From positions 4,325,166-4,389,165 of the forward strand of contig NW_021167081.1 of assembly GCF_003711515.1 (NCBI RefSeq): 64,000 nucleotides of DNA, in the 5' to 3' direction. Source of the DNA: Sodiomyces alkalinus F11 (lineage: Eukaryota; Ascomycota; Sordariomycetes; Glomerellales; Plectosphaerellaceae). Made by a program: the position numbers and the translations under genes. Below the pieces are notes generated by a model. It saw only the letters and a list, made by a program, of their open reading frames with translations. It ran no database searches and was not told the origin of the DNA. This document shows positions 1-64,000 of this stretch, one piece after another (within the stretch, counting starts at the first letter, position 1; every line of letters starts with the position of its first letter).

Positions 1-1060
1 AACGCCCGGTTTAGAGCCTAGCTAAAACACTAAGACGCCGTCCCTAGGCGCTCCTTAGCCTATACCTTATTAGTGCGGGATTATTATAGTACTAAAGGAG
101 GATACTTATAGTAGCGATACTAACACTATTAGTAGCCTTTACCGCTATATACGCCTAGTGAATATCTATAATGCGTTATTACTGCTTCTTAGTAGCGAGG
201 GGGATTTATTAAGCTATTAGCCGTATCCACCTTAATATATATAAGGTATTACCGCGGCATAAAGGCGACTTATATCCTTTCTAAACGGCGACTATTAGTA
301 TAGTAGTAATAGGCCGCGCCTATTCTAGTAGTGTTAGTATAAGCCTCTATATCGTCTAGATATATGCCTAGGCGCTTACTATAACGATTATAACTGCCCT
401 AAGCTAGCGCTACGATACTACCTCGATACTATTAGGGCCTATATACGGTATAACACGAACTACGCCGTGTATATAGCGGCGATTATTACTATTAGTATTA
501 TTATTATTAGGGGACGATATCTATAATTATTAGCACGCTACTATTAAGCACCGCTACGCTATAAAGGGAACTTATATTATACTACTAATATCGATTACTT
601 AGTTATATATGTAAATTAATACTATATTACCTAGTTAACCCTATATTACTACACTACTATAACGCCACCTATAAAGTATTTATAGTTAAAGTATAATAGG
701 GAAATGATGAGGAAAACTAAAAGGTTTCTTATTAGTATAGAGCTATAACGATAAGCCTATAGTACCGTAAGCGGGAATAGATTAAGACGAAAACCTATAA
801 TAAACTTATTAGCGTTATAAGAGGAAAAAAGAGGAAAAATAGGCACGAAGACCTTATAGAATATTAACTATCTAATTCCTATAATAGGGTAAAGCCTTAC
901 CCTCTTTACTTACTATCGGATATAGCAGGAACCTACTTAGGGGAGGTAAAAGGCACCTGCCTCCCCTACTCTTTTTATTAACCGAATAGAAAGAATAAAA
1001 GGTATAATCCTCGGAGACGTAGGGAGGCCGAGGCTAGAGGGTCGTAGCCGCCGCACTGCG
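1..1060 (+). pseudogene. Degenerate reading frame, unidentified
   Basis: One plus-strand frame (codons starting at positions 1, 4, 7 and so on) can be read from the left edge to about 1050 with TAG/TAA stops of the RIP type (CAG or TGG to TAG, CAA to TAA). The most protein-like part is about 685-1040, a basic stretch with runs of Arg and Lys. I recognise no domain. It lies upstream of the MULE transposase remnant in the same orientation and could be part of that element, but nothing shows this. Because RIP also opens codon-aligned antisense frames here, even the strand is uncertain. Confidence 0.25.
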
Positions 1061-1398
1061 GAGGCGCGGCGGTAACCCCCTCGGCCTCCGCTCCGCCGCT
1101 AGCGATTAGCTTAGGCTAACCTACCTAACTACCAGCCTACTATACTTCCCGTTAGCCACTAGCCTAAAGGTAAAATTTAGATATATAGCAGAGACGAACC
1201 AGGGCTATATCGGCCCCGTAATAGTATTACTCTACCTAAGGAAGTATATAGAGGTTTTCCCCGGGTTTTACCCGGGTTTTGCCCTTTATAGCCACCTAAG
1301 AAGGACCGTATAGCCTAGAAAGGCTCCTATAGATTAGTTAAGATAGCGGAGTAAGGTCGATGATAACCCTAATAATAGCCGACCTCCTACCCGAAGCT

Positions 1399-1430
1399 AT
1401 ACCCTACGGTAACGCGCTGCCGTAGGGTAT
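1399..1430. repeat. Perfect 11-bp hairpin
   Basis: ATACCCTACGG at 1399-1409 is followed by a 10-base loop and its exact reverse complement at 1420-1430. The arms extend partly outwards (GAAG at 1393 against CTTC at 1431). No poly-T follows and no function is assigned. Confidence 0.55.
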
Positions 1431-1959
1431 CTTCTGTTTCTGGGAAAGGAAGGCTAGCTATAACGCGAGAGAGCTAGACTAACGAATTAAAGAGACGTAA
1501 AACCTTTATATAATGAACCGCCTGCCCGTTTAAGTTTAATTTACGCCGTCGTGATAACGGCTAGGTTATTAAGTCTATTATTAAGTACGGGAGTCAGTAG
1601 CCTATATATAACTATAGCTGGATATAACCTAGTGCGTTCCCATAGTTCTGTAAATAAGGCCTTACGGTATAGAAGTCTAAGATTGTTTTTATATAGAATA
1701 GCGGGATTCGACCCCGAGAGATTATAATAAAGCTGCGTAACCGGGGAGATTTAGAGCGGTAGCCCCTCTAGGTAACCAAGTATAATACCTTAAACCTACT
1801 GAGACGGCACTGACGCGATAAGCTTACTATAAAAACACAAATCTAATAGCTTTACGAGGTATATATTTAATCCTTACTATTACCGAACTGTATACTAATT
1901 TCTTAGTAAATTAATAATCAGGACTACTATATTCATTGCGCTCTCTACGATAACTTAAA

Positions 1960-2480
1960 TCGAAGTTAGTATCTATATATAGCGCCTATATCCTGTATTA
2001 CTCTATTACGAGATACCACCGATATCCGTATTTTTAACGCTACCTATAAGACTACGAAGTTTAAGATAATACTACTTAATATCTATAGAGTATCGCTACT
2101 ATATAAGGCTTTCTTCATCGTAGCTATTTTCCTAGATAAAGAGAAAGAACACTAATAAGCGTAGGCACTTATAGCGTTATTAGAATATATTCTTACCGCT
2201 AGGATTCCTCTAGTCTACTATATCATCACCGACGGTAAGCTTACCGTTCAAAATGTCTTATAATCCTATATAAACCTAGAAGTAATCCCCCGTTATCTAT
2301 ACTATTAGCACGTTAATATAAAGGTCAGGATATTCCGACTATGCTAACCGGAGAATCCGACCATAGTGCAGATGTTAACACCTGTTATAACTAATAACTA
2401 AGCCGGTAGAGCTAAATCAATCCTTCGCTTATAACGCCTAATTAATCATTTTTACCTTATTACCTCAAACGATTAATTAA
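1960..2480 (+). pseudogene. MULE-type transposase remnant, catalytic domain
   Basis: In the frame that includes 2012-2340 the sequence reads like the DDE domain of Mutator-like (MULE/Hop) transposases of fungi. There is an N-A-T-Y-K-T block at about 2036 (usually DATYKT, the Asp turned to Asn by RIP), a hydrophobic run followed by D-K-E-K-E-H near 2140, a T-D-G/R-x-L-x-x-x-N block near 2228, and an R-Y-L-x-x-stop-H-V-N block near 2295 that corresponds to the RHLLCxWHxN motif. Stops sit where Trp or Gln is expected. Related coding sequence may extend upstream to about 1500. The part from about 2290 onwards recurs inverted at 9950-10165. No terminal inverted repeats were found, so this is a fragment. 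Confidence 0.72.
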
Positions 2481-2599
2481 TTCTTTTTACCTCTTTACCC
2501 TCTTTACCCTTTTATCCTTATAATTAACCCTCGTATTCGATATTTACTATACGGCTTTAACGCCGCGCCGTAGCCGTAATAGCTCTCTTACTACCCTAG

Positions 2600-2818
2600 C
2601 CGTTTACCCTAGGCTATAAAGAGCTTAAGGATCTAATTCCCCATGCTAACGACTTCGTCCACGATAATAGATACGTAATTAACACCCGGCGCTCTTCGAA
2701 CAAGGGTAAAGATAGGATCTACCACCGCGTTAATCTTTATAGCGCCCGCGAGGAATACGGGGAATACGATATAGAAGAGGTCGTGGGGGAATACTATAGG
2801 CGAGGAATCGTATACTAA
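2600..2818 (+). pseudogene. Possible N-terminal DNA-binding domain of a second MULE
   Basis: An unusually clean frame of about 70 codons with no internal stop, ending at TAA 2816-2818. It contains H-A-N-D-F-V-H-D-N, a basic R-R-S-S-N-K-G-K-D stretch and then an R-x-x-L-Y-(C/S)-A-R-E/G-E-Y block. This resembles the FAR1/WRKY-like N-terminal domain that precedes MULE transposases in fungi. It lies downstream of the MULE catalytic remnant, so it must come from another copy or a rearranged one. The assignment rests on general resemblance only. Confidence 0.35.
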
Positions 2819-2819
2819 A

Positions 2820-3480
2820 CGCTTCCGATAGGATATCTGGTTAGTCTAGTATAGATTATTATTATTTATTACTCTGCTCTCGCTTAGCTAAGCTAGGCTA
2901 ACCACCTAGGTAATAGTCGTTCTCTAATTCTCGAGGGGAAACCGTTAATAGATCAAAACCCCTACGATCTTATTATATAAGTAAGTCTATCGTGCGTGGC
3001 CGCTACGGTATTACTCCGCGGCCTTATTTTTATCGCTATTCGAAAACCGGATCTTACCTCCGGGCTAATAGTTAACGGGGGTCGGCTAGTGAGTTTAGTA
3101 GGTGCTATATTAGTTGTACGCGCCCTCCGTACGCTATCGTTATAGTCCCTCGCCGCTATCCTTTCCTTTATTTCGGATCCGGCGAGGTTATTCTCCCCTC
3201 GCCGCGGCACCCTTTATACCCTCCCTCCCTTTTATAGGGGGGGGGCGCGCCTACCCCCCCCCTTACGCCTTCCTTTATTTTTATTATTTATTCTAAAACC
3301 TCCTTTATACACCTACTATTTATAGTAGCCCTTATTTAGTTATATACCTCCCTTACTCGCGCTATATAGGCTCTCCAGGGTAAGCATTATAGTATAGGCC
3401 GGGCGTGACTATTATTCCCTAGAAGGCGTAGTGACTCGTAAGGCTAATCTACCGCTCCCTTATCTTATAACCCTCCCGCT
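2820..3480. other. Interval without a recognised gene
   Basis: GC-rich sequence with mixed RIP. An 82-codon minus-strand frame (3210-2962) starting MPRRGEN is open but basic, without a recognised domain, and I do not accept it as a gene. The interval contains the G9/C9 hairpin described separately. Confidence 0.4.
3237..3262. repeat. G9 / C9 hairpin
   Basis: Nine G (3237-3245), an 8-base spacer CGCGCCTA and nine C (3254-3262) can form a perfect 9-bp GC stem. The G run could alternatively form quadruplex-type structures. Homopolymer length may be affected by sequencing error. Confidence 0.6.
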
Positions 3481-3488
3481 CTTTCTCT

Positions 3489-3582
3489 CTTTTCCTCCTT
3501 TCCTCTTTTCCTCCTTTCCTCTTTTCCTCCTTTCCTCTTTTCCTCCTTTCCTCTTTTCCTCCTTTCCTCTTTTCCTCCTTTA
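3489..3582. repeat. Polypyrimidine tandem repeat, 16-bp unit
   Basis: About six near-perfect copies of TTTTCCTCCTTTCCTC on the plus strand, giving a roughly 95-base strand-asymmetric pyrimidine tract. It lacks CpA and TpG, so RIP cannot mutate it, which may explain why it stayed perfect. Confidence 0.8.
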
Positions 3583-3599
3583 AGCTATTATTCTTAAAG

Positions 3600-4780
3600 T
3601 AAGTTTTACGTGGTCGGTATAATATAGGTGCGGCCTTAGAACTCCTATACAGAATCCCCGGTACCGTTCGGCTATATAGTAGGAGATCTAATAGGGTCCC
3701 GGGTCACGCTATCCTCGCGCCGCCCCCGCTCCGCTCCTATAGCGCCCGCCTTAGTCTAACTCTCCTACCCCTTTAAATACCTAGTAATAAGACCTGTATT
3801 ATTAAAGGGGGAGCCGGTGCCGGCGCCTATAAGGGTAAAGGGCCGGCTACCTCCTAGCCTTCTACTATAAGTTCCCCGCTTTATTATCGTCGCGCCCGCT
3901 TTACACCCCCGCTTTATATTCTAACCCGGTATAGTCCGCTATTACCTCTACCGTCCGCTCCTCGCCCTATCCCTTATATATCGTGTTACTAGTATAAGAC
4001 TATTAGGCCGCTTTATACTAAAACCCTTTTACTATATAGTCCTATTATACTCCCGTTATACCTCTATTACGCCCCCGCTCCGTGCCGTATCTACTAACCT
4101 GATTTAGGAGCCGGCGCCCGTTATATTAAATATATTAATAGTAATTATAATAGTAGCTATTACGCCCCGGTTTATCCCCGCTACGCCCCCGCTACGCCTT
4201 TACTCTATTAATCCTGTTATTAAGTCCCCCCCGTATAATAACGCCGTTATAGCCCTTATCGCCGCCGCTGCCGCCGCCCGCGCCGCCCTAACTCCCTTTA
4301 TAGGTTTTCCCCTTCTCTATTATACCGTGTACGCTATATCCTTATTACTAATCCTATCGTAGAATATCCATAAGTTCTAATAGGCGGCTACTTGCTAGAC
4401 TCGCGCCCTCCAGGCGTACCGCGCCGCCCTCCGCCGGGCTAGTAGTATTAGTATAATCGCCGCCCCCGCCGCCGCCCCCTTAGAGTTATAGTAGTAGCTA
4501 TACCCGTAATAACAAGATACTAAAGCTTATCCTCGCTTACCTTATAAGTTACCCCGTACCACCCCCGCGCTAACCCCGTTATTAACGCGTATTATAGGGT
4601 ATTCCTATCCTTTTATTAAGAGACCCTATAGCCTCGGCTACTAAGGATAAGGGTAAAGGTAAGGAAAAGGTTATCCTAGTAGATAGTAGAACGATTAGCT
4701 CCGATAATAATAATAATAAGTCCGATAAATATATCGATAAGGAGTAAATATATCGCGCCCGTAGCGTGGCCGTATAACGG
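3600..4780. other. GC-rich degenerate interval downstream of the LINE
   Basis: Very C-rich on the plus strand with alanine/proline-rich frames near 4255-4490 and a short plus-strand stretch at about 4622-4746 reading as a charged K-G-K-G-K-E-K-V tail ending in TAA. The frames shift relative to each other and no domain is recognisable. It may be the 3' UTR and flank of the minus-strand LINE, or the remains of another repeat. Confidence 0.3.
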
Positions 4781-4789
4781 CTATTAATG

Positions 4790-7700
4790 AATATCTTACT
4801 CTCCCTCTACTTATTCCCTTTATAGTTATCTTAGCCTCCCTATATATATACCCGAGGTTTTAGCACTACGGGGGCTTTATTACGCCTCCGATTCTAGTTA
4901 TTATGCTAGTCGGAAGTCCGGGAGGCGCCCGGTTTATTGGAACTATTTCGCGACCTTCCCCGCGGTCTCCTTACTCCGGAGCGCTAGGAGCTAGTCCTAT
5001 TGTATTACTAGGCACGCGCCCGTATCGGCTATAAGGCGCTTTTATATCTCCCTTAATATATCCCGGTACTATAACGCGATACATTCCGTTATCTCCGGCC
5101 CTCCGTTAGTATACCGGTAACGTAGTACCGCTATATCCGGCACGCCTTTTATAAAAAGGAAGTAGCGAAGGCTTATTTTCTCCGTTTAAATCTAGGTAAG
5201 GATAGAACTCTCTAGTTTTATAAGGCCCTTATACTTCCTAAGCGCTACGCGGTTAAATCAGGGCATTTATATTACGGCTACGCTATTATATTAGCGTAGC
5301 GAGGTGCGTTTTTACCGGTATATTTATTCCTCTTAGTTATATGAAGCTAATTCCGTCCCGAGGAGCTAGGACTCGACTTCCTACTTCTATACCCTCTAAG
5401 ACCTTAGGTGGGGCTTAACCCCTCCCCTATATCTTCTATACTATATAGCCGCTTCGGCTACTTATCGTACTTAAAGTATCGCTTACTTTATTAGTGTGCC
5501 CTTTACCTGTAGTACCGCTTACGCGGTTAAGGCGTTATAGTATAAATTAAAAGGGGGGACCCCCGCCTCTATCTTAGTTACCTTTACAGTAATAGCCTAA
5601 TACACGCCGATAATAATATATAAGTATTACCCCTATTTACTAGCTAGTCCTTTTAAGACTCCGCTCGGCTTCTCCCTTTTTTCTGTTATTATACAAAAGG
5701 CTAGGGCAGTATATAGTATAGCGCTTCGGACTACTATTTAGTATAGTTTACGCGCGTCCCTAATACGGTAGCCCTATACTAACGCTATAAGGCGCATAAG
5801 GGCGTATTCTTAGGTAAGGAGTTTAGCTTTAAGATTCCGGATATAGGGACGGAATATAGGCTTCTAGTTAAGGATAACCCCTAGGACCTTTATCTCTTTA
5901 ATTTACGGCGCCGGTACGCCCTTAAGGCGTAGCTAGAATAGTGGCGGGTCTTATTTTCTCCTAAAGTGGAGAAGCTTATATTTCCGTGGCTTAAATCGTA
6001 GTCCGCTCCTTTATAACTAGCTCTAGTAGACCTACTATACCCGTTTAAGGTACGCCCGTAGCATAGCCTTATTATATCTAAAGGCTATAATAATCGTGTT
6101 ATCGGTAAAGCCGTTTACCACGACCCGTAGTATCCGGATTAATTCCTAGTAAAGCGTTCCGATAAATACTATAAAGAGGATTAGGGAAAGGGGCGATCCT
6201 TAGGGGACTCCCGCCTAGATATCTACCCTATACGCTATATCGCTATCGAAGCGTAGGCGTACTATACACGCTATAAGGTATAACTAAGTCTATTTCGTAA
6301 CTTAGTCCTAGAAGCCGTATTAGGCGAGGACTTTAAGGAGTTTTTAGTAGAGTACTATATTAAAGGCGCCCTGTATATTAAGCTTTAATTACGTTACGGC
6401 CCCGCCGCGCTCTTACGTGACGTATATACCCTCTATAATAACCCTAACCGCTATTATCGTATCGCGGTGTCTTCGATTATCTATTTATCCGGTAAGGAGG
6501 AGTCGGTACTCCTCCGTTATAGTCGCGATTCTCCCCGCTATTATCTTCTCGAGGACCTTCCCCGTTACGCTTAAGAGTAATATCGGTCGTTACCCTAAGG
6601 CTATTATATAAGCTTCTTTTAGTTTACCCGGTTTCTTAAGTATTATTACTTTTACGGTACGGGATCGTTACGGGAAATATACGGCCTTAAGGCTCGCGGA
6701 GAAGAGTTATACTAGTTATTTATAGAGTAGTTAGCTATAAGCGAGTAGGAATCTATTCGGTAAGCCGTCCTCCCCGGGTACTTTCTACTTTACTATTTAT
6801 TATATAACCTACTAGACCTCCTTTTCTATAACCTTTTACGTAAGTTGTATTACCTCCGTCCTTAGCGCGTCGCTAATACGCCTATTTTCTATAGGGTATA
6901 ATAAGGGGAAAAACTTCGTTAAAAGAGGTATCGCTTTTCCGTTATATTTTATTATAACCGGTCCGCCCGCGCTACGCTATAAGGGCGGGACAAATAGGAG
7001 GTCTAGGGGTAAGTGGCTTACTATCCGGGCCTAGTATTATAATACCTAAAGGCTTTTCTAGTCCGCGGCCGTCGTATTAACGGCGCCGTGTTAGCTTTTC
7101 CGCTTCTCCGCCCTTATAAGTATACTATAATATTTTTCTGCCTCCTTAAGTTTATCCTACCTATTACACGATCTCCGCCTATAATAGCGCCGTGTTAGCC
7201 TTATTACCTCTTTATTCGCCTTTACTATTTCCTACGTCTATTATAGCGGTTTATCACGGAAGGCGGCTAGCTGGCGGTATAACGCTATAGCGTCCGCGAT
7301 ACTAATAAGGTCCTATAGTATCTGGCTTATAGCCTAGTCGATTACTTCCGGGGTAAAGGGTATTTCTCTATAGTCTAGCGTTTAAGCCTTTTTTTAGGCC
7401 GCTTCGCGGTCTAACTTCCTTTACCTTTATCCTTTACTAGCGGTGCGTTAGCGCGGCTACGCTATATTAATATGAATAATCTAGGCTATATAGTCTAAGC
7501 CTATTAGGTTTATATTATCCCCTTAGTATATATAGGTTAGGTCTACCGAAACCTAAGTAAGGTTAAGCGTGCTATATTATCGATTAGTATTGGCTAAGGT
7601 CTTAGTAATATATCCTTTTAGGGTTATAAGGTCGAGTTATTATTAGTACGCGAGTATAATAAAGTCCTCCGACTATCTTTCGTATTTATCGTATCTATGC

Positions 7701-8335
7701 TAAAAGGGGTCTTTTAGGTTAAAGTCTTTTATTAGGGTAGTATATTACTACTCCGGTTCCGCCGCGAGACTATATATCGGGGTCTTCTACTCTCCTCCCA
7801 TATAGTATAGTAAGTATACTACCTATATACTTACCTCCTCTTATTATATCCTAAGTCTAATTATAGCCTAGGCCTAATCCTTACCCGTATACTATATAAA
7901 TATAACGGCCTTATACCGCTTATATATATAGAGTAAAGCGCGCCCGCTCTTTTATATTATCCTATAATTATATCCCCTCGGGTCAACCGGGTTCTTCCTC
8001 TTATTTAACCCGGGCTTTATTACCGCTATTATATTATACCTATTACGGTTATAAAGCGCCTATTATACTTTATCCCGCTATCCCCCTATATTCTACTAAA
8101 CGATTCTAATTATTTATCTTAGGCGGCTATACCGCGCTCGCTTTACTTTATACTTACGCTTTAGCTATAGCCTTAGGGTAAGGGGTAAGGCTTAGTAGGG
8201 GCTAGAAGGTAATATTAAAGGCGAGGAATCTTATAATCGGGTTATTTTCCTAAATAGGCGCGGAAAGGGCGGTACGCGATTTAAGGAGGATATTCCACGA
8301 CCCTAAAGGGCGTTCTTTTTATTTTCTTTTTTTCT
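4790..8335 (-). pseudogene. LINE ORF2: endonuclease - reverse transcriptase - zinc motif
   Basis: Reads on the minus strand in order as a Tad1-like non-LTR retrotransposon ORF2. The APE-type endonuclease (about 8150-7400) shows a Q-Q-N-I/V-G-G start, a G-x-A-L-L-Y-I-x-K-R-Y-K block and the G-D-F-N-L-type motif, here D-F-N-L-K-D-P near 7720. A linker with a W-V-L-x-x-Q-A-R-like block precedes the RT (about 6800-6000). The RT has P-G-E-D-G-L-P-N-R-F, R-P-I-x-L-L-S-V-T-G-K-x-L-E, G-A-F-N/D-x-V, A-G-V-P-x-G-S-P-L-S and F-T/A-D-N/D-T. Near 5130-5060 a C-terminal motif with RIPped Cys codons matches the CCHC finger typical of the clade. Length, about 1,150 codons, is normal for the family. All stops are at expected Gln/Trp positions, so the ORF is dead through RIP rather than truncated. 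It would nick target DNA and prime reverse transcription. Confidence 0.85.
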
Positions 8336-8363
8336 CGGGCGGTTCGGAGACTACTATTATTTT

Positions 8364-9500
8364 TTATAACGCCGCGAAAACGCTACGCTCCCTCTCCGCC
8401 CTATATTTCTTAAGATAGCTAAGGTCGAATCCCTTTACCTTATTACTGTATACCTCCTTATTCCGCGCCCTCTCCTTTACTTTATTCGGGCACTTATCGT
8501 TAAACGCTACGTGCGGCCCCTTATAGGCGGCGTAACGCCGCTTTTTCGGGTCCGTCTTAGCTTTATACGCCCCGAAGCCCCTTTAGTACACTGACTCTAC
8601 GCCGCTATAATACCAGTATAACGCTTTTATCGCCTAGTACTAGCCTGCTTTATATCCGAAGTTAAGGCACTTAAAGCACCGTTATAGGGAGATCTCGGGG
8701 TTATAGGGTTCGCTATTATAGTATCCGTAATTAAAGAAGACTCCCTCTTTTATTAGTCGCTCCGTATCCTTAGGGCGGGCGACCTTAATAATTAGTAGCG
8801 CTATCTGCGTTGCGTTATTCCTAGGGTTCCTGGCTTTAATCCGGGTAATCGTAATATTATTCTATAGTCGGAGTTTTCATAGCGCCGTATCGGGGTTATT
8901 AACTAGTAGCTACGCTATCGGTATTCCTTTTACTATAACTTAGTATATTTTCTCTTATATCGTGGCTCCTATACTAAATATGCCTTTAACCTAGTTATTC
9001 GCGTTTATTATCTATTACTTATTCCTATACTTAAACGTGATAATTATATCGCCGCTTAGTAGTTATCGCGCGGCTATTACGTCTACGCGGCGGGCGACTT
9101 AATTAACCGCCTTAATAATCTCTTATAGGGTTCGGCCTTTAAGGTTAGTCTCGGCGTCTCTATATCGGACTATTAGTTCTCGGGCGTATCGGGTAGGTAT
9201 AACCTTTACCGGTACTATCATAATATATTAACGCTACGCAGGTATACTCCGTACTACCTAGGCGTAGGTCTTAGGTCCTACTGCCCCGAGTAATTCTATT
9301 AGTATACCCTTAATCGCTTATTAAATCGTGTCGGTAAGCCTTTTAGTCGTAAGGGGGGGTATATCGCTACCGGGTTATTAGCGTAGCGGCTTCCCTATAA
9401 TAGTCTTATAGTATTACATTTAAAGGATTTTCTATACTAGCTTTAGCGCCTTATCGGCGCTTACTATTAGCTAGTAGTCCGGAAAATTAGGTTCGTAGTT
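8364..9500 (-). pseudogene. LINE ORF1, gag-like nucleic-acid-binding protein
   Basis: About 375 codons on the minus strand ending at TAA (8364-8366), just upstream of ORF2. The C-terminal third has a well preserved zinc knuckle near 8690-8650, C-F-K-C-L-N-F-G-(H/Y)-K-A-G-x-(C), followed by a second Cys/His cluster ending C-P-N-K-V near 8485, as in Tad1-type ORF1 proteins. The N-terminal part (9480-8750) is unremarkable apart from a Gln-rich, RIP-stopped stretch. It would coat the LINE RNA. The 5' limit is approximate, since no start codon survives unambiguously. Confidence 0.75.
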
Positions 9501-9950
9501 TATATAGTACGTCTTCGATACGCCCGCTTAGTGCCTAGGATTTTTAGGGCTCTCCCGGGGCTACGCGCCCCGGGTTAGTTGTAGTCGTTATATTCTGGGC
9601 GCTTTATAGTGGTATACTAGTATCGCGTTCGGTTAGCACTACGGGCCGCCCTACAGGCCGCCCTATAGTATATAACTCACTGCGCCCTTTACGGCCTCGC
9701 TGCGATATCGGTCTCCGGTGCTTTTAAGGGCGTAGAGTCCGAATCCGATATCAGAATTGATTTTATCGATAATACGGCACCTTAGGGTCACTTTCGGCTT
9801 AACGATGCTCTTTTTATTATTCTAGTAAAAGTATAGGAGTTATCTTATTAGATAAGACGCTTAGTCTAGTATTGATAGAACGATTAAGCGGCTATAATGA
9901 GAGCTATAGTAGTAGTAGACTAGTTAACTAATTAAAGCAAAAATGCCGTT
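9500..9950. other. Presumed LINE 5' region, no gene seen
   Basis: Sequence upstream of ORF1 with a higher GC content and several retained CpA/TpG dinucleotides. I see no coding frame. It may be the LINE 5' UTR or an older flank. Confidence 0.35.
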
Positions 9951-10165
9951 TTTGCTATTTACGATCTTTACGATAAAAGGGATTAATTGAAGATTACGAC
10001 TATAGGATTAATTAGGCGTTGTAGACGGTATAGGCGTAGGATTAACTTAGTATTGCGGGCATAGTTATCAGTTATAGCAGGTGTTAACACCTGCACCATA
10101 GTCGGATTATTCGGTTGGTATAGTCGGAATATCCTCACTCTAATATAAACGTCCTAGTAAAAACT
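9950..10165 (-). pseudogene. MULE transposase fragment, inverted relative to 1960-2480
   Basis: The minus strand from about 10165 to 9950 matches 2290-2480 on the plus strand over roughly 190 bp. It includes the block before the H-V-N motif, a palindromic AGGTGTTAACACCT core at about 10079-10092 and AACGCCTAATTAATC near 10020-10006. Upstream of about 10165 the match fades, so only the end of the catalytic domain and what follows are present. This is a second copy of the same transposase family, not a terminal inverted repeat of one element, because it lies inside coding sequence. Confidence 0.65.
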
Positions 10166-10620
10166 AAGCCTTTTTTCTCTAAGCTTATAAAGTACCCTAA
10201 TAGCAGGATAGAATAGTATACTATATTCTATGCGTTTATTAAGTTTTGAAGATGGCAGATAAGCGGAAGGGACGAAAGTCACGAAAAGCAGGTGGAAAAA
10301 TAAGCAGGGGAATAATAGGATTATAAGGTGGGATTTCTGCGCGCGTGAAGATCGAGAAAACCGATCAAGAAGAAGAACAAAGAAACGAAGAACCGAACCG
10401 AGGGAAGGGGTTAATATCCTTTATTCTTTGTAAAAGGATCGATATCGTAGTAATATCCTAATCCTTTGTCTGACTCGCACTAGATCCTTTGTTTGACTCG
10501 CATTAGATAAACTGACTCGAAAGAGAACGGTCTAGGCTTGCGTGGAAGATATCCTTTATTCGAGTATGAAGGATATGCTCGAAGGATATTAAGGAAAGGA
10601 TATTATTGGTAATAACACTA
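10166..10620. other. Lightly RIPped segment with a 23-bp tandem duplication
   Basis: Unlike its flanks this stretch keeps many CpA and TpG dinucleotides. It contains two tandem 23-bp units (10461-10483 and 10484-10506, ATCCTTTGTCTGACTCGCAC followed by TAG) and several AAGGATAT/ATATCCTT inverted motifs between 10540 and 10600. No open frame or domain was recognised. It may be single-copy host sequence or a low-copy element end. Confidence 0.5.
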
Positions 10621-10967
10621 ATATTAAAGACTAGAACTCTTTAGTTATCTACCTAATAGAAGAGGTATTTAACTAACGACCTCGAGATCTTAAGTAACAG
10701 AGAATATATCTAGCTAACGCTATTTATGACACGGTAAACGTATAGGTAAATCCTTATAAAAAGAAGATCGTGAGTTACTTTATAAACCAGGTATCTTATT
10801 TTAGGCACCGAACCACCTTTATTATAGAGTCTGTTTATATAAGCTTAAAGCGATATCTATACTCGGCTATAGGTACCCTAGTACCCGTTTTCCATAGCTT
10901 AAAGCTATCTAGAGGAATTAAGAGGAAGAGCTTTGCTTAGAGAGAAATATCTGAATTAATAAGCGAT
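10620..10967 (+). pseudogene. MULE transposase C-terminal fragment
   Basis: A plus-strand frame reads P-Y-K-K-K-I-V-S-Y-F near 10757, then an aromatic-rich block and S-x-Y-I-S-L-K-R-Y-L-Y-S near 10830. This resembles the region of fungal MULE transposases where W-K-E-x-x-V is followed by (E/S)-x-H-x-x-L-K-x-Y-L. Gln/Trp stops are of the RIP type. The frame continues across 10967 into element A only by chance: at that point the sequence changes to the A/B retrotransposon. Together with 1960-2480 it may represent the two ends of one MULE now separated. Confidence 0.45.
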
Positions 10968-11449
10968 AACCGCCCTTATAAATAAAGCTAGCCTAAGTTT
11001 AAAAAGGAAGAGAAGCGTTGAGAGGAGGAAGATTTAATCGATCTAAGTATCGGATAGTAAGAGGAGGACGGCGTCTCTTATAGTTAGTCCGGGGCTATTA
11101 CCTTAATATCGAGTAATAATAGGATTAGCGGTTTCCCCGATTAGGGGGCGATGTAGAAGAATGAGGAGGAGGAGAAAAAGAGTAACGACGATCTTTTCTT
11201 TTATTTAGATAATAAGGACGCTACCGCTTTAATAGCCTTCCTATTTACGGAGGAGGTAAAGCCCTTAACGCAGAGAAGTTATATAGCCTTAAGGGCGATA
11301 CCACTAAATTAGGGCTAAGGATAAAAGAGGTGTGTCGCGGAGGCTCCTTATATAATAACTACAATTATGTAATAATAACTAATTTATATTAATACTTACC
11401 TCTTTCGACTTTTCTAAGCTATTATTAGCCTAATTACCCTAATAGCCTC
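10968..11449 (+). pseudogene. Element A pol, piece 1 (linker between protease and RT)
   Basis: Matches the minus strand of 39760-39280 in copy B. It encodes an acidic, Glu/Asp-rich linker (several E-E-E-x-K and D-D runs at about 11010-11200) followed by a stretch that in B leads into the RT. The frame stops abruptly at the target site of Y1 (GCCTC, 11445-11449) and resumes at 16768. Confidence 0.7.
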
Positions 11450-11787
11450 TGATATACCCTGTCCAGGCATATCTCTGGCCAGCCAGTACTATCGGACCTA
11501 GGGCTTCTAGGGTTCGGAATAGCGACCTTTACGTATAGAAAATAGGGTATAATAAAGATATCTTAACTAAACTAAGGGTCGAAGGACGCCGGGGATATAT
11601 ATCCTCGGCGGGCCCGGGGGCCCGGACTATCTATCTTCCGGTTTCTATATGGACGTATAGTGCCGGCTCTATACGGATATATAGCTCCGGCCTAAACGAG
11701 CGGATAGCTTAGGGCTATACGTTCGTATAGGGTCCGTGCCGCGTAATCCTTACACGCGTATAATACCTGCTTATTGTGGTCGTATTA
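11450..11787. repeat. Left LTR of Y1 (338 bp)
   Basis: Matches 16413-16767 in direct orientation. It contains two copies of a roughly 24-bp unit built on TATACGGACGTATAG (about 11650-11690), against three in the right LTR, which accounts for most of the length difference. Confidence 0.85.
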
Positions 11788-11828
11788 TATGCCCCGGGCG
11801 AGAAGAGCCGTGCGTCCCGCGGGCGTCC
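11788..11828. repeat. 41-bp direct repeat next to the Y1 left LTR
   Basis: The 41 bases immediately inside the left LTR recur at 14649-14689, with the last 18 bases (TGCGTCCCGCGGGCGTCC) identical. The two copies bracket the part of Y1 that has long open frames. Confidence 0.7.
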
Positions 11829-12179
11829 CGGGGAGTAGTCCCGCGACGGGGGTATATAACGCGTATACGGCGGGTATACTAAACGAAATAGTCGGTACTT
11901 ACGACTGGTTACGAATAGATAGTGTTTAAGACGAAAAGAAAAAGGAGGGTAGGTATATATAGAGGGCGCTAACTACGCTAACTATCGACTCCTCCCGCTA
12001 CTATATAGCTATAAACTAGTAGCGACCGTGTCGCTCGACGCGTCCTACCGTGAATATAATAGTGAACGGAGATATAAAAAGGAAAATAAAACTATACCGT
12101 TAAGTATAACCTATATATCTTTTTGCAATAGCGCACTTATATGCTATCCTTTCCTCCTTACGTGCTAATTCTAAGTAAA

Positions 12180-13852
12180 CTCCATATATTCGCGCTATAC
12201 CCTAAAAGACTTATGTCTTAGACTTCCTCTACCTAGGCGATTTCTTCGTCCGTATCTAGGAAGCCCTAGTATTCCTCGTCGAGCTTAAGCGTATCTTCGA
12301 TATCCGATATTCGTAGCTCGGCCGCGTGTTAGTCTATCTCCGCCCTATTAATATCGTACGATAAGATAAGGTCCTTAGTTCCCGGGGCGTTAGTGTTACA
12401 CGAGGACCGTGGTATATAGAATCAGGTCTTAGGCGCGTGTGTTATACTTAGTAAACCTATCCGTTATTCGGGCGCGCTTATCGGGATCTATACTACTATT
12501 AGTAGTAAGTACGGTAAACTAGGTCGTGTCTTCTATATGCTAGAGTGCGAGGAGGAATACTAGTCCTACGGTATTCTATACTTTACTCGGGATAATATAG
12601 TCCTTAATAAAGTTTCCGGCCTAAAGTCCTACCAGGACGGGGAGCATTATACTATACCCGCGCTATAAGAGTAACGATAGCTTCTATCTATTATATAAGA
12701 AGTCCTTATATATATACGCTATATTAGGAGTGAATAGGCGTTTAGCAAGATAGTTATAACCCTATATCCAGACTATTTCTTAGCCGGGCCTAGTAACGAA
12801 CCGCTTCGCCGCCGGGGAGCTAATATAGCCTTCATACAGTCTTTTTATACGACTAGTCGGGGTAGCGTTAGTAGTGGCTAAGGCGGTTTAGGTAATACTA
12901 ATCGCTATACCTAAACGTAGCTAGGCGAGGATATTAATAGCTTATAAAATTATTAGCGTAGTTCTTTATATATCGGATTAAAGGAAGTGACTAATATATA
13001 CGGCGCGGCCTTTAATAAGTCTATAATAGTCGCTAGTCCTAGCTAAAAAGGTAGACTTATCGATATCGCCCTTATAGCGGACCTCCACGGCGTCTACGAG
13101 TTTAAGAGCGAGATACGCTAGCTTATTTATTTCCTATAGAATATAGCTGGGTATTATCCTATCTACTATAGGAATAGCGGCGGGTAAGGATAGGCCGGCT
13201 ATATTAATACTACTCGTGGCCGACCGGATAAGGAATAAGGTTAGCGCGCTATTATTTTACGGTATAGACGGGTTAGTGCCGCGCGTAGCGGAGGATAAAT
13301 CGGGTAAAAAGCGATTATTAGACTCCTATAGTGCGTTATATTAGGGTATCCTTATAAGGTATTACTTAAGTATTTACTTAGGTCTATTCTAATTTACTAT
13401 ATGTAGATTATAATCTAGTAAAAGCTAAGGCTAGGGATAAATAAGGGCGAGTACTCTAGCATTATCTATACTAACTATACGGTTTACCTCGATTACAGGA
13501 GCGAATACCGTTTAATACAAGGTATAATTAAGCGGATCGTTATACCCTAATACGGTAGTATAGCTATAGTAATCTATAATAATTTCTTTATTTTCCCTAT
13601 GGTAAATACGGAATACGGCCCCGGATATAGAAAGTTAAGTAATAAGGAGACTCTTATCGCCGAATAATATCATAGCACGAAAATAACCCTTAAACGGTAA
13701 GCCCTTACCGGTCCTACCGCGGTGAAAATACCTAAAGAATTAGTACCCGAATATAGCGTCCTTTAACCGGTTAATAGCTAATAGATATTCCACTACGTAT
13801 TACCGGGCTATAAATATTATATAATAGGCGAAAAGATAAACGAAGTATAAAT
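12180..13852. pseudogene. Long RIP-stopped frame inside Y1, strand undecided
   Basis: A frame of about 500 codons can be read through TAG/TAA on the plus strand (about 12340-13852), and a codon-aligned antisense frame is about equally open on the minus strand. An acidic stretch on the minus strand at 12385-12180 (D-I-E-D-T-L-K-L-D-E-E-Y) looks like a protein C-terminus and favours a minus-strand gene. Neither translation resembles gag, pol or a transposase that I know. Its position between LTRs and between the 41-bp repeats suggests cargo of a non-autonomous element or a captured host gene, but that is inference. Confidence 0.4.
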
Positions 13853-14189
13853 AGGTATATACTTAATACAATAAGAAGATAACGGGGGAATAGCCTTTAT
13901 ATAGTAGACGAGTAGCCTATATAAGAGAAATAGAGGAAGGGAAAAAGGTATACGAGGCTAAAGGGAATACGGTTAGCGCGTTACTATAATAGTAAAGGAA
14001 GGCGAGGGAATAGATTTATTATAGGGGCCCGAGAAATGTTTATAACCTTATAGGCGGTTTAGCTAATCTAGTAGGACGGCGTTATTTAGTTTTAGGTGCC
14101 GGTGATATACCTGCCGTTTAGAGATTAGATAATAACCCTTCTACCTTCCCTTACCCGAGCTTAAGGCCGTTCGCTATACGTAAATAGCG

Positions 14190-14600
14190 CGTGGTTACCT
14201 TAGGTAACTCGGGTTCCTTATTCGATACCTAATAAGGCTATAAGGCTATAGTAAAGCCTTTTAAAGGGTCTTTGCCTCGAGTATTCTTTAACCTATCGGT
14301 TCCTTTAGTATTTCCTGGCTACAGTATACTCGAAACCTCCGCTTTCTTTAAGGCTATCCTTAAATTAACTAAGGTCTTTTATCTCTCCTTAAAAGGCGTT
14401 AATTAGCCTTTATAGCTTTTTCTGGCCTTTAAATATTCCGGTAAGCTAGCCGTCCTTATATTATACTAGGTGCTTAATCTATAGCTAACTATATCCCTCG
14501 TGTATTATCTAATCTTATAGTGCTTATATGGGTCTTAGAGCTTTAGCTATATAATAGCGTCCGGAAGAAATCCAAGAGGAATTTATCAGCGATAGCCGGG
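14190..14600 (+). pseudogene. Second degenerate frame inside Y1
   Basis: A hydrophobic plus-strand frame of about 135 codons with six to eight RIP-type stops, between the larger frame and the second 41-bp repeat. No domain recognised, and the strand is uncertain for the same reason as above. Confidence 0.25.
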
Positions 14601-14739
14601 AGAGTCTAATAATCCTATAGATAGTCTATAAACTAACGTCTCTAAGTATCTACCCCGGGAGATATAAGCCCTGCGTCCCGCGGGCGTCCTTTAGCGGCGA
14701 TAGTATTCATAATAGAAAGGAAAAAAGGGAAAGGAAAGA

Positions 14740-14905
14740 AGCGAACCGCTAGGTAGCGATAAGGAGCGAATAGCGAGCGTTATAGGGAATAGAATAGAAT
14801 AGCGAGCGCCGAGGGAAACGGAATAGAATAGAATAGCGAGCGTCTAAGCGAATAGAATAGAATAGAATAGCGAGCGCCTAGGGGAATAGAATAGGATAGC
14901 GGACC
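14740..14905. repeat. GAATAGAATAGCGAGCG tandem array
   Basis: Repeated GAATA pentamers punctuated by GCGAGCG, four irregular units of about 35-40 bp. It lies just past the second 41-bp repeat of Y1. The units are purine-rich on the plus strand. Confidence 0.7.
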
Positions 14906-15479
14906 ACGATATATACTACTAGCGTGCCTCTATATTAAGCTATAAGGCGTCGGTAATTCAACTACGGCTAAACGATAGTCTTTATCTATAGAACCTCTAG
15001 GTCTTAGTGAGGGATATACTAATAGAGATCTCTGCCGTTTAGTTCTTCGGCTTTAACCGGCCATTTAGCCGTCCGGGGTGCTACGGTCTTCCACGGCGTC
15101 GCTCCGAAGTCCGAGATAGGGTCTTAGTCGGAAATAATAGACACGGCGGTGCTATAGCCGTAGATAAGGGTGGCCTTAGTAAACTTATCGGTCACGGTTA
15201 AAGGTAAATTTGCTATAAAGAAGCCCTCCCTCTAGTAAGGAGGATAATTAAAGGGCTTTAGGTAAATCTAATAAAGGCTAGGATATACCCCCTAAGCCTT
15301 AGGGTATATAGCCTCTTACACGGATACTAATTCCACGCTTTTCCCCTTAGGGTTATTAAGCCGTTAGCCTCGGGTATTCTTAGCTTATTTAGTAGCCGGT
15401 CGGATAATAACGAGCCGCGCGGCCTGCTTAGGAAACGTTCTTCGCAAAATGCGGGAAAAGGGGAAAAGAAAGTAAGGGA

Positions 15480-16412
15480 AGGGGGGGGGTTATCGAGTAG
15501 CTTAGTGCTACGGTGGAGGGGGGGGATTATTATATACAGGATAGTATAGTCGTTACCCTACGCCTTTTAGCGATTATTAGAATGGTTAGCGTCGGTGTAG
15601 GTTAGTATAGTCGCCTACGCCGACTAGCGATTATTAGGAAGATTAGGTATTATATTAGAGCTGGGGATCTATAGTTAGTGCTAGAATAGGTTAGTATAGG
15701 CGTTATTCCTGCGCTTAACTAGCGACCGTGGATTCCTTAGTTACTCCACGGAGAAGATAAGGGGGGGATTCGTTAAGTGGCTTAGTGCTATAGTAGAGGG
15801 GAGGACGGTTATCCGAAGCTTAGCGCGCCCCGTGATTCTATCGGGACTCTGGTTCCACGGAGGACGCTAGTATATAGGATAGTATAGGCGCTATCCTACG
15901 CCCTTTAGCGATGTATAAGAACGGTTAGCGTCGTATAAGTCGGTATAGTCGCCTACGCCGACTAGTGATTATTAGGAAGGTTATCGCGGTGTCGAAGCTC
16001 GGGTTCCACGGCTAGTATAGATTAGCATAGTCGCTATTCCTACGCTTAACGGTGGTTCCCTTTATTACTCCACGCCTAAACCTATTAAAGGGGAGGCGTC
16101 TTTGCCTAGCGTAAACGGTAGTATCCGCGGGTATACTATATACCTATTTAGTCTTAGTATACGTAGTCCGTAACGGCGACCGCTAGTATACCGCGTGTCT
16201 ATTTAGTTTTAGTATATATAGTTCGCGCTTTCGAGGGCGGCTATACTTAGCACGCTAGCATTCGCTAGTAAACCACGTGCTTATTTAGTCTTAGCGTATA
16301 TAGTTCGCGATAGCAACCGCTAGTATACTATATGCCTAATTAGTTTTAGTATATATAGTCTACGCCGGGCGGTAGTACGCGAACCTTACCTAAAAGCTTA
16401 GTTACTACTATT
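15480..16412. repeat. Y-family subrepeat region (copy 1)
   Basis: A block with no coding frame made of diverged internal repeats. A motif of the form GGTTAGTATAGGCG..TATTCCTACGCTTAAC occurs several times, alternating with GCGATTATTAGGAAGGTTA and with units ending TTAGTATATATAGTTCGCG. The same block recurs at about 47950-49092. If Y is a minus-strand element this is its 5' leader. Confidence 0.65.
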
Positions 16413-16767
16413 TAATATGCCCTATCCAGGTATATTTCTGGCTAGCCAATACTGTCGGACCTACGGCTTCTAGGGTTCGGAATAGCAACCTTTAGGTATA
16501 GAAAATAGGGTGTAATAAAGATATCTTAACTAAACTAAGGGGCGAAGGGCGCCGGGAATATATATCCCCCCGGGGGCCCGGACTATCTATCTTCCGGTTC
16601 CTATACGGACGTATAGTTCCGGCTCTATACGGACGTATAGCTCCGGCTCTATACGGACGTATAGCTCCGGCCTAAACGCGCGGATGGCTCAGGGCCATAC
16701 ATTCGTATAGGGTCTATGCCGCGTGATCCTTACGCGCGTATAGTGCCTGCCTATCGTAGTCGTATTA
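16413..16767. repeat. Right LTR of Y1 (355 bp)
   Basis: Direct copy of 11450-11787 with three rather than two of the TATACGGACGTATAG units (about 16605-16670). It ends at the GCCTC duplication. Confidence 0.85.
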
Positions 16768-19700
16768 GCCTCTTAGTCTTATATTTTCGGAAGGACTAGA
16801 CGATATAGGATAATTCTTAGATAAGAGCGCTCGAGGCTTTAAAGAAAGAGGAGGATAGTATTACTAGTATAGCCGCGGTTATAATAAAAAGGCTATAGTA
16901 GCCTAAGAGGAGGAAGTCCTAGGATCTTATTAAAAAAGTATACTATCCCCCTAATCCCGGAGGCGTCTTTACTATATAGAAGCCTAGGGCTCTTGACGTT
17001 TAGCCTCTTAATAATATTCCGTCTAATAGAAGTATCCCTAATAAAGACCCCTACTAGAAAAAGAATATCCTCGTAGAAATTAAAGAGGAAGACTAGGAGC
17101 TAGAAGATAAGCGGTTTATTAGCCTAATTTTACCGAAAGTTTCTGAAATTATACCTCGTTCGCGCCTTATACCCGAAAGACTTAACGCTATCGTAAAGAC
17201 TATCGACCACTTAACCCTTAAGGAATAGGAGCTCCTAATAAAGGTCTTCCTAAACAGCGAGATAGCTATTATGTAGGATTAGACTAAGTACGGCCGCCTC
17301 GATAAACGGGTAGCCCTTTTATAGAAAATTCGATTGGTTCCTTATAAGGTGTAGTAGGCGAAGGGGATCCTTATCCCTAAGGCTTTAGAGTCTATAGTCG
17401 TGTAGATAATAAAGGACCGCCTTAAGAAAGGTATAATCGAGGAGAGCTACATAGCCTACTATAACACCTAGTTCCTAGTTAAGAAAAAGGATAGTAATAT
17501 ACGGCTTATTAACTCGGCTACTAAGATTAACGTAATAACCTTTTAAGATACCTTTATACAGCCTAGGGCTAATAAGTTCTCCGAGGATCTCGCTATATAT
17601 AAGCTTATATCCCTCTTAGATATTTTCTCCGGCTATAATTAGGTTACCCTTAATAAGGAGTCTAAAGATCTAACCACCTTTATAATTATTATTAGACTCT
17701 GTAGGATATATACCCTTCCTTAGGGGGCTACTAACTTAGTAGCCTAGTTTATACTTATTATAACCCGTATCCTTTATAACCTTATTCCTTAGTGCTATAA
17801 ACCCTTTATTAATAATATTATAGTAAAAGGGCCAATACTTCCTTATAAGGATACTCTAATTAGACCTAGAATTTGCTATTTTATAGCCGAGTATATCGCT
17901 AATATCGATAAAGTGCTCCTTAATATAGAGCTAACTAGAGGTATTATCGTAGGTGTTACAAGCTAGTGGTATTCGAAAGCAGCTATAAATATAGGCTATA
18001 TCTACGGTACTAACAGTCGTTCCTCTAAGTAGGCTAAGATCGCGAAGGTCTAAGAATAGGAAAAGTATAGTATAGTCTCTAATATTCGTTTATTCCTTAG
18101 TCTCGCTACTTTTTACCGAGTCTAGATTTATACGTTCGTTATTATTACTAGACCCCTAACTGACCTACTACGGAAGAATACTGCCTTTAAGTATGAGGAG
18201 CCTTAATAACACACTATAGACACCCTTAAAAAGCCCTTACTACTACCCTTATCCTAAGTATTATCTAGTACGGCGAAGGCCTAGGAGTTATCTACGTTAT
18301 CGTTGACGCTAGTATAGATAGATAGGGTAGAATCCTTAGTTAGTATATTAAGAATAAAAGACCTATAGTATAATACGAAAACGGTCGCTAGTCTCCTATA
18401 AAAAGGGTCTATAATACTAGTAAGCTAGAGCTAAGGGGAGTCCTAAAGACCTTTTGGCGCCTATATAACTACCTTTATAGGGTTTACTTTATTCTTAAAA
18501 CCGATACCTAAGCCTTTTTATCATAGTTAAAAGCATCTACTACTAACCTCTCTAATATCCTAATTACCCGATAACTTACTTAGATCCGGCTCTTCGACTT
18601 AGACGTTAAGTATATTAAAGGATCTAAGAATACTATAGCCGATACACTCTCTCGGATACCCATATTACCCTTTAATTAGACTAATAACGATACCGAAGGA
18701 GACCTAGACGACTTCGTGGATAATAGAATCTTCCTTACGGAAGCCGAGAAGTAGTTTAATAACACTGCCCTGGCTAATAATATCCTCGATAAGGACCTTA
18801 CCTAGAGTTTAGTTTTCCCGATAAATAGCTACCTTTTTAATAACCTTTCGCGTGTCTAGAGGAATAGATCCTAAGGAAGCCCGTAGAGTTAAATATAGGG
18901 CTACCTATACATTCCTTAAAGATAGACTATTATAGACCCGAGTAACTAAGGCCGATTCGACCCTTAAACGCTAGGTTAACGATAAGGATACCTAGGTTAA
19001 CCTAATTAGGAGAGCCCACGACGAATCCGGATACCGAGGAAAGCAGGGCACTTATTACCGCCTCGCCGCTAACTACTTCTAGGATAGTATCTATAAGAGC
19101 GTTTAGAGGTTTATTAAGTCCTATTCTGAATACTAGGCCCGTTATAGCTATTTCTAGTAGGATCTCCTAATCGCTATGACCCTACCTAAAACCGCCCTCC
19201 CTTTTACCTAGGTTAGCCTAGACGTTTAATATCCCTAAGGGTAGTATCTTATAAAGGCCCGCTATATAATTATAGGTTAGATTAAGGCTCGACTACTAAA
19301 GAAAAACACGTCTAAGGCTATTACCTTATTCCCAGAGGAATATATATCGATAAGTATAGGCTTTATAAAATCCTCCTTATAGATAAAGGTTCCGAGAATA
19401 AGGGTTATATAATTAAGCTAAACCGTTATTATAGGACTACTCAAAGCTCGCCTTAGCCTATTACCCCCGCGCTAATAGCCTTAATAAGGTTAGGTATAAG
19501 GCTATTACCTATACTTTATCTATCAAGTTAAAGCTTTACCCTAGAGCCCTTTATAAGATCCTCCTAGTAGTCTTCTTCGCTAAGTATATAACGGTACGAG
19601 CTTTTACTAGCTATAGCCCTTTGTTCTTTTTATATAGCTATAAGGCTATTACTCTATTTAAGATAATCTACCTAACCTAGAGAGTACTAGACTCGGGCCG

Positions 19701-20440
19701 TGTTAAACCCCTAAGGATAAGATAATACTTTAGTTAAGGGCTTTTACCTAGCTTAATACCGACCGATATACTATTATCATTATAATTACTAAATAATAAG
19801 GGTAATAGATAGCCTATATTAATACTAGCTATACCCGAGTACTCTATAAGTACAGGCTATAGGTTAAGGATCTTATACTAGTTTACGATACTAAGAAAGC
19901 TATTGATATAAGCCGTAAGGCTAAGCTTAATTACTAATGGAACGCCCTATATCGTATCCGGAAGGCTAACCACGATAATATATTCTTTATACTTAATACT
20001 CTTACTAGGGAAGAATTACAAGGGATTACTTTTACTGCTAACCGCCTTAAGAAGTTTATCTAAAACGATAATAGGTACTAAGAGCCTAAGGACTAGACTA
20101 TACTTAAATAAGACTATAGCGAGGAGCTTAAGATTATATACCCTGCTCGAGGAGCGCTTATTACCGAACAAGTTACCGAAGCACCCCTTTTATATAGTCA
20201 GGACCCTAAGGAAGATACTAAGGCCGAGGGTAATATTAGTTGCCCTAATTATACTATTGACGGTCTTTTACGCCGCTCCGAGAGGCTAAAAGAGTTATCA
20301 GGGGAGTATTATAAGAAGCTAGAGTAAGAGTTACAATAGGTAAAGGAGTCTAGTACTATTAAGGTATAGATTCTATAATACCTAGATTTTAACCCGAGTA
20401 AGTATAAGGATTATACTAATAAGCTATATTTTATTTCTTA
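16768..20440 (+). pseudogene. Element A pol: reverse transcriptase - RNase H - integrase
   Basis: Ty3/gypsy-type pol read through RIP stops. RT: a V-P-Y-K-x-x-x-A-K-G-I-L-I-P-K block near 17335-17385, L-L-D-I-F-S-G-Y at 17613, L-P-Q/stop-G-A-T-N near 17710, and a degenerate F-I-N/D-x-I block near 17800 that corresponds to the catalytic F-x-D-D. RNase H follows to about 18650. The integrase (about 18880-19900) has H-D-E-S-G-Y-R-G near 19016 and a pair of RIPped Cys codons near 19120, matching the HHCC zinc module. A basic C-terminal tail ends near 20440. Matches the minus strand of 39270-35590 (copy B) along its whole length. The left end at 16768 is created by Y1. Confidence 0.85.
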
Positions 20441-21150
20441 TTATTACTTTCCCTAATTTCCTTTATTTCTAAAGCCTATACTGGCAAGGAGGCTAGCGTA
20501 TAGTCTTAGGGCCGAGGGTAAATAGAAGCTAAGCCTTTTATCTACCTAGAATCACGATATATGCTAGTATAAAGGGCATAAACCTATAAATAATCTTCCT
20601 AACTACTACCCTAATCCGTTTCGTTTTTAAACCTTTACCTTTATTACCCTAATTAGAAGCACTATAAGCCTATCTAGACTTATTTCCCCGATTAAAAGAC
20701 TTTTCCTTATATTTATTATTTATTATATTTATAAGTAAGCCTAACCACGTGGACGTTATGGAGATATACTACTATATATACTCCTTTCTATAATAAGTAT
20801 AGGTTTCTTTTATTATGATCTCGAATTCTTCACTTCTATTCCCCTAATCACCGTATAATTTATCGGACCTAAGCTAAATTACACCTGGTTTAATATAAGC
20901 TATCTATTCTACGGAAGGGAGTTATAATCGGGAATAAGTAGTATAGAGACAGTTACTAAGGGTATAATATAGTCGAGAGAAATACCGTTAAAGGCTATAA
21001 GCCGTAAACCGTAAATCCCTCCCTTAGTAACCCTAGTACTAGTAACTTATTAAGTTATTACGTTAATCTTAAAAGCCTGATTTTAGAAGTATAAGAGCCC
21101 TCTCCCTCCTACTACTTAAAGCCCCTTTTCCTAATCTCTATTACTAACCG
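20440..21150. other. Element A interval between pol and the next frame
   Basis: Homologous to 35590-34880 in copy B. Pyrimidine-rich with few long frames, and I see no domain. It may be non-coding leader for a 3' transcript or a spliced intron-bearing region. Confidence 0.4.
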
Positions 21151-22440
21151 CTCGCCCTATTACTAATATTATACCCTTATTTCCCTAACTATACCTATAT
21201 ATGCTACCCTTAAACCTCCTATATATAAGTTCCTTATCCGGAAAGAAAAGACTAATACTATACCTATTACTAGAAGAGTAAGTTTAAGACACTAAATTCA
21301 CGACGATAAGAGCCCCGCTAGAAAAACCCCTAAAAGAATATAATATTATAATAACGACGGGGGGATAATAATAATAAAAACGGCAAAATCCGGGGATTCC
21401 CTAGTTTTATTAGCCTAATTAAGCGATTACCGGCCGCTACCTATAAATCTTATTCTTCTTATAAGGGCTTCATTACTAGATAGGCCCGTAGAGTCTAGTC
21501 GTATAGAGTAAAAAACGGATTATTATAAAGAGAAGGAAAAGAGAAGAAGATAAGCCACGAAGAAGACCTCCTTTTATATCTATTTTCCCCTGCTCTTACT
21601 ACCCTACCCTGCTTTCCCACGTAACGGGTCTTTCTTCCCCTAACTACGCGGGCGATTTAGGCTTCGAAGCTTATGTCGTTATAATTCACTACCTACTAGC
21701 TAGCCTAGCCCCGACTACTTTATTTAGTTATAACTACGCCTCTATTCCCCTAATTACCGTAAAAGATATTTATTCCCTCTCTTCTTTTACTCCTAAACCG
21801 GTCCCTCCTTATAAATCTTATATTCGGGGATATATATCTTAATTTCCTTACGCTAGATATAAGCCCCTATAGGAAAAGAGGTCCGGTAATACTTGATAGT
21901 CTCCCCCTTCTAATACTAAGCGCTATCCTTAACCCTCTAGCAATAGCTATTTAGTTTAGCCTAATACCGATATATTAAAGCTAGAATTATAGTCGGAATA
22001 CTATCTCGAGTTAGGAGATCTTAACCTCCTAAAGTATCGCATTACTAGTAAGATATCTATTAATAAATAGGCTTTATATTAATAATATAAATGCTACGCC
22101 GAGGGGACTATAAAGGGCGGTAATTATCGTTATAAATTAACTAAGGTAGTACTATACTCTGCTTAGGAGAAGGATCGGGGTAATTAATACTAGAATACTT
22201 ATCGTCTAGCTAAGAGACCTCTTAATTACCGTATTAACACTATCTTCGAAGGGTATTATCGCGATACGTATAAGCGGATTCGTGAAATTAGTAGTTAGTA
22301 TAGTCCGGGAACTCCTCGCTCCCCTAAATTAACACGTACTAAAAAAAGCGGTATAGAATCTTATTATTACCCCGATTAGTTATAGCTATCTAATATTTCT
22401 CGTAATACCAGTAGGGGACTTTATTAACGGTGACGTATAC
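21150..22440 (+). pseudogene. Element A third frame, unidentified (ORF3a)
   Basis: A frame of about 430 codons, same strand as pol, interrupted only by RIP-type stops. The N-terminal part is basic (R-R-K-R-E-E-D near 21535), then Pro/Ser-rich, with a more conserved-looking C-terminal third (E-L-G-D-L-N-L-L-K-Y-R-I near 22010 to R-D-T-Y-K-R-I-R-E near 22280). The other copy is split by element C at 26859/33879. Presence of the same frame in both copies argues it is part of the element rather than noise. No domain recognised. It could be a divergent env- or accessory-type protein, but no membrane segment or signal peptide is apparent. Confidence 0.45.
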
Positions 22441-22712
22441 CTAAATTAAAAGTGCCCTAGTAGTATAAGGCCTCGAGATAATCTTTATAAGATATTTCCT
22501 TTAAGGGCTAGCTAAATCCTTTACTATAAAAACTTAACGATAAAAGAGAGGCGAACTATTACTAGCCTTTATCTTTATAAATAAGCTAATCTTAATATCC
22601 CTAAGGTCAAGAAGAGTATCCTAGACCCGTCTAGTAATAGCCGCCTTACTTTTACTAGGGATTAACGACTATAGGAAATCTAACTTAACGTATAATAAGC
22701 CGCCCATACTAG

Positions 22713-23069
22713 TATAACTGGATAAAGACGTAGTGGCACCAGATTGTTAAGACAAAGATCAGATAAAGAGGTCAGTCCAGTAAAACCACGATGTATAACT
22801 AAAATATAACTAACACCGCTATCACCTTTAGTAAAGAAGTAGATCGGTAGTCACTATTTTGATTAGGGCAACGTAAGTTAAACTAGAAAGATACCTTAAA
22901 CGTGGAATAAGTAATTATAAAAGAGGATACTGATTATATAATAATCCCTCGATAGGGATGTCCGGCGCCTATCCTTAATATATATATGGGAGGTGGACCC
23001 CGTAGCCTTAAAAAGGGGGTCACGTGACCACCTGCTAAACCACTCTAAAGCCGTATCTGCACGGTGATA
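22713..23069 (-). repeat. 3' LTR of element B (357 bp)
   Basis: Direct copy of 43588-43944 and inverted relative to 47186-47544. On the minus strand it begins TATCACCG and ends CCAGTTATA (TG..CA before RIP). It contains the palindrome GGTCACGTGACC at 23018-23029. Confidence 0.9.
23018..23029. promoter_or_regulatory. GGTCACGTGACC palindrome in LTR
   Basis: A perfect 12-bp palindrome centred on CACGTG, the E-box core bound by bHLH factors in fungi. It is identical in the 5' LTR of B (43893-43904). In the 3' LTR of A the same place has been changed to TATATA by RIP. GGTCACGTGA also occurs in element C LTRs. A role as upstream activating site is inferred. Confidence 0.45.
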
Positions 23070-23189
23070 ATACGGCCCTAGTCATCTCGTTTACGCCCTC
23101 GTAACGTAGATAACTCCTAAAAATAAGCAGATATAAGTAAATAAACCAAGCAAAGAGCTATTGTATACCCTTATTCGTCTAATCACCCC

Positions 23190-25230
23190 GTCCTCCACGT
23201 ATACCTAATTAGGGATCCTCTTAGTTTTAGTTCCTCCGTATATACCGTTCCCTTACTATCTTTATCGGCTATATCCTTAAGACGTCTCTTATCTAATCCT
23301 CTATATATACCTCTACTTACGCTTTCGTAACGTTCTTCCTCCGATTATATAGTCAGGCTCGCTAGCCTTCTTAGCTTCCTAATTAGTAATAGCTTTATCT
23401 GCCTCCTACTTAATAGCGGTATTATAACGCCGTTAGCCTCCCTACTCCACTACTCGTGATAGCGGGAGATACTTACTATTATTAGTAGCGGTATCCTGTA
23501 AAACAGCTTTATAGGGGTTATTAAACGACTGGACCTAATCCTCCCGGCTATAGTTACTTGGTCTAAATGGCACGTTCCTTATCTCGATTAGCCTATAAAA
23601 TAGCAGGCTACGAGATATCTCTAGACCACGACCTTAGTACGCCTAATCCTTCTCCTACTTACTCTATATATCGGTCTTTATGGTAAAATTAACGAGGTCC
23701 TCTCCCTTATACGTGTAGTAGCTAGTGGCCGAACTAATCTTAATAGGAGCGGGCTATAGCTGCTTCTTTAGCTCTATCTTCTTCTAATCAGGGGAACCGG
23801 TAAGGGCTTAGGCTTTATAAGACTTAGACGGTATTATAACAGGAGAGGGTTCGGCAGCTAGGGGCGTGTATTCCTTAGTGACCTTCTTATACTTAGGAGT
23901 GGTAAGCTTAAGGTTACCCAGTTCTAGGAACGCGCCGCTATTATCCTTATTAAACGTCGGGACTTTAGTTAGTCCCTGATTAGGGGAAGGGGACTTCTAC
24001 TTAGTCGTCTAAGGGGTCTCGGGCGCCTTAGGCGTCTTTAGTGTCTTCGGTCCCTTAGGCGGGTTAACGCGCGTCTATTTCTTATTAATAGGCTTAAAAC
24101 CCGTTATCTTAGGCGGATTATAGGAGGGGGTTATAACGGGAGTAGTAGTAGGAGCTAAGTTAGGGGTCATGGTAGGTTACTTAAAAGCTAGCTCGGGCTA
24201 GTGGCCGAAGCCGAAGAGTTCGCCTACATAGCTTAACTAACTATACCGGATATACTATATATAACTAGCGTTATCAGTAGTATAATAGCGTCCGTCCTAT
24301 AGCCGATATAGCCTAGAGGATACGGGAAATAAATAACCCTCCTAAATAATAGAATAAATGTATTTACTAACGAATAGACTACACGAATACGTGTTTTTCT
24401 GCTAGGGTCCGGAGATAATATAGAATTTCCTAATTAGGCTATCTATAGCCTCCTTAGGCGTCTTAATATACCGTAGCTAACTTATAGCTCCTCGGAAGCT
24501 CTTTAGTAAACGCTTGTTAGCTCCTCCGTCGAGCTATATACTATTATATACGTATATAACCCAGGTTTCTTAATCTAAGATTAGGCTGACAAAGTGGTTA
24601 CCTCTAATAAAATATATAAAGGGGATTAGTCTACTCGTCGTAATACGGAAAAGGTCCTTATCGCTAATATCTAGGTAGTTATACTTCCGCTTCTTCGCGT
24701 CGTATCCCCACGAGTCGACGTTATTAATCTAAACCTTAGACCTAGAATCCCTAATCTGCTTAGTAGTTATTACCCTGATTAGGTCTTTTAGGGTGGACTT
24801 TTCTAACCACTTATTCTTCGAGACGTTATTATACACTCTTTAGGTAGTAAGTAAGGCTATTCGAGCCGATATAACGCTATCCCCACGGACCTTTACTATT
24901 AGAGTTAACTAGATTACTTTATCCGTAGCTTCTCCCCCTAAGTACTCCCCTTCCACGCTTCCTAGAAGCTATTAGATAGCCTATTAGTTAGCCTTATCGC
25001 CTATAGCGAACCTAAAAAAGAGAGGGTTATTATTAGATATATCGAATAGACGGTAGGAGAGGCCGGTTAAGGGAAAAGCCTATCTACTCTTCTTAGGAAC
25101 GTATTCTGCGCGGCTTCTAGTACGAGACGTAACGACTACGCATGCTTTAGGGTGAATATACCGCTTAAGTAAGTTCCCTATAGGGGCTATAGTCTAATAG
25201 TTAGTTATAGCGGTAGTGATATATATAATA
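23190..25230 (-). pseudogene. Element B: C48 (Ulp1-like) cysteine peptidase frame
   Basis: Minus-strand frame of roughly 680 codons after ORF3a. The peptidase core runs from about 24620 to 24330. It has an N-H-F-V-S-L-I-L-D block with His codon 24596-24594, a Y-V-Y-N-S block where Asn replaces the catalytic Asp by a D-to-N change of RIP type, a Gln codon before K-N-T-Y, and S-C-S-L-F-V-S with Cys codon 24383-24381. This is the H...D...Q...C order of the C48/Ulp1-SENP family, with 71 residues between His and Cys, close to the family's spacing. The N-terminal 200 codons are conserved with copy A but unassigned. The C-terminus is Pro/Lys-rich, then basic (G-R-T-L-R-K-R-K near 23370). C48 peptidases remove SUMO-like modifiers or act as virion-type maturases. 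Which one applies here is unknown. Confidence 0.65.
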
Positions 25231-26570
25231 AGAGGGGGAAAAGGGGTGCTAAGGGGAAATAAGAGCCACCGTGAGTATAAACTATAGCTAGTTAGCCTAA
25301 TGAGATCCAGGGGCGTTAAAGGGAGTTAAAAAGAAAAAGAAAAAGTTATTACTTACAAAATAGAGGTTAGTAGTTACGGGTGATATCCGAGGGTAAAGGC
25401 TAGTCGAAAACTAAAGAGTGGAAGAGAGAGGAAAAGAGATCCTTAGACCTTAAGGTTAAGGGATATTTATCCTTCTCTAATAAGCTCGAAAGTGCCTTTT
25501 TCCGTGATAGTCTTCTTTTCGAGGGTTCCTTTATAGCAGGCGTTACTACTTAGCTACTACCTATAAAAGAGTCTTTTCGGTTAGTTAAAGGAGGCGTGCC
25601 TTAGTCACTCCGATAGTAACTTCTTTAACCCGACGAGAAGGTTCCTGATTAGGAAAAAGACGTTACAATCCGGGATTTAATTAGCCGAAGAGATTAGACG
25701 AAATAGCTCCTGCGTTATTTAGTTATAGGCGTAGCCGTGATTTAGGAATAAGGGATCTAAAAGGGGAAATAGTGAATCACCCCTCCCTTAGGCCGTAGTA
25801 GGTAAAGGCCCTTTTATAACTGCTTTAACTAAATAGCCCTCTTTATAATTGATAGCAGTAATAAGGCTTGTAGCCTCCCTTAATCGCTTAATCCCTCGTG
25901 TATAAAGGGCGAGCTTTCTAGCGGTATCCCTCCTCTTCTTTTTCTTTTTCCCACCGTAATATCGAGATAGATACGAATATAACCGCTACTTACACTTATA
26001 ATAATCTAATAATAGTAATAATAGCGACTATACGGCTAATTAGTATAATTAACGAGACGCAGTCTTATAAAAGAAAGAAGGCCGTTGCCCGTTAATAGTT
26101 TATGAAGCTAACGGCGTGGTTCTAGCCCGCGGCTTATTTACCGCTTAAAACCCGTAAGGAGTACTCTTTTAGGGTAACCCTAGTGGATATAGTGGTTAGT
26201 TTTTATCGATTCCTTACGCAGCTTACCCTAATCGAGTTATAAAGAGACTAATAACCTATAGGTAAACTCCTATCTCGGCTAGTATAAAGTGGCTAGTAAG
26301 GGCGGTTCGTCGTACGTCGAGTTAGACTTCCTATAGTCGTTAATTCCTGGTAAAAGTAAGGCAGCTATTACTAGGCGGGTCTAGGATACCCTTCTTAACC
26401 TTAGGGACGTTAAGGTTAGCTTATTTATAAAGATAAAGGCTAGTAACGGCTCCCCTCTCTTCCATCGTCGAATCTTTATAGCGAAGGATATAGCTAGCCC
26501 TTAAAGGGAATATCTTATAAAGATTATCTTAAGGCCTTATACTACTAGGGCACTTCTGATCTAGGTATAC
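25230..26570 (-). other. Element B interval between ORF3a and the C48 frame
   Basis: Homologous to A at 43945-45050 (right part) and to 22440-22712 (left part). Short readable stretches exist, for example a D-S-T-M-E-E-R-G block near 26470, but frames shift and no domain is evident. The reading frame of the peptidase may begin in this interval. Confidence 0.35.
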
Positions 26571-26864
26571 GGCACCGTTAATAAGGTCCCCTGCTAGTAC
26601 TATGAGAAACGTTAGATAGCTATAACTAATTGGGTTAATAATAAGATTGTATACCCTTTTTTCGAGTGCGTGTTAATCTAGGGGAGCGAGGAGTTCCCGG
26701 ACTATACTAACTACTAATTTCACGAGTCCGCCTACACGTATCGCGACGATACCCTCCGAGGATAGTTTTAATAGGGTAATTAGGAGGTCTCCTGGCTAGA
26801 CGATAAGTATCCGGGTATTAGTCACCCTAACCCGTCTCCTAAGTAGAGTATAATACTACCTTAG
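26570..26864 (-). pseudogene. Element B ORF3a, C-terminal piece
   Basis: Matches A 22150-22440 in reverse. Separated from the rest of ORF3a (33874-34880) by insertion of element C at the CTTAG site. Contains the R-S-P/K-L-T-R-type basic stretch near 26690. Confidence 0.45.
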
Positions 26865-27350
26865 TGTTACGACCAGCGGGCCCAATATACAGGAAGGGTG
26901 CCCTAGTACGTAATACCGCACCAAGATATAACCAGAGGATAGCCAAGGAAGGGTCACGTGCCGGGTCACGTGATACGAGGACATAAGAAGGATACACTAG
27001 TACGTGGGCTGCTTACTAGGAGGGCTAGTAAGTAACGTGGGCTACTCACTAGGAGGGCCAGTAAGTAATGTAGGCTACTCACTAGGAGGGCCAGTAAGCA
27101 ATAAGCTATATATACTAGATTATCCTAGGTCTTACTTCTACTATAGAAGAAGACAGTATTTAATCTAAGTCTTTATTAGAAACCTCCTTAAGTATTATAG
27201 TGAAAAGGCAGACTTACCTTACGACCGCCTACGAGAAGTTACGAGAGACTTACGCTTAGCTTATAACCTCCTTTTACCTCGTAAATATAAACTCACGATA
27301 ACCCTAACTAGGGATCCTAGACTTAGTGTCTAGGAACCTAGGTCGTAATA
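26865..27350 (+). repeat. 5' LTR of element C (486 bp)
   Basis: Carries three tandem copies of a 33-bp unit (GTGGGCTACTCACTAGGAGG and onwards, about 27004-27102), against one in the 3' LTR. Two GGTCACGTG motifs at 26952 and 26964. Its outer part is much less RIPped than its inner part. Confidence 0.92.
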
Positions 27351-27439
27351 TTTTAAACACTCCGTTCAGTAAGTGGACCTTACGAACTAAGCGTTAACCT
27401 ATCTAGGACAATAGTACCTTAAACGCCTACCGGATCGAC

Positions 27440-29400
27440 TACCGCAGGACCGGCTTCGAATAATTAAGAACTAGCTAAGTCTATGGCTAAGCTCCGAGAA
27501 GTAGTCACGTAACTCAGGAACGAAAATAACACTTTTCAGGAATAGCTTCAGGCTAAAGGAAAAGCCAGGACGTTTAAATTCCCTAAACCGGAACTATTCG
27601 ATAGTACACGAGGATAACTTCGACGATCCTTAACGCAGGCCAGGGCCTATCTTTGTTATTATTCTAATACTCTGGTTAATAACGAAGATAAGGCTATCTA
27701 CACGGCCTTATACTTTTAAGGAAATATAGCTAACTAGTTTAAACTATTCTATCGAGATTTCCTGGAAAACGATAACGTTAAGGACTAAGACTTAGATAGT
27801 TAAAGAATCTTTAGTAATTACGACTAGTTCGAAAAGAAGCTAAAAGGGGTCTTTAAAGATCCTAATAAAGCGCGAGCCGCTATTTAATAGCTTAAAGGGC
27901 TTAAGCAGAAAGGATTAGCTTTCGACTACACGGCTAAATTCTAGTAGATTATCTTATACCTTAACTAGAATAACGAACCCTTAATAATAGCCTACTACTA
28001 AGGCCTTAAGGAAGAAGTTAAGGACGACCTATATAAGATAAAAAGACCCGACGACTTCGCGACGTATACGGCTATAGCTATAGAAATCGATAATAGAAAC
28101 TAGGAAAGAAGGCAGGAACGGAAAAAGAATGACCCGCCTTTATATAAAGCTAATACTAGTCGAAGATAACCGAATCCTAGATAACGATAAGGAAATACTT
28201 CGTGGGGGCACTACGAAGGACCTATAGAAATCGATAATACTAACTATCGGAAAAACACTTAAAAGGGTATTCGATAAAAGAAGGAAGTAACCTACTATAA
28301 TTATAATACAAAAAGACACTTCGCCCGAGAAGATTATTAACTAAAGCGAGAACGGGAAGTAAGAGAGACTAATATAGTAGAAGTATAACCCGAAGTACCC
28401 TACGCCTTACTCTCGTGAATAACCTGCTTTAACGATAGCCATACTATATATAAGTCTAGTAAAGATAATACAGGGTAGTACCCTAAGCGACCGTAATGAA
28501 CCTTAGTAATTATATTAGGAGTATATAACGAAGAAGATAACGACTAGATAAATAAGGCGCTTAAAGATAACGAAGATATAGACGCTCTACTAGGACTATA
28601 GGTGTAGGACTAGGTATAGAGGACTAATAGAACCTAGGAGTAGGTAAATAGATAAGACGAGCTAACTATAAGAATATCTTAGCTAGTATAATATAGTAGC
28701 GAAGAACTACCTACGGATAATAAAAACTATATCGGTATACTAATACGCGTAGTAGAGTAGAGCTAGGATAGCGATAATACCGAAGAAGCACTATAATAAC
28801 TCAAGGAAGAATAGTATAAAGAGTATCGATAGGAACCATAAGAGATCCGCGAAGGATTAACCACCCGATAATAGCGATAGTATCCGAATTATAGTCTAAA
28901 AATCAATAACCATCTATAACTAGAACCAGGATATAGCCAGCACCTATAACTATAGTAAGTAGACTATACTCTTAACGGATATAATCTCTATAAGCACTAA
29001 AAGCACGCGAATAACTTCTAGCCTAGGAAAGGAGAACGTACTAGAACTATAATTAGGATAGTATAAGAAAGGATAGGATAGATTATTACCTAATAACACT
29101 ACTAGAACGGACTAATAATCCTATAGCTAGATTAAACCCGACCTACGGGGTATATTACGGGTAATATACCTTATTCGATATATACTAAGGACGCCTATAA
29201 AATATACTATGAATTAAATGCTAGGGAATAGCGGATATTATAGGCACTAAAAAGCTATAAATATAAACGGTATAATAAAGGCCTACGATAACGAATCTAG
29301 AACGTAATAGTAGAAGAACGAGCTAGGGAGCTTAACGTATTAATTAACGGACCCGACTACTAAGGGCTAAAAGAAAGATTTAAGAGGAACCGACCTTACG
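27440..29400 (+). pseudogene. Element C gag
   Basis: After a short leader an ATG at 27483 opens a frame with a coiled, Gln-rich start, then a retrotransposon gag core (F-Q-G-N-I-A-N-Q-F-type block near 27715, L-K-G-L-K-Q-K-G near 27890). A zinc knuckle lies at 28293-28337: codons read Y-Y-N-Y-x4-H-x4..Y, where Tyr replaces Cys by RIP. It packages the genomic RNA into virus-like particles. The frame then passes through Asn/Asp-rich sequence to the protease. Stops are all Gln/Trp type. Confidence 0.8.
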
Positions 29401-29439
29401 ATATAATAAAAAACTAAGAGTACTTCCGTATAAGGAGTA

Positions 29440-32400
29440 TATATAAGAAGCCTTTAAGATTTACTCTATAGAGATCAGGGATTACCTATATACCGATATC
29501 CGGATTTATAATATCGACACGCATATAATAATCGATAGCGGAGTATAAGAGAATTACGTATCTCTAAGATTCCTTATAAGTAAAGAATACCGTAGTAATA
29601 AAAGTAACTATAAGACGAGTACGAAATACGAAACGTAGAGGGATAAGCTATATCTTACGGTAATAGTATCGTCGATAAAGAGACGGTACTACTCTAAGTC
29701 GTTATCCAGGGGAAAAAAGGAACGATAACCTTCGATATAACTGATATAGGGAAATAAGATATATTACTCGGGGTCCCGTGGCTATAAAAATAAAACCCTT
29801 ATATAGACTAAAGACTTAGCTACCTTTAGTAGGAGTTAGTCACTAAGGAGAGATCGGGAAATGATCCCTTAAATAACCCCGGAGAAAGACCCTTAACGGG
29901 TATACGCGGGAAGAAAATAAAGAAATAAAAGAAATAAGTAAAACAAGAAAAAATACCGCGAAAGATAGTGTTTAGCCGGGACTAGACTAAATAATATATA
30001 AAACACGAATAGAAACTCGTACTCGTATTTATTAAGATAGCTCGGAAGGATAACGAACGATTAGTATATATACTCGAGGAATACTAGTAATATAAGAAAC
30101 TCTTCCGGGAAAAGTTAGAAACCAGTTTACCTAAATATAGGCACTACGATTATAAAATCCCGTTAAAGCCAGGAACTAACCCTAAGTTCTATAAGATCTA
30201 TAGCCTTAACTAGAAGGAGAGAAACGCCTTATACGAGTATATCCGAGAATATCTCTAGAAAGGATATATTAGACCTTTAATATTACTAGCAGGATACCCT
30301 ATCCTATTTATACTAAAGAAGAATGGCAAACTACGACTTTATATAGACTACCGATAACTTAACGATATTACTATTAAAAATCGCTACCTTTTACTACTTA
30401 TTAGCGAGTTACGAGATTACTTATAAGGAGCGTAATGGTTTATAATACTCGACCTAAAAGGAGTTTATAACCTTATTGGAATTAAGGAGGGAGAAGAATA
30501 GAAAACTATATTTTAGATATAAAAATAATACTTCGAGTACCTTATTATACCTTTTAGACTAACTAACACGCTTACTACCTTTTAGTCTATAATTAATAAC
30601 GTACTATAAGAGTACCTAAACGACTTCGTAGTTATATACCTTAACGATATCCTTATCTTCTCGGAGACCCTCGAAAAATATAAAGGATATATTTATAAGA
30701 CTCTAAGTAAGCTCTAGAAAGCGAAGCTATTAGTTAAGCTTAAGAAGAGTTAGTTTTATAAGAAGGAAGTTAACTTCCTCGGATTCACTATTAAGCTAGG
30801 AGAGATTTATATAGAAGAATTAAAAGTCTAAGCCGTTATAGAATAGCCTACGCCTATAAGTATTCGCGATATTTAAGTGTTTTTAGGCTTCGCTAACTTC
30901 TACCGATAATTTATAAAGGATTACGGAAAGATTATAAGGCCCTTAACAGGAATAACTAAGAAAGATTAGAAATTCGAATAGACCGATAAAGCCGAAGTAG
31001 CCTTATAGGAAATCAGAAAAAGAATCCTTAGTAGACTAATACTATGAATACCAGACCCTATAAAGCTATATAAAGTGGAGACTAACACCCCCGACTACGC
31101 TTTAGGAGGATAACTAGGATAAAAAGATAAGGAGGGACGCCTATATCCGGTAGCCTTCTTCTCGAAGAAACTCCACGGACCAGAACTTAACTACTAGATC
31201 CACGATAAAGATAGTAATTATCGAAAGATTTAAGGAATAAAGACCGTACCTATCTAGGACAGAGTACCCTATTCAGGTCTACACTAATTATAAAAACTTA
31301 ACTTATTTCACTATAAGTAAAGTGCTAAATAAACGATAAATTAGACAGGCAGAATTCTTATTAGAATTTAACTTCGAGATCTAGTATCGGAAAGGATTAG
31401 AAAATAGAAAAGTAGACGCACTAAGTCGCTAATAGCTATCAGAATAAGTAAATGAAAAGTAACACGCTATACTCTAATAGCAGGATAAAAAATTAATTAA
31501 TAACTTCCGGGAACTTATACCGATTAAAAGAATTAACTAAGATATTATTCGATAAGCGTATAATCTACTAGTATATAGTTATTAGGGAGTGACTAAGACG
31601 TATTAATAACTACGATAACACTACGGATATTAAGGAACTAAGTAATAAGTATAAGACTATATTAAGAAGTGCGAAGTGTGTAATAAAGCGAAAGGATTAA
31701 GGTATAAGCCTTATAGACTACTATAACCACTATTAATTCTAGAAGCGGTATAGGAGTTAGTCTTTACCGACTTTATCACGGGGTTACCTAAGTTAAGAGA
31801 TCTAACTACTAGGAAAAAGTACGATAACGGAAAAGTAATCGTGGACCGATTAACTAAGTAAGCGTACTTTCTACTATTTAACACTACGACTACTACCGAA
31901 TAACTCGTATACACTTTCCTAAGATATATTATAGGAAACCATAGAATACCGAAGTAACTAGTCACGGATCAAGATAAACTATTTACTAGTAAATTCTAGA
32001 AATCTCTAGTCGTATAACTAGGGATAGACTACCGACTATTAATAGCGTTTTACCTATAGACTAACGGATAAACGGAAAGAATAAACTAAACCCTCGAATA
32101 ATATCTAAGATACTTCGTTAACTATAAGTAGGATAACTAGGTTAAACTACTACCGCTAGTATAGTTTATATATAATAGTATACTAAACGAATCCAGTAAA
32201 ATTACACTATTCTACGCTAATTATAGATTTATACTTACGGCTTATAGAGAACCTAGAGAAGCGCGAGAAGCGCCTAGAGCTACTAAGAAAGTTGAAAAAA
32301 TCAAGGATATCCACGATTAACTACGGCAAGACCTAAAGATAGTCAGGATCAGAATAAAAACATACGCCGATAAGATAAGGTTAAAGGGACTAACCTTTAA

Positions 32401-33040
32401 AGAGGGGGATAGCGCCTACCTTATACGGCGAAATATTAAAACTAAGTAACTAAGCGATAAATTAGATTTTAAGAAGATCGGACCTTTTAAAATTTTAAAG
32501 AAAATCTCGGATACTAACTACCACCTTTTATTACCCGAGACTATAAAAATACACCTAGTCTTTCACGTCTTATTATTAGAACTAGTATTATAGGGGTTAT
32601 AAATAAAAGACCTTATCGAAATCGAGAATAATAAAAAATACGAAGTTAAATAAATCCTTCATTACCGAGAGACGCTAGACGGTATAGAATATTTTATTAC
32701 GTGGAAAAATTACGGATATAAAGAAAATATATAAGAACTAATCACGAATTTAACGAACTGCTAATAACTCCTAGAATAATGCCGATAAAACGCTATTAAG
32801 AACCAGAACCAGATATCGTAGTCTAAGTAAAAGTTATATCGGAAAAATCATTTATATCCTACGCTAACACTTAATTCTAGTTAATCGTATCTATCGCACC
32901 TATAGCTTATATAGTAGCTATAGCCTCGGCGGTTTTACGCTACTACTGTTAAAGGGCCTTAGCGAGGACCTCGGCGGCTTTCCGCTATTACTCGTAAAGG
33001 GCCTTTTCCGCGAGGTTCTCCTCCTCTTCGAGTCGCTTAA
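29440..33040 (+). pseudogene. Element C pol: protease-RT-RNase H-integrase-chromodomain
   Basis: Protease: I-D-S-G-V at 29534. RT: L-Y-I-D-Y-R near 30340, I-L-D-L-K-G-V-Y near 30445, and Y-L-N-D-I at 30637 (catalytic Y-x-D-D with one Asp changed). RNase H: about 31080-31420 with a Y-A-L-G-G block. Integrase: His at 31617 and C-x2-C at 31670-31681 complete the HHCC module, then F-T-D-F near 31768 and V-T-D-Q-D near 31962 for the DDE core. Chromodomain near 32638-32760: K-x-I-L-H-Y-R then Y-F-I-T-W-K-N-Y-G. Such chromodomains bind methylated histone H3 and direct integration to heterochromatin, which fits where this copy sits. All breaks are RIP stops. Confidence 0.88.
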
Positions 33041-33437
33041 GCTTAGCGTTAATTCTACTAACTAAGAAAGGAGTGTTAGGACGAAGACGACTAAGAGAGA
33101 TAATAAAAGATACTAACTAGAAGATATAGGGACGCGAGAAGAGTTATAGGAGCGACCGGCATAGTAATAATAGGAATAACGATTAAGATTGTCTAGAATA
33201 AAATAGCTAAGGTTACGATCGGAGTAATAAGAATAAGAAATAGCCTCGTAACCCTAATCGTTAATTAGCGCGGATTTAGTTTAACGATTAAGCGTGGAAC
33301 GGGAAGGCGGGACTTTAGTAGAATATTTCTGCATATAGTCGGGCATAATAGTTAACTATAAGAAGGAAATAGAACCTCGAGAGGATAATAAACCTAAGAT
33401 AAGCGACCTATTTATACGACCGCTAAGGATAGCGCTT

Positions 33438-33450
33438 AGAAGAGGGGAAG
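33438..33450 (+). promoter_or_regulatory. Polypurine tract of element C
   Basis: AGAAGAGGGGAAG directly before the 3' LTR (starts 33454), the usual position of the plus-strand DNA primer in Ty3/gypsy elements. It contains no CpA or TpG and is intact. Confidence 0.65.
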
Positions 33451-33453
33451 TAA

Positions 33454-33873
33454 TATTACGACTAGCGGGCCTAATATACAGGAAGGATACCCTAGTATGT
33501 AACACCGCACTAAGATATAACTAAAGGATAGCTAAGGAAGGGTTACGTGCCGGGTCACGTGATACGGGGATATAAGAAGGATATACTAGTACGTAGACTA
33601 CTTAGTAGGAGGGCTAGTAAGTAATAAGCTATATATACTAGAGTATCCTAGGTCTTGCTTCTACTATAGAAGAAGACAGTGTTTAATATAAGTCTTTATT
33701 AAAAACCTCCTTAAGTATTATAGTGAAGAGGCAAACTTACCTTACGACCGCCTACGAGAAGTTACAACAGACTTACGCTCAGCGTACAACCTCCTCTTAC
33801 CTCGTGAACACAAACTCACGATAACCCTAACTAGGGATCCCAGACTTAGTGTCCAGGAACCCAGGTCGTAACA
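33454..33873 (+). repeat. 3' LTR of element C (420 bp)
   Basis: One copy of the 33-bp unit (about 33593-33625). Its inner (left) end is strongly RIPped and its outer (right) end, from about 33750 on, keeps many CpA/TpG, the mirror image of the 5' LTR. Confidence 0.92.
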
Positions 33874-34880
33874 CTTAGTCGATTTATAATGACCGTTACC
33901 GACCTTTATAGTCCCCTTAGCGTAGCGTTTATATTATTAATATAAAGGCTATGTATTAATAGGTGGCTTACTAGTAACGCGATACTTCGGGAGGTTAAGA
34001 TCTCCTGGCTCGAGATAGTATTCCGGCTATAGTTCGAGCTCTAATATATCGGTATTGGACTAAACTAGATAGCTATTACTAGAGGGTTAAGGATAGCGCC
34101 TAGTATTAGAAGGAGGAGACTATTAAATATTATCGGATTTCTTTTCCCGTAGGGGCTTATATCGAGCATAGGGAAATCGAGGTATATATCCCCGAGCACG
34201 AGGATTATAAAGAAGGACCGGTTTAGGAGTAAAGAAGGGGGGGAAATAGGTATCTTTCGCGGTAATTAGGGGAATAGGAGTATAGTTATAGCTAATAGGG
34301 TAGCTAAGACCGAGATATAGGAAGGGACCGGGTAGTGGGTAGTGAATTATAATAACGTATATTTCCGAGTCTAAGTCTTTAGCGTAGTTAGGGGTGAGAA
34401 AGAGCCGTTATATAGGAAAGCAGGGTAAGGTAGTAGGATTAGGGGAAAATAGGTATAAAAGAAGGTCTTCTCGTGGCTTATCTTCTTCTTTTCCTCTTCT
34501 TTATAAAGACCCGTTTTCTACTCTAATAGGGGTAGACTCCACGGGCCTATCTACCGATAAAGCCCTTATATGAAGAATAAGATTTATAGGTAGCAGCCGG
34601 TAGTCGCTTAATTAGGCTAATAAAACTAGGGAATCCCCGGGTTTTCCGGTTTTTATTATTATTACCGCCGTTATCGTCGTGATATTACGTTTTTCTTTAT
34701 CGGGGTTTTTCTAGCGGGGCTCTTAACGCCGTTAACTTAGTGTCTTGAACTTACTCTTCTAGTGATAGGTATAGTGTTAGTCTTTTCTTTCCGGACGAGG
34801 AACCTATGTATAGTAGGCTTAACGGTAGTATATATAGGTGTGGTTAGGGGAATAGGGGTATAATATTAGTTATAGAGAGA
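33874..34880 (-). pseudogene. Element B ORF3a, N-terminal piece
   Basis: Reverse complement matches A 22150-21150. Contains the block around 34000 that reads E-L-G-D-L-N-L-L in copy A. Function unknown (see 21150-22440). Confidence 0.45.
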
Positions 34881-35590
34881 GCGATTAGTAATAGAAATTA
34901 GGAAAAGGGGCTTTAAGTAGTGGGGAGGGGGTGGCTTTTATACTTCTAAAATCGGCCTTTAAGATTAACGTAATAACTTAATAAGTTACTAGTACTAGGG
35001 TTAGTAAAGGAGGGATTTACGTTTTACGGCTTATAGCCTTTAACGGTATTTCTCTCGATTATATTATACCCTTAGTAACCGTCCCTATACTAGTTATTCC
35101 TGACTATAACTCCCTTCCGTAGAATAGGCAGCTTATATTAAACTAGGTATAATTTAGCTTAGGTCCGATAAATTATATAGTGATTAGGGGAATAGAAGTG
35201 AAGAATTTAAGATTATAATAAAAGAAACCTATACTTATTATAGAAAAGAGAGTATGTGGTGGTATATCTCTATAACGTCCACGTAGTTAGGCTTACTTAT
35301 AAATATAATAAATAATAAATATAGGGAAAAGTCTTCTAATCGGGGAAATAAGTCTGGACGGGTTTATAGTGCTTTTAATTAGGGTAATAAAGGTAAAAGT
35401 TTAAAAAAGAAACGGATTAGAGTGGTAGTTAGGAAGATTATTTATAGGTTGACGCCCTTTAGACTAGCGTATATCGCGACTCTGGGTGGATAAAAGACTT
35501 AGCTCTATTTACCCTCGGCCCTAAGACTATACGCTAGCCTCCTAGCGAGTATAGGCCTTAAAATAAAGGCATTCAGGGAAAATAATAATA
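34880..35590. other. Element B interval between pol and ORF3a
   Basis: Reverse complement of A 20440-21150. No recognisable domain on either strand. Confidence 0.4.
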
Positions 35591-38500
35591 AGGAATAAAA
35601 TACAGCTCGCTAGTATAATCCTCGTACTTACTCGGGTTAAAATCTAAGCGCTATAGAATCTATACCTCGACGGTACTAGACTCCTTTACCTTTTTTAACT
35701 CTTCCTCTAGCTTCTTATAATACTCCCGTAATAACTCTTTTAGTCTCTCGGAGCGGCGTAAAATATCGTTAATAGTATAATCAGGGGAACTAATATTATC
35801 CTCGGCCCTAGTATCTTCCTTAGGGTCCTCGTTAGGTAAAAGGGGTACTTCGGTGACTTCTTCGGTAATAGGCGCTCCTCGGGCAGGGTACGTGATCTTA
35901 AGCTCTTCGCTATAGTCCCGTTTAAGTATAGTCTAGTCCTTAGGCTCCTAATACCTATTATCGTTTTGGATGAATTTCTTTAGGCGGTTAGCGGTAAAAG
36001 TGATCCCTTTTAGTTTTTCCCTAGTAAGAGTCTTAAGGATAAAGGACTTATTATCGTGATTAGCCTTCCGGATATAATATAGGCCGTTTTAGCGGTAGTC
36101 GAGCTTAGCCTTACGGCTTATATCCATAGCATTCTTAGTATCGTGAACTAGTATAAGATCCTTAACTTATAGCCTTTACTTATAGAGTACCCGGGCACGG
36201 CTAGTATTAATATAGGCTATCTGTCGCCCTCGTTATTTAGTAATTATAGTAATAGTAGTATATCGGTTAGTATTAAGCTAGGTAAAAGCCCTTAACCGAA
36301 GTATTATCTTATCCTTAGAAGTTTTAACGCGGCCCCAGTCTAATACTCTCTAGGTTAGGCAGGTTATCTTAATCGGGGTAATAGCCTTATAGCTATATAG
36401 AAGAAAGAAAGGGGTATAGCTAGTAGAAGCTCTTACCGTTATACGGTTAGCGAAAAGGACTATCGGGAGGATCTCGTAAAGGGCTCTAGGGTAAAGCTTC
36501 GACTAGATAGACAGAGCGTGGGTAATAGCCTTATACCTAACCTTATTAAGGCTATTAGCGCGGGGGTAATAGGCTAAGGCGAGCTTTCGAGTAGTCCTAT
36601 AATAATGGTTTAGCTTAATTATACAACCCTTATTCTCTAGACCTCTATCTATAAGGCGGATTATATAGAGCCTATACCTATAGATTATATCTTCCTACAG
36701 AAATAAGGTAATAGCCTTAGACGTGTTCTTCTTTAGTAGTCGGGCCTTAACCTAACCTGTAACTATATAGCGGGCCTCTATAAGATACTATCCTTAGAGA
36801 TATTAAACGTTTAGGTAGACCTAGGTAAAAGGGAGGGCGGCCTTAGGCAGGCTTATTACGATTAGGGGGTCCTCCTAGGAACGGCTACGGCGGGCCTAGT
36901 ATTCAGAATAGGACTCGATAAACCTCTAAACGCTCTTATAGATACTATCCTGGAAGTAGTTCGCGGCGAGGCGATAGTAAGTGCCCTGCCTTCCTCGGTA
37001 TCCGGATTTATCGTGGGCTCTCCTAATTAGGTTAACCTGGGTATCCTTATCGTTAATCTAGCGTTTAGGGGTTGAATCGGCCTTAGTTACTCGGGTCTAT
37101 AGTAGTCTATCCTTAAGGAATACACGGGTAGCCCTATCTTTAACTCTACGGGCTTCCCTAGGATCTATTCCTCTAGGCACACGAAAGGTCGTTAAAAAGG
37201 TGGCTACTTATCGGGAAAACTGACTCCAGGTACGGTCCTTATTGAGGATATTATTAGCTAGGGCAGGGTTATCGAACTGTTTCTCGGCTTCCGTAAAGAA
37301 GATCCTATCGTCCACGAAGTCGTTTAGGTCTCCTTCGGTATTATTATTAGTCTAATTAGAGGGTATTCCGGGTATCCGTAAGAGTCTATCGGCTATAGTA
37401 TTCTTAGATCCTTTAATATACTTAACGTTAAAGTCGAAAAGCCGGATCCAGGCGAGCTATTAAGTAATTAGAGTATTAGGGAGGTTAGTAGTAGATCCTT
37501 TTAACTAGAATAGGAGGGCTTAGGTATCGGTTTTAAGGATAAAGTAAACCCTATAAAGGTAGTTACGTAGGCGCTAAAGGGTCTTTAGGACTCCCCTTAG
37601 CTCTAGCGTACTAGTATTATAGAGCCTCTCCGTAGGAGATTAGCGTCCGTTTTCGTACTATACCACGGCTCTTTAATCCTTAACGTACGATCCGAGGATT
37701 CCACCCTATCTATCTATACTAGCGTCGACGATAACGTAGATAACTCCTACGCCTTCGCCGTACTAAATAGTAATCAGAATAGGAGCAGTAGTAAGGGCTT
37801 TCTTAAGGATGTCTATAGCGTGTTATTAAGGCTCCCCCTACTTAAAGGCAGTATTCTTCCGTAGCAGGTCGGTTAGGGGTCTAGTAATAATAGCGACCTT
37901 ATAAATCCAGACTCGGTAAAAGGTAGCGAGACCGAGGAATAAACGAATATTAGAGACCGTACTATACCTTCCCTACTCTCGGACCTTTATAATCTTAGCC
38001 TGCTTAGGGGAACGGCTATTAGTACCGTAGATATAGCCTATAATAGTGGCTACTTTCTAATACCACTAGCTTTTAACACCTATAATAGTGCCTCTAGCTA
38101 GCTCCACGTTAAGAAGCACTTTATCGATATTAACGATATACTCGGCTATAAAAGGGCGAATTCCAGGTTTAATCAGGGTATCCTTATAGGTAGTTATCGG
38201 TCCTTTTACTATAATATTATTAATAAAGGGTCTATAGCACTAGGGGATAAGGTCGTAAAGGATACGGGTTATAATACGTATAAACTAGGCCACTAAATTA
38301 GTAGTCCCCTAAGGAAGGGTATATATCCTAAAGAGTCTAATAATAGTCGTAAAGGTAGTTAGATCTTAACACTCCTCGTTAAGCGTGACCTAATTATAGC
38401 CGGAAAAGAGGTCTAAGAGGGATATAAGCTTATATATAGCGAAATCCTTAGAGAACTCGTTAGCCCTAGGCGGTATAAAGGTATCTTGAAGGGTCACAAC

Positions 38501-40150
38501 GTTAATCTTAGTAGCCGAGTTAATAAACCGTATATTACCGTCCTTCTTCTTAACTAGGAACTAGGAGTTATAATAGGCTATATGGCTCTCCTCGATCACA
38601 CCTTTCTTAAGGCGGTCCTTTATTATCTGCAGGACTATAGACTCTAAAGCCTTAGGGATAAGGATCCCCTTTACCTGCCACGCCTTATAAGGAACCGCCC
38701 GAATCTTCTATAAAGGGGCTACTTATTCGTTAAGGCGGCCGCACTTAGTCTAGTCCTACGTAATAGCTACCTCGCGGTTTAGGAGGACCTTCGTTAGGAG
38801 CTCCTTTTCCTTAGGGGTTAAGTAGTCGACGGTCTTTAGGATAGCGTCGAGTCTTTCGGGTATAAGGCGCGAATAGGGTATAATTTTAGGAAACTTCGGT
38901 ATAATTAGGCCAATAAACCGCTCGTCTTCTAGCTCCTAGTCTTTCTCTTTAATTTCTATAAGGATATTCTTCTTCTAGTAGCGGTCTTTATCGGGGACAC
39001 TTCTATTAGATAGAACGTCGTTAAGAGGGTAAACCTTAAGAGCCTTAGGCTTTTATATAGTAAAGACGTCTTCGGGATCGGGGGGATAGTATACTTCTTT
39101 AATAAGATCCTAGCACTTCCTCCTCTTCGGCTATTATAGCCTCCTTATCGTAACCGCGGCTATACTAATAATACTATCCTCCTCTTCCTTTAGAGCCTTG
39201 AGCGCTCTTATCTAAGAATTATCCTACGTTATCCGGTCCTATCGAAAATATAAGACTAAGAGGCTATTAGGGTAATTAGGCTAATAATAGTATAGAAAAG
39301 TCGAAAAAGATAAGTGGTTAGTGTGAATTAGTTATTATTATATAGTCGTAGTTATTATATAGGGAGCCTCTACGGTATACCTCTTATATCCTCGGCCCTA
39401 ATTTCGTGGTATCGCCCTTAAGGCCACGTAAATTTTCTTTATTAGGGGCTTTACCTCCTCCGTAAATAGGAAGGCTATTAAAGTAGTAGCGTCCTTGTTA
39501 TCTAAATAAAAGAAAATATCGTTATCACTCTTTTTCTTCTTCTCCTTCTCCTCCCTTACCTCCTCCTTCTCTTTCGCCCCCTAATCCGGCGAACCGCTAG
39601 TCCTATCGTTACTTTATATTAAGGTAGCGGCCCCGGACTAACTATAAAGGACGCCGTCCTCCCCCTATTATCCGATACTTAGATCGATTAAATCCTCCTC
39701 CTCTTAACGCTTCTCCTCCTCTTTAAACTTAGGTTAGCTTTATCTATAAGGGCGGTCGTCGACCTATTCCCTATTAGCTATAGGGACGATAATACGGGCA
39801 TCCCCGTAGGCGAAGTCTATATTAATCTATCCGTCCTTATAGGTAAAAGAGGCGTGACTATTAAGTAAGAACGGCAGGCTAAGAAGTATCCTAGGCCCTA
39901 TTCCCTCGATTACTATAAAATAGACTTTCCCGTGCTAGTCCCCGACCTAAAGGTGCTTTTTTAGATATCCTGCGTACTTTACCCTATCTATATCGTTAAT
40001 CCCCTTAATCGCGATATTACTTTTACCGACACGGCCCCGTAGTCCTAGCTTCTCCTCGAGGTCTAGCCGGATAATATTAAAGACGGCCCCTATATTAATT
40101 ACTACGTAAAAACGGTCCTTTATAGGGTAGGCCTTAGTTATTCGCTTAGT
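35590..40150 (-). pseudogene. Element B pol: protease-RT-RNase H-integrase
   Basis: Minus-strand counterpart of the A pol, and complete. Protease: V-V-I-N-I-G-A at 40096-40088 (V-D-T-G-A before RIP), followed about 80 residues on by a G-P-R-I-L-L-S-L-P-F-L block near 39890 that corresponds to the I-L-G-x-x-(W/F)-L motif. The acidic linker is at 39750-39300. RT is at about 39000-37650 with F-S-G-Y near 38410. The integrase is at about 37230-36250. The tail ends near 35590. It replicates the element by copying its RNA and integrating the cDNA. No chromodomain is visible, unlike element C. Confidence 0.85.
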
Positions 40151-40249
40151 TAGGCTAACCTATATCGTTATATACTTAGCGTAAATAGTAGGAGGCTTTA
40201 GTTTATTAATTATCGGGACGGGCGTGATAGATAGGGTATTATTAAGCGT

Positions 40250-43200
40250 AGGGGCTATAGTCGTGGTATTCGTAAACTATATAGGATATTCGGGTCCTAG
40301 GGGTAAGGAGTCTATAAAAAAGGCCATTTTAGGGGTTAAGCGGATAACTTTACGAGGCTTTACCTAGCTACCGATCGACCTTAGTATCTCCTTATAGTCC
40401 GCGAGGATAGCTCTATTAGTGGGGAGGAGGTAAACTATAAGAACCTTAACCTCTATCTCTAAAAGGTGCTTTAGGCTTTTCTAGCGGACCTTCTATATAA
40501 CGGCCTCCTAGTTAAATAAGTTAAGGGTATTTTCTTTAGCCGAGGCTCGCGAGATAGGCCGAGTAGTAGTCGAGGTAGTAGTAGGTCTAGATATAGGGGC
40601 TATCGAATTAGGGGTTAGACCGTTATCTATATCGGTGTTATTAACTATCTCTATAACCCTTTAAGAGCTTTCCGGAGTCGTTAGGGTCTATTAAACGTCC
40701 TGATTAAAGGAACTAGCTGCTTTTAGCTTGGGTTTACTAATTCTACTACTTCTAGTGGTACGAAGAGGGTCCTAGGGGTTAGTCGAAGTATATCGAGATA
40801 TAGACGTAGTATATACTCTAGTAGTAATAAAGTTAATAGATCCCGTGACTTTAGTAACCCTTAAGGCTTAGGTAGCTTAGGTGGCCTAACTACTCTAACT
40901 AGTCTACTACTTCTATACCTACTTAACTATATACTTAATTCTAAGCCTATTAGTCTTATTAGTCTTATAGGAGAGGGTGGCGGGCTAGAAGGTCTTAATA
41001 TACAGGTCTAGGAGCTTCTTAAATCGGCTATAGAGCTTAGTGGCTAGCTAATACAGTATAAGACGTCGGTAGAGCTAGTACTCGTTAACTCGTGGCTCGC
41101 TTTTTAGGCAGGCTACCTAAGTACCGGTCTAATCTATAACTAAATATACGGGGAACTCTTACTTAACTAGGTTATAGGCGCTATCGTGGATTAGGATAGG
41201 GTAGTTATCTCTCCGATACCCTTTTTAGCCGTAGTAGTAGTAGCGTGCTAGCGGGGGCTAACTATTATTCTAGGCACCTCTCTGCTATCCTGGGCGGTTA
41301 TCGTGTTATTAGGTCGGGCGGCTATCGTTACGCTGGTTATTATATCTAGGGCGGGGTCCTCTATAATAAATCTCCTTAGTATACTAGGCGTTATAAGGCT
41401 AGGAAGCGGCACTATTAGCCTAATTAGGGGTGGCGAAGTGCACTAAAGTAGTTATCGTGGCTAAGGGGCGTGCTTAAGGACGGTATAAAAGGCGTTCTCT
41501 AGATTAGACTTCGTGGCGAGGAGGGCTTAGACCTTCTTTGTACCTATTCTCTTAGATAAGGCGAGTACTTAGGCGGTAATACCCCTAACGCCTTCTACTC
41601 TATTATAGATAAGGGAAATAGTATACTTCTCGAGGAGGTTAGTAAGCTTATCTATATCCGATCGAGAGGCTATAGACTCCTAGACTATAGTAGGCCGCCT
41701 TAAGATTATAGGCTAGAAAGCGGTACTATCAGGCTAATTAGACTTAGCCATACCTAGTATAGCGTCCTTATCTATAGGCTTACCCTTTATTTCCTAGATA
41801 TCTATAAACTACTCGCGTAGTAGGTCTAGAAGCAGCTTATAGCTCTTAACTATCTTTCTTAAGTCGGTGCCTCGAATCTTAAGCTTATTAGCGATAAATA
41901 TATAGATATCCCTATATAGAATAGTAAGAACGATATCGTAGAGCTCGGAGTCCTCGATAAAAGTACCTTAGACCCGCTTTACCTTAGCCTTCTAGATAGT
42001 GATTTACTATAGTAAGTTCCTAACCTGATAAACGCAATTAATCTTATACATCTTATATTTTACCCGAAGCTAATAAACCTTATAAGAGAAGTTAAGTTAG
42101 TAGTTAGAATCCAGATAAGAGTACTCTTTAACGAGCTTCTTAACTAGATTAGACTAACTGCCTTTAGCGGCTTTAAACCTCTTTAACTAGGCGTTTAATA
42201 GCGGGATAAATAGCCGTATCCGTATATAGGTTAATATAAATGATCTTGTCGGCTTTACTAAGGCGGTTAAGCTTAGTGTAGTTATCGTACTGCTAAAGGA
42301 ACGTGGAGAGAGATTTACTACTAAAGCGGGGAGCTCTAGTAGCGAGGGGATTTAGGGGTGCTCTCGATATAGCGGTGGTAGAGGGCAGGGCTTTAACGAC
42401 CTCGGCGATAGTGCTCTCTCGGTTATAGCTTATTAGGGCTTATAGTAGCTTAATTAGGTCTTTAGCGGTAGTAGGGGGCAGCTAACGCTTAGGGGCGGCG
42501 GTAGTAGGAGCGTTTAAAGCGGGTTAGGCAGTAAAAATAGCGTAGGCAGGGGTAGCAGAAATAGTAGACGTAAGAATAGGGGGAATAGCCGGTAAGGGAG
42601 CCTTATCGTCGGAGTCGCTAACGACGATAATAGGGGTAGGCTCGCGATACTAAGTCTAAGTATCTATAGTGTTTTAGGTATAAGTGCGAGGGGGTAAGCG
42701 AATAATAATAATAGGGTTAAGGCGCTTAGGGTGTTTAGGGAAAGGTTCTTCGAACTAATCCTCTGGCGAGAAGATCCTATAGATATTCTAGATACTAGCT
42801 AGGTTATTATATATATTATCTCGTCTTCATAAGAGTGATAAGGTCTTTAACGAGAGGGCGGTCCTAGGTTTTACTCCTTAATACTTATCTTCGGGGTCTA
42901 GCTTTTCTAACTCACCTTAAAGGAAGAGGCCCCCCACGATCAGGAGATTACCTATTAGTAAAAGGGCTATACTCACGGATATTAATATTAAAAGCACTAC
43001 CCGCTAAGCCTTATAAAGAAATATCACGACCTACTCACGGGATCTATAAAGGTCCTTACTAGACTATCGGGTCCTTTTATAAGGTATCGTTATTTCGCTC
43101 CTATACTCGGTATTAGCTTTTTATTAAGTCTGCTAGGGTTTAGTGACCCTAAAACGGGTAAGCTGCTCTTAGCGGTCTTATCTTTTCTTCGCTATCGTGC

Positions 43201-43450
43201 GAGAATCTATTTTAATTAGTAGTGGGGGTTATAAGCCCCTTATCGAGTCTATTCTATATCCGAAATCTAACTCTATCGCGGTCTAATCGGTTTCTTCCGT
43301 TCCTATAATTACTACCTCCATGGCGGCGGGTCCTATAATTAAAAGTGTTAATAGTTCTTTAACTCTTACCTAAGTAGTTATTTCTTTTCCTAATCTTATT
43401 AGGGTAAATCTCCCCTCGGTCTTAAAGCATTAAATCCTTCCTTAGTCGTT
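40250..43450 (-). pseudogene. Element B gag
   Basis: Long minus-strand gag (about 1,000 codons including linker). The central part near 42150-41850 has a typical helical gag core (L-N-F-S-Y-K-V-Y-Q-L and D-I-V-L-T-I-L-Y). At 41242-41201 there is a perfect C-x2-C-x4-H-x4-C zinc-knuckle spacing in which every Cys and His codon has been converted to Tyr (TGC or CAC to TAC). The N-terminal part is Ser/Pro-rich and basic near 43350-42400. Gag is missing from copy A. The gag and protease frames are separated by a Ser/Thr/Pro-rich stretch (41000-40250). Confidence 0.7.
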
Positions 43451-43587
43451 ATCTTTATATTCTTCCTGGGGTTATTAACTAATAGTCCGTTTAGGAGGGC
43501 CGGAACCTCCCTCGAGCGCCTTTATTACTCTGGTTAGGGTTAGAATACTTTCGGGACGCCGAATAAATCCGCCTCCGAGCACTATAT

Positions 43588-43944
43588 TATAACTGGATAA
43601 AGACGTAGTGGCACTAAATCGTTAAGATAAAGATTAGATAAAGAGGTTAGTCTAGTAAAACCACGATATATACCTAAAATATAACTAACACCGCTATAAG
43701 CTTTAGCAAAGAAGTAGATCGGTAGTCACTATTCTGATTAGAGTAATGTAAGTTAAACTAGAAAGATACCTTAAACGTGGAATAAGTAATTATAAAAGAG
43801 GATAATGATTATATAATAATCTCTTAATAGGGACGTCCGGCGCCTGTCCTTAATATATATATGGGAGGTGGACCCCGTAGCCTTAAAAAGGGGGTCACGT
43901 GACCACCTGCTAAACCACTCCAAAGCCGTATCTGCGCGGTTATA
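43588..43944 (-). repeat. 5' LTR of element B (357 bp)
   Basis: Direct copy of 22713-23069, same length. Contains GGTCACGTGACC at 43893-43904. Followed on its right by CTAG target duplication and the continuation of element A. Confidence 0.9.
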
Positions 43945-45050
43945 CTAGCTACTTTATACTAACTAAGATAGGAGTTTACCTATAGATTATTAGCCTCTTT
44001 ATAACCTAATTAGAGTATTCTATATATAGAACCGACGAGAACCTACTACTATATCTACTAGGGTTAGCCTAAAGAAGTATTCCTTATAAGTTTTAAAGGG
44101 TAGATAAGCTATAAGCTTGAACTAAGGAGTCGGCTTAATAGACTACTAACGGCCGACTACCTTCTTCCTTTTATAAGACTCGGTCTTATTAAGTATACTA
44201 ATTAGCTATTTAGTCGCTATTATTACTATTATTAGTTATTATAAGTATAAATAGTGGGTATATTCGTATATACCTCGATATTATAGTAGGAAAAGAAGAA
44301 GAAGAGGAGGGATACTATTAGAAAGCTCGCCTTTTATACTTAGGAGATTAAGCGATTAAGGCAGGTTATGAGCCTTATTACTACTATAACTTATAAGTGC
44401 GGCTATTTAGTTAAAGTAGTTATAAAGGGGCCTTTATCTACTACGGCTTACGGGAGGGGTGATTCACTATTTCCCTTTTTAGATCCCTTATTCCTGAGTC
44501 ACGGCTACGCCTATAAATAAATAAGGCAGGAGCTATTTTATCTAATCTTTTCGACTAATTAGAGCCCGGATTTTAACGTCTTTTTCCTAATTAGGAACCT
44601 TCCCGCCGCGTTAAAGAAGTCACTATCGTTCTAATTAAGGTATACCTCCTTTAACTAATTAAAAGACTCCTTTATAGGTAATAGCTAAATAGTAACGCCC
44701 ACTATAAAGGAAGCCTTAAGGTAAAGACTATCACGGAAGAAAGCACTTTCGAGCTTATTAAAGGAGGATAAATACCCCTCGACCTAAGCCCTAAGAATCT
44801 CTTTTCCTCTCTTCTACTCTATAGTTTTCGGCTAGCCCTTTGCTCTCAGATATCACCTATAACCACTAACCCCCTATTGTATAGTAACTACTTTTTCCTT
44901 TTCTTTTTAACTCCCCTAAACGTCTTTAGACCTGATTAGGCTAATCTACTATAGTCTATACTGGTGTTAGGTCTTATCTCCCCTTAGCATCCCCTTTTCA
45001 CCTACGCCTCCTTTCTTATATACCGAACGTATAACCCCTTAATATAACTA
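43945..45050 (+). other. Element A interval upstream of the C48 frame
   Basis: Homologous to B 26300-25230 in reverse. A basic K-K-K-K-R run near 44290 is followed by a readable stretch to about 44480, after which frames break up. No domain recognised. Confidence 0.35.
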
Positions 45051-47000
45051 ACTATTAGGCTACCACTCCGGTAGAAGACTTACTTAAGCGGTATATTCAC
45101 CCTAAGGCACGCGTAGCCGTTAAATCTTATACTAGAAGCCGTATAGAATACGTCTCGAAGAAAAGTAGATAGGCTTTTCCCTTAACCGGCCTCCCCTACT
45201 ATTTATTCGACGTATCTAATACTAACCCTCTCTTCTTCGGGTTTACTATAAACGATAACGCTAACTAATAGGCTATTTAATAGCTTCTAGAAAACATAGA
45301 GGGAGAATATTTAGGAGGTAAGGCGGCGAATAATATAACCCCGTTAACTTTATTAATAAAGATCCGTGGGGATAGTATTATATCTGCCCGAATAGCCTTA
45401 CGTACTACGCAGAGAGTATATAATAACGTCTTTAAGAATAAGTAAGTAGAAAAGTCTACCCTAGAAGACCTAATCAGAGTAATAACCACTATGCAGATTA
45501 GGGATTCTAGACCTAAGGCGTAGATTAATAACGTTAACTTATAGGGATATAATGCTAAGAAGAGGAAATATAACCACCCAGATATTAATAATAAGGACCT
45601 CTTTCGCATCGCGATAAATCGGTCAATCCCCTTTATATATTATATTAGAGGTAACTACTTTATTAGCCTAATCTTAGATTAAAAGACCTAGATTATATAT
45701 ATATATAATAGTATATAGCACAATAAAGGAGCTAAGAAGTGTCTAGTAAAAAGCTTCCGGGGAGCTATAAGTTAGCTACGACACGTTAAGGCGCCCGAGG
45801 AGGTCGTGTATAGTCTAATTAGAAAGATCTATATGATCTCTAGTCCTTAGTAGGAAGATATATATTCGTATAGTCTATTCGTCAGTGAATAGATACGTTA
45901 CGTTATTTAGGAGGGATACTTATTCCCTGCCTTATCCCGACTATACCGTTTATAGAATAGCCGCTATTATATTAACGATATAACTAGCTATACTAGGTAT
46001 ATTAGATATAGCTAATTAAGCTACGTAGGCGAACTCTTCGGCTTCGGCTACTAACCTTAGCTGGCTTTCGGGTAGTCTACGCTATCCCTTAACCTAGCTC
46101 CTACTACTACTACTCCCGTTATAACCCCCTCCTATAGTCCGCCTAAAATAACGGGTTTTAAGCCTATTAACAAGAAGTGGACGCTTCTTAACCCGCCTAA
46201 AGGACCGAAAACACTAAAGACGCCTAAAGCGCCTAAGGCCCCTTAAACGACTAAATAGAAGACCCCTTCCCCTGATTAGGGACTAATAGAACTGCTGGCG
46301 TTCGATAATAATAATAGCAGTGTATTCCCGGAGCTAGGTAACCTTAAGCTTATTACCCCTAAGTATAAAAAGGTTACTAAGAAAAGTATATCCCTAACTA
46401 CCGAGCTCGCCCCTATTACGGTACCGCCTGAGTCTCCTAACGCCTAAGCCTTTACCGGTTCCCCTAATTAGAAAAACACTAAGCTAGAAAAGTAGCCGTA
46501 GCCCGCCCTAATTAAGATTAGCTCGGCTATTAGCTATTATATATATAAGGGAGAAGATATTATTAACTTTTCTATAAGGATAGATATATAGAGTAAATAG
46601 GAGAAACACTAAGTATCCTAGGATTATAGCCTAGAAATATCTCGTAGTTTACTATTCTATAGGTTAATTGAGATAAGGAATATACCGTTTAGACTAAGTA
46701 ACTATAGTTATAAGGATTAGGTCTAGTCGTTTAATAACCCGTATAGGGCCGCTTTATAAGATACCGCCGCTAATAATGGTAAGTATCTCCCGCTATCACG
46801 AGCTAGAGAATAAGGAGGATAGCGTTATTATAGTGCCGCTATTAAGTAGGAAGTAGATCAGGCTACTATTAATTAAGAGGCTGAGAAGGCTAGTAAGCCT
46901 GATTATATAATAGGAGGAAGAACCTTACGAAAGCGTAAGTAGAGGTATATATAGAGGATTAGATAAGCGACGTCTTAAGGATACGGTTAATAAAGATAGT
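45050..47000 (+). pseudogene. Element A: C48 (Ulp1-like) cysteine peptidase frame
   Basis: Plus-strand counterpart of 25230-23190. The peptidase core is at about 45645-45900: G-N-Y-F-I-S-L-I-L-D (catalytic His read as Tyr after RIP), I-Y-I-Y-N-S for the Asp block, and I-Y-S-Y-S-L-F-V-S where Cys is now Tyr. Thus both the His and the Cys are lost here although copy B keeps them. An N-terminal segment of about 190 codons (R-G-D-S-I-I-S-A-R-I-A-L near 45365) is conserved with B and comes directly before the core. Between 45900 and 46700 the frame is Pro/Lys-rich. The C-terminal G-R-T-L-R-K-R-K motif recurs near 46920. Same strand as pol, about 4.6 kb downstream of it once B is removed. Confidence 0.62.
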
Positions 47001-47185
47001 AAGGGAACGGTATATAAGGAGGAACTAGAACTAAGGGGATCCCTAATCAGGTATATGTAGAGGACGGGGTAATTAGACGAATAAGAGTATATAATAGCTT
47101 TTTACTTGGTTTATTTACTTATATCTGCTTATTTTTCGGAGTTATCTACGCTACGAGAGCGTAAATAAGATGACTAGGGCGGTAT

Positions 47186-47544
47186 TATAACCGCGTAGAT
47201 ACGGCTTTAGTATAGTATCGGCAGCCGGTTATATAACCCCCTTTTTTAAGGCCGCGGGATCTACCTCCTATATATATATTAAGGACAGGCTCCGGATATC
47301 CCTATTAAGGGACTATTATTCAATTATTATCCTCTTTTATAATTACTTATTCCACGTGTAAGGTATGTTTCCAGTTTAACTTACATTACCCTGATCAGAA
47401 TAGTGACTATTAATCTACTTCTTCGCTAAAGGTTAAAGAGGTGTTATTTATGTTTTGGTTATACATCGTGGTTTTGCTGGATTAACGTCTTTGTCTGATA
47501 TTTATCTTGACGATCTAGTGCCACTACGTCTTTATCTAGTTATA
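47186..47544 (+). repeat. 3' LTR of element A (359 bp)
   Basis: Same family as the B LTRs, in the orientation expected for a plus-strand element. More RIPped than either B LTR, including loss of the CACGTG palindrome. No matching 5' LTR survives on the left. Confidence 0.88.
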
Positions 47545-47949
47545 GTAAGGGTAGTCTTAGTAAACATATCGGCTACGGTTAAAGGCGAGTCTTCTATAAG
47601 GAAGCTCTCTCTTTAATAGAGAGGATAAGCTAAGGGACCTCGGGTGAATCCGATAAAGGCTAGTAGAATAAGGGGAAGCCCTCCCTCTAATAGGGGGATA
47701 AGCCGAGGGACCTTAGGTAAATCCGATAAAGGCTAGGATATACCCCCTAAGCCTTAGGATATATAGCCCCTCGCACGGATACTAATTCTACACTTTTCCT
47801 TTTAGGGTTATTATGCTATTAGCCTTAGGTACTCTTAGTATATTTAGTAGCCGGTTAGACGATAACGATTAATACTAGGAGGAGAACGTTCTCCGCGAAG
47901 TTCGGGTAAAAGGAAGCTTACGGTATAGAGAGGTTAGCTCCCCTTATAC

Positions 47950-49092
47950 TCCGCGGGAAAAAAGGGGGGGTAATTATCGAATAGCTCGGTGCTACGGTAA
48001 AAGGGGGGGGAATTATGAGAAGGTATTAAAGCTTAGTATTAATCTATAGTAAATATTAGTACAGGTTAGTATAGGCGTTATTCCTACGCTTAACTAACGA
48101 CCGTGCATTTCTTAGTATACTCCGTAGAGATAAGGAAGGGNNNNNNNNNNNNNNNNGGGAAAAGGGGAAAAAAAAAGGGGGGGGAATTATTAAGTAGCTT
48201 AGTGCCACGGTAAAAAAAGGGGCGGTAATTAATACACGCCGTGGTTCTTCTATCAGAGCTCTAATATTATAGAGGATATAAGTATATAGGATAGTATAGT
48301 TATTATCCTACGCTCTTTAGCGATTATAGGGAAGGTTAGCGTTAGTATAGGTTAGTATAATCGGTATCCTACGCCTAATTAGCGATTATTAGGACGATTA
48401 GTATAGTATTAAAGCTAGGAATCTATACTAGGTGCTAGTATAGGTTGGTATAGACGCTATTCCTACGCTTAACTAGTAACTATAGATTCCGTAGTAAACT
48501 CTACGCCTAGACTTAGTAAAGGGGAGGCGATTATTAGGGGGTTAGCGTACCCCGTAGTTCTATTAGGGCTTTAGTTCCACAGAGGACTCTAGTATATAGG
48601 ATAGTATAAGCGCTATCCTATACCCTTTAGCGATTATTAAGAACGGTTAGCGTTAATATAGGTTAGTATAGTGGTTTACGCCGATTAGCGATTATTAGGA
48701 AGGTTATCACGGTATTGGAGCTTAGGATCCACGATAAATACTAGTATATAGGTTAGTATAGGCGCTATTGCTCCGTTTAACTAGCGACCGTAAATTCCTT
48801 TATAGCTTTACGCCTAGACATATTAAAGTGACGGTATCTTCGCTCAGCGCGCCTTATATTTATTAAGTCTTAGTATACGTAGTTCACGCTTTTAAGGGCG
48901 GCTACGCTTAGTATACTAGCGTTTATTAGGGTACCCCGTAGTACGCCATAGTAAACCACCTGTCTATTTAGTCTTAGTATACGTAGTCCGTGACGGCGAC
49001 CGCTAGTATACTACGTGCCTATTTAGTCTTAGTATATATAGTCCGCGCCGGGTAGTAGTACACGAACTTTACCTGAAAGCTTAGTTACTACT
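47950..49092. repeat. Y-family subrepeat region (copy 2)
   Basis: Counterpart of 15480-16412, with the same alternating motifs. Contains polypurine/poly-G runs around 47955-48010 and 48150-48220. Confidence 0.65.
48141..48156. other. Assembly gap (16 N)
   Basis: Sixteen undetermined bases inside a G/A homopolymer-rich stretch of Y2. The true length is unknown. Confidence 0.99.
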
Positions 49093-49245
49093 ATTTAATA
49101 TACCCTAACTAGGTATATATCTAGCCAGCTAGTACTATCGGACCTAGGGATTCCAGGGTTTAGAAAGGGGTAACCTTTACTATACAATATAAGGTATAAT
49201 AAAGATATCTTCTTTAAGCTAAGGGGGCGTGCCCCCGGGACTTAA
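49093..49245. repeat. Partial Y-family LTR
   Basis: Matches the first roughly 150 bases of the Y1 LTRs (same start, AATAAAGATATCTT block kept) and then diverges at a GGGGGCGTGCCCCC palindrome. Confidence 0.6.
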
Positions 49246-49800
49246 GTATTCTACGGGTAAACCCCGTAAAATCCTCGGCTCCTACGTATAGGAACCCGGG
49301 GGATTCCGCGGTATTTACTAATTATACCCTAAGGAGACCATGGTATATAAGTTAATTTGGACTTATACTATGGCCCCACTTATTGATGTTCGAAAATTCA
49401 AACGTGATATCCTTATAGTCGGGCCCTATTATTCTTATTTAAATATACCAAGACCTACTAGCTAAGTAGCCTAGATTACTTAGTGTTAGATACCTATAGT
49501 CACCTTATCGGGGTGTGACTTGCGCTATTTTATACACGGATTGAGTACTTCCGGCCGATATATATATATCGATTTTCCCTTATTTTACCTTATAGTTTGA
49601 TATTCCCGTAGAGTACCTTTTACTCTGCTTTAATATATATATATATATATTACGTACCTTATTTATATACTAATAGTTATAAGCCCGGTATTCTAATAAA
49701 CGAAGCTATTCCGATAGATCCTGTAGCTTTAAGGCAGTTGATACACACGCATACGTACATAGGTACGTAGTATTCTCACAGACATATAAGTCAGCAGGTG
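49246..49800. other. Intergenic sequence with a hairpin
   Basis: No coding frame. An imperfect hairpin lies at 49338-49373 (CCATGGTATATAAGT against ACTTATACTATGG). A TA microsatellite is at about 49632-49650. RIP becomes weaker from about 49350 on. Confidence 0.45.
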
Positions 49801-49924
49801 GCAGAGGTACATTAGTATCCTCTGCTATAGAGCTCTGCGAGCTCACACTTACCTACCCGGGTTAGGGGGGGTGTAGGTTAGCGCCTGGTCAGGGGTGAAA
49901 CTATTAATACTCTGTTGACAGAGT
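49801..49924. repeat. Hairpin cluster and left inverted repeat, possible CACTA-element end
   Basis: Three perfect hairpins in 125 bp: GCAGAGG/CCTCTGC (49801-49825), GAGCTC/GAGCTC (49830-49844) and ACTCTG/CAGAGT (49909-49924). Between them 49848-49884 (ACCTACCCGGGTTAGGGGGG and onwards) is an imperfect inverted match of about 35 bp to 61737-61775. The pair brackets the Tnp2 transposase and its neighbours. A clear CACTA terminus and target duplication were not found. Confidence 0.4.
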
Positions 49925-50691
49925 GGCTAGGTAGATAGAATATTAATATTATGTTAATATTATGGTTATGTGGTCACTTGACAGGGCTAGTCGTACTGGT
50001 ACGTGTATAATATGTATATACTAGTTACTTGGTATATACGTGGTTATTATGCGAGACGTTTTTCTGTCTAGTTAGATAGTATACTAATTCACTACTGTAA
50101 TAGGGGCACGTTCTGATAACGTTTATCGTGGTACTAGTATCGTAAACTGTCGTGGCCTACGAAATCTTGCCGTTATAATAGATATTTACGCTATAAAATT
50201 TTTAATATAGATATACGGTAATTGGTTTAGCTATCTTTCCGTCTTAGGGAAGTATATCTAGCAGTATATATCTTATAGTGTCTAGATATTCACGATACGT
50301 AATATATTAAGGCATCGTTATCTTACGGGCTATTAATTTATTAATTGGACGATAGTAAACGATATCTATTAACCTGTGAAATTGTGCCTACCGTAGTGCC
50401 TAATCTATTATATCTGCCTATTTAAACCCTAATTCAGTAACTACCGTAACTTCGTGAAAATTCCGGCCACCTACATTATAACGAACTCCCCTGTTACCCG
50501 TCTCCTGATTACCTGAAGATACCCACCCAGGATATTCCTTTAGTAAATTAAAAGAGGAATAAAGCCGATTATATTCGAATACTAAGGAGTATACGGAATA
50601 GTTCTGCGTATATAAAATTAGATTTAAAGGCTATATGGGCTGTAGTGGGATTAGGCTAAGGGGATAGATAGGTGGTAAAAGGAGAGGACGA

Positions 50692-51480
50692 TTAACACGT
50701 GGTTCTAACTCTGCCAGTAGTCTTAGTGACCTTGTCCTTGCTGACTTTGGTTAAATTGCCAGCGCTCTTGGTAGTCTTACTGATCTTCGTAGCCTTACGG
50801 GCCTTTCTGGCCTTAGTTAATGTACTAGTGTTCTTGGTGGTCTTGGCGGCCTTAGTGGCCTCGGTGTTCTTAGCCTTATTCGCTTTATTAAGAGTGCGTA
50901 TACTAGAGGTATATAGATTATGGCCCGGTCTGTTAGTCTTCACCTTCGTGTTACCGATAGTTAAAACCTCCTTTTTCGGATTAATGCCTGGCTTAATTCC
51001 TCCCGATACGCTAGGAGTAGGAAAGCCGCTCTCCTTAGTAGTATCTCGCCACTACGCGACTATGCCAGTATTATAGTGGCTTATAGCGGTAAACTTTTCG
51101 ATCTTATTTCGCATGGTATAAGGGAAGTTGGTTTTACTCTTATATAGGATAATAGCTACTAGATAAAGGCTATAGCGAGGAGTATCCTTAGAACTTTCAC
51201 GAAAGCTATTAGTAAAGCGCTGGTAGGCGATCGACTAGGACTTAACGAAGTCAGGAGTATCTATAATTACGCCGTGTTCGTGAACGGTAAGGCTAAGATA
51301 GAATAATATATAGAACTAGGGAACTTAGCTATTAGTAAACTATCCTATTAGAAGAAGAATCTTAAGGTATTAAACTATAAAATCCTTATATATTCTCTTG
51401 GAGATAGCGATATGCTGCCTTACGTAACTTGGAGGAGGATCTAAAGTTAATTACGTAGCGTTATAATATCGTGATAGTAA
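50692..51480 (-). pseudogene. Lys/Thr-rich C-terminal frame, unidentified
   Basis: A minus-strand frame runs from about 51480 to 50692 with few stops. Its last 83 codons are uninterrupted and consist almost only of Lys, Thr, Ala, Arg and Ser (N-K-A-N-K-A-K-N-T-E-A-T-K), encoded by a degenerate AAG/ACY repeat. The mirrored plus-strand frame (50699-51076, Leu/Val-rich) is its shadow, though the strand cannot be proved. The DNA keeps many TpG/CpA, so it is barely RIPped. Function unknown. The composition suggests a disordered nucleic-acid-binding tail. Confidence 0.35.
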
Positions 51481-52090
51481 AGGAAAACTTAGAGGTTTAT
51501 GGCCTAAACTAAGCTCTTAAAGAGGGAAGAGAAGAGAGATATCTTAGAGATATGCCAGGAGGATCAAGCTCTTTTATATCTAGAGAAGAAGAAGTTAGGA
51601 AATAAAACCTAGTTGTTTAGAGGCAGGTAATATCGGTTCGTATAGGTAAGAAACGTTAGGATATTACCGTAGAGAAGGAAAGGTCGTGATTATTTATACT
51701 TGCCGTCGTTATACGGGAAGTAAGTAGATTACTATTACTATAAGAGGTTGGGAGAAGGAAGATTATAGTAAATTAATTATTATTATAAGTAAATAGGTGT
51801 AGTATAATAGTATCTGACTACCTACTAAACTCCTGAGTCCGGACCCGCTATGCCTATAATAAAACGAATATTATAGTAAGTTATTAGTAAAATAAATGGT
51901 CTGTATCTTAGAAAGAATAAGAAAGTATACGCCGTGAACCCCCCTAACTTCGCCTATAAGGTAAAAACTTAAATACTATATTATATCCCTATAAGGTAGG
52001 TTATCCGATTATTATTATGCCCGAGTTCCCTGGCGCTATATTTTATACACCGAACATAGAAAAGCAGAAAGGTATAATATAGAGGGGCAG
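51480..52090. other. Interval without a recognised gene
   Basis: Moderately RIPped. A charged plus-strand stretch near 51490-51690 (E-E-K-R-D-I-L-E-I) is readable but isolated, and competing frames exist. Confidence 0.3.
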
Positions 52091-52093
52091 AGA

Positions 52094-53480
52094 TTACTGT
52101 ATTTCGGTATTATCGTCGAAAATATCGTCGTTATATATGGTTATCTGACTCGTGTCCCCGGATGCATTACCGCGATTCTGTGGTGGTAGAACTATTATAT
52201 GCTCTTTAAAGTCACGGTCTTTAGGCTAGAATATAAGTTTATCGTTATCGGGGCCTAGGAAGTCGTTACTGTCTGTTTTTAACCGAGGGAGGTCTAATTT
52301 TATTGCCGACTTAACGAGGCTAATATCCGATATAAGGTAAGGTCGGTTAGCTTTCGTAGATCGGAGATAGTTAAATCGCCTAAGATACTATACCTAATCG
52401 AGTAGACGGGCTTTACCGGCACCCCTAGACTTAACCTTCCGATCCTATATTAAATGTCTTTTAATAGTTATATATAATTCGACGTAGATGATTATAGGCG
52501 GGGGTATAAGTTAGTAAACTCGTTATAATATTAGTTAAGGTCTAAGGTTCCGAACTTATAAATATACTATCGCCGTACTATTATATCGCTCTCCCTGATA
52601 TTAAGCCAGGCTTAATAGAAGATAAATAGGACTTTAAAGGTGTCGGTATTGAAAGACTTATTAAGGAAATCTAATAAATTCCTGATATCGGTCTCCCTTC
52701 CGAAGGTAATAGGATTATCTTCCTATAGCCTTAAGACGTGTTGCTAAATAAGGGTATAGTTAGTTAATAATATTAAATATAAGGTTAATAACGCTTACTT
52801 TAAGCTGATATATCGTACGCGACTTCTATATATTATAGTTAGTCTTAAAGCGTGGTCGAGTAAGCTCCTAAACCTATTTACTTTTAGAATCGGTAAGATA
52901 TTTAAGGTATAGTTTAAGGGTATTAGATATCTATAACTTATTTACCGTGAGTAAAAACACCTTCCTAGTACTCCTCTCTAGAGTTCGGACAATAGGACGG
53001 AGCTCCTTATTCTAGGCGTTACTCTTTTTGGTGATATAGTGTCTTTTAGCACGGTTAGCGGGAGCTAGAGTATCGGGCGGCTTAGTAAAAGTTAGTATAG
53101 TCCTATAGCTTTGAAAGTATCTAGGTAAGGTAGCTAAATGACTTACGATATTCTTCTAGATATTATCTACTAGTTCCTTCTCTTCCACGATACGGAATCT
53201 AGCTATAGAATTATCCGGCTTAGACCCCTTATTATTCAGCATAACGGAATCTTTATCGAAATTATCGAAATCTTTATCGTTACCGCTGTATAGTATATCT
53301 TGATTATCTTAGCCGTTACTATTCCGAACGTGTAGGTTAATAGGGGTAGTCCCCCGGTTAGCTCTCTAAGAGTTAGTGGCGGGAGCGTTTTCCGGTTAGT
53401 AAAGTCTCTGCGCGTTAGCGACACGTTTTACTAGATTCTAGCTGGTTTATTAAGAAGGCCTTATAGTTTTCTGGATTCTA
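52094..53480 (-). pseudogene. Minus-strand gene beside the CACTA transposase, weakly gag-like
   Basis: A frame of about 460 codons ends at TAA 52096-52094 with about 15 RIP-type stops. The N-terminal half is Asn/Asp-rich and disordered. The middle contains a basic helical region (R-P-I-V-R-T-L-E-R near 52985). The C-terminal half has F-G-R-E-T-D-I-R-N-L-L-D-F-L near 52700 and D-L-N-x-Y-Y-N-E-F near 52520. The latter resembles the F-x-G-x-x-x-x-x-x-x-x-F-L and x-F-x-x-x-F layout of retrotransposon gag domains, but no zinc knuckle or protease follows. It is divergently arranged with the Tnp2 gene, as accessory (TnpA-like) genes can be, which is an alternative reading. Confidence 0.45.
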
Positions 53481-54099
53481 TACTACGGGTTAGGATTAGT
53501 AGACCTAGCACGTGGTCGTGAACGCGATAATCCTATTATTATGGCTCGGATAGACCTAGAATAAAGACTTAGAGTAATAATTGAATAGACGTATTAGACT
53601 AATAGGTGACTGCTTTGATAGGCTATAAAATAACGGCTATTATATTAGCCTAATCAGCTTCCAAAATTTACTAACAGAACGCTATAAGTCGGTTAACGGA
53701 AAAGGAATTAGAAAGGAGATAGTGAAAAGAAGAATATAGGGTAGTGAATATTGTAGGCTGAGAGGAATATGGATTTTTTACCCCGCTATAATTCCTAGGG
53801 CGTTAAGTTAGGTAAGAGCACCTGACCGGGTAGGTAGAACTCTAAAATAACGGGCGGGTGATTTATAATATTACGCGTTTTACTTCCCGTACCTCTAATA
53901 TTCTCGCGTTTATTCGTTAATAATACGTGGATTAGGTAAGGTAAGGTTAGGTGAATTTACGAAGGTAAGATAAGATAATAGATAAGGTAAGGTAATAGGA
54001 ATAACTTTATTTTTCTAAAATACTCTCCAGGTATTAACCCTCCCTTTCACGGAGTCGGTATATATCCCTTTAGGGGGAGAAATATCGTGCCTTGGCGGC

Positions 54100-57000
54100 C
54101 AGTAGCCGGCGTAATACGACTACCGCGATTTTCACTATACCTAATTCCGAGGGAGGAAGATCTTATACCGCTGGACGAGGATATCTTAGCTCGCCGGTAG
54201 CGCCGTCGTCGTTAATAACTTAGAAATCCTCGTGCTAATAAGAATAGCGAGATTATTAATTAGTTCAACGACGATAACCTCGCTATAGTGGATAGTAGTA
54301 CTAATATCGAGGAGCCGGGTCCTGATATGGAAAATAAAATAGACCCTGGCCTAGGTGTAGATGAATATTTACTAGATTATACCGATTCCACTAATCTAAT
54401 AGGCGCTATCGCTCTCGATATTATCGAAAAAATCCTTGATTATATAAGGGTTAGTGAAAGAAACGACGATATAGAGTCTAGTACGTTATTATTATTAGGG
54501 CTATATTTACTAGAGGAAACCCCTAATATACCTGCGCTAGTTCTCGAAGATAATATTATCGACGAGTCCGAAGATAGACCGGAAGACGAAGGCTTAGTAT
54601 CTGGTTTAGTTATACTCAATGTTATAGAATCGGCGACCCTTGATTTCACCAAGTCTTATATTATAGATAATTCCTTGACCACCCCTAGTTTATAATATAA
54701 ACTGCTAATAGATACTACCGAGGAGGTTTACTACACGCCGTCGAATTTCACTATGTCCGGGACCGTATTTAAGATGGCCTTGTTAATTACGGAATCCAGT
54801 TTATCGCGATCTACCTGGTCTGCCCTTATCGAGATTTTACGGATATCCCCTATTAAAGAGCTTTAAGCTTTACTAAAGGAAAAGGATATCCTCGTTAAGT
54901 AGTTTAAGTCTTAGATACTATTATATACCCTTCGTAAAAAGTTATCTCTCTAGATATATCAAAGCTATTAACTCGGGCTCTATATATCGAAGATTTACTC
55001 GCCTTCGACTTGAAGTATATGCTGGAGACTATGCTTAGCTCGCCACCTATTCACGAACTAGTATATCGAGGTATAGTTTGCTTAAAACCTATAATACTAG
55101 GATTACTCACTAACTTTCACTAAGGCATAGCTCGGTTTAACCCTTCGGGGAGAGAGATATAGAAGACTAAGGTCTGGGGCGAGTCTCTTCGCACGATATC
55201 CGGTTAATTTCACCGATATACGGATAATATACCTATCTTCCCTTCTGATTTCGTGAAACACCGTTACTACGATAAGCGTTATTGTCCTGATAACGGTGCG
55301 GCTAGGTATACCGATCGCGTTACCTGGGCAGGGCTTGAATTTTCCGATATAAATCGGGATAGTCCTAGGAACCCTATCGTCTTCGTCGAGCCCCTGTTTA
55401 TATCAGAAACACTGCCTCCGGATACTAGAGAAGCCTTTTAGAAACTCCCGCGTTTCACGCTAAGTAATCCTCACTAATATAAGGTTATCCATAGTGAAAA
55501 GATAGCTACGAAGCTGCCCGCCTTTGCTGTTACCGAGAGAGTAGAACCTTTTCTGTTTTACGAATACGACCCGAAAAGATCCGAAATATAGTCCCCCCCT
55601 TAACCGCGTATAATATAATCCGATATATCCTGGATAGTAATACCCGATAGTTTAGGGCTCTGATAATTTTGAGCCCTTACCGTGGTGAACTCGAGATCCA
55701 GATATACGGGCGTGACTAGTTTATTAACTAGTTTAATAATTCGCGTTAGTCGGTCCTCTTACTACTATTAAAGCTTTTCTGCGATGCCTTCGGCCTTTAC
55801 AGAAATATATACAGGTTAATTTTTAGTGTCTACGGCCTTCCCGTATTTCGACCTGATAGTATAGGCACTCGGCGTGCCTATATTTTACTAATTATACCTA
55901 TCCTATTTAGCGTAGACTACGCAGACGCCCTCCAAAGTCTAACACAGCTAGCCCAGTTAGAGTAGGGTTGCTATATTAGGATTACCGGAAAAGATTAGTT
56001 TATATATGCTTTTCCTCTCTGCTTTCTTAGAGATATAGTTTAATAACAGGAACTCTCTAGTTATCTGTCCTGGCGAGCATTAGTCCCTTATCGTGAATGC
56101 CTTATTACGACAGAATAACGATTAAACCTTAGCTTCGATATTATTAAGAATAGCCGGTTTTACTATTATATACAATATACCCGAAAAGAGTCGGAGAATA
56201 TCCCGGGGGTTAAGGTAAAGAAAGAAGCATTCAGAGTAGTGGGTTTACGGGAAGACGATTATCTATGGCGTGCCGTCGCCTTATAGACCCTAGCCCTTAA
56301 CCCGTTTAGAACACGGGTACTAGACGTAGTATACTCGGGATTAATAAGCCTAGTAAAAATATAATATCGAATTCTTCTCGCGTACATTATTAGATCGTAA
56401 TACTACCAGGACTATTTATAATAGTTTCGATAGTTCCGACTCCCTCCGGGGTTTAAACGTATTTAGTCCCCTCTTGCCAATTCTAAGTCTTAGCGAATTA
56501 TAGAATACGGTATAGCCTTTATTATTATACCGGTAATACGGCGTTATTTCCTCACCTCTTACTATATTCACGTAGACTTCGCCGCCGCTATTATATCTAA
56601 AGCACTAAATTTCTTCCCTAATAACTCTATAATAGGATCTGCGTCTTCTATAGTCGTTAAATGCTTCTAGAATATCACGAAGTCTAACTTATAAGTCTAC
56701 GGCCGTTATCCTCCCCTACTAGGACGTGTTAAGTTCTAACGTATTATTATATCCGGTCGTAAGTCTTTCTAGCTTTTAGTATAGGCCACCGCTAAAAGCG
56801 TTCGTTCACGGAATTTACGGAGGACAGGGAAGCAGAAGCGAGGTAATTAGCCAGGTAAGTTAGTAAATCTCTACTTTTCGAGTGCTACAAACATTTACTA
56901 ATATACTATATTAGCCTACGTCCCCGATAACCTTATAGTCCTGACCTAAGCTAGCTAAGTTATAGCTGCTACTACGCTCACGAATATAGGTTTAATAAAC

Positions 57001-58123
57001 CCAGAGACCGTAGATCCAGAGAAATTAACCGGGTCTAAGAAAGTAATAGCCTACTACCGTATAAAGGGTTTACTAAATATTCACGTTGGTTTATATTTTT
57101 AGGATATTGCCGATATATATAGTATATATCGTAATGTATTTACTCTCCTGGGCGAGGATAAATATCGGTATATCGGAAATTACCTAAACTTACTGTTAAT
57201 TACGCTTACTGATAGTATTCTCCTAGAGAATATAAGAAGGATATCACTAAGATAAACTATGAGAACGTAGCTTTTACTCTGATCTTTCGTGAATGACTTA
57301 AAAAGGCGATATACTTCGGTCTCGCGGGTTTATATAAGGTTTTCTATCTAGATATCTATAACGTATTCTGTCTTTTCCGTTAAGATTATAAAGTCCTATT
57401 AGCTAAAATCGAGAATCAAATACAGGTTAGCTCGAGCGAGGACGATATCGATTTAGAGCCTATAGATTACACTATTAGAATCTAGGAGGATTCTGAATAT
57501 CGGAGACTAAGGCAGAGCCGAGTTCTAAAACAGATAGCTATATAATAGCACGAAGATCCACTGCTACGTATTGTTTAAGTATCCAAGGAGCCGAAGGATA
57601 GTGAATTTTAGAACCTGCTTCGAAGAGTATACAAGGACGACTATAATATAATAAATTTACCGGTCGTGAGTGGGGATATCTTACGATAGAGTGGCAGGAT
57701 TACTTTTATAATAAGGTGCCTTCTTCCTCACCTACCTTATAATCACTATATATATTTAACTAACTAGTATGCTACTTTAGTAATAATAAAGATATCTGCT
57801 TTAGCTATAGTGACTTTATTTAGGTACGAAAACCTCGCGACCTTGTCCGTATTAACGGTATAGGGCATAAAATCTCCTTATTATACCGAATCTTCTTCGT
57901 GCTTACTTTTACCGACTCCTGCACGCTAGAACTGCTACTAGATAAAGTCCTTGGATGCTTAGTCTATAAGCTAACCAGAAGTCGGTTTATTGCTAGGCTT
58001 CTAGCGATTCACCCTGATTTTGAATAGGTTATGCCACGAGAGGACGGAATGCTACTAAACCCTCCTTTCGATATTTATATCGTGTAGTCTTTAAAAATCA
58101 TTAATTACTATAGGAGATAGTAA
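54100..58123 (+). pseudogene. CACTA-like transposase (Tnp2 / Transposase_21 type)
   Basis: A plus-strand coding sequence of about 1,300 codons ending at TAA 58121-58123. After an acidic N-terminal region (54290-54690) come H-E-L-V-Y-R-G near 55060, P-S-D-F-V-K-H-R-Y near 55240, D-A-F-G-L-Y-R-N near 55783, F-P-L-C-F-L-R-D near 56018 and a long V-x-A-L-x-T-L-A-L-N-P segment near 56277, in the order known from fungal Tnp2-type transposases. The end region has a conserved R-K-P-R-D-L-V-R-I-N block near 57830. Stops (about 45) are of RIP type, and at least one frame change near 57250 may be an intron or indel. It would cut the element at its terminal repeats. It is flanked by two small genes on the right and a divergent one on the left. 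Confidence 0.75.
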
Positions 58124-58679
58124 CAATATTGTTTTTCTTCCTTTTTTTTAACTGCTTTACTATTAATATTTAAACTCTTTATATAAACTAGCTAAGTACC
58201 TTCCCTTATATATTTAATTCAGTTAGATCTAAGGTACTAATCTTGTATATAACCACGGGTATTTACGATGCCTTTACTAAATTAGGTTCGGAAGGAGCAC
58301 CTGACCGATAACCGTACCATCTAGACTAGAAATATATAATCGATATTCTATTACTACTACTCGTTTTCTTTTTCTTTTTTATAAATTCCTTTTCTTTCTA
58401 TCTCACTATCTTTATCTTATAGGTCTCCGGCACTATAACTCTCTCGGTATATTAACCCTCCCTGGATAGCTCTAATACTATATATGTATTACGAGTAAAC
58501 TCGTTTACTAAGTTAACCAAGTCGATATCTCCGGTTACGTATCGTTTATCTGAGATCTCTAGAGAGTTAACGAAGCGATATAAGTGTCCCTCCCTATGAG
58601 TATCTCTCCCTATTAACCATCTGCGATACGGTATTTATAAGGGTCCTTGATATTAACTATAACTAGTATAGCGTCTAAC
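58124..58679. other. Intergenic, low complexity T-rich
   Basis: T-rich runs (58130-58150, 58370-58400) and no sustained frame. Probably the 3' end of the transposase transcription unit and the promoter of the next gene. Confidence 0.4.
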
Positions 58680-59237
58680 ATGAGTAATAATAATATAACC
58701 TATTATCACGATAATAAACTAGTAAGATTCCCTGCTTAGTATTACTACTTCGCACTCTCTAATTAATAAACCGTTAAATAGGAAGCGTATAATTATAATA
58801 AAATTTGGGTCTTTAACTATTCTGACGATGAGGTTGATGTCGCGGCTCTTGATACTATATTTAACGCTATTAGCATTTACCGCCGGACTATTAATAATGT
58901 TATCGCTTGTATGAACCGGATAAACGAATCACTCCTAGACCGAGTATATAGTATAGGCCCTGATATAGTTAATATTAGACTCTTTACCACTACGGTTAAA
59001 GCTATGACTAAGGCTTACGAAAAAACGGAAGACCTTATACGGATACGGAATCAGCTCACGGAGAATACTGCTTATATCCTGGATCTCGCGGGAATACTGC
59101 TGTATGATATCACTAACGATCCTGCGATCACTAACCCTTATATCTTCACTAGTGAATAGGATAATAATATAGACACTACGATCGCGGAGAGAAAGTATAA
59201 TAATAGCAACGCCGACGAGAATAAGGAGAATATCTGA
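58680..59237 (+). pseudogene. Small 186-codon gene downstream of the transposase
   Basis: ATG 58680 to TGA 59235-59237 with six in-frame stops, all in Gln/Trp-compatible codons. The middle 80 codons (58911-59156) are completely open. The predicted product is helical (R-x-x-x-N-V-I-A-C-M-N-R-I-N and K-A-M-T-K-A-Y-E-K-T-E-D-L), probably coiled coil, with an acidic Asn-rich tail ending D-E-N-K-E-N-I. No known domain. Same strand as Tnp2 and 557 bp downstream, so it is likely an accessory protein of the element. Confidence 0.5.
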
Positions 59238-60119
59238 ATATGGAATCGGAGGTGTAAAACCCGAGCTATTAGTATAGCTCTCACGAAATATAAGGTAGCT
59301 AATAGTATAAGATAGCTAGAATACCAATATAAGGCGAAAGCACTTTTATGATCTTAATTTTAATTGCTTGCTATGATATGTTGTTTGGTGGTTGAGAGCT
59401 AAAGTTGATTGTTTATCATGTGATAAACGAAATGCAGGGGTAGGTTAACCCCGCTCTGGCCGTAAAATATTATTTCGTTATCGATCCCTTTATTCTCTTT
59501 TCGTAAACTACCACGCTTATTATCTATCCGCCTATTATCTATACTATTATCTAAACTACTATTAAACTATTATTAGGATAGGCATAGACTTTGTCGATTG
59601 CTGTATATCTTCTGTTATATTACTGTTTCCCTTTATTTACTACCTACCTTACCTACCTTAGTAGCGGATTTCCTACCTACTGAATCACTAGTTATCCGCG
59701 GCTATCTATATTATGTTACTGGTATCTTTTGTATACCCGCCGTTATCTACCGTATTATCGCTATATTCTATATATTTAGTATCTTTACATACTAGGAGTT
59801 TGTTATCTATCGTATTTTAGCGTTATTGTCTTTTATATACTACTGACTTTTAGTATCCCTATCTTTTGCATCTCCTGCTATTTAGTATCTCTATATTGTA
59901 TATACTATTTACCGTATCTTAGACATATTCACTAATTATAAGTTGTTATCTAGTTATCTGCACACCTTACGCTACCTTATAGCGATTATCCCGATATACT
60001 TATACACTTACGATAGATTCCTATTAGTTATGATCTATCCTGTCCTCTCTATGTAACTTTACTAATCCTGATACTAGGGCACGCTCTTAAGGCGCACCAC
60101 GATATATAACACTATAGCG
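59238..60119. other. Intergenic with a lightly RIPped patch and hairpins
   Basis: 59340-59470 is rich in TpG/CpA. It contains a perfect hairpin GTTTATCA-TG-TGATAAAC (59411-59428) and an inverted GGGGT/ACCCC pair (59437-59452). Beyond 59500 only short AT-rich frames occur. Confidence 0.45.
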
Positions 60120-61030
60120 TCTGAATACTCCTACCTTACCTAGGTATAAAGCTGTTTCTGGACCTATGAGATTAAAATGTATAGTCGATGTATTCGAGTT
60201 CGCTAATACCGCGGTTTCAGGACTAAAAGGGATTAACTCGGAGATCTCGAGATAGTACGTCTAGTCCTCTAACTTACCTTATACCACTTACCTTATCTAT
60301 TTACTAACCTTATTACGCCCTGCCTAACACGTCCGTCCTAGAGGATTAATTTAGTACGTGTTAAAAATCCCACGATATTTTTCCTGGAGGCCTGCTAACT
60401 ATTTTTTATAATAGCAGGAAATAGCGATTATACCCGGCGCGTTAACTTTACTATAGCCGTCCTTCGATAAGTTAGATTCCGATTACCTATCTTCTATATC
60501 TTTACCGTTATCGTCCCTTACCTTAGGTATCTAGATAATCATCTTTCTTAAGGTATTCCTTTATCCAGGTTAGGTCTCCCTATACCACTTATACCGACTA
60601 TTTACTAATACAGTATAATGCAGAATAATCAAGATATATACCGCTATGCATTCTATATAGGTGAGTATTCTTCTAGACCTTTTTATTATCGCTAGGAACT
60701 AACGTATTACTACCTACCTTAGGTAGATTAGATAGTATCGATAATAGCGATATTCGCCGTAAAAAACTTCTATGACCTATACTATATACCTTCACTATCG
60801 AGATCCGATATATCGCGATAACGATTTCTAATCTTCACGGATTAGAGTATTATCCAGACTATACTAGTAGGCAGTTAGAGCTAAGCTGGAAGGTAAGGTA
60901 AGGTATAGTGGGTTTCTGACTTTTCATAATCGGTTATCCCGGCCTATCCGTTCATAGAATTCACCAACTACCTATACTATCTTTATTCTTTACTACGGCT
61001 AAGGAAGGTTCTAACTTAACGTAATAGGTT
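60120..61030 (-). pseudogene. Minus-strand gene at the right side of the CACTA region, unidentified
   Basis: A frame of about 300 codons with RIP-type stops. Readable blocks include E-F-Y-E-R-I-G-R-D near 60950, I-L-T-Y-I-E-C-I near 60665 and I-P-F-S-P-E-T-A-V-L near 60210. The carboxyl end continues to about 60020. It looks like a soluble protein. I recognise no family. Convergent with the plus-strand genes to its left. Confidence 0.4.
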
Positions 61031-61710
61031 AGCGAGTATCTTCGTCCAGAAAAATCACGATAACCTACCTGATACAAAGAGGTAAGTATAATTAGTGATA
61101 GTATGATTTCTTTTCACTAATAAGTATCATGTAATTAGGATTATGTATTCCACCAATAGAATTTCAATCAGCGTTATATTTTTTAACTAATAGGGATACG
61201 GATTCGTATACCTAGTACGTAGCTCGAGCAGCGATAATTTAGCTATCGTGTTATTATATAATATATGTCCGAGTTTGGACAACTGTCTCGAAAAATATCT
61301 ATTCGGCTGGTTATTATATCTAACTATCTTATAATTCGGCAGTCGAGTATACTGTTGACTAAGATATCTGACTGATATGGTTAACTGGCCGCCTGGTAAG
61401 CGGGAGCTTATGATACCTTATGTGTGTAGCTATTTATCTATGCTAACACTCTGTTAAACTTAATGCTCTGTGAGGCTTATCTAATATCCTTATATAGATA
61501 TTATTATGGTGTTACCGAATAACTGTGATATAACTAGATAACCGACGGTATACTCTGATTACGCAGGCTAATGTGTTTTACTGGTTAGATTACTAGACCA
61601 CGTTATATATCTATAGTAAACCTATAACCACCTTTGTATATTATCCCCTTGGATAAACTTTTTTATCGATATGAAGTTCTATGAATGCGTGGGTATCGAT
61701 TATGACCACC
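61031..61710. other. Intergenic, weakly RIPped to the right
   Basis: From about 61080 the sequence regains TpG/CpA and shows no coding frame. Probably the right-hand non-coding end of the CACTA-like element. Confidence 0.35.
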
Positions 61711-61711
61711 C

Positions 61712-61775
61712 CTGTCATTCTATTGACAGACTGGCCGTGCTCTGACCTACACTCCCCCCAACCCGTATAGGTAGA
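61712..61775. repeat. Right inverted repeat and hairpin, possible CACTA-element end
   Basis: CTGTCA-TTCTAT-TGACAG hairpin at 61712-61729, followed by 61737-61775, the imperfect inverted partner of 49848-49884 (CCCCCCAACCCGTATAGGTA). Confidence 0.4.
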
Positions 61776-61989
61776 TAGCTAATCATTTTCACATCTTCAT
61801 ATTCTGATTGTTCACATGCATCTGTGACGCCGTATCTGGCATATCAGCAGTTAAAATAGCCTTAAGTCTATAGCGGGTAGTTTAGTATGATTAGCTATAT
61901 CCTCCTACTTTATTTTAACCGTTATTTCCTTATTTAAATTGCTTAACTCGCTTAACCTCTTAATCGTTTAATCGCTCCATATTTAACCG

Positions 61990-64000
61990 ATTATTACAGT
62001 CGGTTTCGATAGTGTATTCCTCTATAGTCCTAGTTAATTAGACGATAGCCTTAACTGCGGCGTTACCTATAATAGGCTATACGATTCTCACCTTACTAAA
62101 AGAATAGCGTCGTTAGATTAAAGCTATTATATAGATAGCCTATACTGACCAGGTCTCTAACCTTATTAATATAGACCTCGAGGAATCTAAACGTCCTTAA
62201 TAGCTCGAATCCTCGGAACCTCTAGAGATAGTAAAAGGGGAAGAGGTTGCCTATAATTATAAGTTTAGGCTATAGCAGGTAAAAAAGAATAAGTGTTAGT
62301 AATAGTAACGTAGCCTAGCTGCTCTTTATAACTATATCGCGAAGATAGTTAATCCCATCTTTAAAGACTAGTAGGCAGGGAAAAAGGAGGTTAAAGATAT
62401 CCTAATTGCCTTAAAGAACTATCTTAAACCTACTAACGCTACTCAGAAATCCCTAGTTAAGAAAAGATAGGAAGAATATATATAAAATATACGGAGGATA
62501 CCCTATAAGCGTTAGCTTTAGGACTTTATAACGCTATACCGTGATTCGGAGATCTATAGCGTTAGATCTTCTAATACAAAAATAGATTAACTCGACGCGG
62601 GTTATAGGGCTATCGGTATTATAGCTTTAACGTAGTTACAGGCGCGTTTTATAAATATTTTAAGGGAAGATAAGGAAGACTAACCTAGTATTAAAGAGGT
62701 TATAATCGAATATACGGTTTAGTTACGCTATAGGTATCCTTATCGGCTTAATAAGAAGCCTATGCCGTTATTACTTTACACGGCGATATTCCTAGGAAAG
62801 GATAAAGATAGTAGATAGCAGACTACTAATTAGTGAGGTTAGTAGTAATAGTAAAAGGAGGATTCTTCGGTAAAGGAATAGATCTATAATTACGTTAAGA
62901 TAGGAAGATCTAAATGCTACTGCTTTTCGTGGGGTAGATACCCGAACGTTAATCCGACACGCCGCTAAAAGGGCTTTACGCCCACGAAGGAGGTAGTAGA
63001 ACGCTACGACCGCGTTATTAGGAGATAGAATACTTCCTAGCAAAAAAGCTTTAGGGAGTATATTAAAAAGGATATCGATAAGGCGAAAAAGAAGATAAAA
63101 GAGTCTAAAGCCAAGTTAGTAGAGAAAGATTAGTCTAAGAAAGTATCCAATTTCGTTCATAATAGGGAAGAGGATTCTAATAATAGCTTTTCCGATATAT
63201 ATTTTGCCGCTAGTTTCGTAGGAGAAAAGGTAGTATTAGCGACCTCGCCGTCGGTTTTCTCGCTCCTATAGACTACATAGGTGGTTAGTAGTAACTTTTT
63301 TAATCCGTTATTAATCGATTCGGGGTCCCTAAGGTATATAACTAATTAACGCCACCTACTCGAGGACTTCTAGCCTGCCACCACTATTATTAGATTTTAG
63401 ATAGGTAGCGGTACCTCTAATCTAGTAAAGGGGTATAGCACGCTACGTCTTTAGGTTAAAGATATAAAAGAACGTCCTTATACCCTTATACTAAAGAATA
63501 TAGCGTTTATAGATAGATATCTAATAATACTGCCATCTATGAGCAGGTTAAGAAGGATTAGAACGCTATGTTTATAACCGGTAGAGATATCTTAGTAATA
63601 GACCGATATATCTGCCTGCCGTTAACTAATATTAACGGCTAATATACCCTTAAAGCAACTAAGGGCACGCTATAAGGCTTATAGAAGCAGAGCTTTTTTA
63701 ATAGCTTAAGGGAACTAAAGCCTTTTTCTTTATCAATTTAATATATATCTATAGCCCTAAAGCTCTATCACGAGTCTATTAAGGAGACTAAGCCTATAAC
63801 GAGTATCTAGTTATTTATATAACTTATATATAAAAGTAAACAATATACAAAGCAGAATTATTAGTCCGGGAGTTATCCTTAAGTGGTGGTGCGCGCTCCT
63901 AGGAGTTCCCTAGGCTTTAGGGTTTAATCGTAGGTAGTATATATATAGGTGCCCTTAATTACGCGTAGTAGGGTACGTATTGGAGGCAGTGTGGTTCCAC
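61990..64000 (+). pseudogene. Ty1/copia gag-protease, runs off the window
   Basis: A plus-strand frame from about 62040 reads as a copia-type gag: a helical N-terminus (Q-V-S-N-L-I-N-I-D-L-E-E near 62145), A-L-Y-N-Y-I-A-K-I near 62315, then a Lys-rich linker (62980-63130). A Cys-rich element near 62915 (K-C-Y-C-F-S-W-G-R) may be the remains of a zinc knuckle. The aspartic protease is clear at about 63310: L-L-I-D-S-G-S with the following R-x-I-T-N block, as in copia proteases. The sequence past 63600 is heading towards integrase when the window ends. No 5' LTR could be delimited between 61775 and 62000. Confidence 0.7.
61990..64000 (+). mobile_element. Ty1/copia retrotransposon, partial
   Basis: Gag and protease order as in the Pseudoviridae-type elements. 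Only the 5' part is in the window. Heavily RIPped like the nested LTR block. Confidence 0.65.

Follow-up and report, generated by a model that had tools for sequence, protein, structure and literature searches.

We find it likely that a Ty3/gypsy-type retrotransposon in the genome of Sodiomyces alkalinus F11 carries a gene for a clan-CE (C48) peptidase, and somewhat less so that its lineages have exchanged this gene as a cassette; tentatively, we propose that the peptidase acted on the host or on the element's own complex. The window in which the element was recognized, a stretch of 64,000 nucleotides (C3:4325166–4389165 of the 43.4-Mb genome in 22 contigs), holds two RIP-killed copies of this 14-kb retrotransposon, one nested in the other. 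It shows a strong RIP-like bias, with a TA/AT ratio of 1.70 and a (CA+TG)/(AC+GT) ratio of 0.29, compared with 0.72 and 1.22 at a locus without RIP in the same genome (L012).

Self-blastn of the window places a repeat of about 360 bp in direct order at 22710–23072 and 43585–43947, and in inverted order at 47547–47183, and resolves two copies of a C48-type frame in opposite orientations: copy B in element 1 and copy A in element 2. Element 1 (about 22713–43944, minus strand) is bounded by a 5′ LTR at 43588–43944 and by a 3′ LTR of about 360 bp at 22713–23069, the former placed by self-blastn, the latter also by genome matches, with the boundaries set by eye. Its insertion into element 2 is marked by a target-site duplication, CTAG, found by eye at 22709–22712 on the left and 43945–43948 on the right. 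Element 2 (plus strand) runs with its pol and 3′ part from 16763 to 22712 (self-blastn and tblastn), resumes at 43945 and ends in a 3′ LTR at 47183–47544; a further 5′ piece at 10960–11450 is separated from the rest by an LTR-like element at 11452–16767. An earlier note on this DNA had described two independent, inverted copies of one retrotransposon family: the inversion and the common family are correct, but the copies are not free-standing. An inverted-repeat DNA transposon, as copy A alone would suggest by its inverted ends of about 310–365 bp, was rejected, the left of these arms being that of the nested element 1 and the repeat forming same-strand pairs elsewhere in the genome.

The pol of element 1 occupies a single frame at 35609–39130 (minus strand), in which RT (about 38554–38237), RNase H (about 37834–37541) and the integrase H2C2 domain (about 37051–36884) follow one another in the order of Ty3/gypsy elements, as seen both by Pfam and by tblastn. 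With stops read as Gln, the RNase H (E 1.3e-9) and H2C2 (E 2.4e-6) matches lie above the Pfam cut-off and that of RVT_1 (E 4.6e-4) below it; in the pol of element 2, RNase H and H2C2 are both matched below the cut-off. The nearest pol proteins are P0001 (43% identical) and the "pol protein" of Colletotrichum asianum, P0002 (41%). In tblastn, P0001, an uninterrupted relative, aligns with residues 3–1140 of its 1145 to 39052–35609 at 39% identity. P0001, P0002 and P0003 share the order RT–RNase H–integrase and are 38–43% identical over nearly the whole query; they are known here as proteins only. The viral contigs scanned with these pol relatives gave no match.

The element has direct LTRs and a short target duplication, as Ty3/gypsy elements do, and 4-bp duplications were found by eye in all four elements tested (CTAG, GTAG, ATAC, and GTAA). 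The LTR ends read TATAAC...GTTATA in element 1; in two sister elements, one end reads TGTAAC. Identity with a Ginger1 transposon was rejected given the RT and RNase H and the direct orientation of the LTRs, as opposed to a cut-and-paste element with terminal inverted repeats. No chromodomain (PF00385) was detected in the element frames scanned by Pfam, where RIP may hide one, and neither the two frames of the gag region nor the approximately 3.4 kb separating pol from the C48 frame (35608–33874 and 26865–25242, minus strand) gave a convincing Pfam match. This interval largely differs between the two types of element described below. A 13-mer adjoining the 5′ LTR of element 1 (43569–43581) has 63 matches across the genome against 2 for the reversed control, and several of these adjoin an LTR; it is a candidate primer site, but no tRNA gene was found at the 10 loci checked among the 63 pattern matches.

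On the same strand as pol, and about 3.4 kb after it if an inserted element is discounted, lies the C48 frame of element 1 (copy B; 23193–25241, minus strand), whose analyzed end is about 120 bp from the 3′ LTR; its position 3′ of a Ty3/gypsy pol, as claimed in the earlier note, is borne out by Pfam and tblastn. The frame has 683 codons, of which 30 are TAG and 12 are TAA. Its C48 (Ulp1-like) domain, at 24192–25034, matches PF02902 (Peptidase_C48) with E 5.6e-6 and 26.8 bits if every TAA and TAG is taken for Gln, against a cut-off of 20.7 bits; with stops masked as X it falls just under this cut-off (E 5.7e-4, 20.2 bits), and the whole masked frame gives E 0.0026. None of the remaining five frames of this DNA, with stops likewise read as Gln, matched PF02902.

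The catalytic residues noted previously are present in copy B: His at 24594–24596 and Cys at 24381–24383 (minus strand), the Cys lying 71 residues on from the His, and a Gln codon at 24399–24401, six residues before the Cys. The column of the expected Asp, 17 residues past the His, at 24545, is occupied by Asn. Order and spacing (17, 71 and 6) are those of C48 peptidases, and Ulp1 itself has similar catalytic spacing. Among 177,635 PDB sequences, the best match of copy B was ChlaDub2, which we take to be a clan-CE peptidase; the match is weak (E 0.45), and its alignment covers the His and Asp columns while missing the Cys. A search with the A2 profile matched no C48 structure, and two protein searches with the C48 frame found no relative among the candidates scored.

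The claim that both copies keep the catalytic His and Cys held for B and failed for copy A (44999–47068, plus strand), which has Tyr in place of both the His (45656–45658) and the Cys (45869–45871), Asn in place of the Asp, and a stop codon where the Gln would stand. The expected Pfam match was likewise obtained for B and not for A, either masked or with stops read as Gln. Six copies were scored with stops read as Gln, and three exceed the cut-off: B (26.8 bits), L023 (25.0 bits), and L021 (23.5 bits); L037, at 18.9 bits, falls short, and neither A nor L045 is matched. With stops masked, matches came from 3 of the 10 full frames scanned and from 4 of the 9 readings of the domain, none above the cut-off (best 20.2 bits).

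The resemblance might in principle be accidental, a low-complexity, RIPped frame that never encoded a C48 domain. Single masked copies below the Pfam cut-off and the lack of a PDB or protein match at a good E-value would agree with this, but three Gln-read copies pass the cut-off where the control frames show nothing. Moreover, two types of the domain that are only about 36% identical to each other have the same catalytic columns, and a stop stands six residues before the Cys column in 19 of 19 copies of the second type, as a RIPped Gln would. We therefore regard a chance resemblance as very improbable. The domain of copy B is very probably C48-like, judging from its sequence, and the element as such probably carries a C48 gene. 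Neither A nor B can make an enzyme as they stand, the frames being full of stops.

The genome was searched with the C48 frame and with an LTR query (the repeat and a neighboring stretch). It should be noted that only the best 65 of 150 rows for the C48 frame and the best 40 of 267 for the LTR query were scored, making copy numbers rough. At least 84 matches to the C48 frame exist, every listed one with RIP-like stops, so that nothing functional can be shown from them; the 84 merge to 61 loci including fragments, and one more gives about 62. For the LTR query, 35 of the 40 scored genome matches were to the repeat, and among these 35 we found 10 same-strand pairs (sought at distances of 10–25 kb), six spanning 13.8–14.5 kb and four 20.6–21.2 kb. 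The C48 frame lies at the 3′ end and in sense orientation in nine of the 10 pairs; in the tenth pair it is of the second type. The C48-type frame is thus supported as a standing part of this element family in the S. alkalinus genome, in keeping with the earlier proposal that it is a third gene of the element.

Had a single copy recently picked up a C48 gene of the host, potential donors would be at hand, as three stop-free C48 genes (L009, L010, and L011) are found there. The survey refutes it: with about 62 listed loci, the frame in 10 of 10 LTR-bounded elements and two divergent types, its probability is close to nil. Similarity between the element's C48 and the host proteins is weak, too weak to name the host genes as its source. 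The non-RIPped locus L012 (C11:294915–295295, minus strand) is a C48 pseudogene-like sequence (26.5 bits, 4 stops) whose His–Asp stretch resembles the domain of the element; as a copy of the element it was rejected (E 0.011 to copy B).

Alignment of 37 rows, A and B included, shows how RIP has affected the catalytic columns: His (H in 21, Y in 16), Asp (D 22, N 14, Y 1), Gln (Q 3, stop 32, E 1, K 1), and Cys (C 24, Y 12, one gap), followed by a residue that is G in 6 rows and S in 30, with one gap. Apart from the single Y at Asp, the E and K at Gln and the gap at Cys, every state at the catalytic columns is either what a C48 peptidase has there or what RIP directly makes of it. In the first type, to which B belongs, His is kept in 21 of 31 rows and Cys in 24 of 31. 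The second type (n = 19) has Y in 18 and a stop in one at the His column, D in 6 and N in 13 at the Asp column, and only stops at Gln and only Y at Cys.

The latter pattern bears on whether the fold was ever a peptidase, at least in the second type, or instead a C48-like domain for binding or scaffolding. His and Cys are today absent from all 19 second-type copies, and an ancestrally inactive enzyme may be what this type encoded. Against this reading, RIP turns His and Cys codons alike into Tyr, and type 1 still reads both residues in most rows. How readily CA is lost, in a RIP-like manner, varies with the base that comes next, as seen in 24 type-1 copies at 328 sites of the C48 frame and its flanks, each unmutated in one copy or more: median retention is 0.36 for CAC, 0.083 for CAT, and 0.045 for CAA. 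Complete conversion of the second-type His codon, a CAT, is thus unsurprising, and we consider a domain without peptidase activity unlikely. In a count of codon retention over 27 type-1 and 19 second-type copies, the type-1 His codon is unmutated in 18 of 27 copies and the Cys codon in 21 of 27, far above the usual site. Selection as the reason for this retention was considered and dropped, since much of the effect can be put down to sequence context (CAC median 0.36, with 29 of 84 sites at 0.6 or above).

The second type was found on a backbone closely related to that of element 1. The sister of element 1 is located at C1:3403292–3417553 (L043 and L044) and is 89.6–89.8% identical to it over 9.3 kb, a length that starts in the 5′ LTR and takes in pol. 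The transversion distance is 0.012–0.014 over this length and 0.014–0.026 in LTR comparisons. The LTR next to the sister's C48 frame shares 93% identity with that of B, as compared with a mean of 87% for the LTRs of first-type copies (28 of 30 comparable); among the other second-type LTRs, that of L045 is well covered and 87% identical to B's, and the remaining four are less than half covered. The C48 domain of the sister, in contrast, is only 37% identical to the masked reading of B (35–37% across six second-type copies), while both types have the same catalytic columns, with 17 residues from His to Asp and 71 from His to Cys. At the DNA level, less than 13% of the protease piece aligns to B in each of the six second-type copies. 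The 900 bp preceding this piece found no match in L043, the only tested second-type locus extending so far; patches of 66–76% similarity to element 1 reappear farther upstream, and the last 85 codons of the C48 frame are again 84–86% identical between the types. The upstream limit of the divergent cassette is not sharp, as part of the L043/L044 element is unreadable.

Fixed transversions between the types, counted in 24 type-1 and 6 second-type copies with kinship among copies ignored (the type-1 set omits L019, L023, L039–L042, and L048), number 88, 81 and 132 at codon positions 1, 2 and 3 (pooled p 5e-4). By part, the third-position excess has p 0.03 in the protease and 0.34, 0.15 and 0.30 in the other parts. 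This excess suggests that the protein was under constraint during the divergence of the types. Within type 1, the same test on 24 copies shows no significant excess and has little power (7, 6 and 13; p 0.19), and column variability in the protease is 0.21, 0.18 and 0.22 by codon position. From the nearly identical backbones and the sharply different domains, an exchange of the 3′ C48 cassette between lineages, rather than a one-off capture, seems somewhat favored; the alternative is a much faster evolution of the C48 part alone.

What the peptidase might do for the element can be considered from its company. A weak retropepsin-like stretch, recognized by its motif by eye and by PF13650, lies in the pol frame upstream of RT (39869–40093, minus strand); E is 0.14 in element 1, 0.0013 in the sister (L044), and 6.2e-4 in P0002, all below the cut-off. 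The earlier note had also offered particle maturation as a role for the C48 protein; this would make it an adenain-like protease that does not act on host SUMO. Viral proteases of clan CE share the catalytic order, and the frame is carried within the element alongside pol, both as such a role would have it. However, the retropepsin-like stretch stands where P0002 has its own, and the C48 gene is separate, far 3′ of pol, and so variable in its domain that it would ill suit a protease tied to fixed cleavage sites. Since the element seems to own a retropepsin, an extra peptidase would more likely serve host proteins or the fate of the integration complex, and we judge a maturation protease distinctly unlikely.

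We thus return to a peptidase directed at the host or at the element's own complex. C48 enzymes cut the isopeptide or Gly–Gly bond to SUMO or a related tag. The 3′ gene of the element, of about 700 codons and separate from pol, would encode a clan-CE cysteine peptidase domain (C48, Ulp1/SENP-like), and the family would have retained a functional peptidase throughout its active period. The enzyme would free host factors that hold the element in check, or the element's own integration complex, of SUMO or a different ubiquitin-like tag; by analogy, a role as deSUMOylase is possible, and we propose it tentatively. Lineages may have swapped the 3′ cassette by recombination, for example by template switching between co-packaged RNAs. 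It is further conceivable, though rather unlikely, that an anti-silencing SUMO or ubiquitin-like protease forms a swappable cassette on the same LTRs and gag-pol, as phages swap their anti-defense modules, driven by ever-changing host targets. If the protease is the changing part and the replication machinery the constant one, conflict with the host is the natural suspect, and the cassette pattern offers a handle on why transposons collect Ulp1 domains.

C48 peptidases are known from Ginger1, MULE and Crypton DNA transposons. As a gene of an LTR retrotransposon, C48 seems to be new within the open-access literature: among the matches listed there, no report of an LTR retrotransposon with C48 or Ulp1 was found, Repbase and subscription journals lying outside this scope. 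If the reading is correct, a very different, reverse-transcribing class of mobile elements took up the same accessory enzyme as DNA transposons. As described in the accessible portion of the source, Ginger1 transposons (Hydra and others) combine a gypsy-type integrase with a C-terminal Ulp1 (PF02902) or OTU domain (PMC2836005); unlike our element, they are cut-and-paste transposons with terminal inverted repeats and have the Ulp1 fused to the transposase, whereas our LTR element, which has RT and RNase H, carries it as a frame of its own. The mention of C48 in plant MULEs in the earlier note agrees with the Kaonashi/KIU genes of the plant VANDAL transposons, which are transposon-borne genes with an Ulp1 domain (PMC13317346). 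The KIU group is linked to DNA methylation loss on related elements, and the accessible part of that study states the precise role of Ulp1 to be unknown (PMC13317346). VANDAL elements differ in being plant DNA transposons with the Ulp1 in a VANC-type gene (PMC13317346); in plants, Ulp1 domains are thus found in elements able to undo silencing, a precedent for carriers of Ulp1 evading it, which for the fungal element would hold by analogy. CryptonF and CryptonS place a C48 peptidase beside the transposition enzyme, and their authors raise domain shuffling between groups; they differ in being tyrosine-recombinase elements, with the C48 bearers named in the available text coming from oomycetes or from an oomycete/diatom group (PMC3212892).

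Among fungal LTR elements, a likeness is found in the Boty-type gypsy elements of Botrytis, which have an extra ORF (brtn); brtn is antisense, however, going by the title of a work cited in that source, and no peptidase is mentioned in the part available (PMC8365987). A survey of LTR retrotransposons in fungi (PMC3248453) describes chromodomains as well as "complex transposons" with many additional domains (in a supplementary figure), and Ulp1 does not occur in its main text as accessible to us. Ulp1-like genes are described on fungal accessory chromosomes (PMC10779208, PMC8146201; accessible parts).

The two nested elements have been invaded in their turn. A 7-kb LTR element, different from the one described here but gypsy-like, is inserted in element 1 at 26867–33871 (plus strand), between pol and the C48 frame. 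It is bounded by direct terminal repeats (26867–27348 and 33456–33871, 89–91% identical) and has a weak gypsy RT match at 30226–31044 in tblastn with pol proteins. The LTR-like element that splits element 2 has terminal repeats 82.5% identical to each other, and related repeats are found at 47546–49226.
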